Assembly (NCBI GenBank): GCA_947184155.2
Contig: CAMXCT020001668.1
Coordinates: 488,936 to 552,935, forward strand
DNA from: Cladocopium goreaui
Lineage: Eukaryota; Sar; Dinophyceae; Suessiales; Symbiodiniaceae
DNA: 64,000 bases
Reading direction: 5' to 3'
The notes under the pieces are model-generated. The model was not told the DNA's origin and searched no databases. It worked only from the letters and a program-made list of their open reading frames with translations. Position numbers and translations under genes: made by a program. Shown one piece after another: positions 1 through 64,000 of this stretch. Within the stretch, counting starts at the first letter, position 1, and each line of letters opens with the position of its first letter.

Positions 1-70
1 GACTCCAGTGTGTTTCCCCTTACGACCCCGTAAGGGATCGCCAGGTGAAGCACAAAAACAACCAAGGTGC

Positions 71-147
71 GGTGGAACAGAAGGGATGCTCATTGGTCAG
101 CACGACGAAGAGCATCACTCCCAGAGACCAAAGGTCACACTCCAAAC
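71..147 (-). CDS. Protein kinase exon, subdomain IX (DLWSLGV)
   Basis: The minus-strand reading gives ECDLWSLGVMLFVVLTN followed by EHPF. This matches subdomain IX of eukaryotic serine/threonine kinases: the conserved Asp and Gly of DxWSxG, then the helix F/PF segment. A CTGTCAG acceptor precedes it at about 148-154. The frame stays open for 25 codons up to a possible GC donor (GCACCTT). It is the most 3' recognisable exon of the kinase whose other exons lie at 2.5, 3.8, 5.5, 6.0 and 6.3 kb. The rest of the C-lobe would lie beyond position 1. No exon for the activation segment (APE) was found between this one and the DFG exon. Confidence 0.75.
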
Positions 148-472
148 CTGACAGAAGGTCTTTCAAAAGGCTGCCGCTGCATGGCTGGGAGCTAATCACT
201 TGCCTCTTACATTCTATCTATTCATCTATCCATCCATCTTAACTATACATCCATCTATTGGATGTTTGTGTATATGTACATATTTCTGCCTATCATGCCT
301 ATCTGCGCACATCCGGCACACCCAACGATCCAAGCTGGGAAGCCATAGCGGTTCATCGGATCTTGACTCTTCAACACCTTCGCTAGCAGGTCGCACCAGG
401 TCTGAATTCATCCTGAATTGGTTCACCCAAGCTGAACTAAGGCAATTTGGGGATAGTTACCCTACTAACCAT

Positions 473-565
473 CTGGTTGGTGGTTGGAACAAGTCACTTG
501 GGATGATTATTCCCAATATATATATATATATGGGAAAATGAAAAATGTTCCAAACCACCAATCAG
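473..565. repeat. Palindromic element, TGGTTGGTGGTT family, copy 1
   Basis: The ends are inverted repeats: CTGGTTGGTGGTTGGAAC on the left and GTTCCAAACCACCAATCAG on the right, around a (TA)n centre. Related copies occur at 1773-1886 and 60739-60820. It is non-coding and looks like a MITE or a dinoflagellate introner-type element; the class is not established. Confidence 0.7.
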
Positions 566-1772
566 CCATTATTCAGTGACGTCTCAGTGAGGTCGTTAAA
601 TTGTATCCGGATGACATGGTTTGTCCTTAGGAACATTCTGGCTGCATCCTGGCTGGGTCTGGTTCGAAATTGGGTACCCCAAGAACAATGGACGGCCCAC
701 ACTAATACTATACAGACTATACAATACTAAGATGACCCGCCCCATTTCTGACAAGTGCAAATTTGGGTCTTAGATCTCTAGCCACTCCACCATGCCACTG
801 GCGCCCCACTGGCGCCCATCGGTGGAAACCCAGGGTGGCCTCTGGGGCTAAGAAATACAGGGTTCCGACCTTACGGCGGTGAAGATGTGAAGGTGCATGG
901 CCAAAAAACCTATTGGTTGGTGTTCGGAACCGCGGAAGCCTTCTATTTTTCTGTGCAAAAACCAACCAGTGGGAAAAGGGACATCTATGATGCGGAATTT
1001 CGGGATATTTTGGGTGTGGAACATTTCTGCCAAAACTTTGGCAGAGCTGAGGATCATAAATGTAAACCCTCAGCCAGCCATTAGTGATGCCCGTTACTCA
1101 CATTGAATACAGCGAATAACCATCACTGACCAACATCACTAATGGCAGATACATCAAATGGTGAATATAGATTTGCTCAGCTAGATCCACCATTTGACAA
1201 GAACCGTGATATGCGCGCGGCAGAAGGCGAAATGATTGTATACAAAGATCTTTTCCCAGTGACTTGGGAAACCACCCCAGTTAGTAGCCATTTAGACACC
1301 ATACTTTAGATATCTTTAGATTGAGGAGGTTGATATGGTTTGATTCAAAAAAATTGGAGGTTTAAAGTTTAATCCTCAGATACAATGTGATACGTTCTGT
1401 TTGGGGGGCTACCCCCTTGCAAGTGGCTTGCAAGCTGGTATAGAACTGTTGATGACACTAATACTTGCATCTAAATGGCAAAAAAATCTTTGAATTGAAA
1501 ACACGGGTCGTTTTTGCAACCAACAGCTCCCTGCCAGGGCCCAGTCAGTCCAGTTTGAACCAAGGCAACACGCCTTGGTAAACGACATGTGAGGATTCCT
1601 CCCTTTCCAGCTGAGTCACCACCTCATTCATGGTCCCACCTTCCGCTCCTTTAGCGAAGCCAGCCTCGGTTCGCGCTGGCGAAAAATCTCTGGAAGTTGT
1701 TCAAAGGATGGAAATTCCCATGGCACTTTTTTCACTTTTTTGCCAAATGGAGATTTGAGTTCCCATTTTTCA

Positions 1773-1886
1773 GATGGTTGGTGGTATACCTACTCCTCTG
1801 AAAAATATGACTTCGTCAGTTGGGATGATGTGGAAATTCCCAACATATGGAAAGTCATAAAATTCTTGTTCCAAACCACCAACCAG
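1773..1886. repeat. Palindromic element, TGGTTGGTGGTT family, copy 2
   Basis: The left end (GATGGTTGGTGGT) has lost part of the repeat. The right end, GTTCCAAACCACCAACCAG, is intact. The inner part (TTGGGATGATGTGGAAATTC) resembles the inner part of the copy at 60739. Confidence 0.6.
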
Positions 1887-2478
1887 TCAGTGATTCTTGG
1901 GAGAATGGAATTTCAATCATTGGCTCCTGGAAACGCCCATGTTCTGGCAACATTTTGCTCAAGAGGTTGGGATATGGGCCAAGTTGTTCTGTACCCGAAA
2001 ATGCCTTGGCTTTAGGTCCTACAAAATGATCCACCCGTAAAACACCTCTTGAGCCTGGTGATTTTCTAGCCCACATGAAATTGCCAGAGAAAATTCGCCG
2101 GTGTGTTTGAAAAATGGAGCGCATCCACCGAATAATTTCGAACATATTGAAATACCAAATCTATGGGAAAAACTTATGATACCAGGAGACCCCAGGAGAA
2201 GCCTAAAAACGCGTTGAAATGATGGTTCTTTGGAAAAAGAACCGATGTTTTCAGCCAGGTTTGAGTTGAAACCCAACGTTTTTACTGCCTGCATCTTTCA
2301 GGCTTTTAAGGTTAAACACATGTGCCTGGTAAACTAACATAACCATGGAAAATCACCATTTTACGTATTTTTACGAGGGAAATCAACCATCAATGGCCAT
2401 GTTCAAAAGCTAACCAAGGTATCTTTGGAGGGTAGACCTTTGTGGGGATCCCAAGTCTTAGGGGCCACGTGTCGACAC

Positions 2479-2558
2479 CCAGCGACAAGGCCAAAGTCAA
2501 TGACCTTCGCCATGCGCCCGCAGCGACGCTCGCTGCAATCGGTGATCAAGCAGTTATC
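2479..2558 (-). CDS. Protein kinase exon, subdomain VII (DFG)
   Basis: The minus frame reads DNCLITDCSERRCGRM followed by AKVIDFGLVAG. The DFG triad binds catalytic Mg2+. The LITD segment before it is the usual lead-in from the catalytic loop, so joining it to HRDLKFE of the exon at 3788-3889 rebuilds a continuous kinase catalytic loop. The acceptor side ends in GCCGAG and a GT donor (GTGTCG) follows. The donor of the preceding exon is unclear, because GAG occurs at both junctions. Some drift is possible after DFGLVAG. Confidence 0.75.
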
Positions 2559-3308
2559 CTCGGCGGTCGACTCACAAAGGTAACCGTTATGTTTAAGGGA
2601 TATAGTCATATAGTTGATGGAGATAATTTATATTATTCATTTATCTATTTACTTTATCTATTTTTGGGCACAACTGATATCACACGATATAACCATATCT
2701 TGATTATTGATGTGATACAACTGATGTAACCATGGGATCATAACATCCATAAGTTGGGAGATGGGGCCCAACTTCACCAGGTTTTCGGATGTGGTTTTTC
2801 CGAATTTGGGGGAAACCCATTGGGAAAATGACCGTTAGTTTACCCATTGGGGTACATAACATTATATAACATTATATAACCATGTTCTAATATGCTTGTT
2901 ATCCGCTACCCAGGTGGCATTGCGGCATTGCCAACACCAACTATTGAACAGGAAATACAATATGGGTCTGTGTGAAATTGATGGGAAAACCACCTTAGAA
3001 CCTCAATCCCTCCAGTAGACAAACCCGTATAGCTGCCGGGTTGATGTACCAGTTGTATGTCTGTATATATCTAATACCTTTGGGGTTTTCAGCTGGTACC
3101 CCTTCACTAAACAACGAACCAGTGGCAAAAAACACATCCATCCCAGTTTGTGATTGATCACTATGGTGACAACCAAGCCAGAAATGGTCTATGGGCCTAT
3201 GGGCATCAAGCGGGGTGAATAATTAATCAATTTGTGACTGGGATGCTCACAGAAAAACAGAACGAGGTCGCCGTTCTTTTGACATAAATCCCAGGTTGCG
3301 TCTGCACT

Positions 3309-3425
3309 AAAAAATATGAATATATATGCATAAATATATATATATATATATCTGCGCGCGTGTGCGCAAATAAATAAATAATCATATATATATATGTATA
3401 TTATATACATACATGTATACTTATG
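3309..3425. repeat. TA-rich microsatellite
   Basis: Alternating TA tracts, interrupted by a GCGCGTGTGCGC patch and (AAAT)n. Simple sequence, non-coding. Confidence 0.85.
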
Positions 3426-3602
3426 TTTATATTATATATGGCAAGAATTTCATATATGTCTCTCTTGCATGCATCAACAGCCACATGTGACAATGATGAT
3501 GTCTACAGCCAAGGCCAAGGGGCGCCTGAGCAAATTTCGAACCTGGGATACCCTGCTCCATTTCCCAGCACGAAAAGGGACCAACATGTGTCCTAACTAG
3601 CC

Positions 3603-3710
3603 CTACTGTGGATGGAAAAAAATCCTGCACCACCTTGGATGTTTGAAAGCCTTTAAATAATGGGATAAACTACCTATCAACTGGTGCAGGATTTCTGCCA
3701 TCCACAGTAG
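3603..3710. repeat. Inverted-repeat element
   Basis: The left arm is CTACTGTGGATGG plus ATCCTGCACCA. The right arm is TGGTGCAGGAT plus CCATCCACAGTAG. The arms are about 30 nt and near-perfect around a spacer of about 45 nt. It lies in a kinase intron. No second copy was seen in the window. Confidence 0.65.
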
Positions 3711-3787
3711 AAGCCTAGTATTCACCAAGGGTTTCAAGGGTTTCGTTTCAGCTTTGATGAATACCTTGCAGCCCTTGCAGTCAAAGT

Positions 3788-3889
3788 CTCGAACTTCAGG
3801 TCTCTGTGTGCGATTCCTTCGGAATGGCAATATGCAATGGCCCGAACGACGTCTCGGAACAATAGCCGAATTTCGTCCCAATCATCTAC
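3788..3889 (-). CDS. Protein kinase exon, catalytic loop (HRDLKFE)
   Basis: Thirty-four codons in frame after a CTGGCAG acceptor: VDDWDEIRLLFRDVVRAIAY, then CHSEGIAHRDLKFE. HRDLK is the catalytic loop: Asp is the base, and Lys marks Ser/Thr kinases. The YCHS-x-GIAHRDLK spacing is typical of the CDPK/CAMK group. It joins in frame to GETW of the exon at 5485-5598. The residue after KFE should be Asn in an active kinase; splicing to the DFG exon gives Asp there, which may weaken metal binding or reflect a mis-set splice site. Confidence 0.85.
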
Positions 3890-5484
3890 CTGCCAGGCGA
3901 GAAACTCCGGAGCCACTGAGCCAACATCTGCATTAGAAACACCAAGGAGGCCGATGAATCAAACATACCATTAGGAAGGACAATAATATTGATAAATTGA
4001 TACTGGCAAAAAAAAAAAATACTTCGAGTGATCCCCACCATGGTATTTCAAGGCATATATTCTGACAGATATTTTGACATATATTGGAGGTCCGGCAGGG
4101 AACACTTTGCTCCAGAGGTTGCTGTTCGGGTCCGGCGGGGAACACTGGGCGGGCGAGGGCAGCTGACATAAAATCTAACAACCCTCATCTGACAGGTGGG
4201 GAATATCAATTCTGAAATACACGCAATAACAGATTGATGGAGGTTATAATCGTATGAATTGCTATTGTAATGTGCTGAGGGGTCCCCAAAAAGGGTTTAA
4301 AATAGTCAAAAACATGAAACAATCCTATTAATCGATCAGTATTGGTATGCCGCCATCCCTCATTGATTTCACCCAATTCCACCCAATTTCAGTGCGATCA
4401 TTCTCAACCAAACGGGATAGATTGGTAAAAAAAAACTGGCTGGAGAAGGTTTCTAGTAGAGACAACCAGGACCATCAACTTATCAACGTTTGAAAAGCCC
4501 CAATAATCTATATAGTCCCATCAAAAATGTCAACCCCAGAATAAACTAAGACCTGGTTGAATTCAATGGGGTATCCTCCAGTAATTCAACATAGCTATGG
4601 AAAATATCCATTTATAGATGATTTTCCTGGTGAAAACTTCAATGTTACAGTAATTCATTTTCCCTAAGGGAATCTTAAATTACCACATGATATCCCATTT
4701 CCATCAATTTCCATCAGTGTCGATCAATTTCCATAAAATCACTCAAAAAATACCACCATGTCCCCATGTCCATCAATTTTACCTCAAAAAACTCGCGGAT
4801 ATCCATGGTTTTCCATCTCGCACCGGGACCATTGAAGAACTGTCTTTGATTCCATGTTGGCAAACATTTACCCAGAAGATGCCCTACTTGCTGGTGAATA
4901 GATGTGAATAGAGCATATGGGATATATTAATTAGCATATGCATCTATATACATACATCTACCATTGTTTTTTGTCAACCAGTTGATGTCAACCTCGGATT
5001 AATAAATGATTTGATACTTAAATGATACCTTCCCACTTAAACAACCGTTTGGGGTTTATTAATCCAGGGTTGACATTATCTATGTTGTGTCTTAACTACA
5101 CAGAAAGCATATGGGATGTCAGCAAGCAGCGAATGCATCGCTGGTTTTCAAGGTAGTAAAAATGGTCAGATTCCAGGGCACCCCCGCCTTAAACCCTCAG
5201 AGGGGCCATCAGATCCCTTTTTTCCACATTTTCCCCACATGTACGAACCAATGTCCGTCCACTTTTTCTGGTTCCCAATATGGATAGCTGTCGAAAACCC
5301 TCACCTTCAGCAGGGTAGTTAGTTGATTGTCCCATTTGAAATTTCTGGGAATGCCTCCAAAATAGTGATCAATTCCATTCAATTACTCTTCAAAACTGAT
5401 AGTCCTGGTCAAAATGATGGAAAAAAGGGCTAGCTCGTGATTGACCAAGGTCAAGCGATGTCAATCGGCTTCCCCACTTTCCAC
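3890..5484. other. Kinase intron, no further gene seen
   Basis: AT-rich, with frequent stops in all frames. A degenerate MITE of the CCCTCTGG family lies at about 4571-4660. Short GGGGAACACT duplicates occur near 4099-4146. Nothing else was recognised. Confidence 0.45.
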
Positions 5485-5598
5485 CCAGGTTTCCCCCGAG
5501 AACTCCTGTGCATCGAGCTCCCCGATGTTTCCTCCTGTGCAAAGCTCCGTGACGACATAGATCGCCTGTCGGTCCTCGAAATATTCGAAGAGCTTCGC
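5485..5598 (-). CDS. Protein kinase exon, hinge (subdomain V)
   Basis: A 114-nt exon (38 codons, phase 0) between a TTTTCCTAG acceptor and a GT donor. It reads AKLFEYFEDRQAIYVV, then TELCTGGNIGEL. This is the strand 4 / strand 5 / hinge segment of a CDPK-like kinase; the family pattern is KLxExFED...IYLVxELCxGGEL. GNIGEL replaces the more usual GELFD. Splicing to the exon at 5980-6026 gives HPNI-AKLFEYFED, an uninterrupted kinase N-lobe. Confidence 0.88.
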
Positions 5599-5673
5599 CT
5601 AGGAAAATGTTCAACGAAGCAGCTGGGGTGATAGGAGGTCATCATTGCCAGGAGCATATCTCACAAATAGATT

Positions 5674-5716
5674 ATGTATGTATGTACGTACGTAACGTAC
5701 GTACGTACGTATGTAT
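5674..5716. repeat. GTAC/GTAT tetranucleotide palindrome
   Basis: Repeats of GTAT and GTAC form a nearly self-complementary tract of about 40 bp (TACGTACGTAACGTACGTA core). It lies in a kinase intron. Confidence 0.8.
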
Positions 5717-5979
5717 AGGGTGGGGTCATTTCAAACTACAATTCGTTCTGAACCATATCAAAGGGACATGGCAATGAAATATCGTCCATCAGCAGGTGAT
5801 CTGTCATGATTTTTCACCGCAAACTAGATATAACTAGATGAATTAGTAGATATATCACGATATATCGTCGACCATCATGGATTTCTCGCCTTGAACATGT
5901 GATTTCATGGATTTCACCATGTTTCAGCACACTTCCCATGGCCATGAAAGATAGCGCATGGTCGTATCGTCCCAGTGAC

Positions 5980-6026
5980 GATGTTGGGATGATCCAGCTG
6001 CAAAAGCGCATAGACCTCCAGGGTGT
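5980..6026 (-). CDS. Protein kinase exon, helix C and HPNI
   Basis: A 47-nt exon after a TTTCCCAG acceptor and before a GT donor (GTCACTGG). It reads TLEVYALLQLDHPNI. The Glu is the expected helix C salt-bridge partner of the catalytic Lys. LDHPNI is the conserved strand 4 lead-in of CDPK/CAMK kinases. Frame and phase agree with the next exon at 5485-5598. Confidence 0.8.
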
Positions 6027-6230
6027 CTGGGAAATCAACGAAGCCAGCCATGGGTTTGGGGTGATTTCATGGTGATCTCATGGGAAGATATAATGATATA
6101 ATGGGATATTCCGATTCATAGGAGATAATGATGGATAAGGGTTTTGAACCAGCTATCATGGATTCATGGGCATTTCTCGGGTGGAAAATATGAGAAAATC
6201 ATCCACATAAATTGGGGGTCCAGCATCTGC

Positions 6231-6293
6231 GAGCAAAACGAGCGGTTTCCTTCGTGCTCGCGATTGTGCGGCTTTTGATACCATTGCTGCTCC
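6231..6293 (-). CDS. Probable kinase exon, strands 2-3 of the N-lobe
   Basis: Between a GGCAG acceptor and a possible GC donor (GCAGATGC) the frame reads SSNGIKSRTIASTKETARFA. It aligns to the strand 2 / strand 3 area of CDPKs (pattern GxxSKAxxKSTxExRAVK), and its phase fits the HPNI exon downstream. The canonical Gly-rich loop is incomplete and the catalytic Lys is not visible, so a short further exon or a degenerate N-lobe is possible. The giant retroelement starts 242 bp upstream, so any 5' part of the gene lies on its far side or is lost. Confidence 0.45.
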
Positions 6294-6534
6294 CTGCCTC
6301 GTTGGAGATACTCTGAAGTTCCTCCGAGCTGTCCGAAGGCTTCTTAATCACCTGAAGGTACCGGTGCGCTGACCCAGGTAGTTGGAGGGGTCCTAGGCAT
6401 TCAAGCCACACCACCATTAAAAAGCTGGAGAGACGAAATGCCACAATACAAGCTACAGCCCTGCTGATGTCACCATTATAATATGCAAGTAATCAGTCAT
6501 CAACAGAAACGGTGAGGTAACCACCACACATACA

Positions 6535-7109
6535 CACACTAGACAAGAATGGATCATTATATGATCCGGCAGGAACTGAATCCTGAAACATGCAGATTAA
6601 GTACGAAACACTGAAATTAACGATGTATCCTACGAATAATAGAAGTACTTCAGAATGGTCATCGGGTTCAGAATCGACGTCAAAAAGAATGAATAAACCA
6701 GTAATAATACCATCGGCGAAGAATAACGTCGGCGAAACTTAGATGAATACCATCGGCGACGATGTTGTCGGCGATCATGTAAACAAAATAATACATAGGT
6801 GCTTTCTACGTCCTTGCTCTGAGGAAGGTTCTGATGCAACTGAATCAATAGTAAATGACCAAAAGTAATTCCAGACTGCGACAACAGTGCAGCAAATTGT
6901 ATAAGATTGTGGGTGGGGTTCTTAGCTTGGCCCCTTGCTATGTCGGAAAAATACAAGCGCAGGTACGTCGGAATGATCAGTCCCGATATCACAATCTCAA
7001 ACCACCGTCTTCGTTGGGCAGTGGATGGAATGAGATTCACTGCCCCCCTGCAAATTAGTGAAAACCAATAAGAAGTTTTACATCTGTTCAGATGGTACAC
7101 ACACACACC
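6535..7109 (-). repeat. Terminal direct repeat, 3' copy (pLTR-like)
   Basis: Starts CACACTAGACAAGAATGG and ends in (AC)n. The match to 19107-19682 is base for base at a constant offset of 12572, except for about five substitutions: two near 6632-6637, two near 6657-6663 and one near 6875. Near the outer end it holds two adjacent perfect hairpins. It also contains four copies of the octamer [AG]TCGGCGA between 6710 and 6775. Confidence 0.93.
6551..6585. other. Twin hairpins at the element end
   Basis: GGATCAT-TAT-ATGATCC has a 7-bp stem. It is followed directly by CAGGA-ACTGAA-TCCTG, a 5-bp stem. Both recur unchanged at 19123-19157. They could be structure recognised by the reverse transcriptase or an RNA 3' end signal; this is inference. 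Confidence 0.6.
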
Positions 7110-7262
7110 TCGCATGTAGCGAGGTTGGTTTTTTGGAAGAACTTCGCTGGCGGAATCGGCAATACACCAGTGAAAATGAACCTGTAAGAACCTAATGCAC
7201 AAACGGGCGATCACTTCAATCAGAAGAGGAATTCGGAGCTTGTAGAAGGACTTCCATAGCAT
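6630..7262 (-). CDS. Open frame through the terminal repeat, uncertain gene
   Basis: A 210-codon ATG frame that overlaps the 3' end of ORF B2 and runs through most of the repeat. The equivalent frame is open in the other copy (19202-19687). It encodes several hydrophobic stretches (for example IVISGLIIPTYLRLYFS and FGHLLLIQLH) and no recognisable domain. The two repeats are 99% identical, so conservation of the frame is weak evidence. It may be a small membrane protein or chance. Confidence 0.25.
   Translation of the reverse strand: MLWKSFYKLRIPLLIEVIARLCIRFLQVHFHWCIADSASEVLPKNQPRYMRGVCVYHLNRCKTSYWFSLICRGAVNLIPSTAQRRRWFEIVISGLIIPTYLRLYFSDIARGQAKNPTHNLIQFAALLSQSGITFGHLLLIQLHQNLPQSKDVESTYVLFCLHDRRQHRRRWYSSKFRRRYSSPMVLLLVYSFFLTSILNPMTILKYFYYS
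7108..7124. other. Hairpin at the inner edge of the 3' repeat
   Basis: CCTCGC-ATGTA-GCGAGG, a perfect 6-bp stem exactly where the (AC)n of the repeat stops and the unique body begins. It is absent next to the other repeat copy. Confidence 0.55.
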
Positions 7263-8070
7263 CGTGGAAGCTCATGTGTTCAACCATCGCCCAAGTCTGA
7301 TCGAATTCCCCAGATGCCGTAGCAGCCTTCAAGGTATCAGATAGATCTTTGGCTAATTCATGGATCCGGGTGGTCAGGCTCGGTTCATCTGCAGGAGATG
7401 TCGTCTCAATGGGCACATTGTGAAAAGGATGGTGTCCGTGTACAAGGGGGATCTCAAAATGATGTCGCCAATAGTCCGCTGTACGCAGGGACCACTCCCA
7501 GTTGCCCGAAAGACCATAAAAATAGTGTTCAGGGTCACGACATCGGGAATGCCCTAACAAGGGGATTTCTTCAATGAATAGCTCCCTGGTGTTGTTGGAG
7601 TGGGTAATGACCTTGAATTGGATCTGGTGAACCACGCGAGAAGAGAATTGAGCACGATGGAGGTAGTTGTGTGTAGAACTTGACTCCGTCGGAAAAGGGA
7701 CGCCAGGAGGTGCTGGTCCTGAATATGTATCAGAATGGGCCATAGTACCCGAGTCAGGAGCCGTACTGTCATTGACCAAAGGTGCCGAAGTAGGGCTGGT
7801 AGTAGTGTCAGGAGGGCCTGAGTGACATAGTGCCGAAGTCTGGGCGTCTGATACTTGAACTGGGTTGGTAGGAGCGAGTCCACGGGTAGGATTCGAAGGC
7901 CAAGACAAGCCCGCCACGGTCGCGTCTCGTTTGTGTTCCATGGGTGAAACAGTCAGAAATGCGAGAAATAGGGCAACAGCGGCTGAGGCATCAAGAATTG
8001 CAAATATAAGCCAATCCCGAAAAAGATAACATTCACAAAGATAATAATAACAGTGAAGTCCAGTCCCCAA
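7216..8070 (-). CDS. Giant element ORF B2
   Basis: Function unknown. The first good ATG is at 7941 (MEHKRDATVAG); the frame is open upstream to 8070 but reads as hydrophobic, non-conserved sequence. The N-terminal half is Ser/Thr/Pro-rich. The C-terminal half looks globular, ending in a helical tail (IHELAKDLSDTLKAAT). The central segment LRTADYWRHHFEIPL matches LRTTANHWRRHYDVPI of ORF B1, with further matches around HQIQFKVI / HSIFIKKL, so B1 and B2 are paralogues. It is the last main ORF before the 3' repeat and follows A2 by about 270 bp. It is probably a structural or accessory protein of the element; no catalytic motif is visible. Confidence 0.6.
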   Translation of the reverse strand: MGTGLHCYYYLCECYLFRDWLIFAILDASAAVALFLAFLTVSPMEHKRDATVAGLSWPSNPTRGLAPTNPVQVSDAQTSALCHSGPPDTTTSPTSAPLVNDSTAPDSGTMAHSDTYSGPAPPGVPFPTESSSTHNYLHRAQFSSRVVHQIQFKVITHSNNTRELFIEEIPLLGHSRCRDPEHYFYGLSGNWEWSLRTADYWRHHFEIPLVHGHHPFHNVPIETTSPADEPSLTTRIHELAKDLSDTLKAATASGEFDQTWAMVEHMSFHDAMEVLLQAPNSSSD

Positions 8071-8208
8071 TCAAGCGGTTCAATTACGGCGAAGAAGCCA
8101 AAGCACAAAGTCAAATAAAGTAGGAATCAAAGAATCCTTTGTGTTGGTGAGGTGTCAAGGGAGAGTGGAAAACCCTGCAGTATGGTCTTTTGTTGGCCGG
8201 CAAGCGTA

Positions 8209-8802
8209 TCAGGGCAGGATCACACCGGAGCTAATTTTGTAGCATTGCAGACGTAGTATAAAAGGCTGTGTGGTACCCGGAATGAGCAAAGAGGATTCGC
8301 GGGAATTGTACTGCTGAAGTCGCCATTCAGGTCGGTATTCCTCCAAAAGCTGCAAGACCGTCATATCATTGGAGACTTGGAATGTATCACCGTCCAGGTC
8401 GCAAAAGCGAAACTCCAAATTCGAGGGATCAATTTGGATGTCCCATTGGGACCTCAATCTTTTGGAAATACAGAAGCGTAGTTCGGCAATTGGGATGAGG
8501 CCGGCTTCAACTGGTTCCATCTGACGCGACCAGGTAAACAGAGCCTCCAGTTCGTAGCCACTAACATTTCTGAAATTGGAGCTGGCCATAGCCATGTAGT
8601 GTTCACGGTCAGGTTCGCTACGATGAGTCAATGCCTGTAGAGGAGAGAAGTCAACCAAGATAAGAACAGGTCGGTTTGGAGGAGGGTTTGCATCACCAGG
8701 AAGGCCTCGATGTCCAGCAAACCATCCAATGGTTCGTGTACCCAGCGGTGTCTCAATCGTGGATGTAGCGCGATATGGATTGGGTCGAGAAGAACGAGCC
8801 AT
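8209..8802 (-). CDS. Giant element ORF A2
   Basis: 197 codons from the ATG at 8802 (MARSSRPNPYRATST). Function unknown. The N-terminal 50 residues are basic and Pro/Gly-rich, the rest looks globular. RPVLILVDFSPLQAL, SQWDIQIDPSNLEF and MTVLQLLEEYRPEW line up with RPVIFQLDLKPMQQL, QRWSIHLPASDF and HSLLDVLNWFYPSW of ORF A1, in the same order and spacing. A1 and A2 are therefore a duplicated gene. The same frame is open upstream to 9465, but there it is the shadow of B1. Confidence 0.65.
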   Translation of the reverse strand: MARSSRPNPYRATSTIETPLGTRTIGWFAGHRGLPGDANPPPNRPVLILVDFSPLQALTHRSEPDREHYMAMASSNFRNVSGYELEALFTWSRQMEPVEAGLIPIAELRFCISKRLRSQWDIQIDPSNLEFRFCDLDGDTFQVSNDMTVLQLLEEYRPEWRLQQYNSRESSLLIPGTTQPFILRLQCYKISSGVILP

Positions 8803-8983
8803 GGCATCTAATGTCGAGTGTCGAAGATAAAGCGGAAAGCCCAAGCTGCAGAATAGGTGGATAATGACCAAGGAATAAAGCTCAAAGTGTTGAAAATTGA
8901 AGAGAAACGGTTTACCTAGTAAGAGGTCACAAAAAGACGGTAAAGCCCTGTTCTTTTCCGGTGCCGGCAAATAATGTGGTGTA

Positions 8984-9685
8984 TTACACACTGGAGTCTG
9001 ACATATCCATCGGGTCCGTATCGTTCTCTTCCAGTGGACCTTGTACTTGTTGAGGAGGGACGGTAGGCCGAGTGAGATGTAAAGTACGTTGTAATGTTGC
9101 CGGTGGTGACGAAGGTGGTGTAGACCGCCATGGTGGCCAGTATAAGGAGGTGGTAGTTCCTTGAGAGTGATGTTGCGCAGAGCGTCCCCAGCATGACTGC
9201 AAAATATAGAGTTGGTCCGGTATTGCTTCATACGGTTGGGAGACATAGACATTGGAGTGTTCAGGGTGTGGTAGAACAGGAACAGCAGTAGTCGTAGAGG
9301 AGGAGGATGATGATTGAATTGGTACGTCATAGTGTCGGCGCCAATGATTAGCCGTGGTACGTAGAGTCGCCTGATCAGTTGTGAGGTGCATGTTCTCCAG
9401 AAAGGTTTCCACAGGTTTCCACGTTTCAATACCATCCATTGTCCTTTCCACGACCCAAAGTTCATCCGGACGGTCAGACAACGGGTAGCTCAGCTTCTTG
9501 ATGAATATGGAATGAACAGTTGTCGAGGTCGGGATGGTTCGTGCTTCGCGAGGGATATACGATGCCGAAGTAGGATCATCAGGAGGTAGATGTGGAACAG
9601 GGCCATGTAGGGATGTAGGTGGGGAACGGTGTGAAGCCGATCGAGCAGTATCATCCGTGTTGGAGATCATCGTGTACAACAACAA
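8984..9685 (-). CDS. Giant element ORF B1
   Basis: 233 codons; the probable starts are near 9685 or at MISNTDDTARS (9670). Function unknown. It has a Ser/Pro-rich N-terminus, a central globular part with the B-family signature (LRTTANHWRRHYDVPI), then a low-complexity Ser/Thr/Pro tail with an acidic end (ENDTDPMDMSDSS). It lies between A1 and A2, so the order A1-B1-A2-B2 shows that an A-B gene pair was duplicated in tandem. Its tail is longer and more polar than that of B2. Confidence 0.6.
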   Translation of the reverse strand: MLLYTMISNTDDTARSASHRSPPTSLHGPVPHLPPDDPTSASYIPREARTIPTSTTVHSIFIKKLSYPLSDRPDELWVVERTMDGIETWKPVETFLENMHLTTDQATLRTTANHWRRHYDVPIQSSSSSSTTTAVPVLPHPEHSNVYVSQPYEAIPDQLYILQSCWGRSAQHHSQGTTTSLYWPPWRSTPPSSPPATLQRTLHLTRPTVPPQQVQGPLEENDTDPMDMSDSSV

Positions 9686-9899
9686 TAATATGGTTTCGGA
9701 ATACGCTGGACTGAAGCCAAAGAGCCATGAGAAAGGTCAATGATGACGGGATGAATAACGAACATCAACAAAAGGAAAAGAAAAGAAAGAAGTAAAGGAG
9801 ACCAAGGAAAACCAAACCCAGGATGGCGGACCTCATAACGAATGTTTTCCCTTTTTCCTCATAGATGTGAGCATCGCCAAGATCTATCTGGAAAACTAA

Positions 9900-10526
9900 T
9901 CACTCGGCCGCCTTAGTATATCTGGTGGCCGTGATGAATGGATGCCCACGGGGAATCACTTGGACATGTACAGCGAAGCCTGTGTCTTGTGCATCTGGAT
10001 GGGGTGTCAGCAGCAAAGGTGAACACTCACGGGTCGTGAAGGCATCGAGATGTTGGTGAGTCTTCCATGACGGATAAAACCAGTTCAAAACGTCCAGAAG
10101 AGAATGAGGAAGGTCATCAAGCATCTGAGCTCCTTGATCGGTGTCGATCATCATGTAGAAGTCGGAAGCTGGTAGGTGTATCGACCAGCGTTGCAGCAGC
10201 GTATCGGTGACTACTTTTTTGAGGTCGGAGACAAAGTGACTGCGAGCATAGTCCGGGTAGATCACCTTGAACGTCTGGAACAGGCTATCATAGGTGGCCG
10301 TAGGAAGGTTGCCCGCTACCTTGGGGGTCAAGATGTTGTAGTAAGGGTTGCGGAAGGCCAGTTGCTGCATCGGCTTCAGGTCCAATTGGAAAATAACGGG
10401 TCGGTGGGGTGTCGAAGGCGGAGTCCGATTGGGTGGATGCTGAAGTGACGAGGAGCCCATAGCGGAGGACGATGCCCGTGTCGGAGAGCGTGAGCGTCGT
10501 GTAGGTGAGATCCTCTCGTGGGACAT
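9900..10526 (-). CDS. Giant element ORF A1
   Basis: 208 codons from MSHERISPTRRSRSPTRA (ATG at 10526; an in-frame ATG at 10571 is an alternative, and the frame is open to 10790). The N-terminus is SR-rich, followed by a globular region ending HVQVIPRGHPFITATRY. It shares ordered blocks with A2. No enzymatic motif is seen. It follows the Myb ORF and precedes B1. The SR-rich leader resembles those of ORF1 and ORF4, which hints that several products of the element bind RNA or enter nuclear speckles (inference). Confidence 0.65.
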   Translation of the reverse strand: MSHERISPTRRSRSPTRASSSAMGSSSLQHPPNRTPPSTPHRPVIFQLDLKPMQQLAFRNPYYNILTPKVAGNLPTATYDSLFQTFKVIYPDYARSHFVSDLKKVVTDTLLQRWSIHLPASDFYMMIDTDQGAQMLDDLPHSLLDVLNWFYPSWKTHQHLDAFTTRECSPLLLTPHPDAQDTGFAVHVQVIPRGHPFITATRYTKAAE

Positions 10527-10746
10527 AGCTCGCAGTTGGCAATAGCGGTCCAGGTGAATGCGGAGAGACATAATAAATGGCTGGCGGGTTGTGTGATACG
10601 ACGTGTCAAAATTCAATGGGGCAACAACCCCCATGGTTCTGAAGATTAACGAGAAGAAAAATTCCAGAAGGAAGGTCAAATGATTGGTAAAGCTGGGATA
10701 CAGTGCCGCAAACGACCTTTTCCTTTTGGTTCGCATATGTCGTAGG

Positions 10747-11379
10747 TCAGCCCAGTTTGTCTTTGATCTTATTCCACATAGAGCGAACATCTTCCTCGGA
10801 CTTGCCCATCTTGGTCGAGATCACTTTCCATGAAAATCGAGATTTCTCGTCAGCCTTCAAGGTGCGTAGTTTCTGTTTGTCTTCGGAAGTCCAGAGTGAC
10901 AGTGGGCTGGAGGAGCGGGATCGGGATTGGTCACGTCGGCGACGACGCTTGGCAGGTGCCTTTGGAGCGGATTTGGCTTTCTGTTTACGATTCGGTGGTG
11001 ATGGTGTTCTGGTAGAAAGCTTCGAAGGTGCAGGTAAGACATCAGGTGGCGGAGCGGCAACGTGTTGGTGTGGTTCAGGGAGATGGGTTTCCACCAGTTC
11101 ATCCATGAGTGTCTCTTCCTCCGCCATATCCGGCGATGGGATGAGGGCATTGTCAATGAAGGCGTTGGTCTGGTCCGAGTAATGTGGTCGTAGTCCATCG
11201 GGTTGATTCCATACATCTGTACTAGGAAGAGGAGTAGGTTCAATGTTTGGAATGAGCGTGGGTGGTAGTAGCGCCATTGCTCGGTGTAGTAGAAGGTAAG
11301 CATGGTGAACATCATGAAGAAATTGAAGAAACACTGGTTCTTGAATCGGAATTGACGTCGTAGGAGACGAGGAAGCCAT
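10747..11379 (-). CDS. Giant element ORF4, Myb/SANT-domain protein
   Basis: 210 codons from the ATG at 11379 (MASSSPTTSIPIQEP). The C-terminus is a Myb/SANT repeat at about residues 160-208: three tryptophans spaced about 20 apart in SLWTSEDKQKLRTL, FSWKVISTKMGKSEED and VRSMWNKIKDKLG. It is preceded by a basic stretch (AKRRRRRDQSRSRS) that could be a nuclear localisation signal. An acidic segment (DMAEEETLMDELVE) lies mid-protein. Myb/SANT domains bind DNA or chromatin, and a single telomere-type Myb repeat is one option. It starts 177 bp after the ORF3 stop. It may direct the integration complex to chromatin or regulate element expression. Confidence 0.75.
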   Translation of the reverse strand: MASSSPTTSIPIQEPVFLQFLHDVHHAYLLLHRAMALLPPTLIPNIEPTPLPSTDVWNQPDGLRPHYSDQTNAFIDNALIPSPDMAEEETLMDELVETHLPEPHQHVAAPPPDVLPAPSKLSTRTPSPPNRKQKAKSAPKAPAKRRRRRDQSRSRSSSPLSLWTSEDKQKLRTLKADEKSRFSWKVISTKMGKSEEDVRSMWNKIKDKLG

Positions 11380-11555
11380 GACAATGCGTCGAGTATGGGC
11401 CAACAAGTAAAAGAGGCCGAGTTTGAGGGTAAGCCAGCTGGAGAAGCGCTATTATTCCAAGATCGAATAAATTCTAATATGATCCAAATAGGTGAAACGT
11501 TCAGCCAGATGTGAATAGTGAAACGTAAGCGCCAGCAGCAGGACGGTTCAGGATT

Positions 11556-14282
11556 TTACCACAATGAGGAAACGTGCAAAAATTGACGAATCGGCTTGGC
11601 TGCAGCGACAAGATCGGGCTCGGTAAAACCTGCAGATCTGTACAAACGGTGCAGTGCGGCAAAACCTCGTGTTCGTTCGTAGGCAGGGTGCGCGCATTTG
11701 GCGACCAGAAATAAGCGTGAAACAAAACCCGAAAGTTGGACGGCCAAAGGTGATGCGGAAAATGGTGCCATGACCTGGTTGAAGTCGCGTGGAGGGCTGT
11801 AGCGAAGGGCAAAGGGCTCGAACTCGATGCAAAAGCCCAAGAACTCCTGGTCCGGTTCCGTTTCCAAAATGGTAGGATGGCCGTAGAACTCTGGGTGGAG
11901 GAAATTGGCGAAGCAGATTTCGTAGTCCCAGCCGGGGTCCGACAAGCACAGTCTGTGGTCCACATAGCGAAGGAGGCGAGCTGTGAGATCCATGTTGCTG
12001 AGGGTGGTGCTGTAGGTTCGGTACCAGATTTCTTCAGACAGTGCGACAACCATCATGCACAATGCTGGACTAAGTGGGGAGCCCATAGGGGATCCTCGGA
12101 TTTGTTCAAAAACCGTAGTGCCAATGGAGAATTGAGTCATTTTCAAAGACATGAGGATGATGCGTTCAATGTCCCGAATGAAGATCTTCCTTGTCACATT
12201 GAGTGTACGGCATGTGCGGCCTTTGACTACGTCCCCTGTGTTGTTGCCCGGAGTTGCCTTCACGGAGATGATCTCGTCGGGGTCGGTGTTCATGAGGGTC
12301 GAGAGGAACTGCAAGGTCAGTCGCCAGCTCGCGATGAAGCGGTCAGTGTCAATGCTTGTGAAAAAGCCCGCAAGATCTTGGTTGTGTATGCGGGGAGTGG
12401 GGAGCGAATCGAAGTCGGTGTCCTTGAGGAGCTTGATGAGATCAAATACATCACCCTTTGCCAGGTTGTGGGGAAACGCCTGGGGTAGAAGGTTGTAGAT
12501 CAGCTTGGCAGTGCAGTTCAACATAGGTCGAAAAGGCGCCGTGAAGAAGCTGACAATGGGTCGTCCAGCCTTGAACTGCTTTTTCCGTTTGGGTAGAACA
12601 TAGGCATTCGGCAGGTCTCGTCCAGCACCAAGTGCCCATGGGTATGCTTTGCCAAAATGGCGGTTGATCTCGGCGATGGTCCGTTCAATGATGTCACTCG
12701 GGCTTTGCTCTAATTTGCGAAATACCAACGGGTCGGCGAAGGTGGTGGTGAGGCACTGGAAGTAGAGTACGGGGCAGTATATTCGTAGGGATGTAGCTCG
12801 CTTGTCCTCGTTGTGGAAGACGGCTTCTGGAAAAAGACGTTTGAAGCGGACGATGTCTTTGTGAGTGATGTGGTTGTTGAGTGTGTGGTAGTGGGATTGA
12901 ATAGAACGATGCCAGAGCTCATCAATATGGGACTTTTGTATGGAAGGAAGTGAGTTCCGGGTAGTCCACGTCCGCAGAGCCAGGCGAAGCGATGTCTGGA
13001 TTTCTTTGGAAGGTGGGAAGATTTTGTTTTGGAGCGAACCAGTCGCAATGGATGTGTGTGGGCCATCATCGAAATGCAGGTTGTCGCCGTCGAGGACCAG
13101 GTGGTGATCAGGTTGGAGACCATGAAGGGCATGAGGTCGCAAGGCATCACATGCACACTGTGGGGTTTCGTCATCAGCCCATTTGGTAGCGGCTTCTTTG
13201 TGATTGCACAAGCTGTCCATCACCGAGGGGAACTTTGTGAAAACAATCGCCGTGGAAGGGTTCTGCAATGTGGTGTTGTAATGTCGAGTTTGATGAACGT
13301 GGGAGGTGAGCAGCCGTCGAAGATCCCGAGTCCAATTGGGGCATAGTAGCCAAGGCGCACGAAGAGGAACCGGTTTTCTGACCCGTTTGGCTTTCCAGAA
13401 GGTCAAAGCTCGGTCAATGGCATTGACGGCGTACGACCTTTGGGGTTCTCCAAGGTTGTTGGCAAGGCGTCGAATGAAGTAGCAGCCTTGAACTCCAATT
13501 TCGTTGGATCGTAATTTCTTCTCCATGTGGAAGCGTCGGACGGAGTTACTGCCCAAATCCTGGATAATCTCCCAAAGTTGTACTCGTCGATGGAAAAGAG
13601 GACTGTGAAGAGCGTGTCGAACATGATGGGGTGTAGATCGCCATCGAAGTTTCCGCCACAAGGAAAATGCTCCAAATTGTCGAGAAGCGGAAAATTTGGT
13701 ACGTGCAATGAGTCCTTTTCGGCAATTGAAAAACTGGTAAGTGAACGGAGTGTTCAATCGAGGTTGCCACAGTTGAATTAAGGCCTGTTCCAAGGCCCAA
13801 AAGTTGGATTTGTTGGTGTAGATCGGGAAAACAGACCACATCCAGAAATTGTCAAATCTGCACCAAAACCGTAAGGCTACTTCGGCCAGCACGAATTTAT
13901 GTTGTTGCACTTGCAGAAATTTCCGATAGCGAGAGTGTTCGCGGTCTAAAACAAATGAGGACGTGGAACCAACATAAAACTTAGGTTGAAAATTCGCAAT
14001 GTGGCAGAAACGAATATACACCGCCTTAGGATGCTTGAAACATTGGAGGGCGACAGACAAGTCATCCCAGGATCTGCAAAAGAAAATACTCTGCATCGGA
14101 GTGCCTTTTAGCAAGGCTTGGAGTTTCGGAGTGGCCCGTGGATGTAATAACACATATTGGCCCATCAATACTGTTTGAAGCATCCGAAAAGCAAAAAAGA
14201 CATCAACAGAAGGGGACAACGTGAAAGGAGTCAAAAGTGCAAGAACAAGAATACAGGAATGAGCCACGGCCAAAGTTCGCAT
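11556..14282 (-). CDS. Giant element ORF3, GIY-YIG endonuclease-reverse transcriptase (Penelope-like, permuted)
   Basis: About 908 codons from the ATG at 14282 (MRTLAVAHSC); the frame opens at 14315. Residues are numbered from 14315. At 98-190 lies a GIY-YIG nuclease: AVYIRF, KFYVGSTSSF, DREHSRYRKF, and the catalytic-type Glu in ALEQALIQLWQPRLN. A CxC motif (QCACDALRPH) is at 387-389. The reverse transcriptase spans 570-835: GRPIVSFFTAPFRPMLN, motif A QDLAGFFTSID, motif B GSPMGSPLSPALC, motif C LLRYVDHRLC, then QEFLGFCIEFEPF. The EN-CxC-RT order matches the N-terminal-endonuclease clade of Penelope-like elements (Naiad/Chlamys). The roughly 85 residues between motifs A and B leave room for an insertion like that of telomerase. 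Motif C is YVDH, not YVDD, so the second catalytic Asp is missing; this copy may be inactive. Confidence 0.85.
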   Translation of the reverse strand: MRTLAVAHSCILVLALLTPFTLSPSVDVFFAFRMLQTVLMGQYVLLHPRATPKLQALLKGTPMQSIFFCRSWDDLSVALQCFKHPKAVYIRFCHIANFQPKFYVGSTSSFVLDREHSRYRKFLQVQQHKFVLAEVALRFWCRFDNFWMWSVFPIYTNKSNFWALEQALIQLWQPRLNTPFTYQFFNCRKGLIARTKFSASRQFGAFSLWRKLRWRSTPHHVRHALHSPLFHRRVQLWEIIQDLGSNSVRRFHMEKKLRSNEIGVQGCYFIRRLANNLGEPQRSYAVNAIDRALTFWKAKRVRKPVPLRAPWLLCPNWTRDLRRLLTSHVHQTRHYNTTLQNPSTAIVFTKFPSVMDSLCNHKEAATKWADDETPQCACDALRPHALHGLQPDHHLVLDGDNLHFDDGPHTSIATGSLQNKIFPPSKEIQTSLRLALRTWTTRNSLPSIQKSHIDELWHRSIQSHYHTLNNHITHKDIVRFKRLFPEAVFHNEDKRATSLRIYCPVLYFQCLTTTFADPLVFRKLEQSPSDIIERTIAEINRHFGKAYPWALGAGRDLPNAYVLPKRKKQFKAGRPIVSFFTAPFRPMLNCTAKLIYNLLPQAFPHNLAKGDVFDLIKLLKDTDFDSLPTPRIHNQDLAGFFTSIDTDRFIASWRLTLQFLSTLMNTDPDEIISVKATPGNNTGDVVKGRTCRTLNVTRKIFIRDIERIILMSLKMTQFSIGTTVFEQIRGSPMGSPLSPALCMMVVALSEEIWYRTYSTTLSNMDLTARLLRYVDHRLCLSDPGWDYEICFANFLHPEFYGHPTILETEPDQEFLGFCIEFEPFALRYSPPRDFNQVMAPFSASPLAVQLSGFVSRLFLVAKCAHPAYERTRGFAALHRLYRSAGFTEPDLVAAAKPIRQFLHVSSLW

Positions 14283-14327
14283 AATGTTGGCTGCTTTTGA
14301 GCCAGGTGCTTTCAAATAGGCTGCTAG

Positions 14328-15182
14328 TCAGGATTGCATCAATAACGCCACCGTCATGACCTTGAGGACTACTTCATCCGTGGAGGCTCCCTTGTGCTTG
14401 CAAGGGTCGATACCCATAGCCACGCTTGCGCGTTGGATAGTTTTCGAAGCATCATCGGGTTGGTTTTGCCACCATTCATTGACCTTTTCCAAGTTCTTCT
14501 CCAGGATGTCCTGTTTGGGCTGTGGTAGCTTCAAGGCTTTCAACCACTTGGTGTATTGAGTGTCCGACAATGATGTGGGTTGGTTGTCAACGAGCCAAGT
14601 GTTCACGGAGCCCGGAGAGATAAGCAGAGTTGAGGGGTCAAAGGTCGTAGAAGCGGCAGGTTGTCCTTGAAGTGCACGTCCTATCGGTGTCGTGGCCGGA
14701 GTGGAGCCCGGGGGTGCCGTAGCTGGTGAGGTGGTAGCGGCCGATTTGACCTTGGCCAGTTCAGCTTCCAGTTCAAGAATGCGTTGTTGGCTTGCCACGT
14801 CAGCAGAAGGTTGAGTCGGGAGCCAAGATTGGAGAAGTTGAGCAACATCTTTGGCCATATTTTGGGTGGCTTCCTTCTGGTTGAGACATTGGCCTGCTGA
14901 ACGAGCTCGAAATGTAGCGAGTTTGTCCAAGTCTACATTGCGGGTGCGTAGTTGTGACACCAATTCGGCCACAAATACTGTAGCGCCTATGTTGTCAAAA
15001 GGGAGGACGAAGGTTTCTCTTCCGTATGCAACTCGACGAAGCCAGGTATTGTGCAAGCCCTGGTACAAGAACTTCCAGAGTGGGACTTGTAAAGATGTCC
15101 TTGTAGCTTGAGAATCTGCTTTGTCGAATTCTGGAGGGAAAGTCCAAACCATTGATCTTGTTGGAGTCGTGGAAGTCGACAT
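14328..15182 (-). CDS. Giant element ORF2b, Gag-like second frame
   Basis: The downstream frame of a two-part ORF2; open from 15314, with its first ATG at 15182. It has helical, well-conserved-looking sequence (WKFLYQGLHNTWLRRVAYG), a short coiled coil (RILELEAELAKVKS, about 60% along) and an Ala/Thr/Pro linker. The C-terminal helical domain contains LSDTQYTKWLKALKLPQ and NEWWQNQPDDASK. It ends 46 bp before the first ATG of ORF3. The coding signal switches from the frame of ORF2a to this one at a TTTCCC tract (15136-15141), so the two are probably one protein. By position and composition it may be the nucleic-acid-binding or particle protein; no zinc knuckle is present. Confidence 0.6.
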   Translation of the reverse strand: MSTSTTPTRSMVWTFPPEFDKADSQATRTSLQVPLWKFLYQGLHNTWLRRVAYGRETFVLPFDNIGATVFVAELVSQLRTRNVDLDKLATFRARSAGQCLNQKEATQNMAKDVAQLLQSWLPTQPSADVASQQRILELEAELAKVKSAATTSPATAPPGSTPATTPIGRALQGQPAASTTFDPSTLLISPGSVNTWLVDNQPTSLSDTQYTKWLKALKLPQPKQDILEKNLEKVNEWWQNQPDDASKTIQRASVAMGIDPCKHKGASTDEVVLKVMTVALLMQS

Positions 15183-15816
15183 CAGGTTTCCAGTTCTCCA
15201 CTGGTGGGATTTCAATTGGTCTGCATGTATATCCTTCGTTGACCGTGGAACTTGCTCCCGGGGATGACATAGGTCTCGGCGATCTCGGTGTGAAAGGATG
15301 GCGTTGAGGTGCAAAATTGGCGTTGTTGGGAGGTGTCTGTGAGCTCGGAGGCGGCGTGGGCGGAAAAGGTGCCGTAGGAGAAGTCCATGGTGGGCGTGTT
15401 GGGAACGATGGAGACGTAGGTGGCGGAGGCGGTATTCCGGATGGGTTCCAAAAGGGTCGATGGGTCGTCATGGCATAGTGCATCGGGCCACGGAAAGCCG
15501 GTACTGCTTGGTGCCATCCATGTTGATGACGAGGTGGTGTGCGCGAGCGATCCGGCTGGGAAGGAGGAATTCCATTCATATCCGCGCTGTATTGGGAGAT
15601 CAGGTCCTGGGACGCCATGATGTAGAGAGGGTCACGAGATAATAGGTCAAAGTGCGCTCGAACTGCCGACTGAAAGCTGCGGAAAATGTCGAGGTGAGAC
15701 AAGGGTAATGTGTAATTGAAAAAGTGTGAGACATAATACGTGGTCCCAGTGTGTGAAACGTAAAGTGGCAACGAATCGGGCGAAAGGATCAAAAACATGA
15801 GCATGCAGCGATTCAC
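14995..15816 (-). CDS. Giant element ORF2a, proline-rich first frame
   Basis: The most likely start is the ATG at 15618 (MASQDLISQYSADMNGIPP), though the frame is open to 15816. About 100 residues are Pro/Ser/Thr-rich (SGIPPPPPTSPSFPTRP), followed by PIEIPPVENWKPDVDFH. After about 15136 this frame loses its coding character while the +1 frame (ORF2b) gains it. A +1 slip at TTT-CCC-T would give GLDFP-PEFDKADSQ. Either programmed frameshifting or a disabling mutation would explain this. Confidence 0.55.
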   Translation of the reverse strand: MNRCMLMFLILSPDSLPLYVSHTGTTYYVSHFFNYTLPLSHLDIFRSFQSAVRAHFDLLSRDPLYIMASQDLISQYSADMNGIPPSQPDRSRTPPRHQHGWHQAVPAFRGPMHYAMTTHRPFWNPSGIPPPPPTSPSFPTRPPWTSPTAPFPPTPPPSSQTPPNNANFAPQRHPFTPRSPRPMSSPGASSTVNEGYTCRPIEIPPVENWKPDVDFHDSNKINGLDFPSRIRQSRFSSYKDIFTSPTLEVLVPGLAQYLASSSCIRKRNLRPPF

Positions 15817-15963
15817 AAACCTTTTGAGGAAGAAGTGGCGGCAATACCGAATGTCGGGAGAAGCATTGTTACTCCAAAATGATCGGGCCGGGCCACTAGG
15901 CTCACTGTATCGCTGACGTAGAATAGTCGATACTTGTTCCGGTGCTCCTCAAGGGTAAATAGT

Positions 15964-18585
15964 TCACCAACGAGATTTGGAGTGGTGGGTCGAATGTCGA
16001 GAACGAGGTCGGCCTTCATGGTGCTGGTCGCGAGAATGGTCTTCATAGTATGAGGAGCGGCGATCTCGGCGGCTGTAGGTTGAATTGTCCCAAGAAGCAT
16101 TGTCGTGCCAAGATCGGCGAGCATAGTCCCGAGAGCCAGACGCAGCGGTCTCGCGGTGGCGAGGTGTATCTCGAGAGTCGTTTGGAGGTGGCTCCGAAGG
16201 TTCTGGGGCGTCGGCAGGAGGGTCAGGTCGTACTGGACGTGCATGATCATCAGGAGGTTCCGAAGGTGCATTGGTCTCCGCCGTCTGGTGTGTGATCAAG
16301 CCCGGGAAAACCGAGTGAGTGGAGGCTACGTAGCATATGGATGCGGCGCTTGAGTTCATAGCCGTTGCATTGTCTTTGCCCTTAGCGATGCCCGCAAGGT
16401 TGCACAAGCGTTGGATTTGGTCATTTCCTCCAGCTAGGGCACGGATGCATTTGGGTGAGCGGCATATGGCCAGAAGGCCTGATGGGTTTTGTCCTTTGCC
16501 TATTTTGTAGAGCTGAGAGGTACAGATCTTGACAGCATAGCCGGGTAGGTTGTCGGTGTCTGCGATCTCAGAGGACATTCCGAAGAACCCGTAACACGGG
16601 TATTGAGTCGGTATGCCGGCTTCGTTTTTTGTCCAAGTTGCCGGGCGGATGCAGTCTTCAGCAAGAATTTTGGCAACTGATTCCCAACTTGTTTTGTGGT
16701 AGATCAGGTAGGTGCCCATGTATTCGCCACGGTAGATTGGTTTCTTCTTCAATCCTGTGGGAACCGTGATGGTCAGCAAGTTCTCTGGCTCAATGTAGAA
16801 GGCTTGTGTTTGCCTTGCGAGTTCGATATCCAGTAAGTCAGATTGTGCAAAGGCCCTGGCAATATTCCTGACGGTGGCTTGGCTTGCTTTGATCCAAATA
16901 CAATGATTGTTGACGGTGCGGTATGGTTTAGCCAACTGTTCGAACATCGCGTCCACAAATTGGTTGAAGAGCTGCAAGATAGCCGGGGTCAATGATTGGC
17001 GTAGGGGAACAACATGATCGGGGCCAAGCTCAGTCAGGCAACGGACTCTATGGGGGTCATTGGCCGCCGCCACCATTTCATCGAGGTCGATGTCATTCGT
17101 GTCAAACTTGGTGAGCGAAATTGTATCAGCAAACTCAGAATTTTCACTGTCGCCGTCCGGAACTCGGAAGGACACCGCGCCGAGTGGTGCTGAAGTGTGG
17201 GTTGGTGGGTTGGTTGGTGGTTCCGATGGTGGTGGATCGGTAGGAGAATTGGGTCGAGCAGTGTGGGGGTCGTAGGTGTCGGTGTAGTGGCTTTCGTTCC
17301 ATGTACCCCAGGTGTCATCAGCATCGGGAGTGGGGATGTAGTTCGGATTGGATGGGTTTGCAGCAGGTCGAAGTACGACTTCACGGCCTCTGGATCGGTG
17401 ACGTGGTGTCGCGGAGCGTGGGCGTGGGTGAGATCGATGACGTCGAGGAAGCACAGGAGAGCGGCGTCGTGGTGGTGAGCGTCGTCTGTATGGAGATGGG
17501 GTTCTGCGGCCCTTGTCGGGTTTCGTAGATGATCGATGACGAGGGAGAGGAGAACGAGGTCGCTCTGCACGTGGAGGAGAATAGCGATGGCGATGAGAAT
17601 GTACCGAAGGTCGATGGGAACGTGATCTTGGAGTTCGGGATCGTGGTCGGCGTGTTGGTGGTGGTGGAACTTGTGGTTGGTGAGGAGGAGCGATGGCTGG
17701 AGCTGGGACAATGCGATGGTCCGGAACGTCCGGTTCGGTGGGTCTGGCTTTCGGTGCAGGTGGAGGTGTGGCGATCAGTGGTGGTGTAGGTGTAGGTGGC
17801 GGTATCGGTGGTGTAGGATTCGGCGGAGGTTCATCTTGTTGAAGAAGGAGTTGACGCTGTTCTTGTGCCCGTTGAGAATCCATGATTAATAGTTGCTGAG
17901 CTTGAATAAGTCGAACAGATTCAGCCAGTTGTTGTGCGGTGGAACCCAGGGATGCAAGTTCAGGTGATACGGATGAAGTCGGTGCTGTCGTAGGTGCCGG
18001 TGGTGTAGCGTGAGGAGGGGTTTTCGGAGCTGGCCTGCGCGGTCGATCCGGTCTTTTGTCAGAGCGATGCCTGGGAGCTGCTTTGACTGCTGGGGGCCGT
18101 GGTGAAGGCTCATTTGGAGGGACCGTCGATGCGTCCATCTGTAATGGAGGTTGAACGTGGTGAGGTGGGTATGGAGAACTGGGCAAAGGTGTCGGTGTCA
18201 TAGTCGATGTAGGTGGTGTAGTCGATGTAGGGGATGGAGCCGAAGGGGAAGGCCACGTGGGTGGAGCGGTGGGTGCCATAGGAGATGGAAAAGTCGACGG
18301 AGCGGTGTGCACCATAGTTGGTTCAGGAGCCAAAGGCGAAGGCATGGTGGGTACGAGCTGTGGCCCTGGTACTGCATGAGGAGCCGAAGTCAATGAGGTG
18401 AACGGCAACGATGTTGGGGTTGATGTAGACGGCATGAGCGAAGCTGAGGATGACCATGTAGGATGCAAGGCCGAGGGATGTCCAAATAAATGTGCATTCG
18501 GCGTTGATTGCTGCCACGTCGAAGATGGGTTCGAAGGCTGCGGTGGAGCAGGCCATGATGTTGGCGGAGTGCTCCACGGATGCAT
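15964..18585 (-). CDS. Giant element ORF1, SR/proline-rich protein with a possible ADP-ribosyltransferase-like domain
   Basis: 873 codons from ATG MHPWSTPPTSWPAPP. Roughly: 1-200 Pro/Ser/Thr-rich; 205-255 a helical coiled-coil-like part (AQQLAESVRLIQAQQ); 310-415 Arg/Ser/His-rich (RRRSPPRRRSPVLPRRHRS); 420-520 acidic; 520-765 globular; 790-873 a second Arg/Ser-rich tail. The globular part contains LIYHKTSWESVAKIL and CIRPATW, then CYGFFGMSSE. This recalls the H-x-[ST]-S ... IL ... I-x-P pattern of ADP-ribosyltransferase/Tpt1-type folds, but the resemblance is weak. It is the first ORF after the 5' repeat and is probably the RNA-packaging (Gag-like) protein. RS domains are typical of splicing factors. 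Confidence 0.65.
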   Translation of the reverse strand: MHPWSTPPTSWPAPPQPSNPSSTWQQSTPNAHLFGHPSALHPTWSSSASLMPSTSTPTSLPFTSLTSAPHAVPGPQLVPTMPSPLAPEPTMVHTAPSTFPSPMAPTAPPTWPSPSAPSPTSTTPPTSTMTPTPLPSSPYPPHHVQPPLQMDASTVPPNEPSPRPPAVKAAPRHRSDKRPDRPRRPAPKTPPHATPPAPTTAPTSSVSPELASLGSTAQQLAESVRLIQAQQLLIMDSQRAQEQRQLLLQQDEPPPNPTPPIPPPTPTPPLIATPPPAPKARPTEPDVPDHRIVPAPAIAPPHQPQVPPPPTRRPRSRTPRSRSHRPSVHSHRHRYSPPRAERPRSPLPRHRSSTKPDKGRRTPSPYRRRSPPRRRSPVLPRRHRSHPRPRSATPRHRSRGREVVLRPAANPSNPNYIPTPDADDTWGTWNESHYTDTYDPHTARPNSPTDPPPSEPPTNPPTHTSAPLGAVSFRVPDGDSENSEFADTISLTKFDTNDIDLDEMVAAANDPHRVRCLTELGPDHVVPLRQSLTPAILQLFNQFVDAMFEQLAKPYRTVNNHCIWIKASQATVRNIARAFAQSDLLDIELARQTQAFYIEPENLLTITVPTGLKKKPIYRGEYMGTYLIYHKTSWESVAKILAEDCIRPATWTKNEAGIPTQYPCYGFFGMSSEIADTDNLPGYAVKICTSQLYKIGKGQNPSGLLAICRSPKCIRALAGGNDQIQRLCNLAGIAKGKDNATAMNSSAASICYVASTHSVFPGLITHQTAETNAPSEPPDDHARPVRPDPPADAPEPSEPPPNDSRDTPRHRETAASGSRDYARRSWHDNASWDNSTYSRRDRRSSYYEDHSRDQHHEGRPRSRHSTHHSKSRW

Positions 18586-19106
18586 CGCTTCAGTATATCA
18601 AAACAAAAGTGAACAATCACATACAGGATTCAGTCCCTAACTACCTAAAAAGTCGTGCGATTATTCCCTGCACCGGGACCGTGGTCAAGTCGTGCCGCAA
18701 TGGCATAAAACAGCTTCCAAGTTCCATCGAATTAGATGCACAAAATGTTTCACCTCACCAGAGAACCAAAAAGAAGGAATACCACACCTGAAAGTCGTGT
18801 GCCTGCCTGGTTCCTGTATCAAATGCTGTTGTCATGGACCGTCAAAAGCAGCTGCGAAAAAGGAGGTTTCTGAATGTTCGGCACAACGTCACTCCGTGGA
18901 AGAGAATTTCACCAGGATCTCAAGGGACGACAGGAGCCGCGGGACTTCACAAAAGGTGCAGAACAGAAAGGCTGACTGTTTCGCTTTACTTAGATGAATT
19001 ACTAAATTAAAATGTGTGAATTCCGAATTCAAGTCTGTCAACACTCACCCTGAAGAGGGTTGCCTCAATTGGCTCCATGGCACCATGTCGGAGCCACCAT
19101 GGAAAT
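18586..19106 (-). other. 5' leader of the giant element
   Basis: About 520 bp between the 5' terminal repeat and ORF1 with no persuasive ORF on the minus strand. It would be the untranslated leader and may carry promoter or spliced-leader acceptor sites; none could be assigned by eye. Confidence 0.45.
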
Positions 19107-19682
19107 CACACTAGACAAGAATGGATCATTATATGATCCGGCAGGAACTGAATCCTGAAACATGCAGATTAAGTACGAAACACTGAAATTAACAATGCAT
19201 CCTACGAATAATAGAAGTACTTCAGAACGGTCATAGGGTTCAGAATCGACGTCAAAAAGAATGAATAAACCAGTAATAATACCATCGGCGAAGAATAACG
19301 TCGGCGAAACTTAGATGAATACCATCGGCGACGATGTTGTCGGCGATCATGTAAACAAAATAATACATAGGTGCTTTCTACGTCCTTGCTCTGAGGAAGG
19401 TTCTGATGCAACTGAATCAATAGTAAATGACCAAAAGTAATTCCAGATTGCGACAACAGTGCAGCAAATTGTATAAGATTGTGGGTGGGGTTCTTAGCTT
19501 GGCCCCTTGCTATGTCGGAAAAATACAAGCGCAGGTACGTCGGAATGATCAGTCCCGATATCACAATCTCAAACCACCGTCTTCGTTGGGCAGTGGATGG
19601 AATGAGATTCACTGCCCCCCTGCAAATTAGTGAAAACCAATAAGAAGTTTTACATCTGTTCAGATGGTACACACACACACAC
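19107..19682 (-). repeat. Terminal direct repeat, 5' copy (pLTR-like)
   Basis: Second copy of the 575-bp repeat, starting CACACTAGACAAGAATGG and ending in (AC)n before CACATTC. It is about 99% identical to 6535-7109, so the element inserted, or was homogenised, recently. Transcription of the minus-strand ORFs would start in or near this copy. Confidence 0.93.
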
Positions 19683-20481
19683 CACATTCAAATGTGAAAC
19701 TGAAAAAAAAAGGTGAACCACAGTTCAATAGTTTCAGGGTATGCCAACATAGTTGCAAAACTTCCGTTTTGGAGTCACGATGTGCTGGTGGACAGCAACC
19801 TGTTTCAAGATTTGATAGTCATGCGGTTGATGAGTCCGTGATGAATCACTAAGCATGGGAAGCAAAACAAACATCATTATATAGGAATGCAGGGGATATG
19901 GGGTCGCCTTACTTAGATGTTCCCATTTTTTACACAGGTTTGCAAGCTGTTTTTCACACACCCACCCGCATTGTCTCTTTTTGCCTTCTCTGTCTAATTC
20001 CTTTCATTATCCACTGGGACATGATGGGTAATGATTGCATGTATTTGGCAGATATAATTTGATATAATTATATAATGATGGAATGTGATGGACAATACAT
20101 GATGCATCATAATCATCATTATCATCATTAATGTGCCAGGTATTATATATACATAGATATACCGTTTTAGTTGACTTATACATTATATACTGTATACCAA
20201 CCAAATATCATGGTTTTTCTTCGTGTCTGTAACCTCTTTCTAGCCGTGACTAGCCAGGATGAGTTCTGGCGAAGCTCAGGTGACTGCCATGAAGCTTGCC
20301 CAGTCACTTTGATTGCTCGAATATCTCCGCCTAAAAGGATGAACGAACGCATGAAATGTCCGAAATGTGCCAGGAATACGTACCATTCAGTGCATCAGAT
20401 AAATATGTGTATTTATATAATTGATACTTGGAAAGTAGAAGGAGTCCTCAGAAAACTTTGAGTTTCAATACAATCACTCAC
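19683..20481. other. Flank of the giant element, intron-like
   Basis: AT-rich. At 20250-20340 the minus strand reads DIRAIKVTGQASWQSPELRQ, a possible small exon (kinase strand 3-like AIKV), but support is thin. A hammerhead-like core occurs at 19827-19841. Confidence 0.35.
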
Positions 20482-20790
20482 GCTTGGTGGTTCTCCATAT
20501 AATACTCCCATGTCCCAAAACCCATCTGAGCTTGGCCCTTTTCAAGCTCGGATGCCCCGTAACACACTCCGTTGTGTGGGATATCGAAGTCGTCCATCCC
20601 CTGCCAGATGCTTGGAGGATCATCCTCCACCCGTCGAAAAAACCCGTCGAAAAGTATTTGTTCATTCCGCTTCGAGCAGCTCATCCGATGCCGCATGCGG
20701 TAGACGTGTCCAAAGCCGCCATGGCCCAAGGGTTTCGGGGAGCCGTAGGAGCGTTCCAGGCGCCGCGAGGGGTCAGGACACAAAAGTAAT
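20482..20790 (-). CDS. Exon of unknown gene, possible kinase-like Gly-rich loop
   Basis: About 100 codons open on the minus strand, GC-rich against an AT-rich background, with a good GT donor (GTGAGTG at 20475-20481). It encodes PDPSRRLERSYGSPKPLG, then HGGFGHVYRMRHRMSCSKRN, and ends with GTWEYYMENHQA. LGHGGFGHVYRMRH resembles a protein kinase glycine loop (LGxGxFGxVY). But 65 residues follow without an AxK motif, so either splicing is more complex or the match is fortuitous. It could be an upstream exon of the kinase at 0-6.3 kb, now separated by the giant element, or a neighbouring gene. Confidence 0.45.
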
Positions 20791-20799
20791 GAGTGAATG

Positions 20800-21621
20800 T
20801 CCTGGCGGAAGGAGAAAGACATCAGACACGGGATGTTTTTGGGGACTTGTTGGGGGGTAGAAATTCATGGGATGTATGTGGAAATACTAGGTGATATCAC
20901 CGCCAGAAAATTGGATATAATTGGATATAACCAGCAGTGCATAGGGGATTCACGGTGCTTTTTCACCAGCAGCAAATGTTATTTCAATGGGGGATGGAAC
21001 GGGGATCTACAGCGATGAGATAGTGATGGATAATGGATGATAATGGGATGTACTGGGATATGCAGATATGCAAGCAACCATCAGCAACCATATGGGGGAT
21101 ATCAGCAACCATATGGGGGATATGGGTTTTAAAGTTTTGGTATCTGAACACGGGGAATCGTTGGCCCTAGAATTGCAATTCGAACAGAGAACATGGGGGC
21201 TTTTTAACTCACAGGATTCTTGGGTGCCGGTTTCAGACGAACCCATCATGCAGGACATAAGAGCACCAAAAAAGGGGGTACGATGGTTAACAAATGTCAA
21301 TAACCCCAGAGATTTCAATGATAACAATATTATGTAAAACGGGGGTCTATCAGAGATATCTAAGAGATACTCCGAGAAAAAGTTTTTGTTCTGTGGTTAG
21401 TAAATCTATTTTCCCCACACTGGTTTGAGCAATACATCAGCCATGTTGCCTACGGATCTATCCCCAATTTTTTCAGCCATAGGTCATTGCTCATTAACAA
21501 ATCCCAATTGTTGCTAGTTAAATCCCCATCTACCAAAATTGCTATAAAATTACCCTTCCAAGTCCATAAATTGATTGTAAACCATCATTCAATCCTCATT
21601 TTGGGTTGGTAAATCCAAATA
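20800..21621. other. Non-coding stretch
   Basis: AT-rich, with tandem copies of CAACCATATGGGGGATAT near 21085-21122. No gene was recognised. Confidence 0.4.
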
Positions 21622-21725
21622 TACCCTCTGGTAATTTAACATAGCTATGGAAAATCACCATTTTTCATGGGAAAATCCACAATAAATGGCCATTTTCAAT
21701 AGCTATGTTAGTTCACCAGAGGGTA
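21622..21725. mobile_element. CCCTCTGG-family MITE, intact
   Basis: 104 bp with long terminal inverted repeats (TACCCTCTGGTAATTTAACA at one end, GTTAGTTCACCAGAGGGTA at the other) and an internal near-palindrome. TA at both ends is the likely target duplication, as in Tc1/mariner-derived MITEs. Confidence 0.8.
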
Positions 21726-21896
21726 AATCCAAAAAATGGGGTCCTGGTTTTCCGATTTCCGTGTGCTCAGCATGCGGTGCCGAATCACGCTGGACAACAG
21801 CTGCGAGTTTCGGCGCCGCGGGTCTCGGCGTGGGGAGCGAAGCTGCTCCAAGGCGATGAAACAACCTGGTTAGGCCAGGAATCGGATTCCATGGTT

Positions 21897-22006
21897 TACC
21901 CTCTGGTTATGTCAAAATAGCTATTGAAAATGGTGATTTAGTTCGTGGATTTTCCCATTGAAAATGGTGATTTTCCATAGTTTTTTTGTATGTTTACCAG
22001 AGGGTA
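21897..22006. mobile_element. CCCTCTGG-family MITE, variant
   Basis: 110 bp, TACCCTCTGGTTATGTC to TATGTTTACCAGAGGGTA. Its interior (GGTGATTTAGTTCGTGGAT) differs from the 104-bp type, so it is a subfamily. It lies 171 bp from the previous copy. Confidence 0.75.
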
Positions 22007-23160
22007 TCATCTACATATGGCTATGAATCAATACCTATTAATAGCATTTTTAGAGGGATGAACATCCATAAATCCCAGCTATTTTGATGTGAACTACAGG
22101 GGTACAAGGTTTTGACCCACTGCCATATCTAACCCATGGTTCATCCCTTATTTTCATAGAGGATTGTCCATATGTATATATATATACACATAATTACACA
22201 TATAATGTACTATATTGTATTGGGTTATATTATATTATGTCAGATCATATTATATTACATTCTGTTGTGTTGTATAACATTATATTTTGCATATTTCTAT
22301 ATAATATATTATTTGTTATATTATATATATATATAATTATATATATATATATAACTGGGGCTGTTTCACCCATTTACTACGTGGGACCCCCGAAGTTGGG
22401 AAGGGGAGAGTTTTGAACCAAACTGCTGAGGAAATGAGTTGACTATAGTTATCCATTAATTATTGGGATATTATATAGTGATAATTAAAACTTAAAAGAG
22501 TATATATCATTATATATCCTATTTTAAGGAAATGACTACACAATTTTCGGGATTTTGCACCATATGTAAACTGTCTTTCATGGGAGTAGACTTGGGGACC
22601 CTCAACACCTGTGTTACCATTCAAAGTGTATAGGTATCCCGTTCATTGATAATTGCTGATATTGAACATGCTTGGTATTGGATCCCAACAGTTGGTAAAT
22701 TCCAATACTAAACCCTTCAATCATGGTATTTCGTATTGAACCAAATGAATTCCATGATAGATGGTCAGGTCGACCAGGCTATGGTTGTTTTTTTCAGTTT
22801 CCCCGGACATATGACAATCCGCAGCACAACAAGCCAGTGAAAATATCCAGCATCGAAATCAATCTAGAATCATCTAGAATCTAGAGCTGAGATGCTGGAA
22901 TTCCTACAGGAAAAACAAATCCTCCCATGAAGTGCAGGTCTGGCCAAAATGTTGGCTATTAGAAAAGCAACAGTTGGAATATCACATGAACTTCCAACAG
23001 ATTATCACCAACACTTACACGGATACAAATGTGGATTCATCCATCAATTATAAACTATAACAGATACTAGATGGATACATGTCACCCACACACCCTTTGC
23101 ACATGGAGTTTTTCCGGAAATGACGTTGTCACGACATGTCACAAGCAACACTTTGGGATT
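22007..23160. repeat. AT-rich non-coding DNA with TA arrays
   Basis: Dense TA/TATT simple sequence at 22160-22355, then featureless AT-rich DNA with no readable exon. Confidence 0.55.
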
Positions 23161-23345
23161 TTAATGGATTTTATGGGTCGACAGCCCGAAGACCATCCAA
23201 GACCCGACCCGATTTCTCGAGCAACAGCAGGAGCTGGAGATCTTCGACATGGATCGAGCGACGATACCCTCCAGGCCATGAGAGGAGGAGCCTCCATGCC
23301 GTGGGCTTGTCGGGAGGCTTGTCGGGGATACCCCCATGGCAAGGA
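23160..23345. other. GC-rich island, possible exon, strand uncertain
   Basis: Composition jumps to GC-rich and several frames are open on both strands (plus DLRHGSSDDTLQAMRGG; minus VEDLQLLLLLEKSGRVLDG). No domain is recognised and the strand cannot be decided by eye. Confidence 0.25.
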
Positions 23346-23599
23346 AAATGATGATTCACCTGTCGGCTAAGGGGGATATAGCTCCAATTATATGGATTTA
23401 TAGAATGATTTATAACGATTTATATGGTACAGTACCTCCAATGGATCGGAATACCTCAAATGGCCATTGATCATGGGATTGCCATCTTTTCATGGTGAAA
23501 ATTATGGAGGTGTCCTAAGCCTTCAAGGTACCCCCAAATCATCGAAATTGGAACATAATTATTCTATATTATTCTAGTATCACCCGCAGAACCTAACGT

Positions 23600-24055
23600 T
23601 CGCCCATGATGACACAATACTGTTTTACCACATGTTTCATCCGCGGTTCTAACCGCCTTGCAGGGATGGACGGTACACTAGGTGTGGCCCCTCGCCACGC
23701 GCACGACACGAAATCTGCTTCATGGTTCGTTTCACAATCATTTGCGGCAACAACTCTTCGCAGGCTTCGTGAAGGTCCGTGGGAAAGAAGGCCCGTTTCG
23801 TGCGAGAAAACACGGGCTCCGGGCAAACGTCCGGATCTGTGCGTAGTATTGAAACCTATGGTGGCTTGGGGAACCCGCAGTTTAGGAAAGCTCCAATTTT
23901 TTTTCCTTCCCCCGTCCCCAGAATGCGGCGGCAAGATGGTCAAGTCAGGGGACATAAATGGTGCTGATCAACCTTGGTGGAACCAAGAAGACCCAAGAAG
24001 CATCCGAATTTTCTTTCAATTGTTCTGCTTCTTGTTCATTGATGTCCTTTTTTGA
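23600..24055. other. Open region of uncertain strand
   Basis: Frames of 149 codons (plus, from 23606) and 120 codons (minus, to 23593) overlap. The composition is mixed and no domain is recognised. It could be an exon or a decayed element; it is listed so the stretch is not silently skipped. Confidence 0.2.
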
Positions 24056-24144
24056 CAGCCACACAATTGAGGTATCAATATTTCAAATGCCATGCATTAA
24101 TATGCATTAATGATCTTCCAGAAAAGAAATGAACTGTTTTTTCA

Positions 24145-24216
24145 TTGGGTCCGCGCGCGCACACCACAACAAGCTTATTTTGGGGTAGTTAGGGGCGCGC
24201 GCGCGCGCGGACCCAA
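24145..24216. repeat. GC-alternating hairpin (Z-DNA-prone)
   Basis: TTGGGTCC plus GCGCGCGC on the left and GCGCGCGC plus GGACCCAA on the right form a perfect inverted repeat of at least 14 bp around a 40-bp loop, in otherwise AT-rich DNA. Confidence 0.75.
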
Positions 24217-24275
24217 GGAAGAAAAGTTTAAAGTTTTTTGCATTTGCTGAGTAAGCCAAATACTTGAGTTTTTTA

Positions 24276-24388
24276 AGATGTTTTGAGCTGTAATCATTCA
24301 AGTTGGGTGCTAAAACATGTTTGAGATGCTTTGATCGAGCATTTAGATGTTTTGAGGTGTAAATCACCCAATTTGGGTGCTAAACAGT
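24276..24388. repeat. Imperfect 67-bp tandem duplication
   Basis: AGATGTTTTGAGCTGTAA with TTGGGTGCTAAAAC, and AGATGTTTTGAGGTGTAA with TTGGGTGCTAAAC, are two direct copies about 67 bp apart. Non-coding. Confidence 0.6.
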
Positions 24389-25589
24389 GCTGAGTTTTTT
24401 TGAGCCATTGCCATGTTCAAATCGTTGTCGCGTCAACCCTTGATTAGTTCAATTGGAGGCGTACCACTTAGCTATATGAAATCACCTCTTCGGGTAACTC
24501 CCACAGCTTGTCAGCCAGTATTTACCTATCCAGAGCTGACATTAATCTACACTATTCAAAAAAATGATTGCAGCATTGTGCATCTTGGCTACTACCCGCA
24601 TTCTTGTTTGTAGCCGGGTAGAGCCAGGTGTTTGCTTGTCGTATTCATAGTTTAAATAGTTTCAAAGTTATCCCATTACTGGTTGGTTGCCAGCTCCTAT
24701 GCATACCATTGTTTGTGGTCAGGTTGCGGTGATTGCAGGGATACAACCTCTAAGCACCATCCAAAACTCATGAAAGACTAGCAACTTGCTTTCTCCTTCA
24801 TGGCCCGACAGAAGCTCCATATATGTGCTACGTCCATCTACCGGTGTTCAAAGTACTGATGGTTCACGGAACCATGGTGTTTTCTATAGAAATTTGCCTT
24901 CACTCATCCAGAATCACCAACATACGGCAGTTGCTTCATCCCGTCATCATCCCATTATTTATAGCGTTTCATAGTTATCAATCGTCACCATTCGGCCGAC
25001 CATTCGGCGCTTCCCATGGGCCTCTGGAACCTTTTGATCCACCACTTGCGTTGGACCCCTTCGAAGCTTGACGCGTCATGGCGCGGCTCACCACATGGCA
25101 CGACCGGCGCGGGAAGAAATACTGTCAGGCTGACGGTACAACTAAAGGTGCACTGCATCCATCTGGCATCCCAAGACAAAGGATAGGTAGCCTTAAGAGC
25201 GTTCACTGGAAATCACTGGTCGCGACTCAAACGCTTGGGGTATTTGGGGGTCTGTTGGTGAAGGAACCGGCTCAATCATGTTCAAAACACAAGTGAAGGG
25301 TGAAGTGCTGAAGCTCATCAATTGAGTTGCACCTTGATATGTCTAGTCTTGAAATCTCCCTGTGACACATGGCCCAAAGAACGGGGTCCCGCCCTGCGAG
25401 AGCCAAAGCTGGGTCTGACAGGACAGCGCTTAGCGATGGGACCGTCAAGCGAAGCCAAACAGCAATGGACACCACAAATTCCATCATGCTTCGGCTAATC
25501 ATTCAATGTATATATAAATATATAATATGTAATTGTTTAAGTAAGACAGAAAGCAACAGGAACCAGAAGGAACCCATATGTAATCCATA

Positions 25590-25614
25590 TGTATATATAT
25601 GTGTGTGTGTGTAC
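25590..25614. repeat. TA/TG microsatellite
   Basis: GTATATATATGTGTGTGTGT tract in a non-coding stretch. Confidence 0.75.
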
Positions 25615-25845
25615 CAGCAGTCTTTCATTGATGCTTTACCCATTCAAAATCATCGAATTATGGAGGATCCTGCGAATTTCCCTTCAACCTGACCCCAAAA
25701 AAAGGGTAAGCTCCGGCAGCGTGGCTTCCCACCATTTTCTCCGCCGCCTCAATGGTTTCTGCAAGCCAAATCTGTACAGGGGGGCCCAGAAAACGACTCA
25801 ACGTGGAACACACCTCATCACCTCCCAAAAAAAAAAGGGTTAATA

Positions 25846-25963
25846 CTTACTGGTGCTAAACATAGGGAATTTTCGGGAATGATCCATTTCATCACTAGTA
25901 ATGTCATGATCCCAGCAACCCCATTCTCAACCATCCATTCCCTACGTAAAACGCACCAGTAAG
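25846..25963. mobile_element. CTTACTGGTGC-family palindromic element, copy 1
   Basis: 118 bp with ends CTTACTGGTGCTAAACATAG and ACGCACCAGTAAG, so about 11 bp of perfect terminal inversion plus an imperfect inner match (TAGGGAA / TTCCCTA). A second copy is at 32437-32529. It abuts a CCCTCTGG MITE. Confidence 0.7.
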
Positions 25964-25972
25964 ATAACCATA

Positions 25973-26075
25973 TACCCTCTGGCAATTTAACATAGCTATT
26001 GAAAATTGCCATTTAGTTCGTGAATTGTCCCATTAAACATGGTGGATCTTTCCACAGTTATGTTAGTTTACCAGT
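25973..26075. mobile_element. CCCTCTGG-family MITE, right end degenerate
   Basis: The left end TACCCTCTGGCAATTTAACA is intact. The right end TATGTTAGTTTACCAGTAAG has lost the GAGGGTA and instead continues as CCAGTAAG, as in the adjacent family. This suggests recombination between two element types. Confidence 0.7.
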
Positions 26076-26257
26076 AAGTTATTCACCACCAACAACCACT
26101 ATTCTTGGGAGTCACCTTTGGAGCGGCTGAAATCGGCTGAATCTCCAAGGCAAACAAGGCGAAAAAAGTCCATCGATCCGCAGTCTGGAAAACCCTATTT
26201 GAAACTGGTCTGGCGGTGGTTACACCCAATAAGAAAATCTTAGGCCAACCAAAAAAA

Positions 26258-26415
26258 CGATGTATATATATATATATATATGTGTATAATAATAACTATA
26301 ATATATATATATGCGTGTGTATATATATATATATACACATATAATTATAATATGTACGAGCCCCGGACCCAGTATATATACAACGTTATATATATATATA
26401 TAATTATTGTGTGTG
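26258..26415. repeat. TA/TG microsatellite cluster
   Basis: Three TA tracts separated by GTGTATAATAATAACTA-type spacers, followed by GTGTGTGCGTGTGCG. Non-coding. Confidence 0.85.
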
Positions 26416-26539
26416 TGCGTGTGCGAGTATGATCGAGCATGAATATACTATGAATATATTCAAACGAGCTTCAATAGTGCAAATAGGAAAGCCATGAATC
26501 GAATCAAACTCTACACATCGAAATCTCATCGGCCCCACG

Positions 26540-26770
26540 TTTGATCACATCGCCTGTCAGGCGCGAACCCCCGTTTCGGCTCGGCTACAAACGCCGCGAC
26601 CTGCACCACGCACTCTTCACGCCGCACAGACAGCCAACAGCGGATGACACCCCAATGCTTGGCAGTGGGTGGGCCCAACATGTTACCCAGGTGTCATTTT
26701 TCGGTGACATGGCAGTAACTATAGATTCACTAGATCAGGTTGTCCAGAATAGTAGGAGTGAGGTCGGGTG
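26540..26770 (+). other. GC-richer open patch, possible exon
   Basis: A plus-strand frame encodes SPVRREPPFRLGYKRRDLHH and continues to 26771. No domain is recognised. It may be an exon fragment or chance. Confidence 0.2.
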
Positions 26771-27567
26771 AAACTGACTCAGCCTCGAAAGCAATCATTA
26801 GATGCCTAATCATGCCTAAGGTATCCTAAGATACTTCCTGCACGGAGCACAACCCGACAACGTCCTGGAAAGTGCCATAAAAAGTAGGTGTTCCAGTGGT
26901 CCTCCAAAAGATGCAAATGGGAAATCCATTTAGAAACCTTCAAGGGAAATTCACGACCATCCATTTTAAGGTGGATTTGGGGGCGCCGCTGGCTACCTCA
27001 CCGTGTCCAAATGACAGTCTTCAATGTCTTTTCTTCGTCTAAATTTACAAAATGTTGTTGCCCTACCCACAAATGCAGTGGTTATTGTAAAATTTGTAAA
27101 TGCCCCCTATTTCTCGCAACCACTTCTGGAAGTTTTGACAAGAAGCTTAAGTCCATAGTCTCTGCCCTGTCGCTGACGGACGTTCCAGGCACCCAGCAAA
27201 GCCAACTATGTGCCCGGAGCCATTAATGTTGCAACGCGTGCGTTGCATCTACGCATTCTGCCAAATCTGCAAACCCAGCACCATTGGATTTAGAAACAAA
27301 AAAGTGGACATGGGCTAACCCTTCGGGTGCATTGATTGTAATTTCTGAACATGTCCTTCACGATTGGGTTTCGCGTCCGCATGACATTAACCATTTACCA
27401 TTGATCAACTGACCGGTGGCCAGCCCAACCTCTAAAGATTCCTATCCTCGTCCCTGTGGCCTTGAAGAAAAGGTATAGTTACTAGTTGAAACCCCAGAAG
27501 AACAACATCCTGAAACTTTGACCTACCTACACCCACAGGCTACCACCAACAGTTTGAAGCAAATGGC

Positions 27568-27605
27568 TCTTCCAGCATCTTCCAGCATCTTCCAGCATCT
27601 TCCAG
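27568..27605. repeat. 10-bp tandem repeat
   Basis: About four copies of TCCAGCATCT in tandem. Confidence 0.85.
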
Positions 27606-27797
27606 CACCAACCTTTCCATACAACTTTTTAGATCAGTTCCGAAGACTCGAGCTTCATCATCTCACCAAGAACTTCCTATACCATGTTATTCAACCATTC
27701 CAATCGCTACCAGCCATGCTATTCCAATGGTTCCATGTTCTTCCCATGCTCTCACGGCCCTTGGCCACCCATGGGTGGCCGCCCTTCAGAACGGCCC

Positions 27798-27933
27798 TCA
27801 GTAGAGTTGCGACTCTAAAAGCGCCGCGAAGAAGCTCATCACCTCCATCCCCACACGGCGCACCACTTTCTGCACGAAGACCTGGAACCAGTCCTCGCAG
27901 AGAGCCAGGAATTCCTCGAAACTTCCGAAGAAA
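27798..27933 (-). CDS. Terminal-looking exon of unknown gene
   Basis: After an AAACTGCCAG acceptor the minus frame reads FFGSFEEFLALCEDWFQVFV, then QKVVRRVGMEVMSFFAALLE, and stops (TGA at 27798-27800) after SQLY. Composition and amphipathic character are strongly protein-like, and the GC content stands out from the flanks. It may be the last exon of a minus-strand gene whose earlier exons lie at higher coordinates. The family is not recognised; the sequence looks all-helical. Confidence 0.5.
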
Positions 27934-28654
27934 CTGGCAGTTTAATGACTCCCAAAGGGTTCACCCGAACCATCAACCCATACAAGTTATAATACCCAAA
28001 AATCACATGAAATCCCATGAAATCCACCATAAAAATTGGTTGTTCAACCCCAAACCCAAGCCGAGGCCCCCGGCCAAAGTCAAACCCGCTGTGATTCGCA
28101 CACCTTGCCCGGGCATGTCGCCTGGGCGTCTTGGATCATGAATTGGGGGCTGAGAGAATCGGAGTTTTTCAGGGTGGGATTCAGAAACCATTAGGAACGT
28201 TCAGCAACCCCTAAGAAAAAAAAAATGTGTCAATGCAACATCCCAACATATCTTTTGGGATTTATCCATGTGGCAACCCAGAAAAGGGATCCAGTTCGCG
28301 AAACAAACCGAAAACAAGAATCTTCAAGAATGGTTTTAAGCACCAAAAATGTTGTTCACTGCTCATTTGGTAGTCGAATAAGTTCACTTAGGGGAGACCA
28401 ACCATGTCTTTGCTCCCGGTTTTCAACCAAAATGGACACCAAAACCGATTTCTTGGCAAAATATACCCCAGGTGATGCTGAAACCAAACCATTCGCCAAG
28501 GGACACTGAAGTTGGATCGTGTCATCGAACAAAGACTCGAAGATCCGTTCTGAGGACCGTGGCTGTGGGAGATCTCAAGGTTGAACCCCTGTTCTGAACA
28601 GATGGTGTCCAACTGTAAAGGTTTGGGGGCATGATTTCATATGTGCCATGTATA

Positions 28655-28795
28655 GATATACATGTGTATATATATATATTATATCTCTGTGTGTCTGTCT
28701 GCGCGCGTGTCAAACACAGACAACCCCCCCCAAAAAAAACAACAATATATTTATATACAATATAATATATATATATATATGCATATACATTATGT
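28655..28795. repeat. TA/TG microsatellites
   Basis: TATATATATATTATATCTCTGTGTG tracts and later (AT)n, separated by a C7A8 run. Confidence 0.75.
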
Positions 28796-28839
28796 ATAGA
28801 ATCTCCAGAAGAAACCCAACATTTTGGCCATTGAACAAA

Positions 28840-28899
28840 TCCCAGTGGCTGAAGCGTCGGAACTTCCGCCGGTAGCCTGGAATCATGTGCCGCGAATCC
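28840..28899 (-). CDS. Possible small exon
   Basis: After a CATCTGCCAG acceptor the minus strand reads DSRHMIPGYRRKFRRFSHW. It is GC-richer than its flanks. Its frame also stays open upstream into TNDIIIYICQ. Family unknown. Confidence 0.3.
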
Positions 28900-29196
28900 T
28901 GGCAGATGTAGATGATGATGTCATTGGTGAAATGACAAAGGAAAGGAATACATGGCTATTGGATGCTAAATGGATGCCAAATGGACGCTAATGGTTATTG
29001 TCATTAGTATGCATTATGCATTATGCATTTGTATAGATAAGTATGTATGGATTCTCTCTAAAATGTTATTGGTTGCATTAATTGTATCACTATTTACTTA
29101 TTTGCTGTTATTGCAAGATATTGCAAGTGAAAACAGGTAAATTGTTATTACATGTTTTTACGACTTATCATCGAACCATAACCTAGTAGTAAAAAT

Positions 29197-29983
29197 CCGC
29201 CCGCACCGAAGGTGCTGGGGCGTGATCTTCCGGATGGCACTCGTAAAAGGTTACAGGTTTACCTGGGGGGGGGGTCCCATTTTTCGGCCAAAACCTCCTG
29301 TTTTTGATAGGTCGTGACGCTCGCCTTCAAAAAACACTGTAAAAAACAGTACGGAAGACACCTGTTCGTGAACGCGCCCGTCCAAAATCGGCAAGCGAAA
29401 AGTGAAAAAAAACCGTGTTTTTCAACTTTTTGACCTCAATTTTTTGGTTTGCAACATCTTTTTTTGCGGTTCCGCAGGTGGCCGGGCCCGGAGGCGGATT
29501 TTTGAGTTTTGGGACCCGTTTTCGGACTGATTTTCGTCGTTTTGTGATAGCAGAAACACTGGTTTTTACAGTGTTTTTCTGTTTTCTGCATGCTTGACGG
29601 CTAGCTTCAAAACTTCCAAAAACCTCGTAAATTACGCTGTTTTATGTTGCGGTGTGAATGAAAACATCGTAAATACCAGTGTTTTTTGACGTTGGTTAAA
29701 AAAAACACTGTAAATTACAGTGTTTTTGGCCACCTGACCCTCAAAAACCATGGTATTTGCAGTGGTTTCTGCTTCTCACCGCGCAAAAACACTGTAAATA
29801 ACAGCAATTTCGCCGTTTTTTTCATGTTTTTCGTTATTTTTTGAACTGCGTTGGTCCGCTATACATGGCTATCAAATTCTTCGCTTTTTTTTTCCGACAA
29901 TCAGTACTTTCGGATGTTTTTGGTCTCAATGGCCGACATCATTGGCAGTTACGAGCGGCTGCCCAACGATGCGGTGCGGGCGG
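29197..29983. mobile_element. Candidate 787-bp element with 12-bp terminal inverted repeats
   Basis: CCGCCCGCACCG at 29197-29208 and its exact reverse complement CGGTGCGGGCGG at 29972-29983 bracket a region unlike its surroundings. Inside, the motif AAAAACACTGTAAA recurs about six times in both orientations, including a perfect palindrome at 29702-29729. No ORF over 61 codons and no clear target duplication are present. The type is unknown. Confidence 0.5.
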
Positions 29984-30149
29984 TTGCCGTCGCGAAGCGA
30001 CGTGAATAATGTCAACACACTTGTTTCCTTGGGAAAATTATAACCGAAAACTCTAGCCTTGATGGAGGCTTCCTGCAGGTGTTCCCTTCAGCTCTGGAAA
30101 AAAGTAATGTTTCACTTTATCGTTTATCATCTATCATCAAGCATCTACC

Positions 30150-30675
30150 ATATGTCACCCTCATCATCACCATCATCATCATCATCATCATAATCATCAT
30201 CATCAATCATCAATCATCAATCACCAATCATCAATCATCAATCATCAATCATCATCATCATCATCATCACCATCATCAGCAGCATCACCATCATCATCAT
30301 CATCATCATCATCATCACCAATCACCAATCACCAATCACCAACCACCAACCAATGATCAATCATCAATAATCAATCATCAATCATCCCTCATCATCATCA
30401 TCATCATCATCGTCATCATCATCGTCATCATCATAATCATCGCCATCATCATGATCATCAAGCATCTAACATGAATCACCTTCATCATCACCATCACCAT
30501 CACCATCACCATCACCATCATCATCGTCATCATCATCATCACCACCATCATCATCATCATCAATCATCATCAAGCATCATCCATCATCATCCATCATTAT
30601 CATCATCATCATCATCAGCATCATCATCAGCATCATCATCATTATCATCATCAGCATCATCAGCAGCAGCAGCCC
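30150..30675. repeat. CAT/ATC microsatellite with CAATCAT variants
   Basis: Over 500 bp of (CAT)n, (CAC)n and CAATCAT/CAATCAC units. Poly-His frames through it are artefacts of the repeat. Confidence 0.95.
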
Positions 30676-30679
30676 CATT

Positions 30680-30790
30680 GTGATTGCTATGATCTGCTAT
30701 GATGTCTTCGCCAGAACTTCTTAAACTGAGATCTTCAGCGCAGCCCCATTGACGATGCAAGGCGTTGCCATTATTCAACAGCATAGTCCA
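30680..30790 (-). CDS. Possible exon beside the CAT array
   Basis: The minus frame reads LTIGWTMLLNNGNALHRQWG, then CAEDLSLRSSGEDI, before entering the repeat. It has normal composition but no recognised domain, and it may be an exon running into an expanded triplet repeat. Confidence 0.25.
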
Positions 30791-30799
30791 GCCAATAGT

Positions 30800-31540
30800 C
30801 AGCCCAAAATGCTAAAAAACAACGATAGAAAAGTGAATCTTCACTACAGGATGGGGCCCCCGAGATAGTTAAAGTTGAGATATAAGTGGCTTAACTATAT
30901 GGTTTATGGTAGATATAACTATCGTTAATGGGGGGTTATAAGTTATATGGTTATAATGGTTTATAAACCAACTTACAACTGGGGGTCCCATCCTATATGT
31001 CAATGGAGATTTACTGTTCATATATGTTCATATTCATTATTGTTCTATCTTTGCAGGCTTTGAGGCATTGCTATAGTGTTTTGTAACTACGCCCCAGTTT
31101 CTGGAACTTGCATTTTGTGAAGAATACAGGGGAGGGGAAGTTAAGCATGAAGCTTTTCTGAGTGGCTTTGCGCCCCAAAGAAGGCTTGCAACTAGGGTTA
31201 TTAACAGTAAGATTTCATGTGTTCATATTCCGGGCACAATTTGGAGGGAAGTTTTCGATGAACTAGTTGCTAAACAACCCCACGCATCCCAGGATAATTC
31301 GGGCAAAATGGTTTCCTTGCTAGAGTTCTGTGATATGTTGGATGATGTTGGATGGAATTGGTCATGTTGATTCTGATGGCAGTGCAAATCTTGTTGCTTT
31401 CTTCATCAGTGTTAACCCTGGTCCTCCATGAATCGCGAGAGATCAGGATTTCGAATGAAGACCTCGGTGACAGGGATGAAATGGGATGAACCGATGGTCC
31501 ATTTTGCCCCTGTGCAATGTAGCTATAGAACTAATAGATG
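30800..31540. other. Non-coding stretch
   Basis: AT-rich, with short GGTTATA/GGTTTATA repeats near 30900-30970. No gene was seen. Confidence 0.4.
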
Positions 31541-31659
31541 TACCCTCTGGCTATTTAACATAGCCATGGTATAGATGGCCCATTTATAGATGGTTTTCCC
31601 ATTAAAACCTCCATTTATTTTGGGGATTTTCCATGGCTATGTTAAATAACCAGATGGTA
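31541..31659. mobile_element. CCCTCTGG-family MITE, long type
   Basis: 119 bp, TACCCTCTGGCTATTTAACA to TATGTTAAATAACCAGATGGTA, with internal ATAGCCATGG/CCATGGCTAT arms. Same subfamily as the copy at 37011-37125. Confidence 0.75.
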
Positions 31660-32212
31660 GATGATTAAACAGCTACATAAGTTGTATAGCTACATTGCAC
31701 ATCTATAAATAAGGGAAACGACATAGGGGGGCTCACAGAATAGGAGCATAAATTGGATTAAATAGGGGGGTTCACAGAATCGGGAATCCCGCAACAATTG
31801 ATTGATCCCTTTTGAGAGGGAAACGACTGTTTTCTGGGCACCCCAATTTTCGAAACATACACATAGTCATGCTCGCAGAAGCTGTATCTCACTTGCTATG
31901 TTGCATCATGTGGAAGGAAAGGCGACATTTCCCAAAGTAAAGCATGGATGGCTGATGGCGAGCGCATTTCCTCTCCTAAAAATCCCCGGTTGTCCTACAC
32001 AGCTGGCATTTAGAATCTAGAAAACCCATGTCATGGTTGCAGGGTTGACCAATCAATCAGTAGCAGGGCCACTGGCTCCGATACTATCAGGTAGGTATTG
32101 TGATACAGAAAGCTATTCTGATGCAGAAGGCCAATGGCCATTATTTCCACTTCCAACATCTTGGAAATGAGGATATACTCCCAGGTTCCAATTTCATAAC
32201 GATCATGCATAG

Positions 32213-32269
32213 TTGATTTACCCATTAAAGATAGTGATTTTTCCATAGCTATGTTATTCCAGAGGGTAT
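32213..32269. mobile_element. CCCTCTGG-family MITE, 3' half only
   Basis: Only the right part remains: TTACCCATTAAAGATAGTGA, then CATAGCTATGTTATTCCAGAGGGTA (split here at the A-rich middle). Truncated copy. Confidence 0.6.
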
Positions 32270-32436
32270 ATAACGATCATAACCCAAGAATGTCAACCCC
32301 GGATCAAATCAACTGTTGGAGCCCAGGGGGCATAGCGACCTTTGGAATACCCCGTGGCATACAGCCGAAAGACCTGCAGCGTTGCCCCGCGCAACGGGTC
32401 CGAAAAAAAAGGGAACAGCCACTGGGCTCTAGTAAT

Positions 32437-32529
32437 CTTACTGGTGCTTAGTAGGGAAGGGGGGAATGGGATGATTATTACTAGTGATTATGGATCATTC
32501 CCCCATTCCCTACTTTTAGCACCAGTAAG
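32437..32529. mobile_element. CTTACTGGTGC-family palindromic element, copy 2
   Basis: 93 bp, CTTACTGGTGCTTAGTAGGG to CCCTACTTTTAGCACCAGTAAG in two inverted arms around a short AT-rich loop. It shares ends with 25846-25963. Confidence 0.75.
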
Positions 32530-32639
32530 TAATTGAATGGATGACATGAGTCACTGTAATACACTTGCATGCCTGTATATCATATAAAATCTATACACAC
32601 ACCATAACATCCAAGTTCAGCCATATTGCTTGGTAGCTT

Positions 32640-32760
32640 TCACCATCCGGACCAATCCATAGAGAAACTTCGCCTGCTTCACAATGGACTGGAAATCATC
32701 TGCTTTTCCTTGGGGCTCCTGGCGTTTCGCCACATGCGCATGTGGCCTCTTTGCAGCATA
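32640..32760. other. Possible exon, strand uncertain
   Basis: Open on plus (SIEKLRLLHNGLEIICFSLG) and on minus (KADDFQSIVKQAKFLYGLV). The minus version fits the strand of the neighbouring exons. No domain was recognised. Confidence 0.25.
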
Positions 32761-33151
32761 GAGAAACCAAATTTTACACATATAGACCCTGAAAATAGCA
32801 ATGTGTTAGTGGAAACTAATCTTCCAAACCCCCAAGTCATGGCAGGGTCTTAATTTAGGGAGCGGTAGAAATCTCAAAGATTGGCTCCTGGTTTGGTGAT
32901 TTTTGCTGCTGGGTCACATCAAAAATAGGTCAAAATAGGTCAAAATATCAAATACGTGTTCAAAACAGCATCAAAAATCATCATTTACCTTCAGGAACAC
33001 GCATCAGCTCCAAAGCCACTGGTTCTCAAAAATCCAAGCTGGGTAATATGGGCCACAATGGGCAGCTGGATGATGCCACCATAGTAATCCGAAATGTGAC
33101 AGGTTGTGAAGCCAAACATTCACCATAACTTTTGCCAACTTTCTCTAACTT

Positions 33152-33245
33152 TAGGTGTCATCTGGGTCTTGTTGCTTTCTGTTGCCTGTCTTGTCGTCCT
33201 CTGAGTCTAGTTCATCTTCCTCGTCGTCCAGAAGTCCTACCTTGG
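33152..33245 (-). CDS. Acidic C-terminal exon of unknown gene
   Basis: The minus frame encodes VGLLDDEEDELDSEDDKTG, then NRKQQDPDDT and a stop. A strongly acidic tail like this is common at protein C-termini. The upstream splice site is not clear. Confidence 0.4.
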
Positions 33246-33722
33246 TACAGCAAATCAGCCATTGGAACCGCATTGGAACCCCAATACTAAGAGGCCCTAT
33301 AGATTGGGGTTACTACCCACCGCAAACCTATGTCAACCCTGTAGAACGTAACTTCTTAAACCCCCTGGTGAGTAGTGCCAACCCACCTGGAAAAATCTGT
33401 TTTGCCATTTCGTCATCCCAAATAAGGGGGAAATAGGACATGCTTGAAACCTCTAACCAACACCCGATGATAGGGAGGGCGCCCCCCCCAAAAAAAAAGA
33501 AACCAAATAATCCCCAGAAAATTAAGAGAAGAACTGTGGAAAATGCAAAGTTCACTTTGGGGGGTTATGTTAAATTTCAGGGCGTTGCAGTTCTTTCACC
33601 GCCTTGTGGGCCTTGCATCTGGCAACTATCAGGTCACCTAAGGTTGGTTTTTCAGTATACCCCAGGGGGTGATGTAAAACATTGTAAAACTGTCCATAAT
33701 TGGGGATGATTTATTGTTGAGT

Positions 33723-33930
33723 TCACCACGTTTCCAGTTGCGTCACCTTTCGTGCTGGTTCAAACTTCATGCTCTTAGGCAAGAAGGCCTCAGGCAATTT
33801 ACAAAGAGCGTACAGTATAACTGGCCGTGGCAAACCACCATAAACTTCACCCTTGTTGTCATTTTCCAGCAAGTCATGCTTGTTTCGATCCCCAACCTGG
33901 AGTCGCATCCCATTCGTAAATGCTTCAGAA
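33723..33930 (-). CDS. Exon of unknown gene
   Basis: The minus frame reads MRLQVGDRNKHDLLENDNKG, then EVYGGLPRPVILYALCKLPE, then FLPKSMKFEPARKVTQLETW and a stop. It has balanced amino-acid composition and no stop over at least 61 codons in an AT-rich setting. The domain is not recognised. It may be a terminal exon or continue through a donor before the stop. Confidence 0.5.
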
Positions 33931-34074
33931 CTGAGCCTGCTTGCTAGGGTTTCCCATTGAAAGTTGGATATTTTAACCCCAACGGTAACTTAGGACCTAG
34001 TTACCAAGTTGATTTGAGGCTGCATCACCTTATATCCCCATGATGGATTTGCACCTAAGGGTATAACTGCATAA

Positions 34075-34245
34075 CGGTTGCAATGTGCTAAACCGACGAA
34101 TCAACCGCCTCAAAATGGGATAGTTGATAGCAGGAACGGCAAATGTCTGGTGGTCATCATTCGGGGTGCCACAATAAAATGGTTGATATCTTCTCTCTGA
34201 ACGGCACAGGGATGAGCATCCTCCAAGACGCACTTCGAAGGACGA
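34075..34245 (-). CDS. Exon of unknown gene
   Basis: The minus frame encodes RYQPFYCGTPNDDHQTFAVP, then AINYPILRRLIRRFSTLQP. It reads as globular protein; a second frame over the same DNA (CVLEDAHPCAVQREDINHF) is also plausible. Function unknown. Confidence 0.35.
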
Positions 34246-34489
34246 GGTCGTTGTAGTGATTGGTTTGTTGAAGTGGTTGGAAAAAGATTGATTTTGGGGT
34301 TGCTCAACACTTCCATTCCAATAAGATATACTAAAATATACTAAAATTAGCCCCAATAACCGTGGTTTAGTGATGGAACTTCGACCCTTTGCAGGAGATC
34401 AACATGATATGGGTCTACTTGGATCATTCCCGCAACTGGAAGAGCAAACCAACCGATCACCGGGGACTCTGACGAAACACCAGGCTTAC

Positions 34490-34603
34490 TCACCAGGAAA
34501 CTAACATAATGAGCTATGGAAAATGGATGAAAATGGACCGTTTAGTTCGATATTTACCTATTTAAAACAACGGTGATGTTCTATAGCTATGTTAGTTTAC
34601 CAT
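34490..34603. mobile_element. CCCTCTGG-family MITE, degenerate
   Basis: Ends CACCAGGAAACTAACATAAT and TATAGCTATGTTAGTTTACCA remain, but the CCCTCTGG termini are lost. An old copy. Confidence 0.5.
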
Positions 34604-34629
34604 TGCATGGGATCCTCCATCACCCCCAT

Positions 34630-34792
34630 TTCATCCACGTCGCCACGTTCTCGCGTCCCACGCTCAGCAGGTCGTTACCGAGTCCGGCGGTGCCGCCAGC
34701 GGAGACCGCGTCGGACACTGCGGGGACCGCGTCGGGGTTGGGAACGCTGAGACCATCAGTGGCGTGGTCGGCCAGTCCTGCAGAACTCGAGT
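34630..34792 (-). CDS. GC-rich exon of unknown gene
   Basis: After a CAACCAG acceptor the minus frame gives DSSSAGLADHATDGLSVPNP, then DAVPAVSDAVSAGGTAGLG, then NDLLSVGRENVATWMK. It is Ala/Gly/Ser/Asp-rich and soluble-looking, with no recognised domain. The sharp GC rise marks it as coding. Confidence 0.4.
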
Positions 34793-35079
34793 CTGGTTGT
34801 TGAAATATGTTGAAATACTTCAAAACTGTAAGGGGCTCCAAGAGTACGTCCTCAGGAACAATGCGATAACATTGCTATAACAGAATGGGTATGAAGCCTT
34901 TCCCTCTGACCAATTGTCTCTCAGGAATCCTGGCTTTGTGTTGAATCTGATCTAGGGGGCCCTACAGTACAATTTCCGGGATCTCCACTTAGACCTTTTA
35001 CCACTGCTGGTTCGTTGACCATATGCCATGTTTTGGGTACTTTGGGGGTCAAGGTGCATGTGTGATCATGTAATATCAT

Positions 35080-35410
35080 GTAGTTATATTGCGTATAGTC
35101 GAATTAACGACATTCTGATTACATTGCCCCATCACATGGCCAACCTCAGCTGCTCGCTGTACCCCATCTACGATCGTGAAAGAATCATCCTTCAACCTAC
35201 CCAGCGAAAAATCATCCATCATCATGACCCATCCACCAGAGTGTATCCAAATCAAAGGGGCCACATGGAGCCCAACTTCCCAGCATCTCCTGACTCATCC
35301 GCAGGCTTCGGCTTCGTACCAGCTGCACTAAGTCCATCTGTGCCATGGCCCAAGTTTTTATCCCAGTCCACATCTCGCTTCTCATTGGCACCAGCCTGGC
35401 TTGATCTCTG
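35080..35410 (-). CDS. One or two exons of unknown gene
   Basis: In 35275-35405 the minus strand reads QAGANEKRDVDWDKNLGHGT, then DGLSAAGTKPKPADESGDAG. In 35105-35260 it reads MDDFSLGRLKDDSFTIVDG, then VQRAAEVGHVMGQ. Both are hydrophilic and plausible coding. A frame change between them implies an intron or that only one is real. Confidence 0.35.
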
Positions 35411-35789
35411 ACTTCATCCAGCGGACCACTGACATGCGGTTTTGGAGTCTCACCTTTGTGACTTTGATGTTCAGCTGAGATGGATTCCAGATATTTCCAG
35501 AGGAAACGAAAACCAGAAACCTGCATGCCTAAGGTTGGCTTTCTCATTCTCTAAACATATCCATTTATCGTTGTTGTGGATGTCATCATTTCAAGTCCTG
35601 GCCCCGAATCCCCTTAACCTTAGCCGTTCACAGGGGGCCCTTGCCTTTTCTCCATGAGAACAGGGCACCTGTGGATCATGGAACGCAGAGCTTGCCCCAG
35701 CGCGGTCGCCCTGCAACGACCTGGGCTCTTACCCAAATACGACAAGACCTCTACTAAATTCTAAATATTCCCTTCATTGCCGCCCTTTT

Positions 35790-36045
35790 TTCTCTGAGTT
35801 CCCGAACGCATCCTCCGCACCTCCGTGCGGTCCGCCGCTCTTGCCCTCCCCGCGCGCCACGCGGCTGCCGACCACGCCGCCCAGGCCCACATGGGCATCG
35901 CCGCCATCCCGGCCGTCGCGGCTGTCGTGGGCGTCGCGGCCATCGCGCGCGTCGCGGGCCCCGTCGCGGGGAGCGTTGGGGTCGGAAAGGTGGCTCTGGC
36001 TGCCGGCACTGAGGAGGTCCAAGTCCTTGGTTCGATCCCAAGTGA
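35790..36045 (-). CDS. GC-rich low-complexity island, possible exon
   Basis: Strongly GC-rich; all three minus frames and one plus frame are open. One minus frame is Asp/Arg/Gly-rich (RDGRDAHDSRDGRDGGDAH); the plus frame is Ala/Val-rich (GIAAIPAVAAVVGVAAIA). Neither strand can be proven. A tRNA-like GGTTCGATCCC inside is discussed under rejected items. Confidence 0.3.
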
Positions 36046-36099
36046 TGCCTGAGGTGTGGATGCTATGAGAGGCGCAATTGGTTTTCCAGGCTTTGGAGA

Positions 36100-36911
36100 A
36101 GTCTGGGGAATAAATGAAACCAAAAAAAACCATCAAAGGTGCAGAATGTCTGTTTGATCTTAATCTTCTCAAGTCAGGTGTTGCACAATTTGGGAGGGCC
36201 ACACACGCATCCCTACCACATCATCTCTGAGGCCCAAACGATATCACCAAATCTGGATCTGCAACCAGGCGACGGATGATGCGTCGCATCGGGAAGCTGG
36301 GAATCAAATCCCTTGAAGAATTCTTCAGATTCCAAATCACTAACCCAAATCACCAGCTAACCTGTGGTTGATCATCTACTGCCAAACCAATGACCCTGGA
36401 ACAAAAAAAAGGTAAAATGATTCGTTCCGTCGATATTTGCAGCATGTGATTCCCAGTGGAAGTTGGATGATATTCCGCAGGACATCATGCAAACATGAAA
36501 AGCAAATGGCCAATCTTAGATAAGCTGCGACAAAACCAAGATCACTAAGCATAACTATGGTAGGCTAGAAGCAAATAGCATAGTTATTCCTCCATCAATG
36601 TATGGCCAAACAGCCTCCCCCCACAGAAAAAAACAGCCGAACCAGACCTGCCATCGTCAGGCCCATCCTTGCCAGCATCCTCGGCCAATGAGGCCGGAAC
36701 TGTCATGGTAAACCCTCCAAGATGGATGGTTCAATACCATAAAAGGAGCCAAGTTTGTGTAGAATCCCACCAACTTGGCCCATAGCCATGGATTCAGATT
36801 GAGCTTTCTAGCTTTAGAAATGCTTTAGAGATTTGATTTGATTTCGGATATTTTTTGACAAGATTTTATGACCAGAATAGATTCGGATCACAATAGAATA
36901 GCTTATGGTGA
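36100..36911. other. Non-coding stretch
   Basis: AT-rich, with no readable exon. Short degenerate repeat remnants only. Confidence 0.4.
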
Positions 36912-37212
36912 CAATGATTCGACTTTAGCTATGGCCCAAACCATTATCAATGATTTAAGATTATTTAAGTGCCACTATTATTATGTTTTATATATATATA
37001 TATATATATTTACCCTCTGGTTATTTAGCATCGCCATGGAAAATGGCCCATTTATAGATGATTTTCCCATTAAAACTTCCATTTATAAGGGATTTTCCAT
37101 GGCTATGTTAAATAACCAGAGGGTAAATATATATAAATCATAATAATAGTGGCACTTAAATAATCTTAAATCATTGATAATGGTTTGGGCCATAGCTAAA
37201 GTCGAATCATTG
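36912..37212. repeat. 301-bp nested palindrome
   Basis: Outer arms of about 75-95 bp are near-perfect reverse complements: CAATGATTCGACTTTAGCTA at the left, TAGCTAAAGTCGAATCATTG at the right. They enclose a CCCTCTGG MITE (37011-37125), itself a palindrome. The whole could fold into one hairpin of about 140 bp. Confidence 0.85.
37011..37125. mobile_element. CCCTCTGG-family MITE inside a palindrome
   Basis: 115 bp, TACCCTCTGGTTATTTAGCA to TGTTAAATAACCAGAGGGTA. Both TIRs are nearly intact, with TA next to each. Confidence 0.8.
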
Positions 37213-37269
37213 TTTTATTTTCAACTGGTTCAATTATATATATTTATATAATCATGCACAGATCCACCC

Positions 37270-37420
37270 GTAGCCTTCATGGCCCCCCTCGCAGCCGCAG
37301 GGCGCTCACTCCAGGGCTCAGCCCGGCCCCGTGGGCCCCGTGGGCTCCGTGGGCTCCGTGGGCACCGTGGGCTCCGGCCCAGACCCCGTGCCTGGCGCGA
37401 AGATCCATGGGGCCATGGAA
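37270..37420 (-). CDS. GC-rich island with 9-bp tandem repeats, possible exon
   Basis: Five copies of GTGGGCTCC-type units at 37331-37375. Read on minus they encode Gly-Ala-His or Pro-Thr-Glu repeats depending on frame; on plus, Pro-Trp-Ala. Neighbouring islands are on minus, so minus is preferred. Function unknown. Confidence 0.3.
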
Positions 37421-37449
37421 TGGTCCTATAATTGTTTGAAGTAAATCAT

Positions 37450-37815
37450 CTATAGCGACAGAAAAATATAGAAAAATATAGATTTGAATCATTTGAAGTA
37501 AAATCCGTAGAAATTCAGGTGAATTTCTAACGGTTCTATCTCTTGGGGGATGGCCATATTTCAAAAAATGGGAAGTGTTTAAGCCCAAAATACTCTCGGG
37601 GGTCCTGTAAAGTTTCCCCAAAGCTGTGAGACTGCATGGAGCCAATTGCATTTTCTGTGCCGATTTGGGATGTGCCTCAATGATATCTATGAAAACGTCC
37701 AGGTATCCGATTATCCAACAAACCCGAAAATTCAGGTTTCTTCAGTTTTCAGCTCTGAGGGATATTTTTTCTCTTAATTCTTAATGCTGAAATTCAATCC
37801 CATCCATTTTTCATT
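37450..37815. other. Non-coding stretch
   Basis: AT-rich; no exon is readable. Confidence 0.4.
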
Positions 37816-37817
37816 GG

Positions 37818-37912
37818 ATTGGTTTAAGGGAAAGTCTACAGGAAACCATGGTTTTTACCATCAAATATAGGGCTTAAACCAGTAAATTTTCCCATCATCC
37901 AATCCCATCCAT
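37818..37912. repeat. TTTAAGGGAAA-family palindromic element, copy 1
   Basis: GGATTGGTTTAAGGGAAAGT and ACAGGAAACCATGG at the left, with CATCCAATCC at the right. The better-preserved copy is at 56927-57018. Confidence 0.6.
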
Positions 37913-37914
37913 TT

Positions 37915-38440
37915 TGGGGATACCACCTCTATACATCTTTTGGGTGGAATAACACAACGTTCTTCCAGGCCCGCTCCCAATTGGCGCCTGTCATCACCGG
38001 CGTCCCCGAGGCCCGCGGCCCGTCCTTTCTCGGTTCAGGAAAACAACAGCCCCCGGAAAGCGTGGTTTAGTTGGGGGTTACGCTTCTTTGGGACCATAGA
38101 ATGGGGGTGTTAAATATGAAAAGGGGACCGGATTAGGATTCCAAACATTTCCAAACCACATGCACACCCCATCAGTCGACTAGTTGACTAGTTGTTGAAA
38201 TGTGCTACTTGGATGTGCTTCCCAGCTACTAGCTGGGCAGTGACCGTAGCAGGGCCCACTAACCCCAGCTTGCAGGCGTTGTCAAACATGGAAACCATGG
38301 GAAACCACCATCCCCTTGGATGGAAAATCCACGTTGTGCCAAAAAATGTCTGAAAACTACCTATCTTTGACGGTAAAGAATAGGAAGCCCCTACTGCTAC
38401 AGGAGGACCCCAAAATTATAGGTCTATATATCATATATGT
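37915..38440. other. Non-coding stretch with a GC-rich patch
   Basis: A GC-rich patch at 37960-38040 (CCCGAGGCCCGCGGCCCGTC) may be another small exon; no frame is convincing. The remainder is AT-rich. Confidence 0.3.
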
Positions 38441-38444
38441 AACC

Positions 38445-38540
38445 GTAAATATATATATATATATATATCATATATATATAATTAAAATCATATATATATA
38501 TGTGATTATATGTGTGTATGTGTGTGTATCTGTGTGTGTA
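38445..38540. repeat. TA/TG microsatellite
   Basis: Several TA tracts then TGTGTGTATGTGTGTGTATC. Confidence 0.85.
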
Positions 38541-38802
38541 TCCATTCTTTTCTCCAAAGTGTCACCATCTCAGCATGGCCAATGTGAGCCCAAAAGATAT
38601 ACCCAACCAAGGTTTACCCATTTGGATGATCAAAACCATGTCAGCTAAGTCATCTGAAAAATCCCTGTCTCTATTGCTCAAATTATGCTAAAACACGTTC
38701 AATCCTCATTCTTTTCGGGTAAAACATCTAAAAAGTCCCAATTTTTGCATGTTGCATGTTCAATCTCAACTTTCGGAGGTTCAATTCCCATTTTCCCAAC
38801 AT

Positions 38803-38870
38803 GTTCCATGGTTTTTCCATGGTTTTCCATGGTTTTTCCATGGTTTTCCATTGTTTTTCCATGACTTTCC
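38803..38870. repeat. CCATGGTTTT minisatellite
   Basis: About five copies of CCATGGTTTT(T) in tandem; part of a longer degenerate array. Confidence 0.8.
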
Positions 38871-38884
38871 CAACTCATTTCGCC

Positions 38885-38990
38885 ACCTTTCGCCACGTGG
38901 CCGGCGCGGCCCTCAGTCCCCGCGTCACCGGAGAGCGCTCCGCCGGCTCCGCCGCGGCGGGTCGCATCGTCCTCCCCAGCCTTGACACAT
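38885..38990 (-). CDS. GC-rich exon of unknown gene
   Basis: The minus frame reads VKAGEDDATRRGGAGGALSG, then DAGTEGRAGHVAKGGE. It is Gly/Ala-rich and hydrophilic. Flanked by AT-rich DNA; limits uncertain. Confidence 0.3.
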
Positions 38991-39061
38991 GCAGAGTAAC
39001 AAAAAAATGCCGAAAAGGTCCAATTTACAATAACATATCTATAATCAAATATATGTTCATT

Positions 39062-39697
39062 TATTTATAGATATAGATATAGATATAGATATGTACATAC
39101 GGACGCTACGTATGTATGTATGTATGTATGTATGTATGTATGTATGTATGTATGTATGTATCTATGTATCTATGTATCTATGTATCTATGTATCTATGTA
39201 TCTATGTATCTATGTATCTATGTATCTATGTATCTATGTATCTATGTATCTATGTATCTATGTATCTATGTATCTATGTCTCTATGTCTCTATGTCTCTA
39301 TGTCTCTATGTATCTATGTATCTATGTATCTATGTATCTATGTATCTATGTATCTATGTATCTATGTATCTATGTATCTATGTATCTATGTATCTATGTA
39401 TCTATGTATCTATGTATCTATGTATCTATGTATCTATGTATCTATGTATCTATGTATCTATGTATCTATGTATCTATGTATCTATGTATCTATGTATCTA
39501 TGTATCTATGTATCTATGTATGTATGTATGTATCTATGTATTATGGTATATGTAGGTATGTAGTATGTATGTATGGATATGATGTCGTATGTATGTTGTA
39601 TGGATGGATGCATGTATGCATGTAGGCATGCATGCATGCAATGTATGTATGTATGTATGTATCTATGTATCTATCTATCTATCTATCTATGTATGTA

Positions 39698-39737
<40 letters not shown>

Positions 39738-39955
39738 GTATCTATCTATCTATCTATCTATATCTATCTATGTATCTATGTATCTATGTATCTATGTATC
39801 TATGTATCTATGTATCTATGTATCTATGTATCTATGTATCTATGTATCTGTGTATCTATGTATCTATGTATGTATGTATGTATGTATGTATGTATGTATG
39901 TATGTATGTATGTATGTATGTATGTATGTATGTATCTATGCATTTACTACGGAAG
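39062..39955. repeat. GTAT / GTATCTAT / CTAT tetranucleotide arrays
   Basis: First (ATAGAT)n, then (GTAT)n, then about 370 bp of the octamer GTATCTAT with a block of GTCTCTAT variants at 39280-39308. A degenerate spacer follows (39535-39640), then (CTAT)n, GTATCTAT and (GTAT)n again. Met-Tyr-Val-Cys frames through it are artefacts. Confidence 0.97.
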
Positions 39956-40344
39956 TTTATGTACGTATTTACAGTATTTGTAGATTTATGTGTATCCCTT
40001 TACTGTGTGGATGTTTTGAGTGATATTAAATAGTGAGGTGCTTTCAACTCACCGAGAAACATATGATGAATACTTTGCTGTAAACTGACATGGCCTCAAA
40101 TTTCATGAGTTGTTGAGGAGACAGCAGAGAAATATGCCAGCACTTCCTGCTATTGTTATTTCCGACGATTCCGATGATGATGTGGAGATTTTGAACTGAA
40201 GATCTTGATGTTTGCCATCCTTGTCCCGTTGCCCTTTTGATTCTGGCTTTCTGCTTATTTTCACACACCTTTTTCACCAAACTAGCTCTGAAAATTACAA
40301 AGAATTTTGCGCCGAGGTGCCATTGCGGGCACACAGGGCGCAAG

Positions 40345-40392
40345 ACATGAAATGAAATGAAATGACATGAAATGAAATGAAATGAAATGAGT
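40345..40392. repeat. GAAAT pentanucleotide repeat
   Basis: ATGAAATGAAATGACATGAA and further pentamer units in tandem. Confidence 0.85.
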
Positions 40393-40927
40393 TTTCCTGA
40401 GAAATCGTTCTGCAAATTGTGGATCTTCCATGTCTGCCTGGTTCCCTTGGAAAGCTCTTGGCGGGGCACTGTGGACAAGACGGAAAACATATATCACAAT
40501 GCACACGGTATCTCAATTCCCATTAGATATAATAGTCATTCTAACATATTATAACCCGATTTGATAGCCATTATATATATACACCCATAAATTTCAAGAA
40601 TCTATAGATTAATCCCATATATGGATAGATTATAGTAATTCACTAAAAGAGCGGCTATTGTGGGATAGTTACCCCAATCTGAACCGTCTTTCCAGTGGCG
40701 GGTTTGCACATATTTCGGTCAAAAGAAACCATGTTTTTTTTCGTTGAAGGATTTCGAATGCTGATTGAAGATAGTCTTGTTCATATCACCTGCAACCCGG
40801 GATTCCATTTTTGCGGATCAAATTCAGAGTGCTGCCCTATTCTGTGCCAATTCAATGGTATGACATCCCCGTTTTTGTGGTTAATTCCCCCCGTTTTTCG
40901 ATGTTTTTCCCACATGCCACGCCTCAC

Positions 40928-40973
40928 CAGCTCCGTTCCCAGCTGCCCTCCGGCCGTCGGCACCCCGGCCACC
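40928..40973 (-). CDS. 46-nt micro-exon candidate
   Basis: The minus strand shows a textbook acceptor (CTTTGCAG) and donor (GTGAGG) around a GC-rich 46-nt block. One frame reads VAGVPTAGGQLGTEL. Function unknown. Confidence 0.45.
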
Positions 40974-41099
40974 CTGCAAAGCCAGAGTAAGAATCAAAGA
41001 TTGGTGAATCATCTTGTATAAATGTATAATGTATATATATATATATAGATCTCTCTCTCTCTCTATACAACCAGTACCTTGACCATCGGAACCTGCAAA

Positions 41100-41550
41100 A
41101 AAAAAAGCCGGTTGTGACTTCAAACCCAGAGTTTGCAATCAATCCCTGCCATCCAATCTCGTCATTGTGGTCTGTCTTGGGCAATTCCAGACCCCCAAAA
41201 AAGGTTTCTGAACCAGTTGAAAATGAATAAATTTTGAGCCAGTTCTGGAGGTCCGTACCCATGATTTAAATCACGGGTTGCACACGGGTTGGGAAAACCC
41301 GAGGCTTGTTTTGAAACCCTGGGTTTTACTCGGAAACCCCAGGTATTTCACAAAAGCACGGCATTTCTAACACGGGTAGATCACGGGCTGCACGCGGGTT
41401 GCCGGAGGTCCAAAATCCTGACCCAAACTTTTCGAAGTTGAATGCTTTCAAATTCAAGAAATAGCAAACACTCGTCATTTAACCCCAAGATTTCTCTGAA
41501 TATTGGATGCGTTGGGTTTATAGTCTGATCACGCGTAAACCCAGGGTTTT
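41100..41550. other. Non-coding stretch
   Basis: Contains dispersed CACGGGTTG / CACGGGCTGCACGCGGGTTG short repeats (41265-41405). No exon was recognised. Confidence 0.4.
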
Positions 41551-41553
41551 ACT

Positions 41554-41657
41554 TACCCACTGGTAATTTAACATAGCTATGGAAAATCACTATTTTTAAT
41601 GGGAAAATCCACTATAAACGGCCATTTTCAATAGCTATGTTAGTTTACCAGAGGGTA
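41554..41657. mobile_element. CCCTCTGG-family MITE, intact
   Basis: 104 bp, TACCCACTGGTAATTTAACA to GTTAGTTTACCAGAGGGTA, close in sequence to 21622-21725 including the interior (ATGGGAAAATCCACTATAAA). Confidence 0.8.
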
Positions 41658-42036
41658 CTTTAAAGGGATCATCATCACCAACGCTACAGGTAGGGAAGAT
41701 CAACACACGCCTGTCGCCCCAAACACGGGGATGCCCATGTTGCTGACCCAAAAATGGCCCTTTGGGAGGAGACATCACCATCAACTGACCTTAGAGGTGA
41801 TCGCAATTTCATTGTGGCACTAATTGTTTGATTATGAGTAAGATATCTCTATTTATATAGAGACATATACACAATATTATACAGTCCTATAGATCCACCT
41901 GATTAAAAAACTAAAAAAATGGTTTCTTGAAAGTCGTACCTCAACTTAGTGCTTCATCCCACGAAGTGAGTGGCTTAGTTCACCCCACTTATGTAACTGG
42001 CATTGACCCTGCCTGCTGGGATGAGCCACCAGCCTC

Positions 42037-42130
42037 TTGTAAACGTTTACATACCGAACTGGAAAATCAATGAAAATCACCATTTCTAATAGCTAAATCA
42101 TCAATTGCCATATTCAATAGCTATGACTAT
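42037..42130. mobile_element. CCCTCTGG-family remnant
   Basis: Interior homology only (ACTGGAAAATCAATGAAAAT, ATTCAATAGCTATG). Both termini are gone. Confidence 0.4.
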
Positions 42131-42246
42131 GTGATTTTGTCCGTATTCCATTCATAATCCATTGACATCCCATTCACATGCCATTATCATCCCACTCAAA
42201 CCGTAGAATCCCATAGTTACACCCATTGTAACTAGGGATGCCGGCC

Positions 42247-42329
42247 TCGTCCGCGTTGGCGCCCGCGTTGGCGCCCGCGTTGGCGCCCGCGTTGGCGCCG
42301 TGCGGGTCGCGGTCGCGGTTGGAGCCGGC
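42247..42329 (-). CDS. GC-rich exon with 12-bp repeats (Ala-Asn-Ala-Gly)
   Basis: After a CTTAAG acceptor-like site the minus frame reads AGSNRDRDPHGANAGANAGA, then NAGANADE, up to a GC donor. Four tandem CGCGTTGGCGCC units encode the Ala-Asn-Ala-Gly repeats. Low complexity; function unknown. Confidence 0.4.
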
Positions 42330-42609
42330 CTTAAGGTGCGCCCGAGTTTTAAATTGGCTTATGACCCATAAAAAAGGATGACAGTAAAGTAAATTGGCTT
42401 ATGACCCATCATGACCCATCTAGTTTTAAATTGGTTTTATCTATGGTGCGCCCATCTAAGATATCACGGTATAGTTGTGATCACAGGATCAGCGGGTCGT
42501 CGAGATGCTGGCGATGGCCCATCCTGAGGTCGCGCGGCTGGGAATCTCATGGGAATGTGATGGAAAGATGTTGGGAATATCTTGGAATTATATATATATA
42601 TTATAATAT

Positions 42610-42714
42610 GACCCTCCAGTAAATTAACATCGACCCTGGCAAATGGGGGTTGGAAGATTAGTTTCCACTAAAAATTTGTCATTTTCAGGGTCTATGTTAA
42701 ATAACCAGATGGTA
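42610..42714. mobile_element. CCCTCTGG-related element, CAGGGTC subfamily
   Basis: Ends ACCCTCCAGTAAATTAACAT and TATGTTAAATAACCAGATGGTA. The interior (TTAGTTTCCACTAAAAATTT) matches, in reverse, the sequence at 32780-32850, so another partial copy sits there. A third fragment is at 54040-54070. Confidence 0.6.
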
Positions 42715-43189
42715 TATAATCCATTCACCCGAAAAGAGATGCCATTTTGGGACACTTACCCCAAGCGGCCTAACCATCATTCCAGCTAGGTCGCAATGTG
42801 AAATGTTCCCATAACATACCATAACCAACCATGACACCCCCTGACGAAGGGACTCGAACAGTAGCCCAGTCCAATAGTTTCCATTAGGGTTTCTGATGTG
42901 TTTTGTTTAGTCAGCAAAAGGGATCGGTACTGTAAAACACCTCTGATTGATTAGGAGTATGATACCCGACAAGGGATTTCATTTTCTACTACAAAAATAA
43001 TGGTTCTCCCCAGATTGGGCCAACGGGGGAGGAAAAAAAACAGGTGAAAAGAAGATCGCTCAATTTTGAGAAAAACATGTGAAATTGCAGGCGTGTCAGT
43101 GCGCCATATCACATTACTAAGGACTGCACATGGAGCCACCCATTGAATCTGGCTAAATCATACCTACAACACTCACTAACCTGAAAATA

Positions 43190-43350
43190 TGTTCCCAATT
43201 ATACCCCCAGTATATTCCCAATATAGTCCCATTTGTTACCATTAAATTTCCAGTATATTCCCATTGCATTCTCATTTCTATTCCAATGATATTCCCATTA
43301 TATTCCCACTATGTTCCCATTATGTTCCCATTATGTTCTCATTAAATCCC
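43190..43350. repeat. Degenerate ATTCCCATT minisatellite
   Basis: About ten units of 10-12 bp such as TATTCCCATTA and TGTTCCCATTA in tandem. Confidence 0.75.
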
Positions 43351-43543
43351 ATTTCATCCAATGGTCCGAATTCGAAGTCCCATTAAAATCAGATCCACTG
43401 GTCTGCCATGGTCCGCCTCTTTTTACCTGCCATGCTCCATGGTGGGTTCCACCCTGGTCCGCACGCCTGGTTCTCATCGTCACTGTCTGTATCTTGAGAC
43501 TCTTGCAACTTGGCCAATTCCTCCTCAGATCATGGTCAATCTT

Positions 43544-43630
43544 TACCCTCTGGTAATTTAACATAACTATAGAAAATCACCATTTTTAATGGGAAAACTC
43601 ACTATAAATGGCCATTTTCAATAGCTATGT
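43544..43630. mobile_element. CCCTCTGG-family MITE, truncated at an A-run
   Basis: The left end TACCCTCTGGTAATTTAACA and the interior are intact. The sequence is replaced by A11 after ATAGCTATGTTT, so the right TIR is lost. Confidence 0.7.
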
Positions 43631-43639
43631 TTAAAAAAA

Positions 43640-44376
43640 AAAATCATGTCTTCTTTTGTTGCTTGGCTGGTGGTTTTCCATTAGAAAAAAACTACAGGAT
43701 TAAACTATCCATGCAAGGTTGCTTGGGGTTTTTTGCGGATGAGATGCGTGTTTTTTTTTGGAGAAGTCCATGGGAAGATCCATTTTTTTTGTACAATGGG
43801 GTGTGATGTGATTTGTGGTGGGATTTGGGTTTGGTATAAAATAGGGTACACTGGGAACATCATATGAGATACATGGATATGATGGGGGAAGATATAGATA
43901 TATAACATTATACAACTAAGAAAATATGAGCATGGTATTGTCTGAAAATCATGGGAACACTCTAGAATCCCATGAATTATCATTGATGTTCCCCATTAAA
44001 ATTGTCACTTCATGGGCATCCCCCATTTTTCCGCCGTCCGGGCCCCAAACTGGTAAGAATGAACCTATAGATGATCCTCTTAGCAGGTCTCTCTTTCTTG
44101 ATTGCTGGGGAAAAGTGGAAAAGTGCAGGAAATCATTGTTCTTATATGTGATCATCAAAAATCGTCAAACATATCATGCGGGATCCACAATGAATATGTA
44201 TTCTTAACTTGTGGTATACTTATGGTTTATGAAATTGGGCATGCCGCAGGTGGTTCCCCAATGGGGATAGTTTGTGTCCCAAATCGTTGTGGATTTGCGT
44301 GGGTGCCCCGTTGGGAAGTCTGAAAATTCACCGACCCAACGAATTCAGGCCCGCAAAAAAACACATTAAGAAAGGT
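43640..44376. other. Non-coding stretch
   Basis: AT-rich; no exon was recognised. Confidence 0.4.
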
Positions 44377-44490
44377 TACCCTCTGGCAAACTAACAGTTC
44401 GCGAACTGGAAAATCACCATCTTTAAGTTCGGTGAATCAACTATTTCAATGTGCCATGTTCAATAGTTATTTTGACATAACCAGATGGTA
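44377..44490. mobile_element. CCCTCTGG-family MITE, diverged interior
   Basis: 114 bp, TACCCTCTGGCAAACTAACA to TTTTGACATAACCAGATGGTA. The interior contains GTTCGCGAACTGG. Confidence 0.65.
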
Positions 44491-44529
44491 CACCTTCATC
44501 CAGGATGACCCAAAGATGGGAAAAGTCAC

Positions 44530-44735
44530 GTTCGGAACATCATCTTCCAAGGTACTGGTGGTCGCATGATGAAGGCCCCACGCCTCTGCCCATAGATGCC
44601 GTCGGCGCTCGTCGTATCGGAGGCGGGCTGAAGGTCGGAGAATGGGAGCCAAGGAGCGGAAGATTCACTGGGCAAATATCCTTTCAACTGAAACTCATGC
44701 TCTTCTTGGTTTTCCTTGGGGACGAATTGAATGAA
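44530..44735 (-). CDS. Exon of unknown gene
   Basis: The minus frame reads FVPKENQEEHEFQLKGYLPS, then ESSAPWLPFSDLQPASDTTS, then ADGIYGQRRGAFIMRPPVPW. It has balanced composition over about 65 codons with no stop. The family is not recognised. It lies 3' of the terminal-looking exon at 44774-44872, so it belongs to a different gene or that stop is skipped by splicing. Confidence 0.45.
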
Positions 44736-44773
44736 AATAGATAGATGAGCCACCATCAAAACTCGTCAAAACT

Positions 44774-44872
44774 CTATGTCTTCGCCTTGCCCCCTTCGCC
44801 ACCAGCGTTCGGTGCTTTGAACTTCTGCAGCATGTCGGAGACGCCTTGGGAGCAACGTTTCGCCGCCGTCTG
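44774..44872 (-). CDS. C-terminal exon of unknown gene
   Basis: After a GCTGTGGCAG acceptor the minus frame reads TAAKRCSQGVSDMLQKFKAP, then NAGGEGGKAKT and a stop at 44774. A basic Gly/Lys-rich tail. Function unknown. Confidence 0.5.
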   Translation of the reverse strand, partial: QTAAKRCSQGVSDMLQKFKAPNAGGEGGKAKT

Positions 44873-45094
44873 CCACAGCGATAGCACAAAATGGAGGTGA
44901 ACAGAGAACGGCGAACTTTGAACTATTTGACCACAAACTCGGACATCATCAAAGGAAATGGCAAGTTTCAAGCAACAAACTACAGTAACTAGGACTCGAA
45001 ACCAGCAAAACTGAAAGTTGAAGTCACAAAATATCAGACATCGGAGAAACCCAGAGTTCAACCCGAAAATCGCTCACTTTCCCTCACTTCATCT

Positions 45095-45212
45095 CCAGCT
45101 TCCATCCCCCGCCACCACCATGACCACACCTGCATCGATGGGCCGTTCTTCCGTAAGGAGGTGCGCGGCGGTGCGATTCAGATACTTTTGGAAGAAGGAC
45201 TTCCAGGCCGGT
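45095..45212 (-). CDS. Exon of unknown gene beside the copia insertion
   Basis: The minus frame reads PAWKSFFQKYLNRTAAHLLT, then EERPIDAGVVMVVAGDGSW. It is helical, then beta-like, with a normal composition. A plus-strand frame over the same DNA (MGRSSVRRCAAVRFRYFWKK) is also open; minus is preferred because neighbouring exons are minus. The copia element starts 240 bp away. Confidence 0.35.
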
Positions 45213-45453
45213 AACCTCGGTTCTTCTCAGGCTGGGGGTCTAATCACTGCCCAAATTGTTTTCTTGATCAGCAAGAAGAGGGGTGCCTAATCGCCAGACA
45301 AAACGGTTTGATCACAAAAAAACATGCTTTTTGATCAGCAGAACATTGGTTTGAGAATATATACCCCAAGAATGGTTTAGTAACCAAAAAACTGGTTTTA
45401 GAAACCTAAGTTGGTTGATATCAACAATATCAATAATTATTTATGTTTACAAT

Positions 45454-45702
45454 TACTGACGTAGTCAAGTAGGTCCGGCTATGTAGAAATGGATAAACTT
45501 GTTACTCTTCTCGATTTGTGCCCTTCCAGCTCCTCCCACAGCACGAACCTTCGGCTTTTCTGCCAAGTTGCGTTCTTGAGTCTCAAAGGGGCAGCTATGG
45601 ACAGCTGCATGAATGGATATGCAAATTGGTGCAAATTGAAAGTTGACATGTCAATGCATCATGCTTATGACAAGTCATTAAAAACAATGGGTGACATCAG
45701 CA
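45454..45702 (-). repeat. 3' LTR of the copia element
   Basis: On the minus strand it runs from TGCTGATGTCACCC to ACGTAGTC...AGTA; the ends are TGCTGA/TCAGTA, an imperfect 6-bp inverted repeat. A polypurine tract (GGGGGAG, 45703-45709) lies directly upstream on the minus strand, confirming this boundary. Confidence 0.95.
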
Positions 45703-45711
45703 CTCCCCCAT
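45703..45711 (-). other. Polypurine tract of the copia element
   Basis: Minus-strand TGGGGGAG directly adjoins the TG of the 3' LTR. It is the usual plus-strand DNA priming site. Confidence 0.8.
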
Positions 45712-45748
45712 TCAAAATTCGTAAGGATTTTTCAATCCGTGGCACAAA

Positions 45749-47503
45749 CTACCCCTCTCGTTCTCGGCACGTTTGACAGAACGGGGTCAATTTTCCTTCT
45801 CTGATCCATGGGCATTGTTCATCTGAGTGTGCTGCATTGCCAGTTACAGAAAGATAGATTGAAGTCCCTGGTGGTGGCCTTCCCCTCGTTTGCAAGGCAA
45901 CCCTTCTGCAAACCTGACACCATTTGAATGGTCGGGGCTGTCCGACTCGTGGACCTTGTAGATGCCGGCAGGATCGATCACTGTGGTATACCACACCATA
46001 CGTTGTTCGAAGAACGTTGAATCGCAGTCCTTCTGCATAGTTCTCCTCCACTTCTTCTATGATCACTGGTGGTAGCGGAGTCTGTCGAATTTCTCTCCAC
46101 ATTTCTGCTTCTTCTTGGATGATTCTGATCAGCTCTTCTTCAATTCGAGCTTCCATGCTTCCAGCAGCCGGGCTCGGCCCACCCGAGGAGCTTGATGTCT
46201 CTCCATCGGGGACAGGGAGGCGGACTGGATTTCCTTGATCCAACCCCATCTCAACCCGTCGGGTGGTGTTTTCCTCTTCCACCCGGACCGAAGGAGGGAG
46301 GCGGACCAAGGGCTCAGATGAGCCGCTCGACCCCTGCTCACCCCCTGTGCCACGGACTGCTTCTCGGGCTCTTTGTTGAACCCCTGTTTGATCTCCTTGT
46401 GCAGGGAGACTTCGGTCTGCTCCTTCAGATTGATCTTTGATGACCTGGCGAAGCTTTCCTACTCCTACCTTCCACACAATCTGACCCAACAAGGTCAACA
46501 GGACAATGGCGATGGCGAAGAGAACCATCATTACTTTGAGTTCTTTCGCTCCATGTTCTTCCTCCTCATCTTCTTCTGATTTCCCAACAGAAATCATGGC
46601 AGCCAAAGTGATCAGCTTGACTGCGGTGGCGGCTTGAGATACTTTGAACGCATTTGATGCCTTCTCTTTTTGATCTTCTCCAACTTCCTTCTTCGTTTCC
46701 TTTTCTTCTTTTGATTCACCTGGTCTTTGTGCCATGCCCAGCAAACCCTTGAGCTTGTCAATGCGGTTGGAAGACAGCGCCTTTGTGCCCAAATCGGCAT
46801 TCAGCTCCTCGCCTGGGACATGACCAACTGCCCAATCCCCGGAAAGGACTGCCTGCCGGGCATATGATGCCCTCATTCGAAGATGGCGTGTGCGCCAGCT
46901 CCCGCCCTCACTTGACAAGATGGACAAAGCTGACTGGCTGTCTGACCAGGCAATCTTTTTCACATCATCAAACAACTCATACAGGATGGTGGCCACTGAT
47001 TCTCCTGCATTCATGGCCTCGATGATTTCGTTCAACTCTGCTTCAGCTGTGGATAAGGTGATTGAGGCTTGACGCCCCGAGCGCCACAGCAATGCGGAGT
47101 CGTTTACCATGACTGTGAAGCAGCCATGTGATTCTTCTCCTTCTGGTGCAAACGATGCATCTGACCAAACTTGTATGACCACCTCCTTCTCCTTTCCTTC
47201 TTCAAACTTCAAACCTTGATCCCATGTTCCCCTCAAATAGTCTCTTGTTTGTTCTGCTGCCTCCAAAACTTTGACTGTGGACTTTGTGACATGTGCCCCC
47301 ATGCGTGAAATGGTGTACATGATGTCGGGACGTGTTCTCGTCACCAGCCACAGCAGCTCGCCAACTTCGCGTTGACATTGGCGAACTCGTTTGAGATCTG
47401 GAGGTTGTGAATCCTCCTCCATGATGGCAAGATCCCTTGAGATTGGAATCTTTCGAATCCTCTTTTCTTTTTCTTCTTTTCCTTGATCATATCTTTCAAG
47501 CAA
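45749..47503 (-). CDS. copia pol 3' part: RT end, RNase H, membrane and zinc-like extension
   Basis: Continues the pol frame after the GA-slippage break. The first part finishes RT (ELLWLVTRTRPDIMYTISRM). RNase H follows, with VWSDASFAPEGE, LSTAEAELNEIIEA and AWSDSQSALSIL carrying the D-E-D residues and GHVPGEELNADLGTKAL at its end. Copia Pol normally stops soon after. Here about 300 more residues follow: a Lys/Glu-rich helix, a hydrophobic segment (LFAIAIVLLTLLG), a low-complexity linker, then two H-x4-C...C-x2-C units (YHSDRSC...WCQVC and AHSDEQC...FCQTC) that could bind zinc. The stop lies 46 bp from the LTR. The N-terminal Met at 47503 is not a true start. Confidence 0.9.
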   Translation of the reverse strand: MLERYDQGKEEKEKRIRKIPISRDLAIMEEDSQPPDLKRVRQCQREVGELLWLVTRTRPDIMYTISRMGAHVTKSTVKVLEAAEQTRDYLRGTWDQGLKFEEGKEKEVVIQVWSDASFAPEGEESHGCFTVMVNDSALLWRSGRQASITLSTAEAELNEIIEAMNAGESVATILYELFDDVKKIAWSDSQSALSILSSEGGSWRTRHLRMRASYARQAVLSGDWAVGHVPGEELNADLGTKALSSNRIDKLKGLLGMAQRPGESKEEKETKKEVGEDQKEKASNAFKVSQAATAVKLITLAAMISVGKSEEDEEEEHGAKELKVMMVLFAIAIVLLTLLGQIVWKVGVGKLRQVIKDQSEGADRSLPAQGDQTGVQQRAREAVRGTGGEQGSSGSSEPLVRLPPSVRVEEENTTRRVEMGLDQGNPVRLPVPDGETSSSSGGPSPAAGSMEARIEEELIRIIQEEAEMWREIRQTPLPPVIIEEVEENYAEGLRFNVLRTTYGVVYHSDRSCRHLQGPRVGQPRPFKWCQVCRRVALQTRGRPPPGTSIYLSVTGNAAHSDEQCPWIREGKLTPFCQTCREREG

Positions 47504-47537
47504 ATCTTTGATGTAACCACTCTGAGTTACAAACCAC

Positions 47538-48046
47538 TCAGAGCTCTCTCTCTCTCTCTTCAGACCAGATCTTTTCCACCTCCATGCCTAGAAAGCGTGT
47601 TGGCTTTTCCGACACCTCCTCTGGATTGGATGTCGTCCATGTTTCTTGAAACTTCGCAGTGATGGCTTCCACCAGATCGCCTTCTGCAGCGATAAAGACA
47701 TCATCAACGTAAGTCATCACCAGTCCAAGGATTCTGCCATTGGACAAAGAAGCCAGCTCATCCTCTTCCTCCCCCATGACCTGCACAACTTTCCAAAGAT
47801 TGGGTTCAGATCCCATTTGAGAGAGCTTGACCTCGATGTTCTTTCCTTCTTTTTCCGCCTTGATGACAAACTGGTGCATACGATGATCTCGATGCCTCCC
47901 CCACAATCTTGGTGACCTGCAAAAACCATAAATCGCTTTGACAGGGAGATAGACGGTGTTGGGTGCGAGATAGCCCTTCTCAATCATGATGTGTGGAGGA
48001 CGAATCAACAAAAGGTTCTCTTCCTCGGTGAGTTCCAGATTCCAAA
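47538..48046 (-). CDS. copia pol middle part: reverse transcriptase palm
   Basis: This frame follows the gag-pol frame after a 7-bp repeat at 48033-48046. It reads LTEEENLLLIRPPHIMIEKG, then AIYGFCRSPRLW and MTYVDDVFIAAE (catalytic YVDD at 47700-47711), then TRFLGMEVEKIW. It ends at a (GA)8 tract; shifting frame there continues into WFVTQSGYIKDLLERYD of the next segment. All RT catalytic residues are present, so only the two indels disable pol. Confidence 0.9.
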
Positions 48047-51000
48047 TCAGCATTCAAAAATGCTGTTCTCACGTCAATGATTTGAGCCCTCCATTGAAAC
48101 TTCCCGCAGCACCAAATGAGAATGCGAAAAGCTGTTGCATCAGCTCCTCCGCTGTAGTTCTCTTCTCCTTCTTTCTTTTCTTCAAAGTTCCCGCAAACAA
48201 CCCATCTTGTTTTCTTTTTTCCCCCTTTTTCACCTGCCTTCACCACATGGACCAACTTCGACGGTATATATTCTACCCGCCGTCCTTCTCGCTCTGCCTG
48301 TTGCTTCAGCTCTTCATGTTCTTCTGCTGTCAGCTCTTTGAGGGCCTGCTTGTCTTTTGTCAGCGACTGAACTTCGCTGTCCACCGATTCCAACCATTCC
48401 CCCCACTTTCTTGAAACCTCCTTGGGTGAAATGATCTTTGTTTGGAGTACTTCTTCTGACTCCTCCATCGCTGTTGCAATCTTCCGCAGCTTTGCAACAA
48501 CCTGTATGATTCCAGATGCAACTTCTGGATCTTCATCCACGATTCCTCTCATCTCCTCCTCAATCACTGCATAGATCTGTTTCACCTCTTCTTTCTTTTT
48601 CTCTGTTTCTGAATCTTCGCCTTCTTGATCCAAAGTAGGATGAACCCTCCTCACCGCAGTCTTTCCTCTCAGCCTTCTTCTTGTGCTCCATGGATCCACT
48701 ATGCGTCCTTCAAGCGCTATCCATGCGCCTTCTTCAACCGGCTCTGTGGTCTTCTCCATGATGAACTTGGTGACTCGTGGAGGTTCTCCCTGCTTTTGGA
48801 CCCAGTGCCCATGATCCTCTGTCGAGGGGCACAGGTAGTGGACACGCTCGACCACTGGTTCGAAGGCTCCTCTTCTCCATGTTCTTTTCTTGACTCTGAC
48901 CTCTTGGTAAAATGGGGGCCAGCTTGGTTGAATGCCCTTCCTCACACACCGGTTGAGCTCATCCACATAGCGCAGAGCCCAAGGCCAATGTGCTGAATCA
49001 AGGCCTGCTTGTCGAAGTGTCCTCCTGATTTGGGACTTGATGGCCTTCACTGCTACTTCGGCCCGTCCGTTTCCCTGTGGATCGTCTCCTGCTGTCTTGG
49101 TGACATAGATGCCTCTGCTTCTAGCCCACCTTTTGAAGGCTCCTTCAGATTCATGGCCTCTGTCGCAGTGAATTCGGCCTATGTGGAAGCCGTCCGCCCG
49201 GAGCCGCAGCACAAACTCCATGGCTGTCGCGCTCACTTCTCGGGCCGTTTTGGTGATCATGGGTAGGGCTAACCTGAATACCCTCACCTCAGTTGTTTCT
49301 TCAAGGTCTTCTGGCCTTTTTTCTTCGGGTGGCGCCACGAGGCGGACTGGGTCTCCTCCACCCAACCCCAACTCAGCGGCAGCTTCACCCGGGAGCGGTG
49401 CAGCGAGGCGGACTGGGTCTCCTCCACCCAACCCCAACTCAGCCACATCATCGCTCCGCGGCGGGGCAGCGAGGCGGACTGGGTCTCCTCCACCCAACCC
49501 CAACTCAGCCGCCAACTCACCGCCTGGTGCCTGATTGTTGTCAGCACCCATTGGTGGCAAATCGCCAAAGATTCCATCCTCCAGGGCCTCTTCTTCTACA
49601 TCTTCTTTGTCTTCTATCTTCGGCTCATCTCCTTCTAAGGGCTCTTGTGCCGGCTGCTTCAACTTCTCCAGACCTTTTGGCACCCTCCATCTCAATGCTC
49701 CCACCAAGAAGTACCTTGCCATTCCTCCTCCTTGGTCGTAGGCACCAATCAAAGGGCCTGCCGTGTCGATGGAGAGCACTCCTCCAATCACGTGGCGCGT
49801 CTTTCTGTGTGGCGCGCATTGTTGATTTGTTTCTTGGCACACCCTGCAATCTCTTCTGTATGGGATGTGCCCACATGCTATGTGCTCCTGCCAAGAGAGC
49901 TGTTTGATCTTTGGATCCATCTTGTAGACCTGCTTCATCAACTCGGTCGCCAGCATCCTCATCAATGCTGGAGGCCATCTTGACAACTCCTTTGAGCTTT
50001 TCACTCTTTCTGGGTGACGTCGATCGCCAGTCTTGTACTCCTCCACCGTGAGCTTGAGGGAACCTCCAAAGGTCGTCGGCTTTGGTGACTTTCCTCCAAG
50101 ACTTCCTTGTTCGAACGTCTCCTCAAACCATCCAAACTCCTTCTTCAGCTTGTGCCATTCCTTTGTATCCCAAAAGCTCACAACCTCTGGCTTGTAGCTC
50201 TTTGGACTGGCAGGTTGTTCCAAACTGAACAACGGATCTTTCGTTGCTCCTCTCGCTCTTGCTGCATATGTTGACACCATCTGCAGAAAGAGCATCCTCC
50301 ACATCAGCAGGTCATCTCCTCTGACTTGTTCTCGTTCTTGATCTGTCAGATCCTTCTTTCCAAACTCTTCTCCACCCCACTGCCTCACTGGTCGCGGAGC
50401 TTCTGGATGTCCTTCAACTGGGATGTGCCTGAGCACACTTCTTGTTCGACAGTTCGGGCCTCCAATGATGGCTCGAATCTTCCCTTCTAATGCCGTCCTC
50501 ATCAGCCCCCCATAGAGCTTGGACTTCAAAAGATTTTGTTCTTCTCCTCTTTCTACATCAACTTCTAACAACTGCCAACCTTCTCCTCCAACTTGATGCC
50601 AAGCTCGATGAAGCGTGAAGCCTTGATCAGGACCTGCAAACAGATGAAGAAGATAGCCATCTCGCTTCATTCGTTTTCTCATCCTTTTGTTGCATGGTAG
50701 GTGATTCCATTCTCCAACTTCGCATTTGAGGCCTTCTTGAATCCAAGACGGCAAAGAAGACAGCACTGGGTGTTCTTTGATCAGCCTTTCCAACCATGCC
50801 TCTTCTTTGGTGAAGTCGGATGCCACCTCGCCAATGCATAGCTTTTTGTCCTCAATCTCCTCAATGAGCTGAAGAGCCAACTGACGTGATACCTGTGGGC
50901 ATCCTTCACTTTGTTTGATCGGCAGTTTGCCAATCTTTGGATGGATGACTGTGATTCCACCCTCTTCCCATGTAGCTTTGCAGCCCAGAACGCCAATCAG

Positions 51001-53658
51001 CAAGCCCATCGGAACGATCGGCTCAATGTCCAAATCAGGACTCACCAGTGTGCCTCCACGGGTGATCGCCAGTTGAGTCTTTCCACCATTGGCCAACGCC
51101 ACTTCAACTTGACGGTAGCTGGTGGTCTCCTCCCCCGGCTTCAGTGGTCGTAGTGGATTTGTCGCGCCAGAGTCCAACAGTCCCTGCACTCCTCCACCTG
51201 CCAACCTTCTCAATCTCAATGTCTTCAGCCTCAACGCATTCAGCTGCTGCTGCAGCCGATCCATCACTTCTTCCTTTCCTTCTTCTTCTCTGCTTGTTGA
51301 TGCTGTTGTTGTTGAGCTGCTGGATGTGGTGTTTGCGCTGGTAAGACTTTTCAACATCTTACTGGCTTCCTCCATCAACTCCTTGATGCTTGCCTCACTT
51401 CCTGCTACGCTTGAGCTTTCCACATCCTTCTGAACTCCTCCTTTTCCTTCGCCTTCTGTCTTCAGAACCCTCGCCCTTGTTGGACTTCCATCTGTAGAGC
51501 CCTTTGGACGACTGCAGTTTGGGGAGAAGTGATCAACTGCTCCACAAGTCCAGCACCTCTTCTTCTCATCCTTGAAGTCGTGCGAAAACCCGCACAGCTT
51601 TCCCTTCTTGCATCCTCCATCTGACATGTAAAACTTGCACCTCGGCCTGCCTCGACCTCCTTCTTGACCTCGTTCTTGACCCTTACCTTTTCCTTTGTCT
51701 TGCTTCTCTGTTTCCAGGGACTTCAGCTTTGGACCTTCAACTTTGGGAGCTCCTCCAGAACGTTTTTCGGTCAAAGCAACCTGGTCCAATTCGGCCAAGA
51801 GATGGGTGGCAAACCGGCTGACGGCCAGCTCAGTGGGAGATGTATCAACTCCAAGGCTTGATCTCGCCAGCTGTATGCGAAACTGCAAGTCTTTGTGGCT
51901 TTCTAAAACCTTTCTTGTCATCTTGTTCAAACCCTTGAGAAGTAATGCCGCATCTGGCACCACCGCCCCTATCTCCACTGTTCGTGTTTTCCACCTCAGC
52001 CACTTCCTCAATGCTGCTGGTGCTTCAACCAACTGGGATACTTCCGGTGGCTCCTCCAAGTTGCGCAAAAGCATCTGTTTCTCCATGACTCCCCCAGGAC
52101 AGTAGGTGAGGAAGAGGTGTGTGAGGATGCTGAACACTCCAACTTTTCGTCCAGCCACCAATTCATCTCGCACCCCTTCTGGAACTGCCTGAAGAAGCAT
52201 AGTTGACATCCTCCTTTCCAGTCTTTGCCACCGATCTTGAACCAGCTGAGGAGGGGGCTTGACTTCATGAGAGATTCGATCCAAAGGGTTCATTGACATA
52301 TGCTGCTGATACCAAGTCTCAACTGCCTTGGTCATTTCGCCCCACCATTCTTGGCTTGTGGTGGACATGTCAGCAGCAACTGGTTCGATCATCAACAACC
52401 AATCTCCTAGTTGTAGGGGTCCTTGTGCTGGATTGCATTGTTGAAGGGCTGGCAACTCCATGACACCAGTCCGAACCACTTCCACACCTCGAACCATTCC
52501 AGCCTCCTCTCGTGGCTCCAGCATCTTCTTTTGCATTTCCTTCATCGACTCCATCATCAGCGCCATGAAGCCAAGCGATCGCTCTGCGAAACTTTCATTA
52601 CTGCTTGACTCCTTCTGTCCTGCTCCGTCTTGACCAGGATGACGCTTTTCTTCACTTCTAAACTTCCATGGGAACATGTCAGCTTCGCTTTGGGGGTCTG
52701 CAGCCTCCTTGGAAAAGCTTCGGGCTTCTCTTTGGTGGTCTGCAGCCTGACTTCGGGGAAACATCTCAGCCTCCTTTTGGGGGTCTGCAGCCTGGCTTCG
52801 GGGGGGTATCTCAGCCTCCTTTTGGGGGTCTCCAGCCTGCTTCAACTTTCTTGGATCCTCTTCAGGTGTCGAAAACTTCGGATCAGCTTCTTTCTGTTTC
52901 TCCTGAGCTTCCAACTTTTGCATCAGCCTACGATTCTCCTCAAACAGGAATTTCATGGACTGTCTCATTTCTTCTCTTTCTAGCTGATCTTGCATCAAAC
53001 GCTCTTTCAACCTCTCCATTTCTTGATCTCTGTTCTCTGATGCCTCTCTAGCTCTAAGCTCCTCTTGTTCTAAAAACTGTGGACGCTGCAAAAATGGAGA
53101 GAATGCTGATCGAGGTTGTGTGTACAGCCATGGTGCTTGCGAAAACAATCCAGTGAAATGTTGAACCTGTTCAGGAGTGAAAAGTGGCTCCACCAGAGAC
53201 CCTACACTTCTATCTCTGTCCCCCTCAACTGCAGTTCCCAAACGCTCGCTCGGTGACACTCTCTGTTGAGAGCCACCTGCACCTTCCTTAGATCTGTCCT
53301 TGGTGTCTGCAGGGGTCTTGATGCCTGCTGACGCTTGATCCTCCGATGGAACTTCTGGCGGATCCACTGGAGGCATTGTCGGTGGACGGACTGTTGACCC
53401 GGAAACTGGATGGGCACCGGATGGACTAGCTTTGGGGGTTCCTTGGGAATTCTCCAAACTACCATCTTCTATTGGTGGTGCACTTACACCTTCAGCTCCC
53501 TGATCCCTTCCACCTCCTACACTTTGTTGATCCTCAAGCGAAAGTTCACCTCTAACCTCTGCCTCTCTTTGCATGCGTTCTTGCGCTTGTTGCATCTCAG
53601 CCTCACCTTGGTTCAACTCTTCTCTAGTTGCTCTTCTTCTCCTTTGCATGTTTGCCAT
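47980..53658 (-). CDS. copia gag-pol 5' part: Gag, protease, methyltransferase-like domain, integrase, RT start
   Basis: First ATG at 53658 (MANMQRRRRATREE). Residues from that Met: Gag to about 670, with charged coiled coils and AADPQKEAEM-type repeats; CCCH finger (CKFYMSDGGCKKGKLCGFSH) and CCHC knuckle (CWTCGAVDHFSPNC) at about 675-715; aspartic protease LLDSGAT with Asp about 829. Residues about 1000-1205 are methyltransferase-like (LLHLFAGPDQGF, IIGGPNCRTRS, LEQPASP). Integrase follows: HHCC zinc site (EHIACGHIPYRRDCRVC, about 1258) and D1298, D1499, E1534. The D-D distance is about 200 because of a repeat-bearing insertion. RT begins at the end (WVVCGNFEEK, DVRTAFLNADLE). The frame breaks at about 48046. 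Confidence 0.93.
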   Translation of the reverse strand: MANMQRRRRATREELNQGEAEMQQAQERMQREAEVRGELSLEDQQSVGGGRDQGAEGVSAPPIEDGSLENSQGTPKASPSGAHPVSGSTVRPPTMPPVDPPEVPSEDQASAGIKTPADTKDRSKEGAGGSQQRVSPSERLGTAVEGDRDRSVGSLVEPLFTPEQVQHFTGLFSQAPWLYTQPRSAFSPFLQRPQFLEQEELRAREASENRDQEMERLKERLMQDQLEREEMRQSMKFLFEENRRLMQKLEAQEKQKEADPKFSTPEEDPRKLKQAGDPQKEAEIPPRSQAADPQKEAEMFPRSQAADHQREARSFSKEAADPQSEADMFPWKFRSEEKRHPGQDGAGQKESSSNESFAERSLGFMALMMESMKEMQKKMLEPREEAGMVRGVEVVRTGVMELPALQQCNPAQGPLQLGDWLLMIEPVAADMSTTSQEWWGEMTKAVETWYQQHMSMNPLDRISHEVKPPPQLVQDRWQRLERRMSTMLLQAVPEGVRDELVAGRKVGVFSILTHLFLTYCPGGVMEKQMLLRNLEEPPEVSQLVEAPAALRKWLRWKTRTVEIGAVVPDAALLLKGLNKMTRKVLESHKDLQFRIQLARSSLGVDTSPTELAVSRFATHLLAELDQVALTEKRSGGAPKVEGPKLKSLETEKQDKGKGKGQERGQEGGRGRPRCKFYMSDGGCKKGKLCGFSHDFKDEKKRCWTCGAVDHFSPNCSRPKGSTDGSPTRARVLKTEGEGKGGVQKDVESSSVAGSEASIKELMEEASKMLKSLTSANTTSSSSTTTASTSREEEGKEEVMDRLQQQLNALRLKTLRLRRLAGGGVQGLLDSGATNPLRPLKPGEETTSYRQVEVALANGGKTQLAITRGGTLVSPDLDIEPIVPMGLLIGVLGCKATWEEGGITVIHPKIGKLPIKQSEGCPQVSRQLALQLIEEIEDKKLCIGEVASDFTKEEAWLERLIKEHPVLSSLPSWIQEGLKCEVGEWNHLPCNKRMRKRMKRDGYLLHLFAGPDQGFTLHRAWHQVGGEGWQLLEVDVERGEEQNLLKSKLYGGLMRTALEGKIRAIIGGPNCRTRSVLRHIPVEGHPEAPRPVRQWGGEEFGKKDLTDQEREQVRGDDLLMWRMLFLQMVSTYAARARGATKDPLFSLEQPASPKSYKPEVVSFWDTKEWHKLKKEFGWFEETFEQGSLGGKSPKPTTFGGSLKLTVEEYKTGDRRHPERVKSSKELSRWPPALMRMLATELMKQVYKMDPKIKQLSWQEHIACGHIPYRRDCRVCQETNQQCAPHRKTRHVIGGVLSIDTAGPLIGAYDQGGGMARYFLVGALRWRVPKGLEKLKQPAQEPLEGDEPKIEDKEDVEEEALEDGIFGDLPPMGADNNQAPGGELAAELGLGGGDPVRLAAPPRSDDVAELGLGGGDPVRLAAPLPGEAAAELGLGGGDPVRLVAPPEEKRPEDLEETTEVRVFRLALPMITKTAREVSATAMEFVLRLRADGFHIGRIHCDRGHESEGAFKRWARSRGIYVTKTAGDDPQGNGRAEVAVKAIKSQIRRTLRQAGLDSAHWPWALRYVDELNRCVRKGIQPSWPPFYQEVRVKKRTWRRGAFEPVVERVHYLCPSTEDHGHWVQKQGEPPRVTKFIMEKTTEPVEEGAWIALEGRIVDPWSTRRRLRGKTAVRRVHPTLDQEGEDSETEKKKEEVKQIYAVIEEEMRGIVDEDPEVASGIIQVVAKLRKIATAMEESEEVLQTKIISPKEVSRKWGEWLESVDSEVQSLTKDKQALKELTAEEHEELKQQAEREGRRVEYIPSKLVHVVKAGEKGGKKKTRWVVCGNFEEKKEGEENYSGGADATAFRILIWCCGKFQWRAQIIDVRTAFLNADLESGTHRGREPFVDSSSTHHD
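49341..49510 (-). repeat. 66-bp tandem repeat inside integrase
   Basis: Three copies starting at 49341, 49407 and 49473 (GGCGGACTGGGTCTCCTCCA). They encode AELGLGGGDPVRLAAP three times, between the first and second catalytic Asp of integrase. Confidence 0.9.
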
Positions 53659-53681
53659 GTCTTTTCCCAATTCAAGCCGTT

Positions 53682-53693
53682 GGGCTCATAACC
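53682..53693 (-). other. Primer binding site, half-tRNA(iMet) type
   Basis: Immediately inside the 5' LTR the minus strand reads GGTTATGAGCCC. This is complementary to the initiator-Met tRNA anticodon arm (GGGCTCATAACC, containing the CAT anticodon). Drosophila copia and Ty1/copia relatives prime from a cleaved tRNA(iMet) in this way. Confidence 0.88.
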
Positions 53694-53942
53694 TACTGAC
53701 GTAGTCAAGTAGGTCCGGCTATGTAGAAATGGATAAACTTGTTACTCTTCTCGATTTGTGCCCTTCCAGCTCCTCCCACAGCACGAACCTTCGGCTTTTC
53801 TGCCAAGTTGCGTTCTTGAGTCTCAAAGGGGCAGCTATGGACAGCTGCATGAATGGATATGCAAATTGGTGCAAATTGAAAGTTGACATGTCAATGCATC
53901 ATGCTTATGACAAGTCATGAAAAACAATGGGTGACATCAGCA
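53694..53942 (-). repeat. 5' LTR of the copia element
   Basis: Identical to 45454-45702 except for one base (G at 53919 against T at 45679). It is the transcription start side for the minus-strand element and is followed by the primer site. Confidence 0.95.
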
Positions 53943-53949
53943 ACAATAA

Positions 53950-54954
53950 GCCCAACAAAAAAAAAAGACATGGGACATCCCCCAAAACATAGAGCCTGCC
54001 ATGGGATGAAGACTGCATTCTTCTAACAAATCGACTGATTTTCAGGGTCTATGTTAGTTGGGGGATGGTATATATTAAAATGATATATCATGGGTTTTTT
54101 TGCGAGATGTTTCATGGAGATAGAATTGAGATATCATCGGGAGATCATGGGCATGCACTGGGTCAAACCATACATTGTTCTAAATGGATGGGGGGTTCAT
54201 CAACCGAAATGGGCTTCCACAACCTACATGTGATGCCCCTTCACCCAATTCTGGGAAAAGGAACCCCAAAAAAATATTTAAAAAATCACAAAAGAATCAA
54301 AGAATCTGGCTGAATCATCGTCATTCACCAATAAAATCTTTGGTGATTTTGCTGGCTCATCCCGGTGAGTAGGAGGGTTAACCGGTTAACCCATGTTAAC
54401 CCCACTTGCCCTTTTTTACTGAGGTGAACTAACCCACCAAGCGATGCCAGGCCACGTGAGCGCCCCCGTAGGTTTCTTGGATGCCTCAGAATAGGCCTAC
54501 TGTAGGGGTGCAGTTGAGGTTATAAGCATGGGTATAAGCATGGCTATAAATCTCCATAAGTTGGCATATAATATAACCCCTATGACTATGGCTATATTAC
54601 ACACACACATATATATATATATATTATCCACTTTATAAATGGAACTGCATACTTGCGCTTCAAAGTAGCTAGCACGGCCCCCAAGTGTATGGGCTGAAAT
54701 GGGTACCAACCATCTGATAAGTGGGATGATCGTGGAAGTAAGCAAAGTCAGACGTAGGAAATGGGCTAGGAGCATGATGGACGATGATCTTCATGTTTTT
54801 TTCTGGGTTATAACATGTTATAACCCCCCAAATCACTATAGTGATTAATCAAAGCACTATAATATTTAGGTATGACATACTGTAAGTTATAATAAATCAC
54901 TAATGGTAATACTGGTACAAATCACGATATACATTTAGAGATATTTCCATAATC
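53950..54954. other. Non-coding flank of the copia insertion
   Basis: AT-rich. Contains a fragment of the CAGGGTC subfamily (54040-54070) and a (CA)n(TA)n tract at 54600-54625. No exon was recognised. Confidence 0.4.
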
Positions 54955-55060
54955 TAACCTCTGGTAATTTAACATAGCTATGGAAAATGAACCATTTATA
55001 GATGTGTTAGCTATTAAAATGGTGATTTTCCAGTTCGCTATGTTAGTTTACCAGAAGATA
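54955..55060. mobile_element. CCCTCTGG-family MITE
   Basis: 106 bp, TAACCTCTGGTAATTTAACA to TATGTTAGTTTACCAGAAGATA. One substitution in each terminus. Confidence 0.7.
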
Positions 55061-55733
55061 CTGAAGATTCGGGGAGGGGATCCTCCACGAATCCACTGCA
55101 AAGATGCCCGACACACCAGCGAGAAAATCTTGGCCGAAGGAAGGCCACACATCTCCTGAGACGACGTGTTTTCGGCAGTTCAACTTCCCGGGAATTGAGA
55201 GTGTCTCCATCGTTCAGCACAAGCTGCTGCTTCATAGTGGTGCATACATGTCAAACAACGATGAGAAATTTGGAAGGCCTAAAGAATTTTGCACATCATT
55301 GAACCGACCATCGTGGGGAAGATCAACACAAAACAAGTTCAAGCAAGATACAGGGTGAAATCCCTCATTTCCAACGGAAAACCACTAAGGATTTGCTTAT
55401 GTCCACTTAATTGCCACTTACCTATGGGTGTTCTAGTTTATGTGAGGGCATGTTATCATTCAAGTTGAAAAACTGATGAAATTGAACTTGCCACTTTCTC
55501 TGCCACCAAAAAAAGCTGCATTTGCCAACAAACGACCAACTCGGACACGTGTATCTCAACACTGACCCCAAGCAGTTTTCTATCAACACCCAACATGGGC
55601 ACCCGAATCATTACCTCCACCCCCTATCCATTCACCAACCCCCTGGAAGATCTCCTTCACCCCAACCCTCGTTGAGATTCTTTTAGGTTTCTTTTTGATC
55701 CCTATGGTTTTTTGATCCCTACATATCCCTACA
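55061..55733. other. Stretch with a possible exon at 55080-55220
   Basis: The plus frame PDTPARKSWPKEGHTSPETT and the minus frame VELPKTRRLRRCVAFLRPRF are both open over 55080-55235. The strand is undecided and no domain is seen. The remainder is non-coding. Confidence 0.25.
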
Positions 55734-55837
55734 TACCCTCTGGTAAACTAACATAGCTATTGAAAATGGCCATTTATAGTGGATTTTCCCACTATAAATA
55801 GCCATTTTCAATAGCTACGTTAAATTACCAGAGGGTA
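55734..55837. mobile_element. CCCTCTGG-family MITE, near-perfect palindrome
   Basis: 104 bp, TACCCTCTGGTAAACTAACA to CGTTAAATTACCAGAGGGTA. The two halves pair almost throughout (AGCTATTGAAAATGGCCATT against AATAGCCATTTTCAATAGCT). Confidence 0.82.
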
Positions 55838-55966
55838 TGTGTTTTTTCTTGTTGATCAGGTGATCCCTATTTTTTTCCTGATACCCTCTCCCTGCCCAAT
55901 CCCCCCAACCAAAAACCCAACCTGGGATGTGCATCTTGGCCGGTAAGCAGTTCACAACCCATGACC

Positions 55967-56074
55967 TACCCTCTGGTAAACATACAAAAAGCTATTGAAA
56001 ACGGTGATTTATAGTTGATTTACCCATTAAAAATGGTGATTTTCCAGTTCGCTATGTTAGTTTACTAGAGGGTA
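55967..56074. mobile_element. CCCTCTGG-family MITE
   Basis: 108 bp, TACCCTCTGGTAAACATACA to TATGTTAGTTTACTAGAGGGTA. It lies 130 bp from the previous copy. Confidence 0.78.
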
Positions 56075-56079
56075 ATTGA

Positions 56080-56755
56080 TTATTATATCATATTCTATCC
56101 AGTGCGGGGCATCCCACATCTTCTCTTTCATTGCTGGATTCATTGCCCACCATTCCCGGGTCTTTGGGTAGATTGGCCCGTCCTTGGAAATTATCCGGAT
56201 GAGGCACCGCCTTACTAACTGGAATTACCCATATGGGCCACGATCAATATTTAGTATATAGCTCCAAGTCATCAATTTTTGAAGAGTGTAATATCGTTTT
56301 AGTCAGGTTTGGGGGATATAGCAAATGTTATCGTTTCTTGAAGAGTGTATTATCGTTTTCCAAGCCCCGGCTCAATTTCCAAAAATTAAGATGTCTCCAA
56401 TACTACTTTCCATTAACCTGACTGGTTTTCATAATCACATGGTTGACCTCCAGCAATATCAATTCGAAATCTACAAATTGTGGGGACATCAACTATTAAT
56501 GGTGGAAAGTCCCCAGCAAGCCACGGAGCTGATTACTGGGTATCAAATGTTGCTAACACAAACCCAGCTGATTTATAAAAGACATGCTTCCCAAATTAGT
56601 AACTCTAAGTCAGTACAAATCACATGGTTCCTAAAATCGTAACATCTTTAAACATATTCCTAACAGCTACTCACATCTACTAATATCTACTCACATCTAC
56701 ATCTACTATCATCATCTAACATCACCATCTTCCCCAAAAAAAGAAACACACACCC
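56080..56755. other. Non-coding stretch with an internal duplicate
   Basis: AT-rich. GAAGAGTGTAATATCGTTTT and TGAAGAGTGTATTATCGTTTT recur about 60 bp apart near 56280 and 56340. No gene was seen. Confidence 0.4.
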
Positions 56756-56759
56756 CGTC

Positions 56760-56896
56760 CTCCCAAGCGCCATCCCGTCCTCGGTGTTCCATCCCCGCGC
56801 GTTTAAGGCTGCGTCCCACTGGGATCGCGTGATCTCCTCCCGGTCGTGCTGATCCAGCTCCTTGAAGGCCGCACTGAGGGAACCGAAGGTGTCCAC
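56760..56896 (-). CDS. Exon with an EF-hand-like motif
   Basis: After a TTTTTCGCCAG acceptor the minus frame reads VDTFGSLSAAFKELDQHDRE, then EITRSQWDAALNARGW, then NTEDGMALGR. AFKELDxxxxxEITRSQW has the helix-loop-helix pattern of an EF-hand, with Ile at loop position 8. But loop positions 3, 5 and 12 are His, Arg and Gln instead of acidic residues, so Ca2+ binding is doubtful. EF-hand proteins are abundant in dinoflagellates. Neighbouring minus exons at 57.7 and 58.1 kb may belong to the same gene. Confidence 0.6.
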
Positions 56897-56926
56897 CTGG
56901 CGAAAAATGTGCTGCGGCTTCCTTGG

Positions 56927-57018
56927 TTGGATTGGTTTAAGGGAAAATTTACAGGAAACCATGGAATTTCCCATCAAATATGGTGTTTTCCTGTAGATGT
57001 TCCCTTAAACCAATCCAT
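56927..57018. repeat. TTTAAGGGAAA-family palindromic element, copy 2
   Basis: TTGGATTGGTTTAAGGGAAA at the left is the inverse of TTCCCTTAAACCAATCCA at the right, with inner arms TACAGGAAA/TTTTCCTGTA. It lies in the intron upstream of the EF-hand-like exon. Confidence 0.75.
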
Positions 57019-57367
57019 TGAATGTTCGGAAAAATGTGGAAAAATGTGGAAAACGATGGAAAATGTGGAGTCGGGAAATCTGAAATCCGGAAACACCATG
57101 GGATTTTCCCATGAAGATCATGGAGCTGTCCGGTTTCACATTTTAAAGGATCAACCCGCATTTCCTGGGAAAAATGTGGAAAAATGGTGATGTTAAACCT
57201 GTGAAACCAAGAAACATGGTGATTTCAGACTTTCACTTTCAGAGATAAATGATAATGATGACTGAAATAGGTGGAATCATGGATTCCCCTATGGTGATTG
57301 GCGATTTATGGGGATTTTGGCCAAGCAAAATGGGGATGTGTGTGTGTGTATCTGAAAACGGTTCGCA

Positions 57368-57455
57368 TACCCCCCGGTCAATCAAACATAGAAATGGAAA
57401 ACCCAGGATTTTGTCCTGAGGCTTCCATTTATAGACATTTGATTACCGGAGGGTA
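57368..57455. mobile_element. CCCTCTGG-related short MITE
   Basis: 88 bp, TACCCCCCGGTCAATCAAAC to TTTGATTACCGGAGGGTA. It has the same end structure as the main family but a different interior. Confidence 0.65.
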
Positions 57456-57689
57456 CCCCACAAAATGACTATATTCTAATATGGATAATGATGACGAACC
57501 AGTGGAGAAATTTAGCAGTATCCTCTGGCAATGTTTGACCTGGCCATGGAAAATATCATCGATAAACTACTCAGAGATTAGATCAAATCCGCTGAGATAA
57601 AATCAAATGAGATGAGATCGGAGTTGGTTTTGGGTTGAAAGTTCACCAGAAACCCTGGTTTGTATCATTAAAAAATTGAGTCTTTCCCG

Positions 57690-57771
57690 TGTAAATGGAA
57701 GGACTCCAGGTTCCAGAGGTGCGTCTGGGGCACCAACTTCTGCGCGAATTTTTCGACGTTCTCCTGGGTGT
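57690..57771 (-). CDS. Small exon of unknown gene
   Basis: After an AAACGCAG acceptor the minus frame reads TQENVEKFAQKLVPQTHLWN, then LES. It is amphipathic and protein-like. The upstream frame (MALENAVAFLAVLTT) belongs to another reading frame. Confidence 0.4.
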
Positions 57772-58029
57772 CTGCGTTTTTTTTCCCGGCAATCTAAGGC
57801 TGGAGAATTCTCATGTGTTGTAAGAACAGCTAGAAATGCGACGGCATTTTCCAGTGCCATGTCTTCTGGGTGGGAGGCGAGTGTATCTAGATTCCCCTAC
57901 AACTTCTACCTAGCCAACATTACAAACCGCCAGGATTATCCAAGCCAACTACTGTAATCAATCAAACTAGCCCAACTAAACCCCACCCAACTAACCCAAC
58001 CTCCACCCCACATCCCTATCCTCAATGGC

Positions 58030-58130
58030 TTTCTCATCATTCGCCTTCATCAACAAATTCATCGCCCGCCGCGCTTGGCCCTCGCCCGGTTGCGTGAAGG
58101 CCATGTCTTTCTTGGCCGCCTGCGCCTGCG
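58030..58130 (-). CDS. Small exon of unknown gene
   Basis: After a CTCCTTCAG acceptor the minus frame reads AQAQAAKKDMAFTQPGEGQA, then RRAMNLLMKANDEKA. It is GC-rich, charged and helical. It may belong to the same gene as the EF-hand-like exon. Confidence 0.5.
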
Positions 58131-58739
58131 CTGAAGGAGGGTGCAGATTTTCCTACCAAAATCTAGAAAGAATGTAGAAACACATGTTCATGTTACGTCT
58201 CCTGATGTCTCCTGAGAAAATGTGGAACATGGAGTATTTTCGAGAAACTGGATGAAACTGGATGAAACTTGGGAACGTTTTATGGAGTTTTCAAAAAACT
58301 GGAGATAGAAAATTATAGGGGTGCAAGCAACCAATGACTGGGTGTACGAAAACGTTACTACGTGAGAAATTGTCCAAAGCCCATGCAGTGCTTGCGTCAG
58401 ATGCCGGGCCACTAATTGATAGGCTCATTTATGAAGCTGGCAAGGCAGTGGTCAAACCCTTGTGGTCGCAAGGACATGCAAAACCTATAGGAACCTTTCA
58501 AAAACTTATGTGTTTAAAAGGCATAGTTTGTTTAAGCTTACTGTATTTTTTTTTGGCTGCCGGAAGTGCAACCCTTCAGGGCCCTCCGCCCCGGCCATCA
58601 TCTTCCATTTCGACTGTGCCGTTGGAGCGGGCCTGATGAAGAGAGGATGAAACGCGGGACGTCACCCCGGCGACATCTGCTCGTCTTTGGGGATCATTAG
58701 CACATTTCTATGGTTGGAGAATAAATGTATTATATATAG

Positions 58740-59440
58740 TGTATATATATATACACAAAAATGAGAAACCACTGGGCAGATGTATCAATTGTGGGACTTT
58801 TTAACAATACCAGAGAGATTGGAGGGTAAGAAAGCTTTACAAATATACCGGGAACCATGGCTTTTGCCAACTTTTAGTATCATGTATTATATATATACAT
58901 GGGGGACAGCCATGAGTTTTCAGGAAACCATGGGGCCACCATCAACTGGTTCACTTCATAAGGCCGTGCTCAGCTCGTTCCTTCATAAGGCCGTGCTCAG
59001 CCGTTTAACCCAGTTATAGATGGGATCTAAACCCTCTAATAAATGATTACCGAAAAGTTAGTATGTAACAGTTTATGATAGTTTATATATATTATATGTT
59101 ATAAAAAATAGACATATATATTATATAATATTATATTATATATATACAGCATATATATATATTATTATATATATTATATTATATATATTATATTATATAT
59201 ATATTATATAATATATATATATTATGTTATATATATATATTATATATTGTATATATATTATATATTATATATTATGTATATTATGTATATTATATACATT
59301 GCATATATATATATTATATTATATATTGTATATTTTATATATATATTACATATATATATATACGTATATATATATATATACGTATATAGTGTGTGTGTGT
59401 TATTATATATATATCATTTATACAGCTGATATACCCCTCC
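58740..59440. repeat. TA-rich arrays
   Basis: Long imperfect (TA)n/(TATAT)n from about 59045 to 59425, ending in GTGTGTGTGT. Tyr-Ile frames are artefacts. Confidence 0.9.
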
Positions 59441-59459
59441 AGTAAAGTGGTTAATTGCT

Positions 59460-59890
59460 CATGCTTCCTAACCACTTGCAAACTGGGATGCGCCCCTAAG
59501 TGCACCTCCCGGCCCGGATCGCCAGATCACTTGCAGCCGGGCTTCTGTGAAGCCGCCATGAAGCCCTTCTCAGAAGATGTGTTTGCTAAGGAGGGGTCGC
59601 TGTCTGATACAAAGGTCCCAGTGCTACCCATGTTCCTCATTTACAGCGGCCAGCGGCAAAAATCTTCGTCCCGCATATTTCATAAGCAAGAAACACTCAG
59701 ATCGGATCAGAAATGGTAAAAACCAAACCCCCTGCTGCCCCTCGTCAACCAACATGCCTCACAATTTGGTTACAAAGCAAATGCCTCTTGGCTCGCAACA
59801 AACGCCAAAAAGCAAAGCGGCTTCAAGCTATCACTGGGCCCAATGGATTTCCACCTCTAGCAGAAAATGGGCGAAAAATGGCAATTGAAA
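59460..59890 (+). CDS. Open plus-strand segment, possible exon or retrocopy
   Basis: The plus frame reads [20 protein letters not shown], then [19 protein letters not shown], to a stop near 59719. A shifted frame continues as [20 protein letters not shown] to 59888. It is protein-like but lies on the opposite strand to its neighbours. No domain was recognised. Confidence 0.3.
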
Positions 59891-59891
59891 A

Positions 59892-60022
59892 AATGTGTGT
59901 GTGTGTGTGTGTGTATGTATATATATACATATATATATATACATATATATATATACATATATATATATACATATATATACATATATATATATACATATAT
60001 ATATATATATCTGTGTGTGTGT
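59892..60022. repeat. TG/TA compound microsatellite
   Basis: (TG)n, then repeated ATATATATATACAT units, then (TG)n. Confidence 0.93.
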
Positions 60023-60129
60023 GAAACCATATCTCAAGATATTTCAAGAAATAGATCCATTTCCAAAATTTCCATAGCGGCTAGGGGTCCCTTAAAAACT
60101 CAACACATGCCACGAGATGGTTTTTTAAG

Positions 60130-60276
60130 TCCAAGCTTCACAGGTGGCAAGGACAGCTTCTCCTGCTCCAAGTCCGCCGGCCCATCGGACTGTGCCCGCG
60201 GCAAGGCCAGCTGTGGCAGGGCTGCCTGGAAGGTCGCCGCGCCAATGGTGGAAGCCAACAACTTCTTGGGGCTCAC
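60130..60276 (-). CDS. Exon of unknown gene
   Basis: After a TTTGCCCAG acceptor the minus frame reads VSPKKLLASTIGAATFQAAL, then PQLALPRAQSDGPADLEQEK, then LSLPPVKLGLKKPSRG, stopping at 60100 if not spliced. GC-rich with normal composition; Ala/Leu/Pro-rich. Function unknown. Confidence 0.5.
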
Positions 60277-60738
60277 CTGGGCAAATTGAAAAATGATGTG
60301 AAAAGTGGGTAAAACAATGCCATATACCACCTATATATATATATATAATTGTGATTTGGGATGTACCTGGAATAAGCAAAATCATCTGGGAAAGTGATGA
60401 AGTATGAACCAGTAGATTTCCATAGGTTTCCTTGGGGCCTAGCTGCCTAGCTGCCATCCCCAGCTGACTTACTTTGGGGTAAATGACATAACCATTTGGA
60501 AAATCCATGCAAAAACCCGGCGGGTTTCCTACATCGAACTCTGTGTTTACAGAAGGGTGCCATAAATGGGTGGGCGACGTTGTCCCCAAATCGGGGGGTG
60601 GACCTTTGGGGCAATCCACCATTTCTGTGGCCTCATCATGGTCGAGGTGGGTGGGTTGGGAAATCCCACGAAATGGGCCCGAGTCATCCTTTAGTTGCCC
60701 TGCGGAATTCACTGGGGCGAACGAACCCACAAACATGA

Positions 60739-60820
60739 CTGGTTGGTGATTTGAACCGTCAGTTGGGATTATGAAATTCCCAAGATATGGAGAAAAAAAA
60801 TGTTCCAAACCACCAACCAG
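60739..60820. repeat. TGGTTGGTGGTT-family palindromic element, copy 3
   Basis: CTGGTTGGTGATTTGAACCG at the left and TGTTCCAAACCACCAACCAG at the right. The inner TTGGGATTATGAAATTCCCAA is itself an inverted repeat. Confidence 0.7.
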
Positions 60821-60824
60821 ATGA

Positions 60825-61540
60825 TTCCTGGTCTCAACCACCGAGGAAATATCATACGAATGGATGGGACCTAAGGGGTTGGGGTCTGATAGAAAATGTA
60901 TAGAAGAGTTGTCCAAGATGCTATAGATGATTCAGCTATCTATTTTGGGGTTGCCATATGTTGCCATGATGACCTACAATGGGTATCATCCCCATGTTTG
61001 CCAATCTATATATCTAGGTAAAATTGGCTGATAGTTCATCAGCTTGAAAGAGTCAGGTCATTTAGGGGTCATTCCCGAAATCCTACCCATCATTCATGTG
61101 ACGTGACGTCGCAGCTAGTTATGATGATTTTGATCGCCCAGGATTCAGAATGGGCCCCACACAGATATGTAAGGTGGTTTTATGTTCATAACTAGGCTAG
61201 CGAATTGATTTATGGTACATATCATTACACATCTATAATGGATGGCTTAGGAGTTTAGAGATTAATTCATGACCGGGGGAGGCCGTCTTTATTGCCACCG
61301 GTCTTTTTGAGGCTTCGGGCGATGGGTCACGTGTCGGTGGTTCCCTGCATTTTCAGTATATACGGTAGTTCTGTAATGAATGCGAACTGTTAAACGTCAA
61401 AGACGCCAAGTCCAACAAGGCACTTTTCCAGGTCACATCAACATGGTCGGGGCGGCCACACATCAAGAAAACAAAGTAACATATCAATATCCGACCCCAA
61501 AAGCAACCTCCCAATTTAAACAGTTTTGGTCTGATTGTTT
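60825..61540. other. Non-coding stretch
   Basis: AT-rich; no exon was recognised. Confidence 0.4.
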
Positions 61541-61552
61541 CCCTGAAAAACA

Positions 61553-61759
61553 ATGGATCCACATTTTGGCGTGCCGAAACGGTTGCGTTTCGTTGCGCCA
61601 GGTCATCCCATGCCCCACCCGGAGTTTCGTGCAGCGACCTTTTGTGGCAGCAAAGACCCCAAAGTACTGGCCGCTCCCGCTGCTGCTCCCGCCTTTTTAA
61701 AGTCACCTGGGCGGCCAATGGATCCAATGGCAATGGCGCCTGTGCATCCGGAGCCGTGA
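61553..61759 (+). CDS. Possible plus-strand exon with stop
   Basis: The plus frame reads MDPHFGVPKRLRFVAPGHPM, then PHPEFRAATFCGSKDPKVLA, then a Pro/Ala-rich tail ending APVHPEP and a stop. The minus frame over the same DNA (VTLKRREQQRERPVLWGLCC) is also open. Composition favours plus, against the strand of the neighbours. Function unknown. Confidence 0.3.
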   Translation: MDPHFGVPKRLRFVAPGHPMPHPEFRAATFCGSKDPKVLAAPAAAPAFLKSPGRPMDPMAMAPVHPEP

Positions 61760-62427
61760 TACCCATGGTTGTGTCAGGCTTGGCCAGAATCTATATAAAA
61801 TTGCGCATGATATAGGATGGCAATCTGATGCAATCTGTAGCCATTCCTGCTGTCATTATCACAAAAACCTTTGCCTCACCCTTAGGCCCTAGCCCCTCAT
61901 CGATCAAGACACCAATCAGCGATGTCATCAGTCGATTTATAAGGATTGCTTCAGCCCGCGTCGCAGCATTCTGCTAGTCTCCAGGCTATTGGCCGACCAT
62001 TGCAGTGCCGCGTGGCAGAATTACGTGCTGGGAACCTGCCCAGTATGCTTTTTAAAGAACACATCTTTAGCCAAAAACGAAACAAACCAAACATATATAA
62101 GGCCAAAAACAGAATCTATGGCCGAAGATTCATCTGGTGAAATCTATGGCATAATTACCATGGTAATTCCCATGGCAATTTCCATGGGTAAAAAACCCAC
62201 CCATGGTAACTCCCACAAACCTCTTCGAGGTTGAGTCACCGTGGGCTGCGGTGGCTCACGTTGGGACTTCGGAAGCTTAAAACAAACCAGATGGATTATG
62301 TAAGGAGACCATATGGATTAATTACCTATGGGATATGTCCATGAAATATATAAATAATGGGATATATGATATATGATGTGTAAGTATGTAACCAACAAAG
62401 TCATATATGATATGTGAATATGTGTGG

Positions 62428-62556
62428 TACCTTCCGGTGCACTCTCAGTTTGCTATAGAAAATCACAATTTTATCAATAGGTAAACGGTAAACTAGGTAA
62501 ACCATGGAACAAAATGGGCAAATCCCCATAGCAAACTGTTGAATTACCAGAGGGTA
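62428..62556. mobile_element. CCCTCTGG-family MITE, diverged
   Basis: 129 bp, left TACCTTCCGGTGCACTCTCA, right GTTGAATTACCAGAGGGTA, with inner arms GTTTGCTATAG / CCCATAGCAAAC. Confidence 0.6.
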
Positions 62557-62649
62557 CCGTATCCATACGCTACACTTGAGAGGGGGGGACGAAAGGTAGG
62601 GGGGGAAAGACAGGAGGGAGAGGCAAGAGAAGGTGCGACTGTTTGTAAC

Positions 62650-62884
62650 GCAAGCACGCCGACGACGACGACGACTACTACTACTACGACTACTACTACT
62701 ATGACGACTACTACTACTATGACGACTACTACTACCACTACTACCACTACTACTACTACTACTACCACTACTACCACCACCACTACCACTACCACTACCA
62801 CTACCACTACCACCACTACCACTACCACTACCACTACCACTACCACTACCACTACCACTACCACTACCACTACCACTACCACTA

Positions 62885-62920
<36 letters not shown>

Positions 62921-63283
62921 TGAGAATTACTACTACTACTACTATGAGGATTACTACTACTACTACTATGAGAATTACTACTACTACTATGAGGACTACT
63001 ACTACTACTACGACGACTACTACTACTACGACGACGACTACTTCTACTACTACGACGACGACGACGACTACTACTACTACTACTACTACTATGACGACGA
63101 CGACGACTACTACTACTACGACTACTACTACTATGACGACTACTACTACTACTATGACGACTACTACTACCACTACTACTACTACTACTACCACTACCAC
63201 TACCACTACCACTACCACTACCACTACCACTACCACTACCACTACCACTACCACTACCACTACCACTACCACTACCACTACCA

Positions 63284-63316
<33 letters not shown>

Positions 63317-63345
63317 TGAGAATTACTACTACTACTACTATGAAG

Positions 63346-63379
<34 letters not shown>

Positions 63380-63625
63380 CTACTACTACGGCTACTACTA
63401 CTACGACGACGACTACTACTACTACTACTACTACTGCTACTACTACTACTACTACTGCTACTACTATTACTATTACTATTACTATTACTTCTACTACTAC
63501 GACTGCTACTACTACTACTACTACTCCTACTACTCCTACTACTACTACTACTACTACCACTACCACTACCACTACCACTACCACTACCACTACCACTACC
63601 ACTACCACTACCACTACCACTACCA

Positions 63626-63658
<33 letters not shown>

Positions 63659-64000
63659 TGAGAATTACTACTACTACTACTATGAAGACTACTACTACTA
63701 CTACTACTACGACGACGACGACGACGACGACGACTACTACTACTACTACTACTACTACGGCTACTACTACTACGACGACGACTACTACTACTACTACTAC
63801 TGCTACTACTACTACTACTGCTACTACTATTACTATTACTATTACTATTACTTCTACTACTACGACTGCTACTACCACTACTACTACTCCTACTACTCCT
63901 ACTACTACTACTACTACCACTACCACTACTACCACTACCACTACCACTACCACTACCACTACCACTACCCCTACCACTACCACTACCACTACCACTACCA
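62650..64000. repeat. 1.35-kb CTA/CAC/CGA trinucleotide array
   Basis: Blocks of (CTA)n, (CACTAC)n, (GACGAC)n and the unit TATGAGAATTACTAC, repeated as higher-order segments; compare 63300-63340 with 63640-63690, and 63470-63540 with 63830-63900. It runs off the window end. The poly-Val frame on minus is an artefact. Confidence 0.97.

Follow-up and report, generated by a model that had tools for sequence, protein, structure and literature searches.

Chlamys, Naiad and Dryad are short Penelope-like elements (PLEs) with one or two ORFs. They reportedly form the 'permuted' PLEs of Craig et al. 2021, in which the endonuclease (EN) is N-terminal. A hammerhead ribozyme is frequent, not universal, in the pseudo-LTRs (pLTRs) of PLEs. 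The elements covered in one account span 4-6 kb and hold one or two ORFs, and the same account describes Terminons as giant PLE-related elements at rotifer telomeres (PMC6431247). PLE mobilisation is outlined elsewhere (PMC11167929).

The window analysed here is a stretch of 64,000 nt of Cladocopium goreaui DNA (contig CAMXCT020001668.1), from a genome assembly of 1.17 Gb in 6202 contigs. It very probably carries a giant multi-gene, endonuclease-bearing PLE with the nuclease N-terminal to the reverse transcriptase (RT), a 12.6-kb mobile unit with many copies in the genome. Direct repeats at 6535-7108 and 19107-19680 (574 bp, 99% identical) enclose eight conserved minus-strand ORFs, in 5'-3' order A, B, D (the EN-RT), E, F, G, H and I; the letter C was skipped in naming. 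Inside the TG runs, the two LTRs of the window copy differ by five substitutions and no gaps in 560 nt. ORF B is frameshifted here, so the window copy is not fully intact. The features of the unit are as follows.

19111..19670, minus strand: 5' LTR-like repeat, coding strand GTACCATCTGAACAGATG ... CTTGTCTAG, with TG runs on both sides
15964..18585, minus strand: ORF A, 873 aa, with a Pro/Arg-Ser-rich N half
14328..15948, minus strand: ORF B, 496 aa in intact copies, two overlapping frames in the window copy
14323..14333, minus strand: B/EN-RT junction TCC TGA CTA GC, with the readthrough motif UGA CUA G
11556..14327, minus strand: EN-RT (ORF D), 923 codons from stop to stop, first ATG at 14282 (908 aa)
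10747..11379, minus strand: ORF E, 210 aa, with a C-terminal Myb/SANT-like DNA-binding domain
9900..10634, minus strand: ORF F, 244 aa, paralogous to ORF H
8984..9670, minus strand: ORF G, 228 aa, weakly paralogous to ORF I
8209..8802, minus strand: ORF H, 197 aa from the chosen start; a longer 418-aa frame is open in the window copy
7216..7941, minus strand: ORF I, 241 aa
7108..7124, minus strand: terminal hairpin CCTCGCTACATGCGAGG, 3'-most part of the internal unit, then a TG run and the 3' LTR
6539..7098, minus strand: 3' LTR-like repeat, five substitutions from the 5' LTR

The terminal hairpin reads CCCCGC..GCGGGG in some other copies. Elsewhere in the window, at 45749-53670 on the minus strand, lie long same-strand ORFs of 584 and 1896 aa. 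The latter gives weak matches to RVT_2 (E 0.025) and to CCCH fingers, and these ORFs are perhaps a Copia-type element.

The EN-RT contains a GIY-YIG domain at about residues 99-195 and a telomerase-like RT from about residue 367, both supported by fold comparison. The nearest fold to the RT is telomerase. EN precedes RT in the polypeptide, as in the N-terminal-EN PLE clade of Craig et al. 2021. An earlier note, made from the letters of this DNA, had described near-identical direct repeats around at least eight same-strand ORFs, among them a Penelope-type EN-RT with an endonuclease; both descriptions hold, the two domains being located in one ORF. The PLE features present are the telomerase-related RT, the GIY-YIG endonuclease and the terminal direct repeats in tandem or partial-tandem layout, and the placement in PLE rests on these shared features, for the RT by fold comparison. 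The usual RT motif C is YxDD. At 11955-11966 (minus strand) the window copy has YVDH, and YVDN is found in 43 of 43 relatives showing the motif. The EN-RT is stop-free in 44 of the 49 best-scored genome copies, all at least 97% identical (1884 first-look candidates). Database homologs of the EN-RT numbered 63 in one search and 129 in another (120 listed); those of ORF A numbered 43, at 52-98%. The sole organism name among them is Durusdinium trenchii. The C-terminal domain of ORF A is tentatively assigned to the ADP-ribosyltransferase (PARP-like) fold, and no known domain was found in ORF B.

As a genome query, the 574-bp repeat gave at least 46 matches (40 of 2230 first-look candidates scored), so the repeats are not a product of chance. 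Ten further copies, each with both repeats, were fetched in halves and aligned to the window unit. All ten align along it; nine are colinear, including C6012 and C1564 with internal deletions, and C3181 carries an internal inversion. The reading frame is open in 9 of 11 copies for ORF B and in 7 of 11 for the EN-RT. The flanks are the same on both sides in C3135 and C657, and the 5' flank is the same in C890 and C4480; the 11 copies thus represent at least nine insertions. Copies occur deep inside contigs (684-697 kb of 1610 kb for C890, 495-509 kb of 1563 kb for the window copy). Compared at the sequence level, the copies establish a single transposing unit, LTR + A-B-(UGA)-EN-RT-E-F-G-H-I + LTR, and are numerous and young. 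The inverted stretch of C3181 (L027, about 4051-6917) matches window positions 13786-16637; the inversion flips ORF B and breaks ORF A and the EN-RT.

The diverged copies C838 and C6176 hold all eight ORFs in order, at 71-97% amino acid identity. In C6176, the EN-RT is in three pieces and ORF A is matched only over residues 398-873. A more distant relative, P0067, is 44-45% identical to the window EN-RT, and its genome search gave at least 50 scored matches of 46-49% identity. The second clade was read through two of these matches, C52 and C5903, with LTR-like repeats of 464 bp (97%, 10.8 kb apart) and 416 bp (99%, 11.6 kb apart), respectively. Both show the ORF order of the window, A, B, EN-RT, E, H-like and I-like, so that six of the eight ORFs are common to both clades. 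Identities are 39-40% for B, 45-46% for the EN-RT, 35-36% for E (Myb), 27-31% for the H-like and 27-33% for the I-like ORF. ORF A, broken up over several frames in C52, has 28-31% there and 23% in C5903 (E 6e-8). C5903 has a second, weaker H-like ORF; a separate G equivalent was not found in either copy, nor a second F/H-like ORF in C52. Most accessory ORFs are kept down to about 23-45% protein identity. C5903 begins in a TG run right after a window-family LTR end (L065), and a like junction after an LTR is present at L034; elements of the two clades adjoin.

The genome is dense in repeats, and among the ORFs only the EN-RT encodes a clear mobile-element enzyme, as expected if a one-ORF PLE had been joined by accessory ORFs of nested or neighbouring unrelated insertions. 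Such a composite is extremely improbable, given that accessory ORFs accompany the EN-RT in 14 of 14 other copies (one inverted) across more than 50% protein divergence. The 14 copies (10 + 2 + 2) were picked for two LTRs, one LTR or the EN-RT and are a non-random sample. The earlier note had proposed a giant, endonuclease-bearing PLE with accessory genes, had raised the question of ORF set and order in other copies, and had named EN-RT alone between the repeats, with accessory ORFs from nested elements, as the result that would count against it. That result was seen in 0 of 14; EN lies in the RT ORF, set and order recur as described above, and the proposal largely stands. Since set and order are kept across copies, the accessory ORFs belong to the element.

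Selection on the ORFs was read as dN/dS from Nei-Gojobori counts, with copy C890 as reference. Values are below 1 for each ORF wherever divergence permits a reading. Against C3181, with dS of about 0.2-0.6, they are 0.21 for A, 0.08 for D, 0.17 for E, 0.08 for F, 0.16 for G, 0.40 for H and 0.22 for I; the value for H was taken over 373 codons, beyond the 197-codon frame, and may be raised. ORF B, inverted in C3181 and unread there, gave 0.06 between C890 and C47. The broken copy C1564 gave 0.82 for D. Near-identical copy pairs are uninformative (some 0.3-0.7 on a handful of changes). By these codon counts, the element ORFs are under purifying selection. PLEs can bear host genes between pLTRs, according to PMC3846280, and ORFs A and E have host-like domains, which would suit passively carried, transduced host cargo. 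This origin of the accessory ORFs is nevertheless very improbable, since dN/dS is well under 1 and two clades with EN-RTs about 45% identical have retained most of the package. A package belonging to the element remains the preferred reading.

ORF B and the EN-RT abut in one frame with a single stop between them. All 11 family copies read TGA CTAGC at this stop, as do C838, C6176, C52 and C5903, giving TGA CTAG in 15 of 15 copies examined. The motif is kept although ORF B is only about 40% identical between the clades. UGA CUA G is described as a high-readthrough motif (PMC12233894). Four database models (P0012, P0054, P0063 and P0075) fuse B and the EN-RT. The stop position is Trp in the first three, through TGG or the gene caller's code, and is unplaced in P0075; the position of the first ATG of the EN-RT is Leu in P0012 and P0054. 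B and B-EN-RT are thereby inferred to be a readthrough pair, and the UGA-CUAG junction offers a ready test of readthrough in the host.

In 10 of 11 copies, 0-5 substitutions separate the two LTRs (C47 and C657 also have short gaps). The exception is C1564 (L021-L022), whose 5' and 3' LTRs differ in type over the first ~200 nt; such a mosaic points to template switching or recombination among subfamilies. One LTR type is common to seven of the 11 copies, and the types of the window, C47 and C3181 are at least 46 substitutions from most others; because seven copies have one type, the argument for one LTR template per cycle rests on these three. TG runs flank 11 of 11 copies on both sides (6-16 nt in the nine measured). 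In a further set of 20 5' LTRs, an unbroken TG run precedes 19 and a TG-rich broken run the one at L053; the run is preceded by another LTR end in L040 and L047. Tandems of the form LTR-(TG)-LTR were found at L031, L037, L040 and L047. Just beyond the runs, the flanks are only mildly TG-rich (0.27-0.28 vs 0.15-0.16), so part of the TG may come with the element.

The element has two complete LTRs that share their boundaries and, in copies of different LTR type, are near-identical to each other. Such LTRs might also belong to a true LTR retrotransposon with an acquired PLE-like RT, or to a PLE that obtains its LTRs by LTR-type strand transfer. Either is quite improbable: a scan of ten ORF frames matched no Pfam integrase, protease or RNase H up to E 1, the tandems, like the TG run that separates LTR and internal region, are in keeping with PLE partial tandems, and the RT is telomerase-like in fold. 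A PLE mode of mobilisation remains the preferred reading.

The LTRs contain a structured RNA, with these parts.

19531..19623, minus strand: structured RNA of the 5' LTR, ~93 nt, recognised by covariation
19610-19617 with 19588-19595, minus strand: hairpin P1 of the 5' LTR RNA, eight pairs
19596-19609, minus strand: loop of the 5' LTR RNA, pairing with the strand downstream of AACGAAG; hairpin P3 is next
6959..7051, minus strand: structured RNA of the 3' LTR, the same RNA as in the 5' LTR

This RNA sits in the fast-changing part of the LTR, where the arms vary by type yet remain complementary. Its closing GCAGG/CCTGC is invariant, and the pairing of these strands is predicted. A pattern with fixed flanking letters and arm spacing and free pairing was found in 62 of 66 records; three are without that LTR part and L020 has an anchor letter changed. 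Covariation of P1 was assessed over 14 arm types from both clades, with one misread duplicate row left out. All 112 cells pair (25-46% in slid controls), seven of eight pairs change on both sides (reached by 7 of 500 shuffles), 43 cells are changed on both sides (0 of 500) and covariation is 1.01 versus 0.24 (0 of 500). The number of further pair types does not exceed that of shuffled controls (250 of 500). For the loop and the stretch after AACGAAG, the own partner is strictly best in 13 of 14 types and tied in one (0 of 20000 permutations). P1 and the pairing of the loop may coexist in one fold or exclude each other. All 12 LTR types tested have the third hairpin, which is identical in two of them. 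The LTR RNA matched no Rfam family. Searches of window positions 5500-20500 and of twelve loci with an LTR gave no Rfam hammerhead at E<=5. The 43 two-sided changes in a helix of eight pairs make the LTR RNA a strong candidate for a functional RNA of a new class. By eye, GCATCAGAACCTTCCTCAGAGCAAGGACGTAGAAAG is a second LTR stretch common to the window family and C52 (L062-L063), and none was seen in C5903.

In the proposed mechanism, RNA would be made from the LTR. Readthrough of UGA would extend a minority of B into B-EN-RT fusions and leave the remainder free, a ratio control resembling gag / gag-pol. The GIY-YIG domain would nick a (TG)n/(CA)n tract, the (UG)n of the RNA, 3' of the terminal hairpin, would anneal to the (CA)n end, and the RT would copy the element RNA by target priming. 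Both LTRs would derive from one template per cycle, a tandem or circular RNA, and the LTR pseudoknot could act as a signal for RT recognition, processing or circularisation. A plausible role for ORF E (Myb-like) is binding of target or LTR DNA, and for ORF A (ART-like) modification of host factors; ORFs F-I may be a duplicated two-gene module. It is conceivable, if rather doubtful, that the pseudoknot is a new catalytic (self-cleaving) or RT-programming RNA class that replaces the PLE hammerhead and makes one-LTR, perhaps circular, RNAs. Such RNAs would account for both the similarity of the LTRs inside a copy and the LTR-(TG)-LTR tandems, LTR units could spread alone in a retrozyme-like manner, and the element would amount to a retro-machine of several proteins that uses programmed UGA readthrough. 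To our knowledge, such complexity has no counterpart among telomerase-like retroelements outside rotifer telomeres.

Literature searches gave no description of this lineage; Craig et al. 2021, cited in PMC9033089, lay outside their reach. Compared by description, Chlamys, Naiad and Dryad resemble the element in a GIY-YIG domain N-terminal to a telomerase-like RT. We know of no eight-gene package, UGA-CUAG junction or co-varying LTR pseudoknot in these groups. Canonical EN(+) Penelope/Poseidon elements, as presented in PMC11167929, likewise combine a GIY-YIG EN and a telomerase-like RT in a single polypeptide and have pLTRs, the tandem or partial-tandem layout and an RNA fold at the pLTR; they differ in a C-terminal EN, one ORF, an AT-rich target and a hammerhead ribozyme. 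Terminons, in the account of PMC6431247, likewise have a PLE-type RT, many accessory ORFs, a size far above that of usual PLEs and a terminal RNA fold followed by short target-matching repeats. Their RT ORF is EN-deficient, they are telomeric and carry hammerheads, and their accessory set differs (exonuclease, esterase/lipase, Rep and separate GIY-YIG-like nucleases) (PMC6431247). The present element, by contrast, has an EN-RT fusion and interspersed copies at (TG)n. Identity with Terminons was rejected on the EN in the RT ORF and on copies far inside long contigs. An old, high-copy, EN-bearing lineage whose eight-gene package is conserved indicates that telomerase-type retroelements can develop into complex machines also at interspersed sites.
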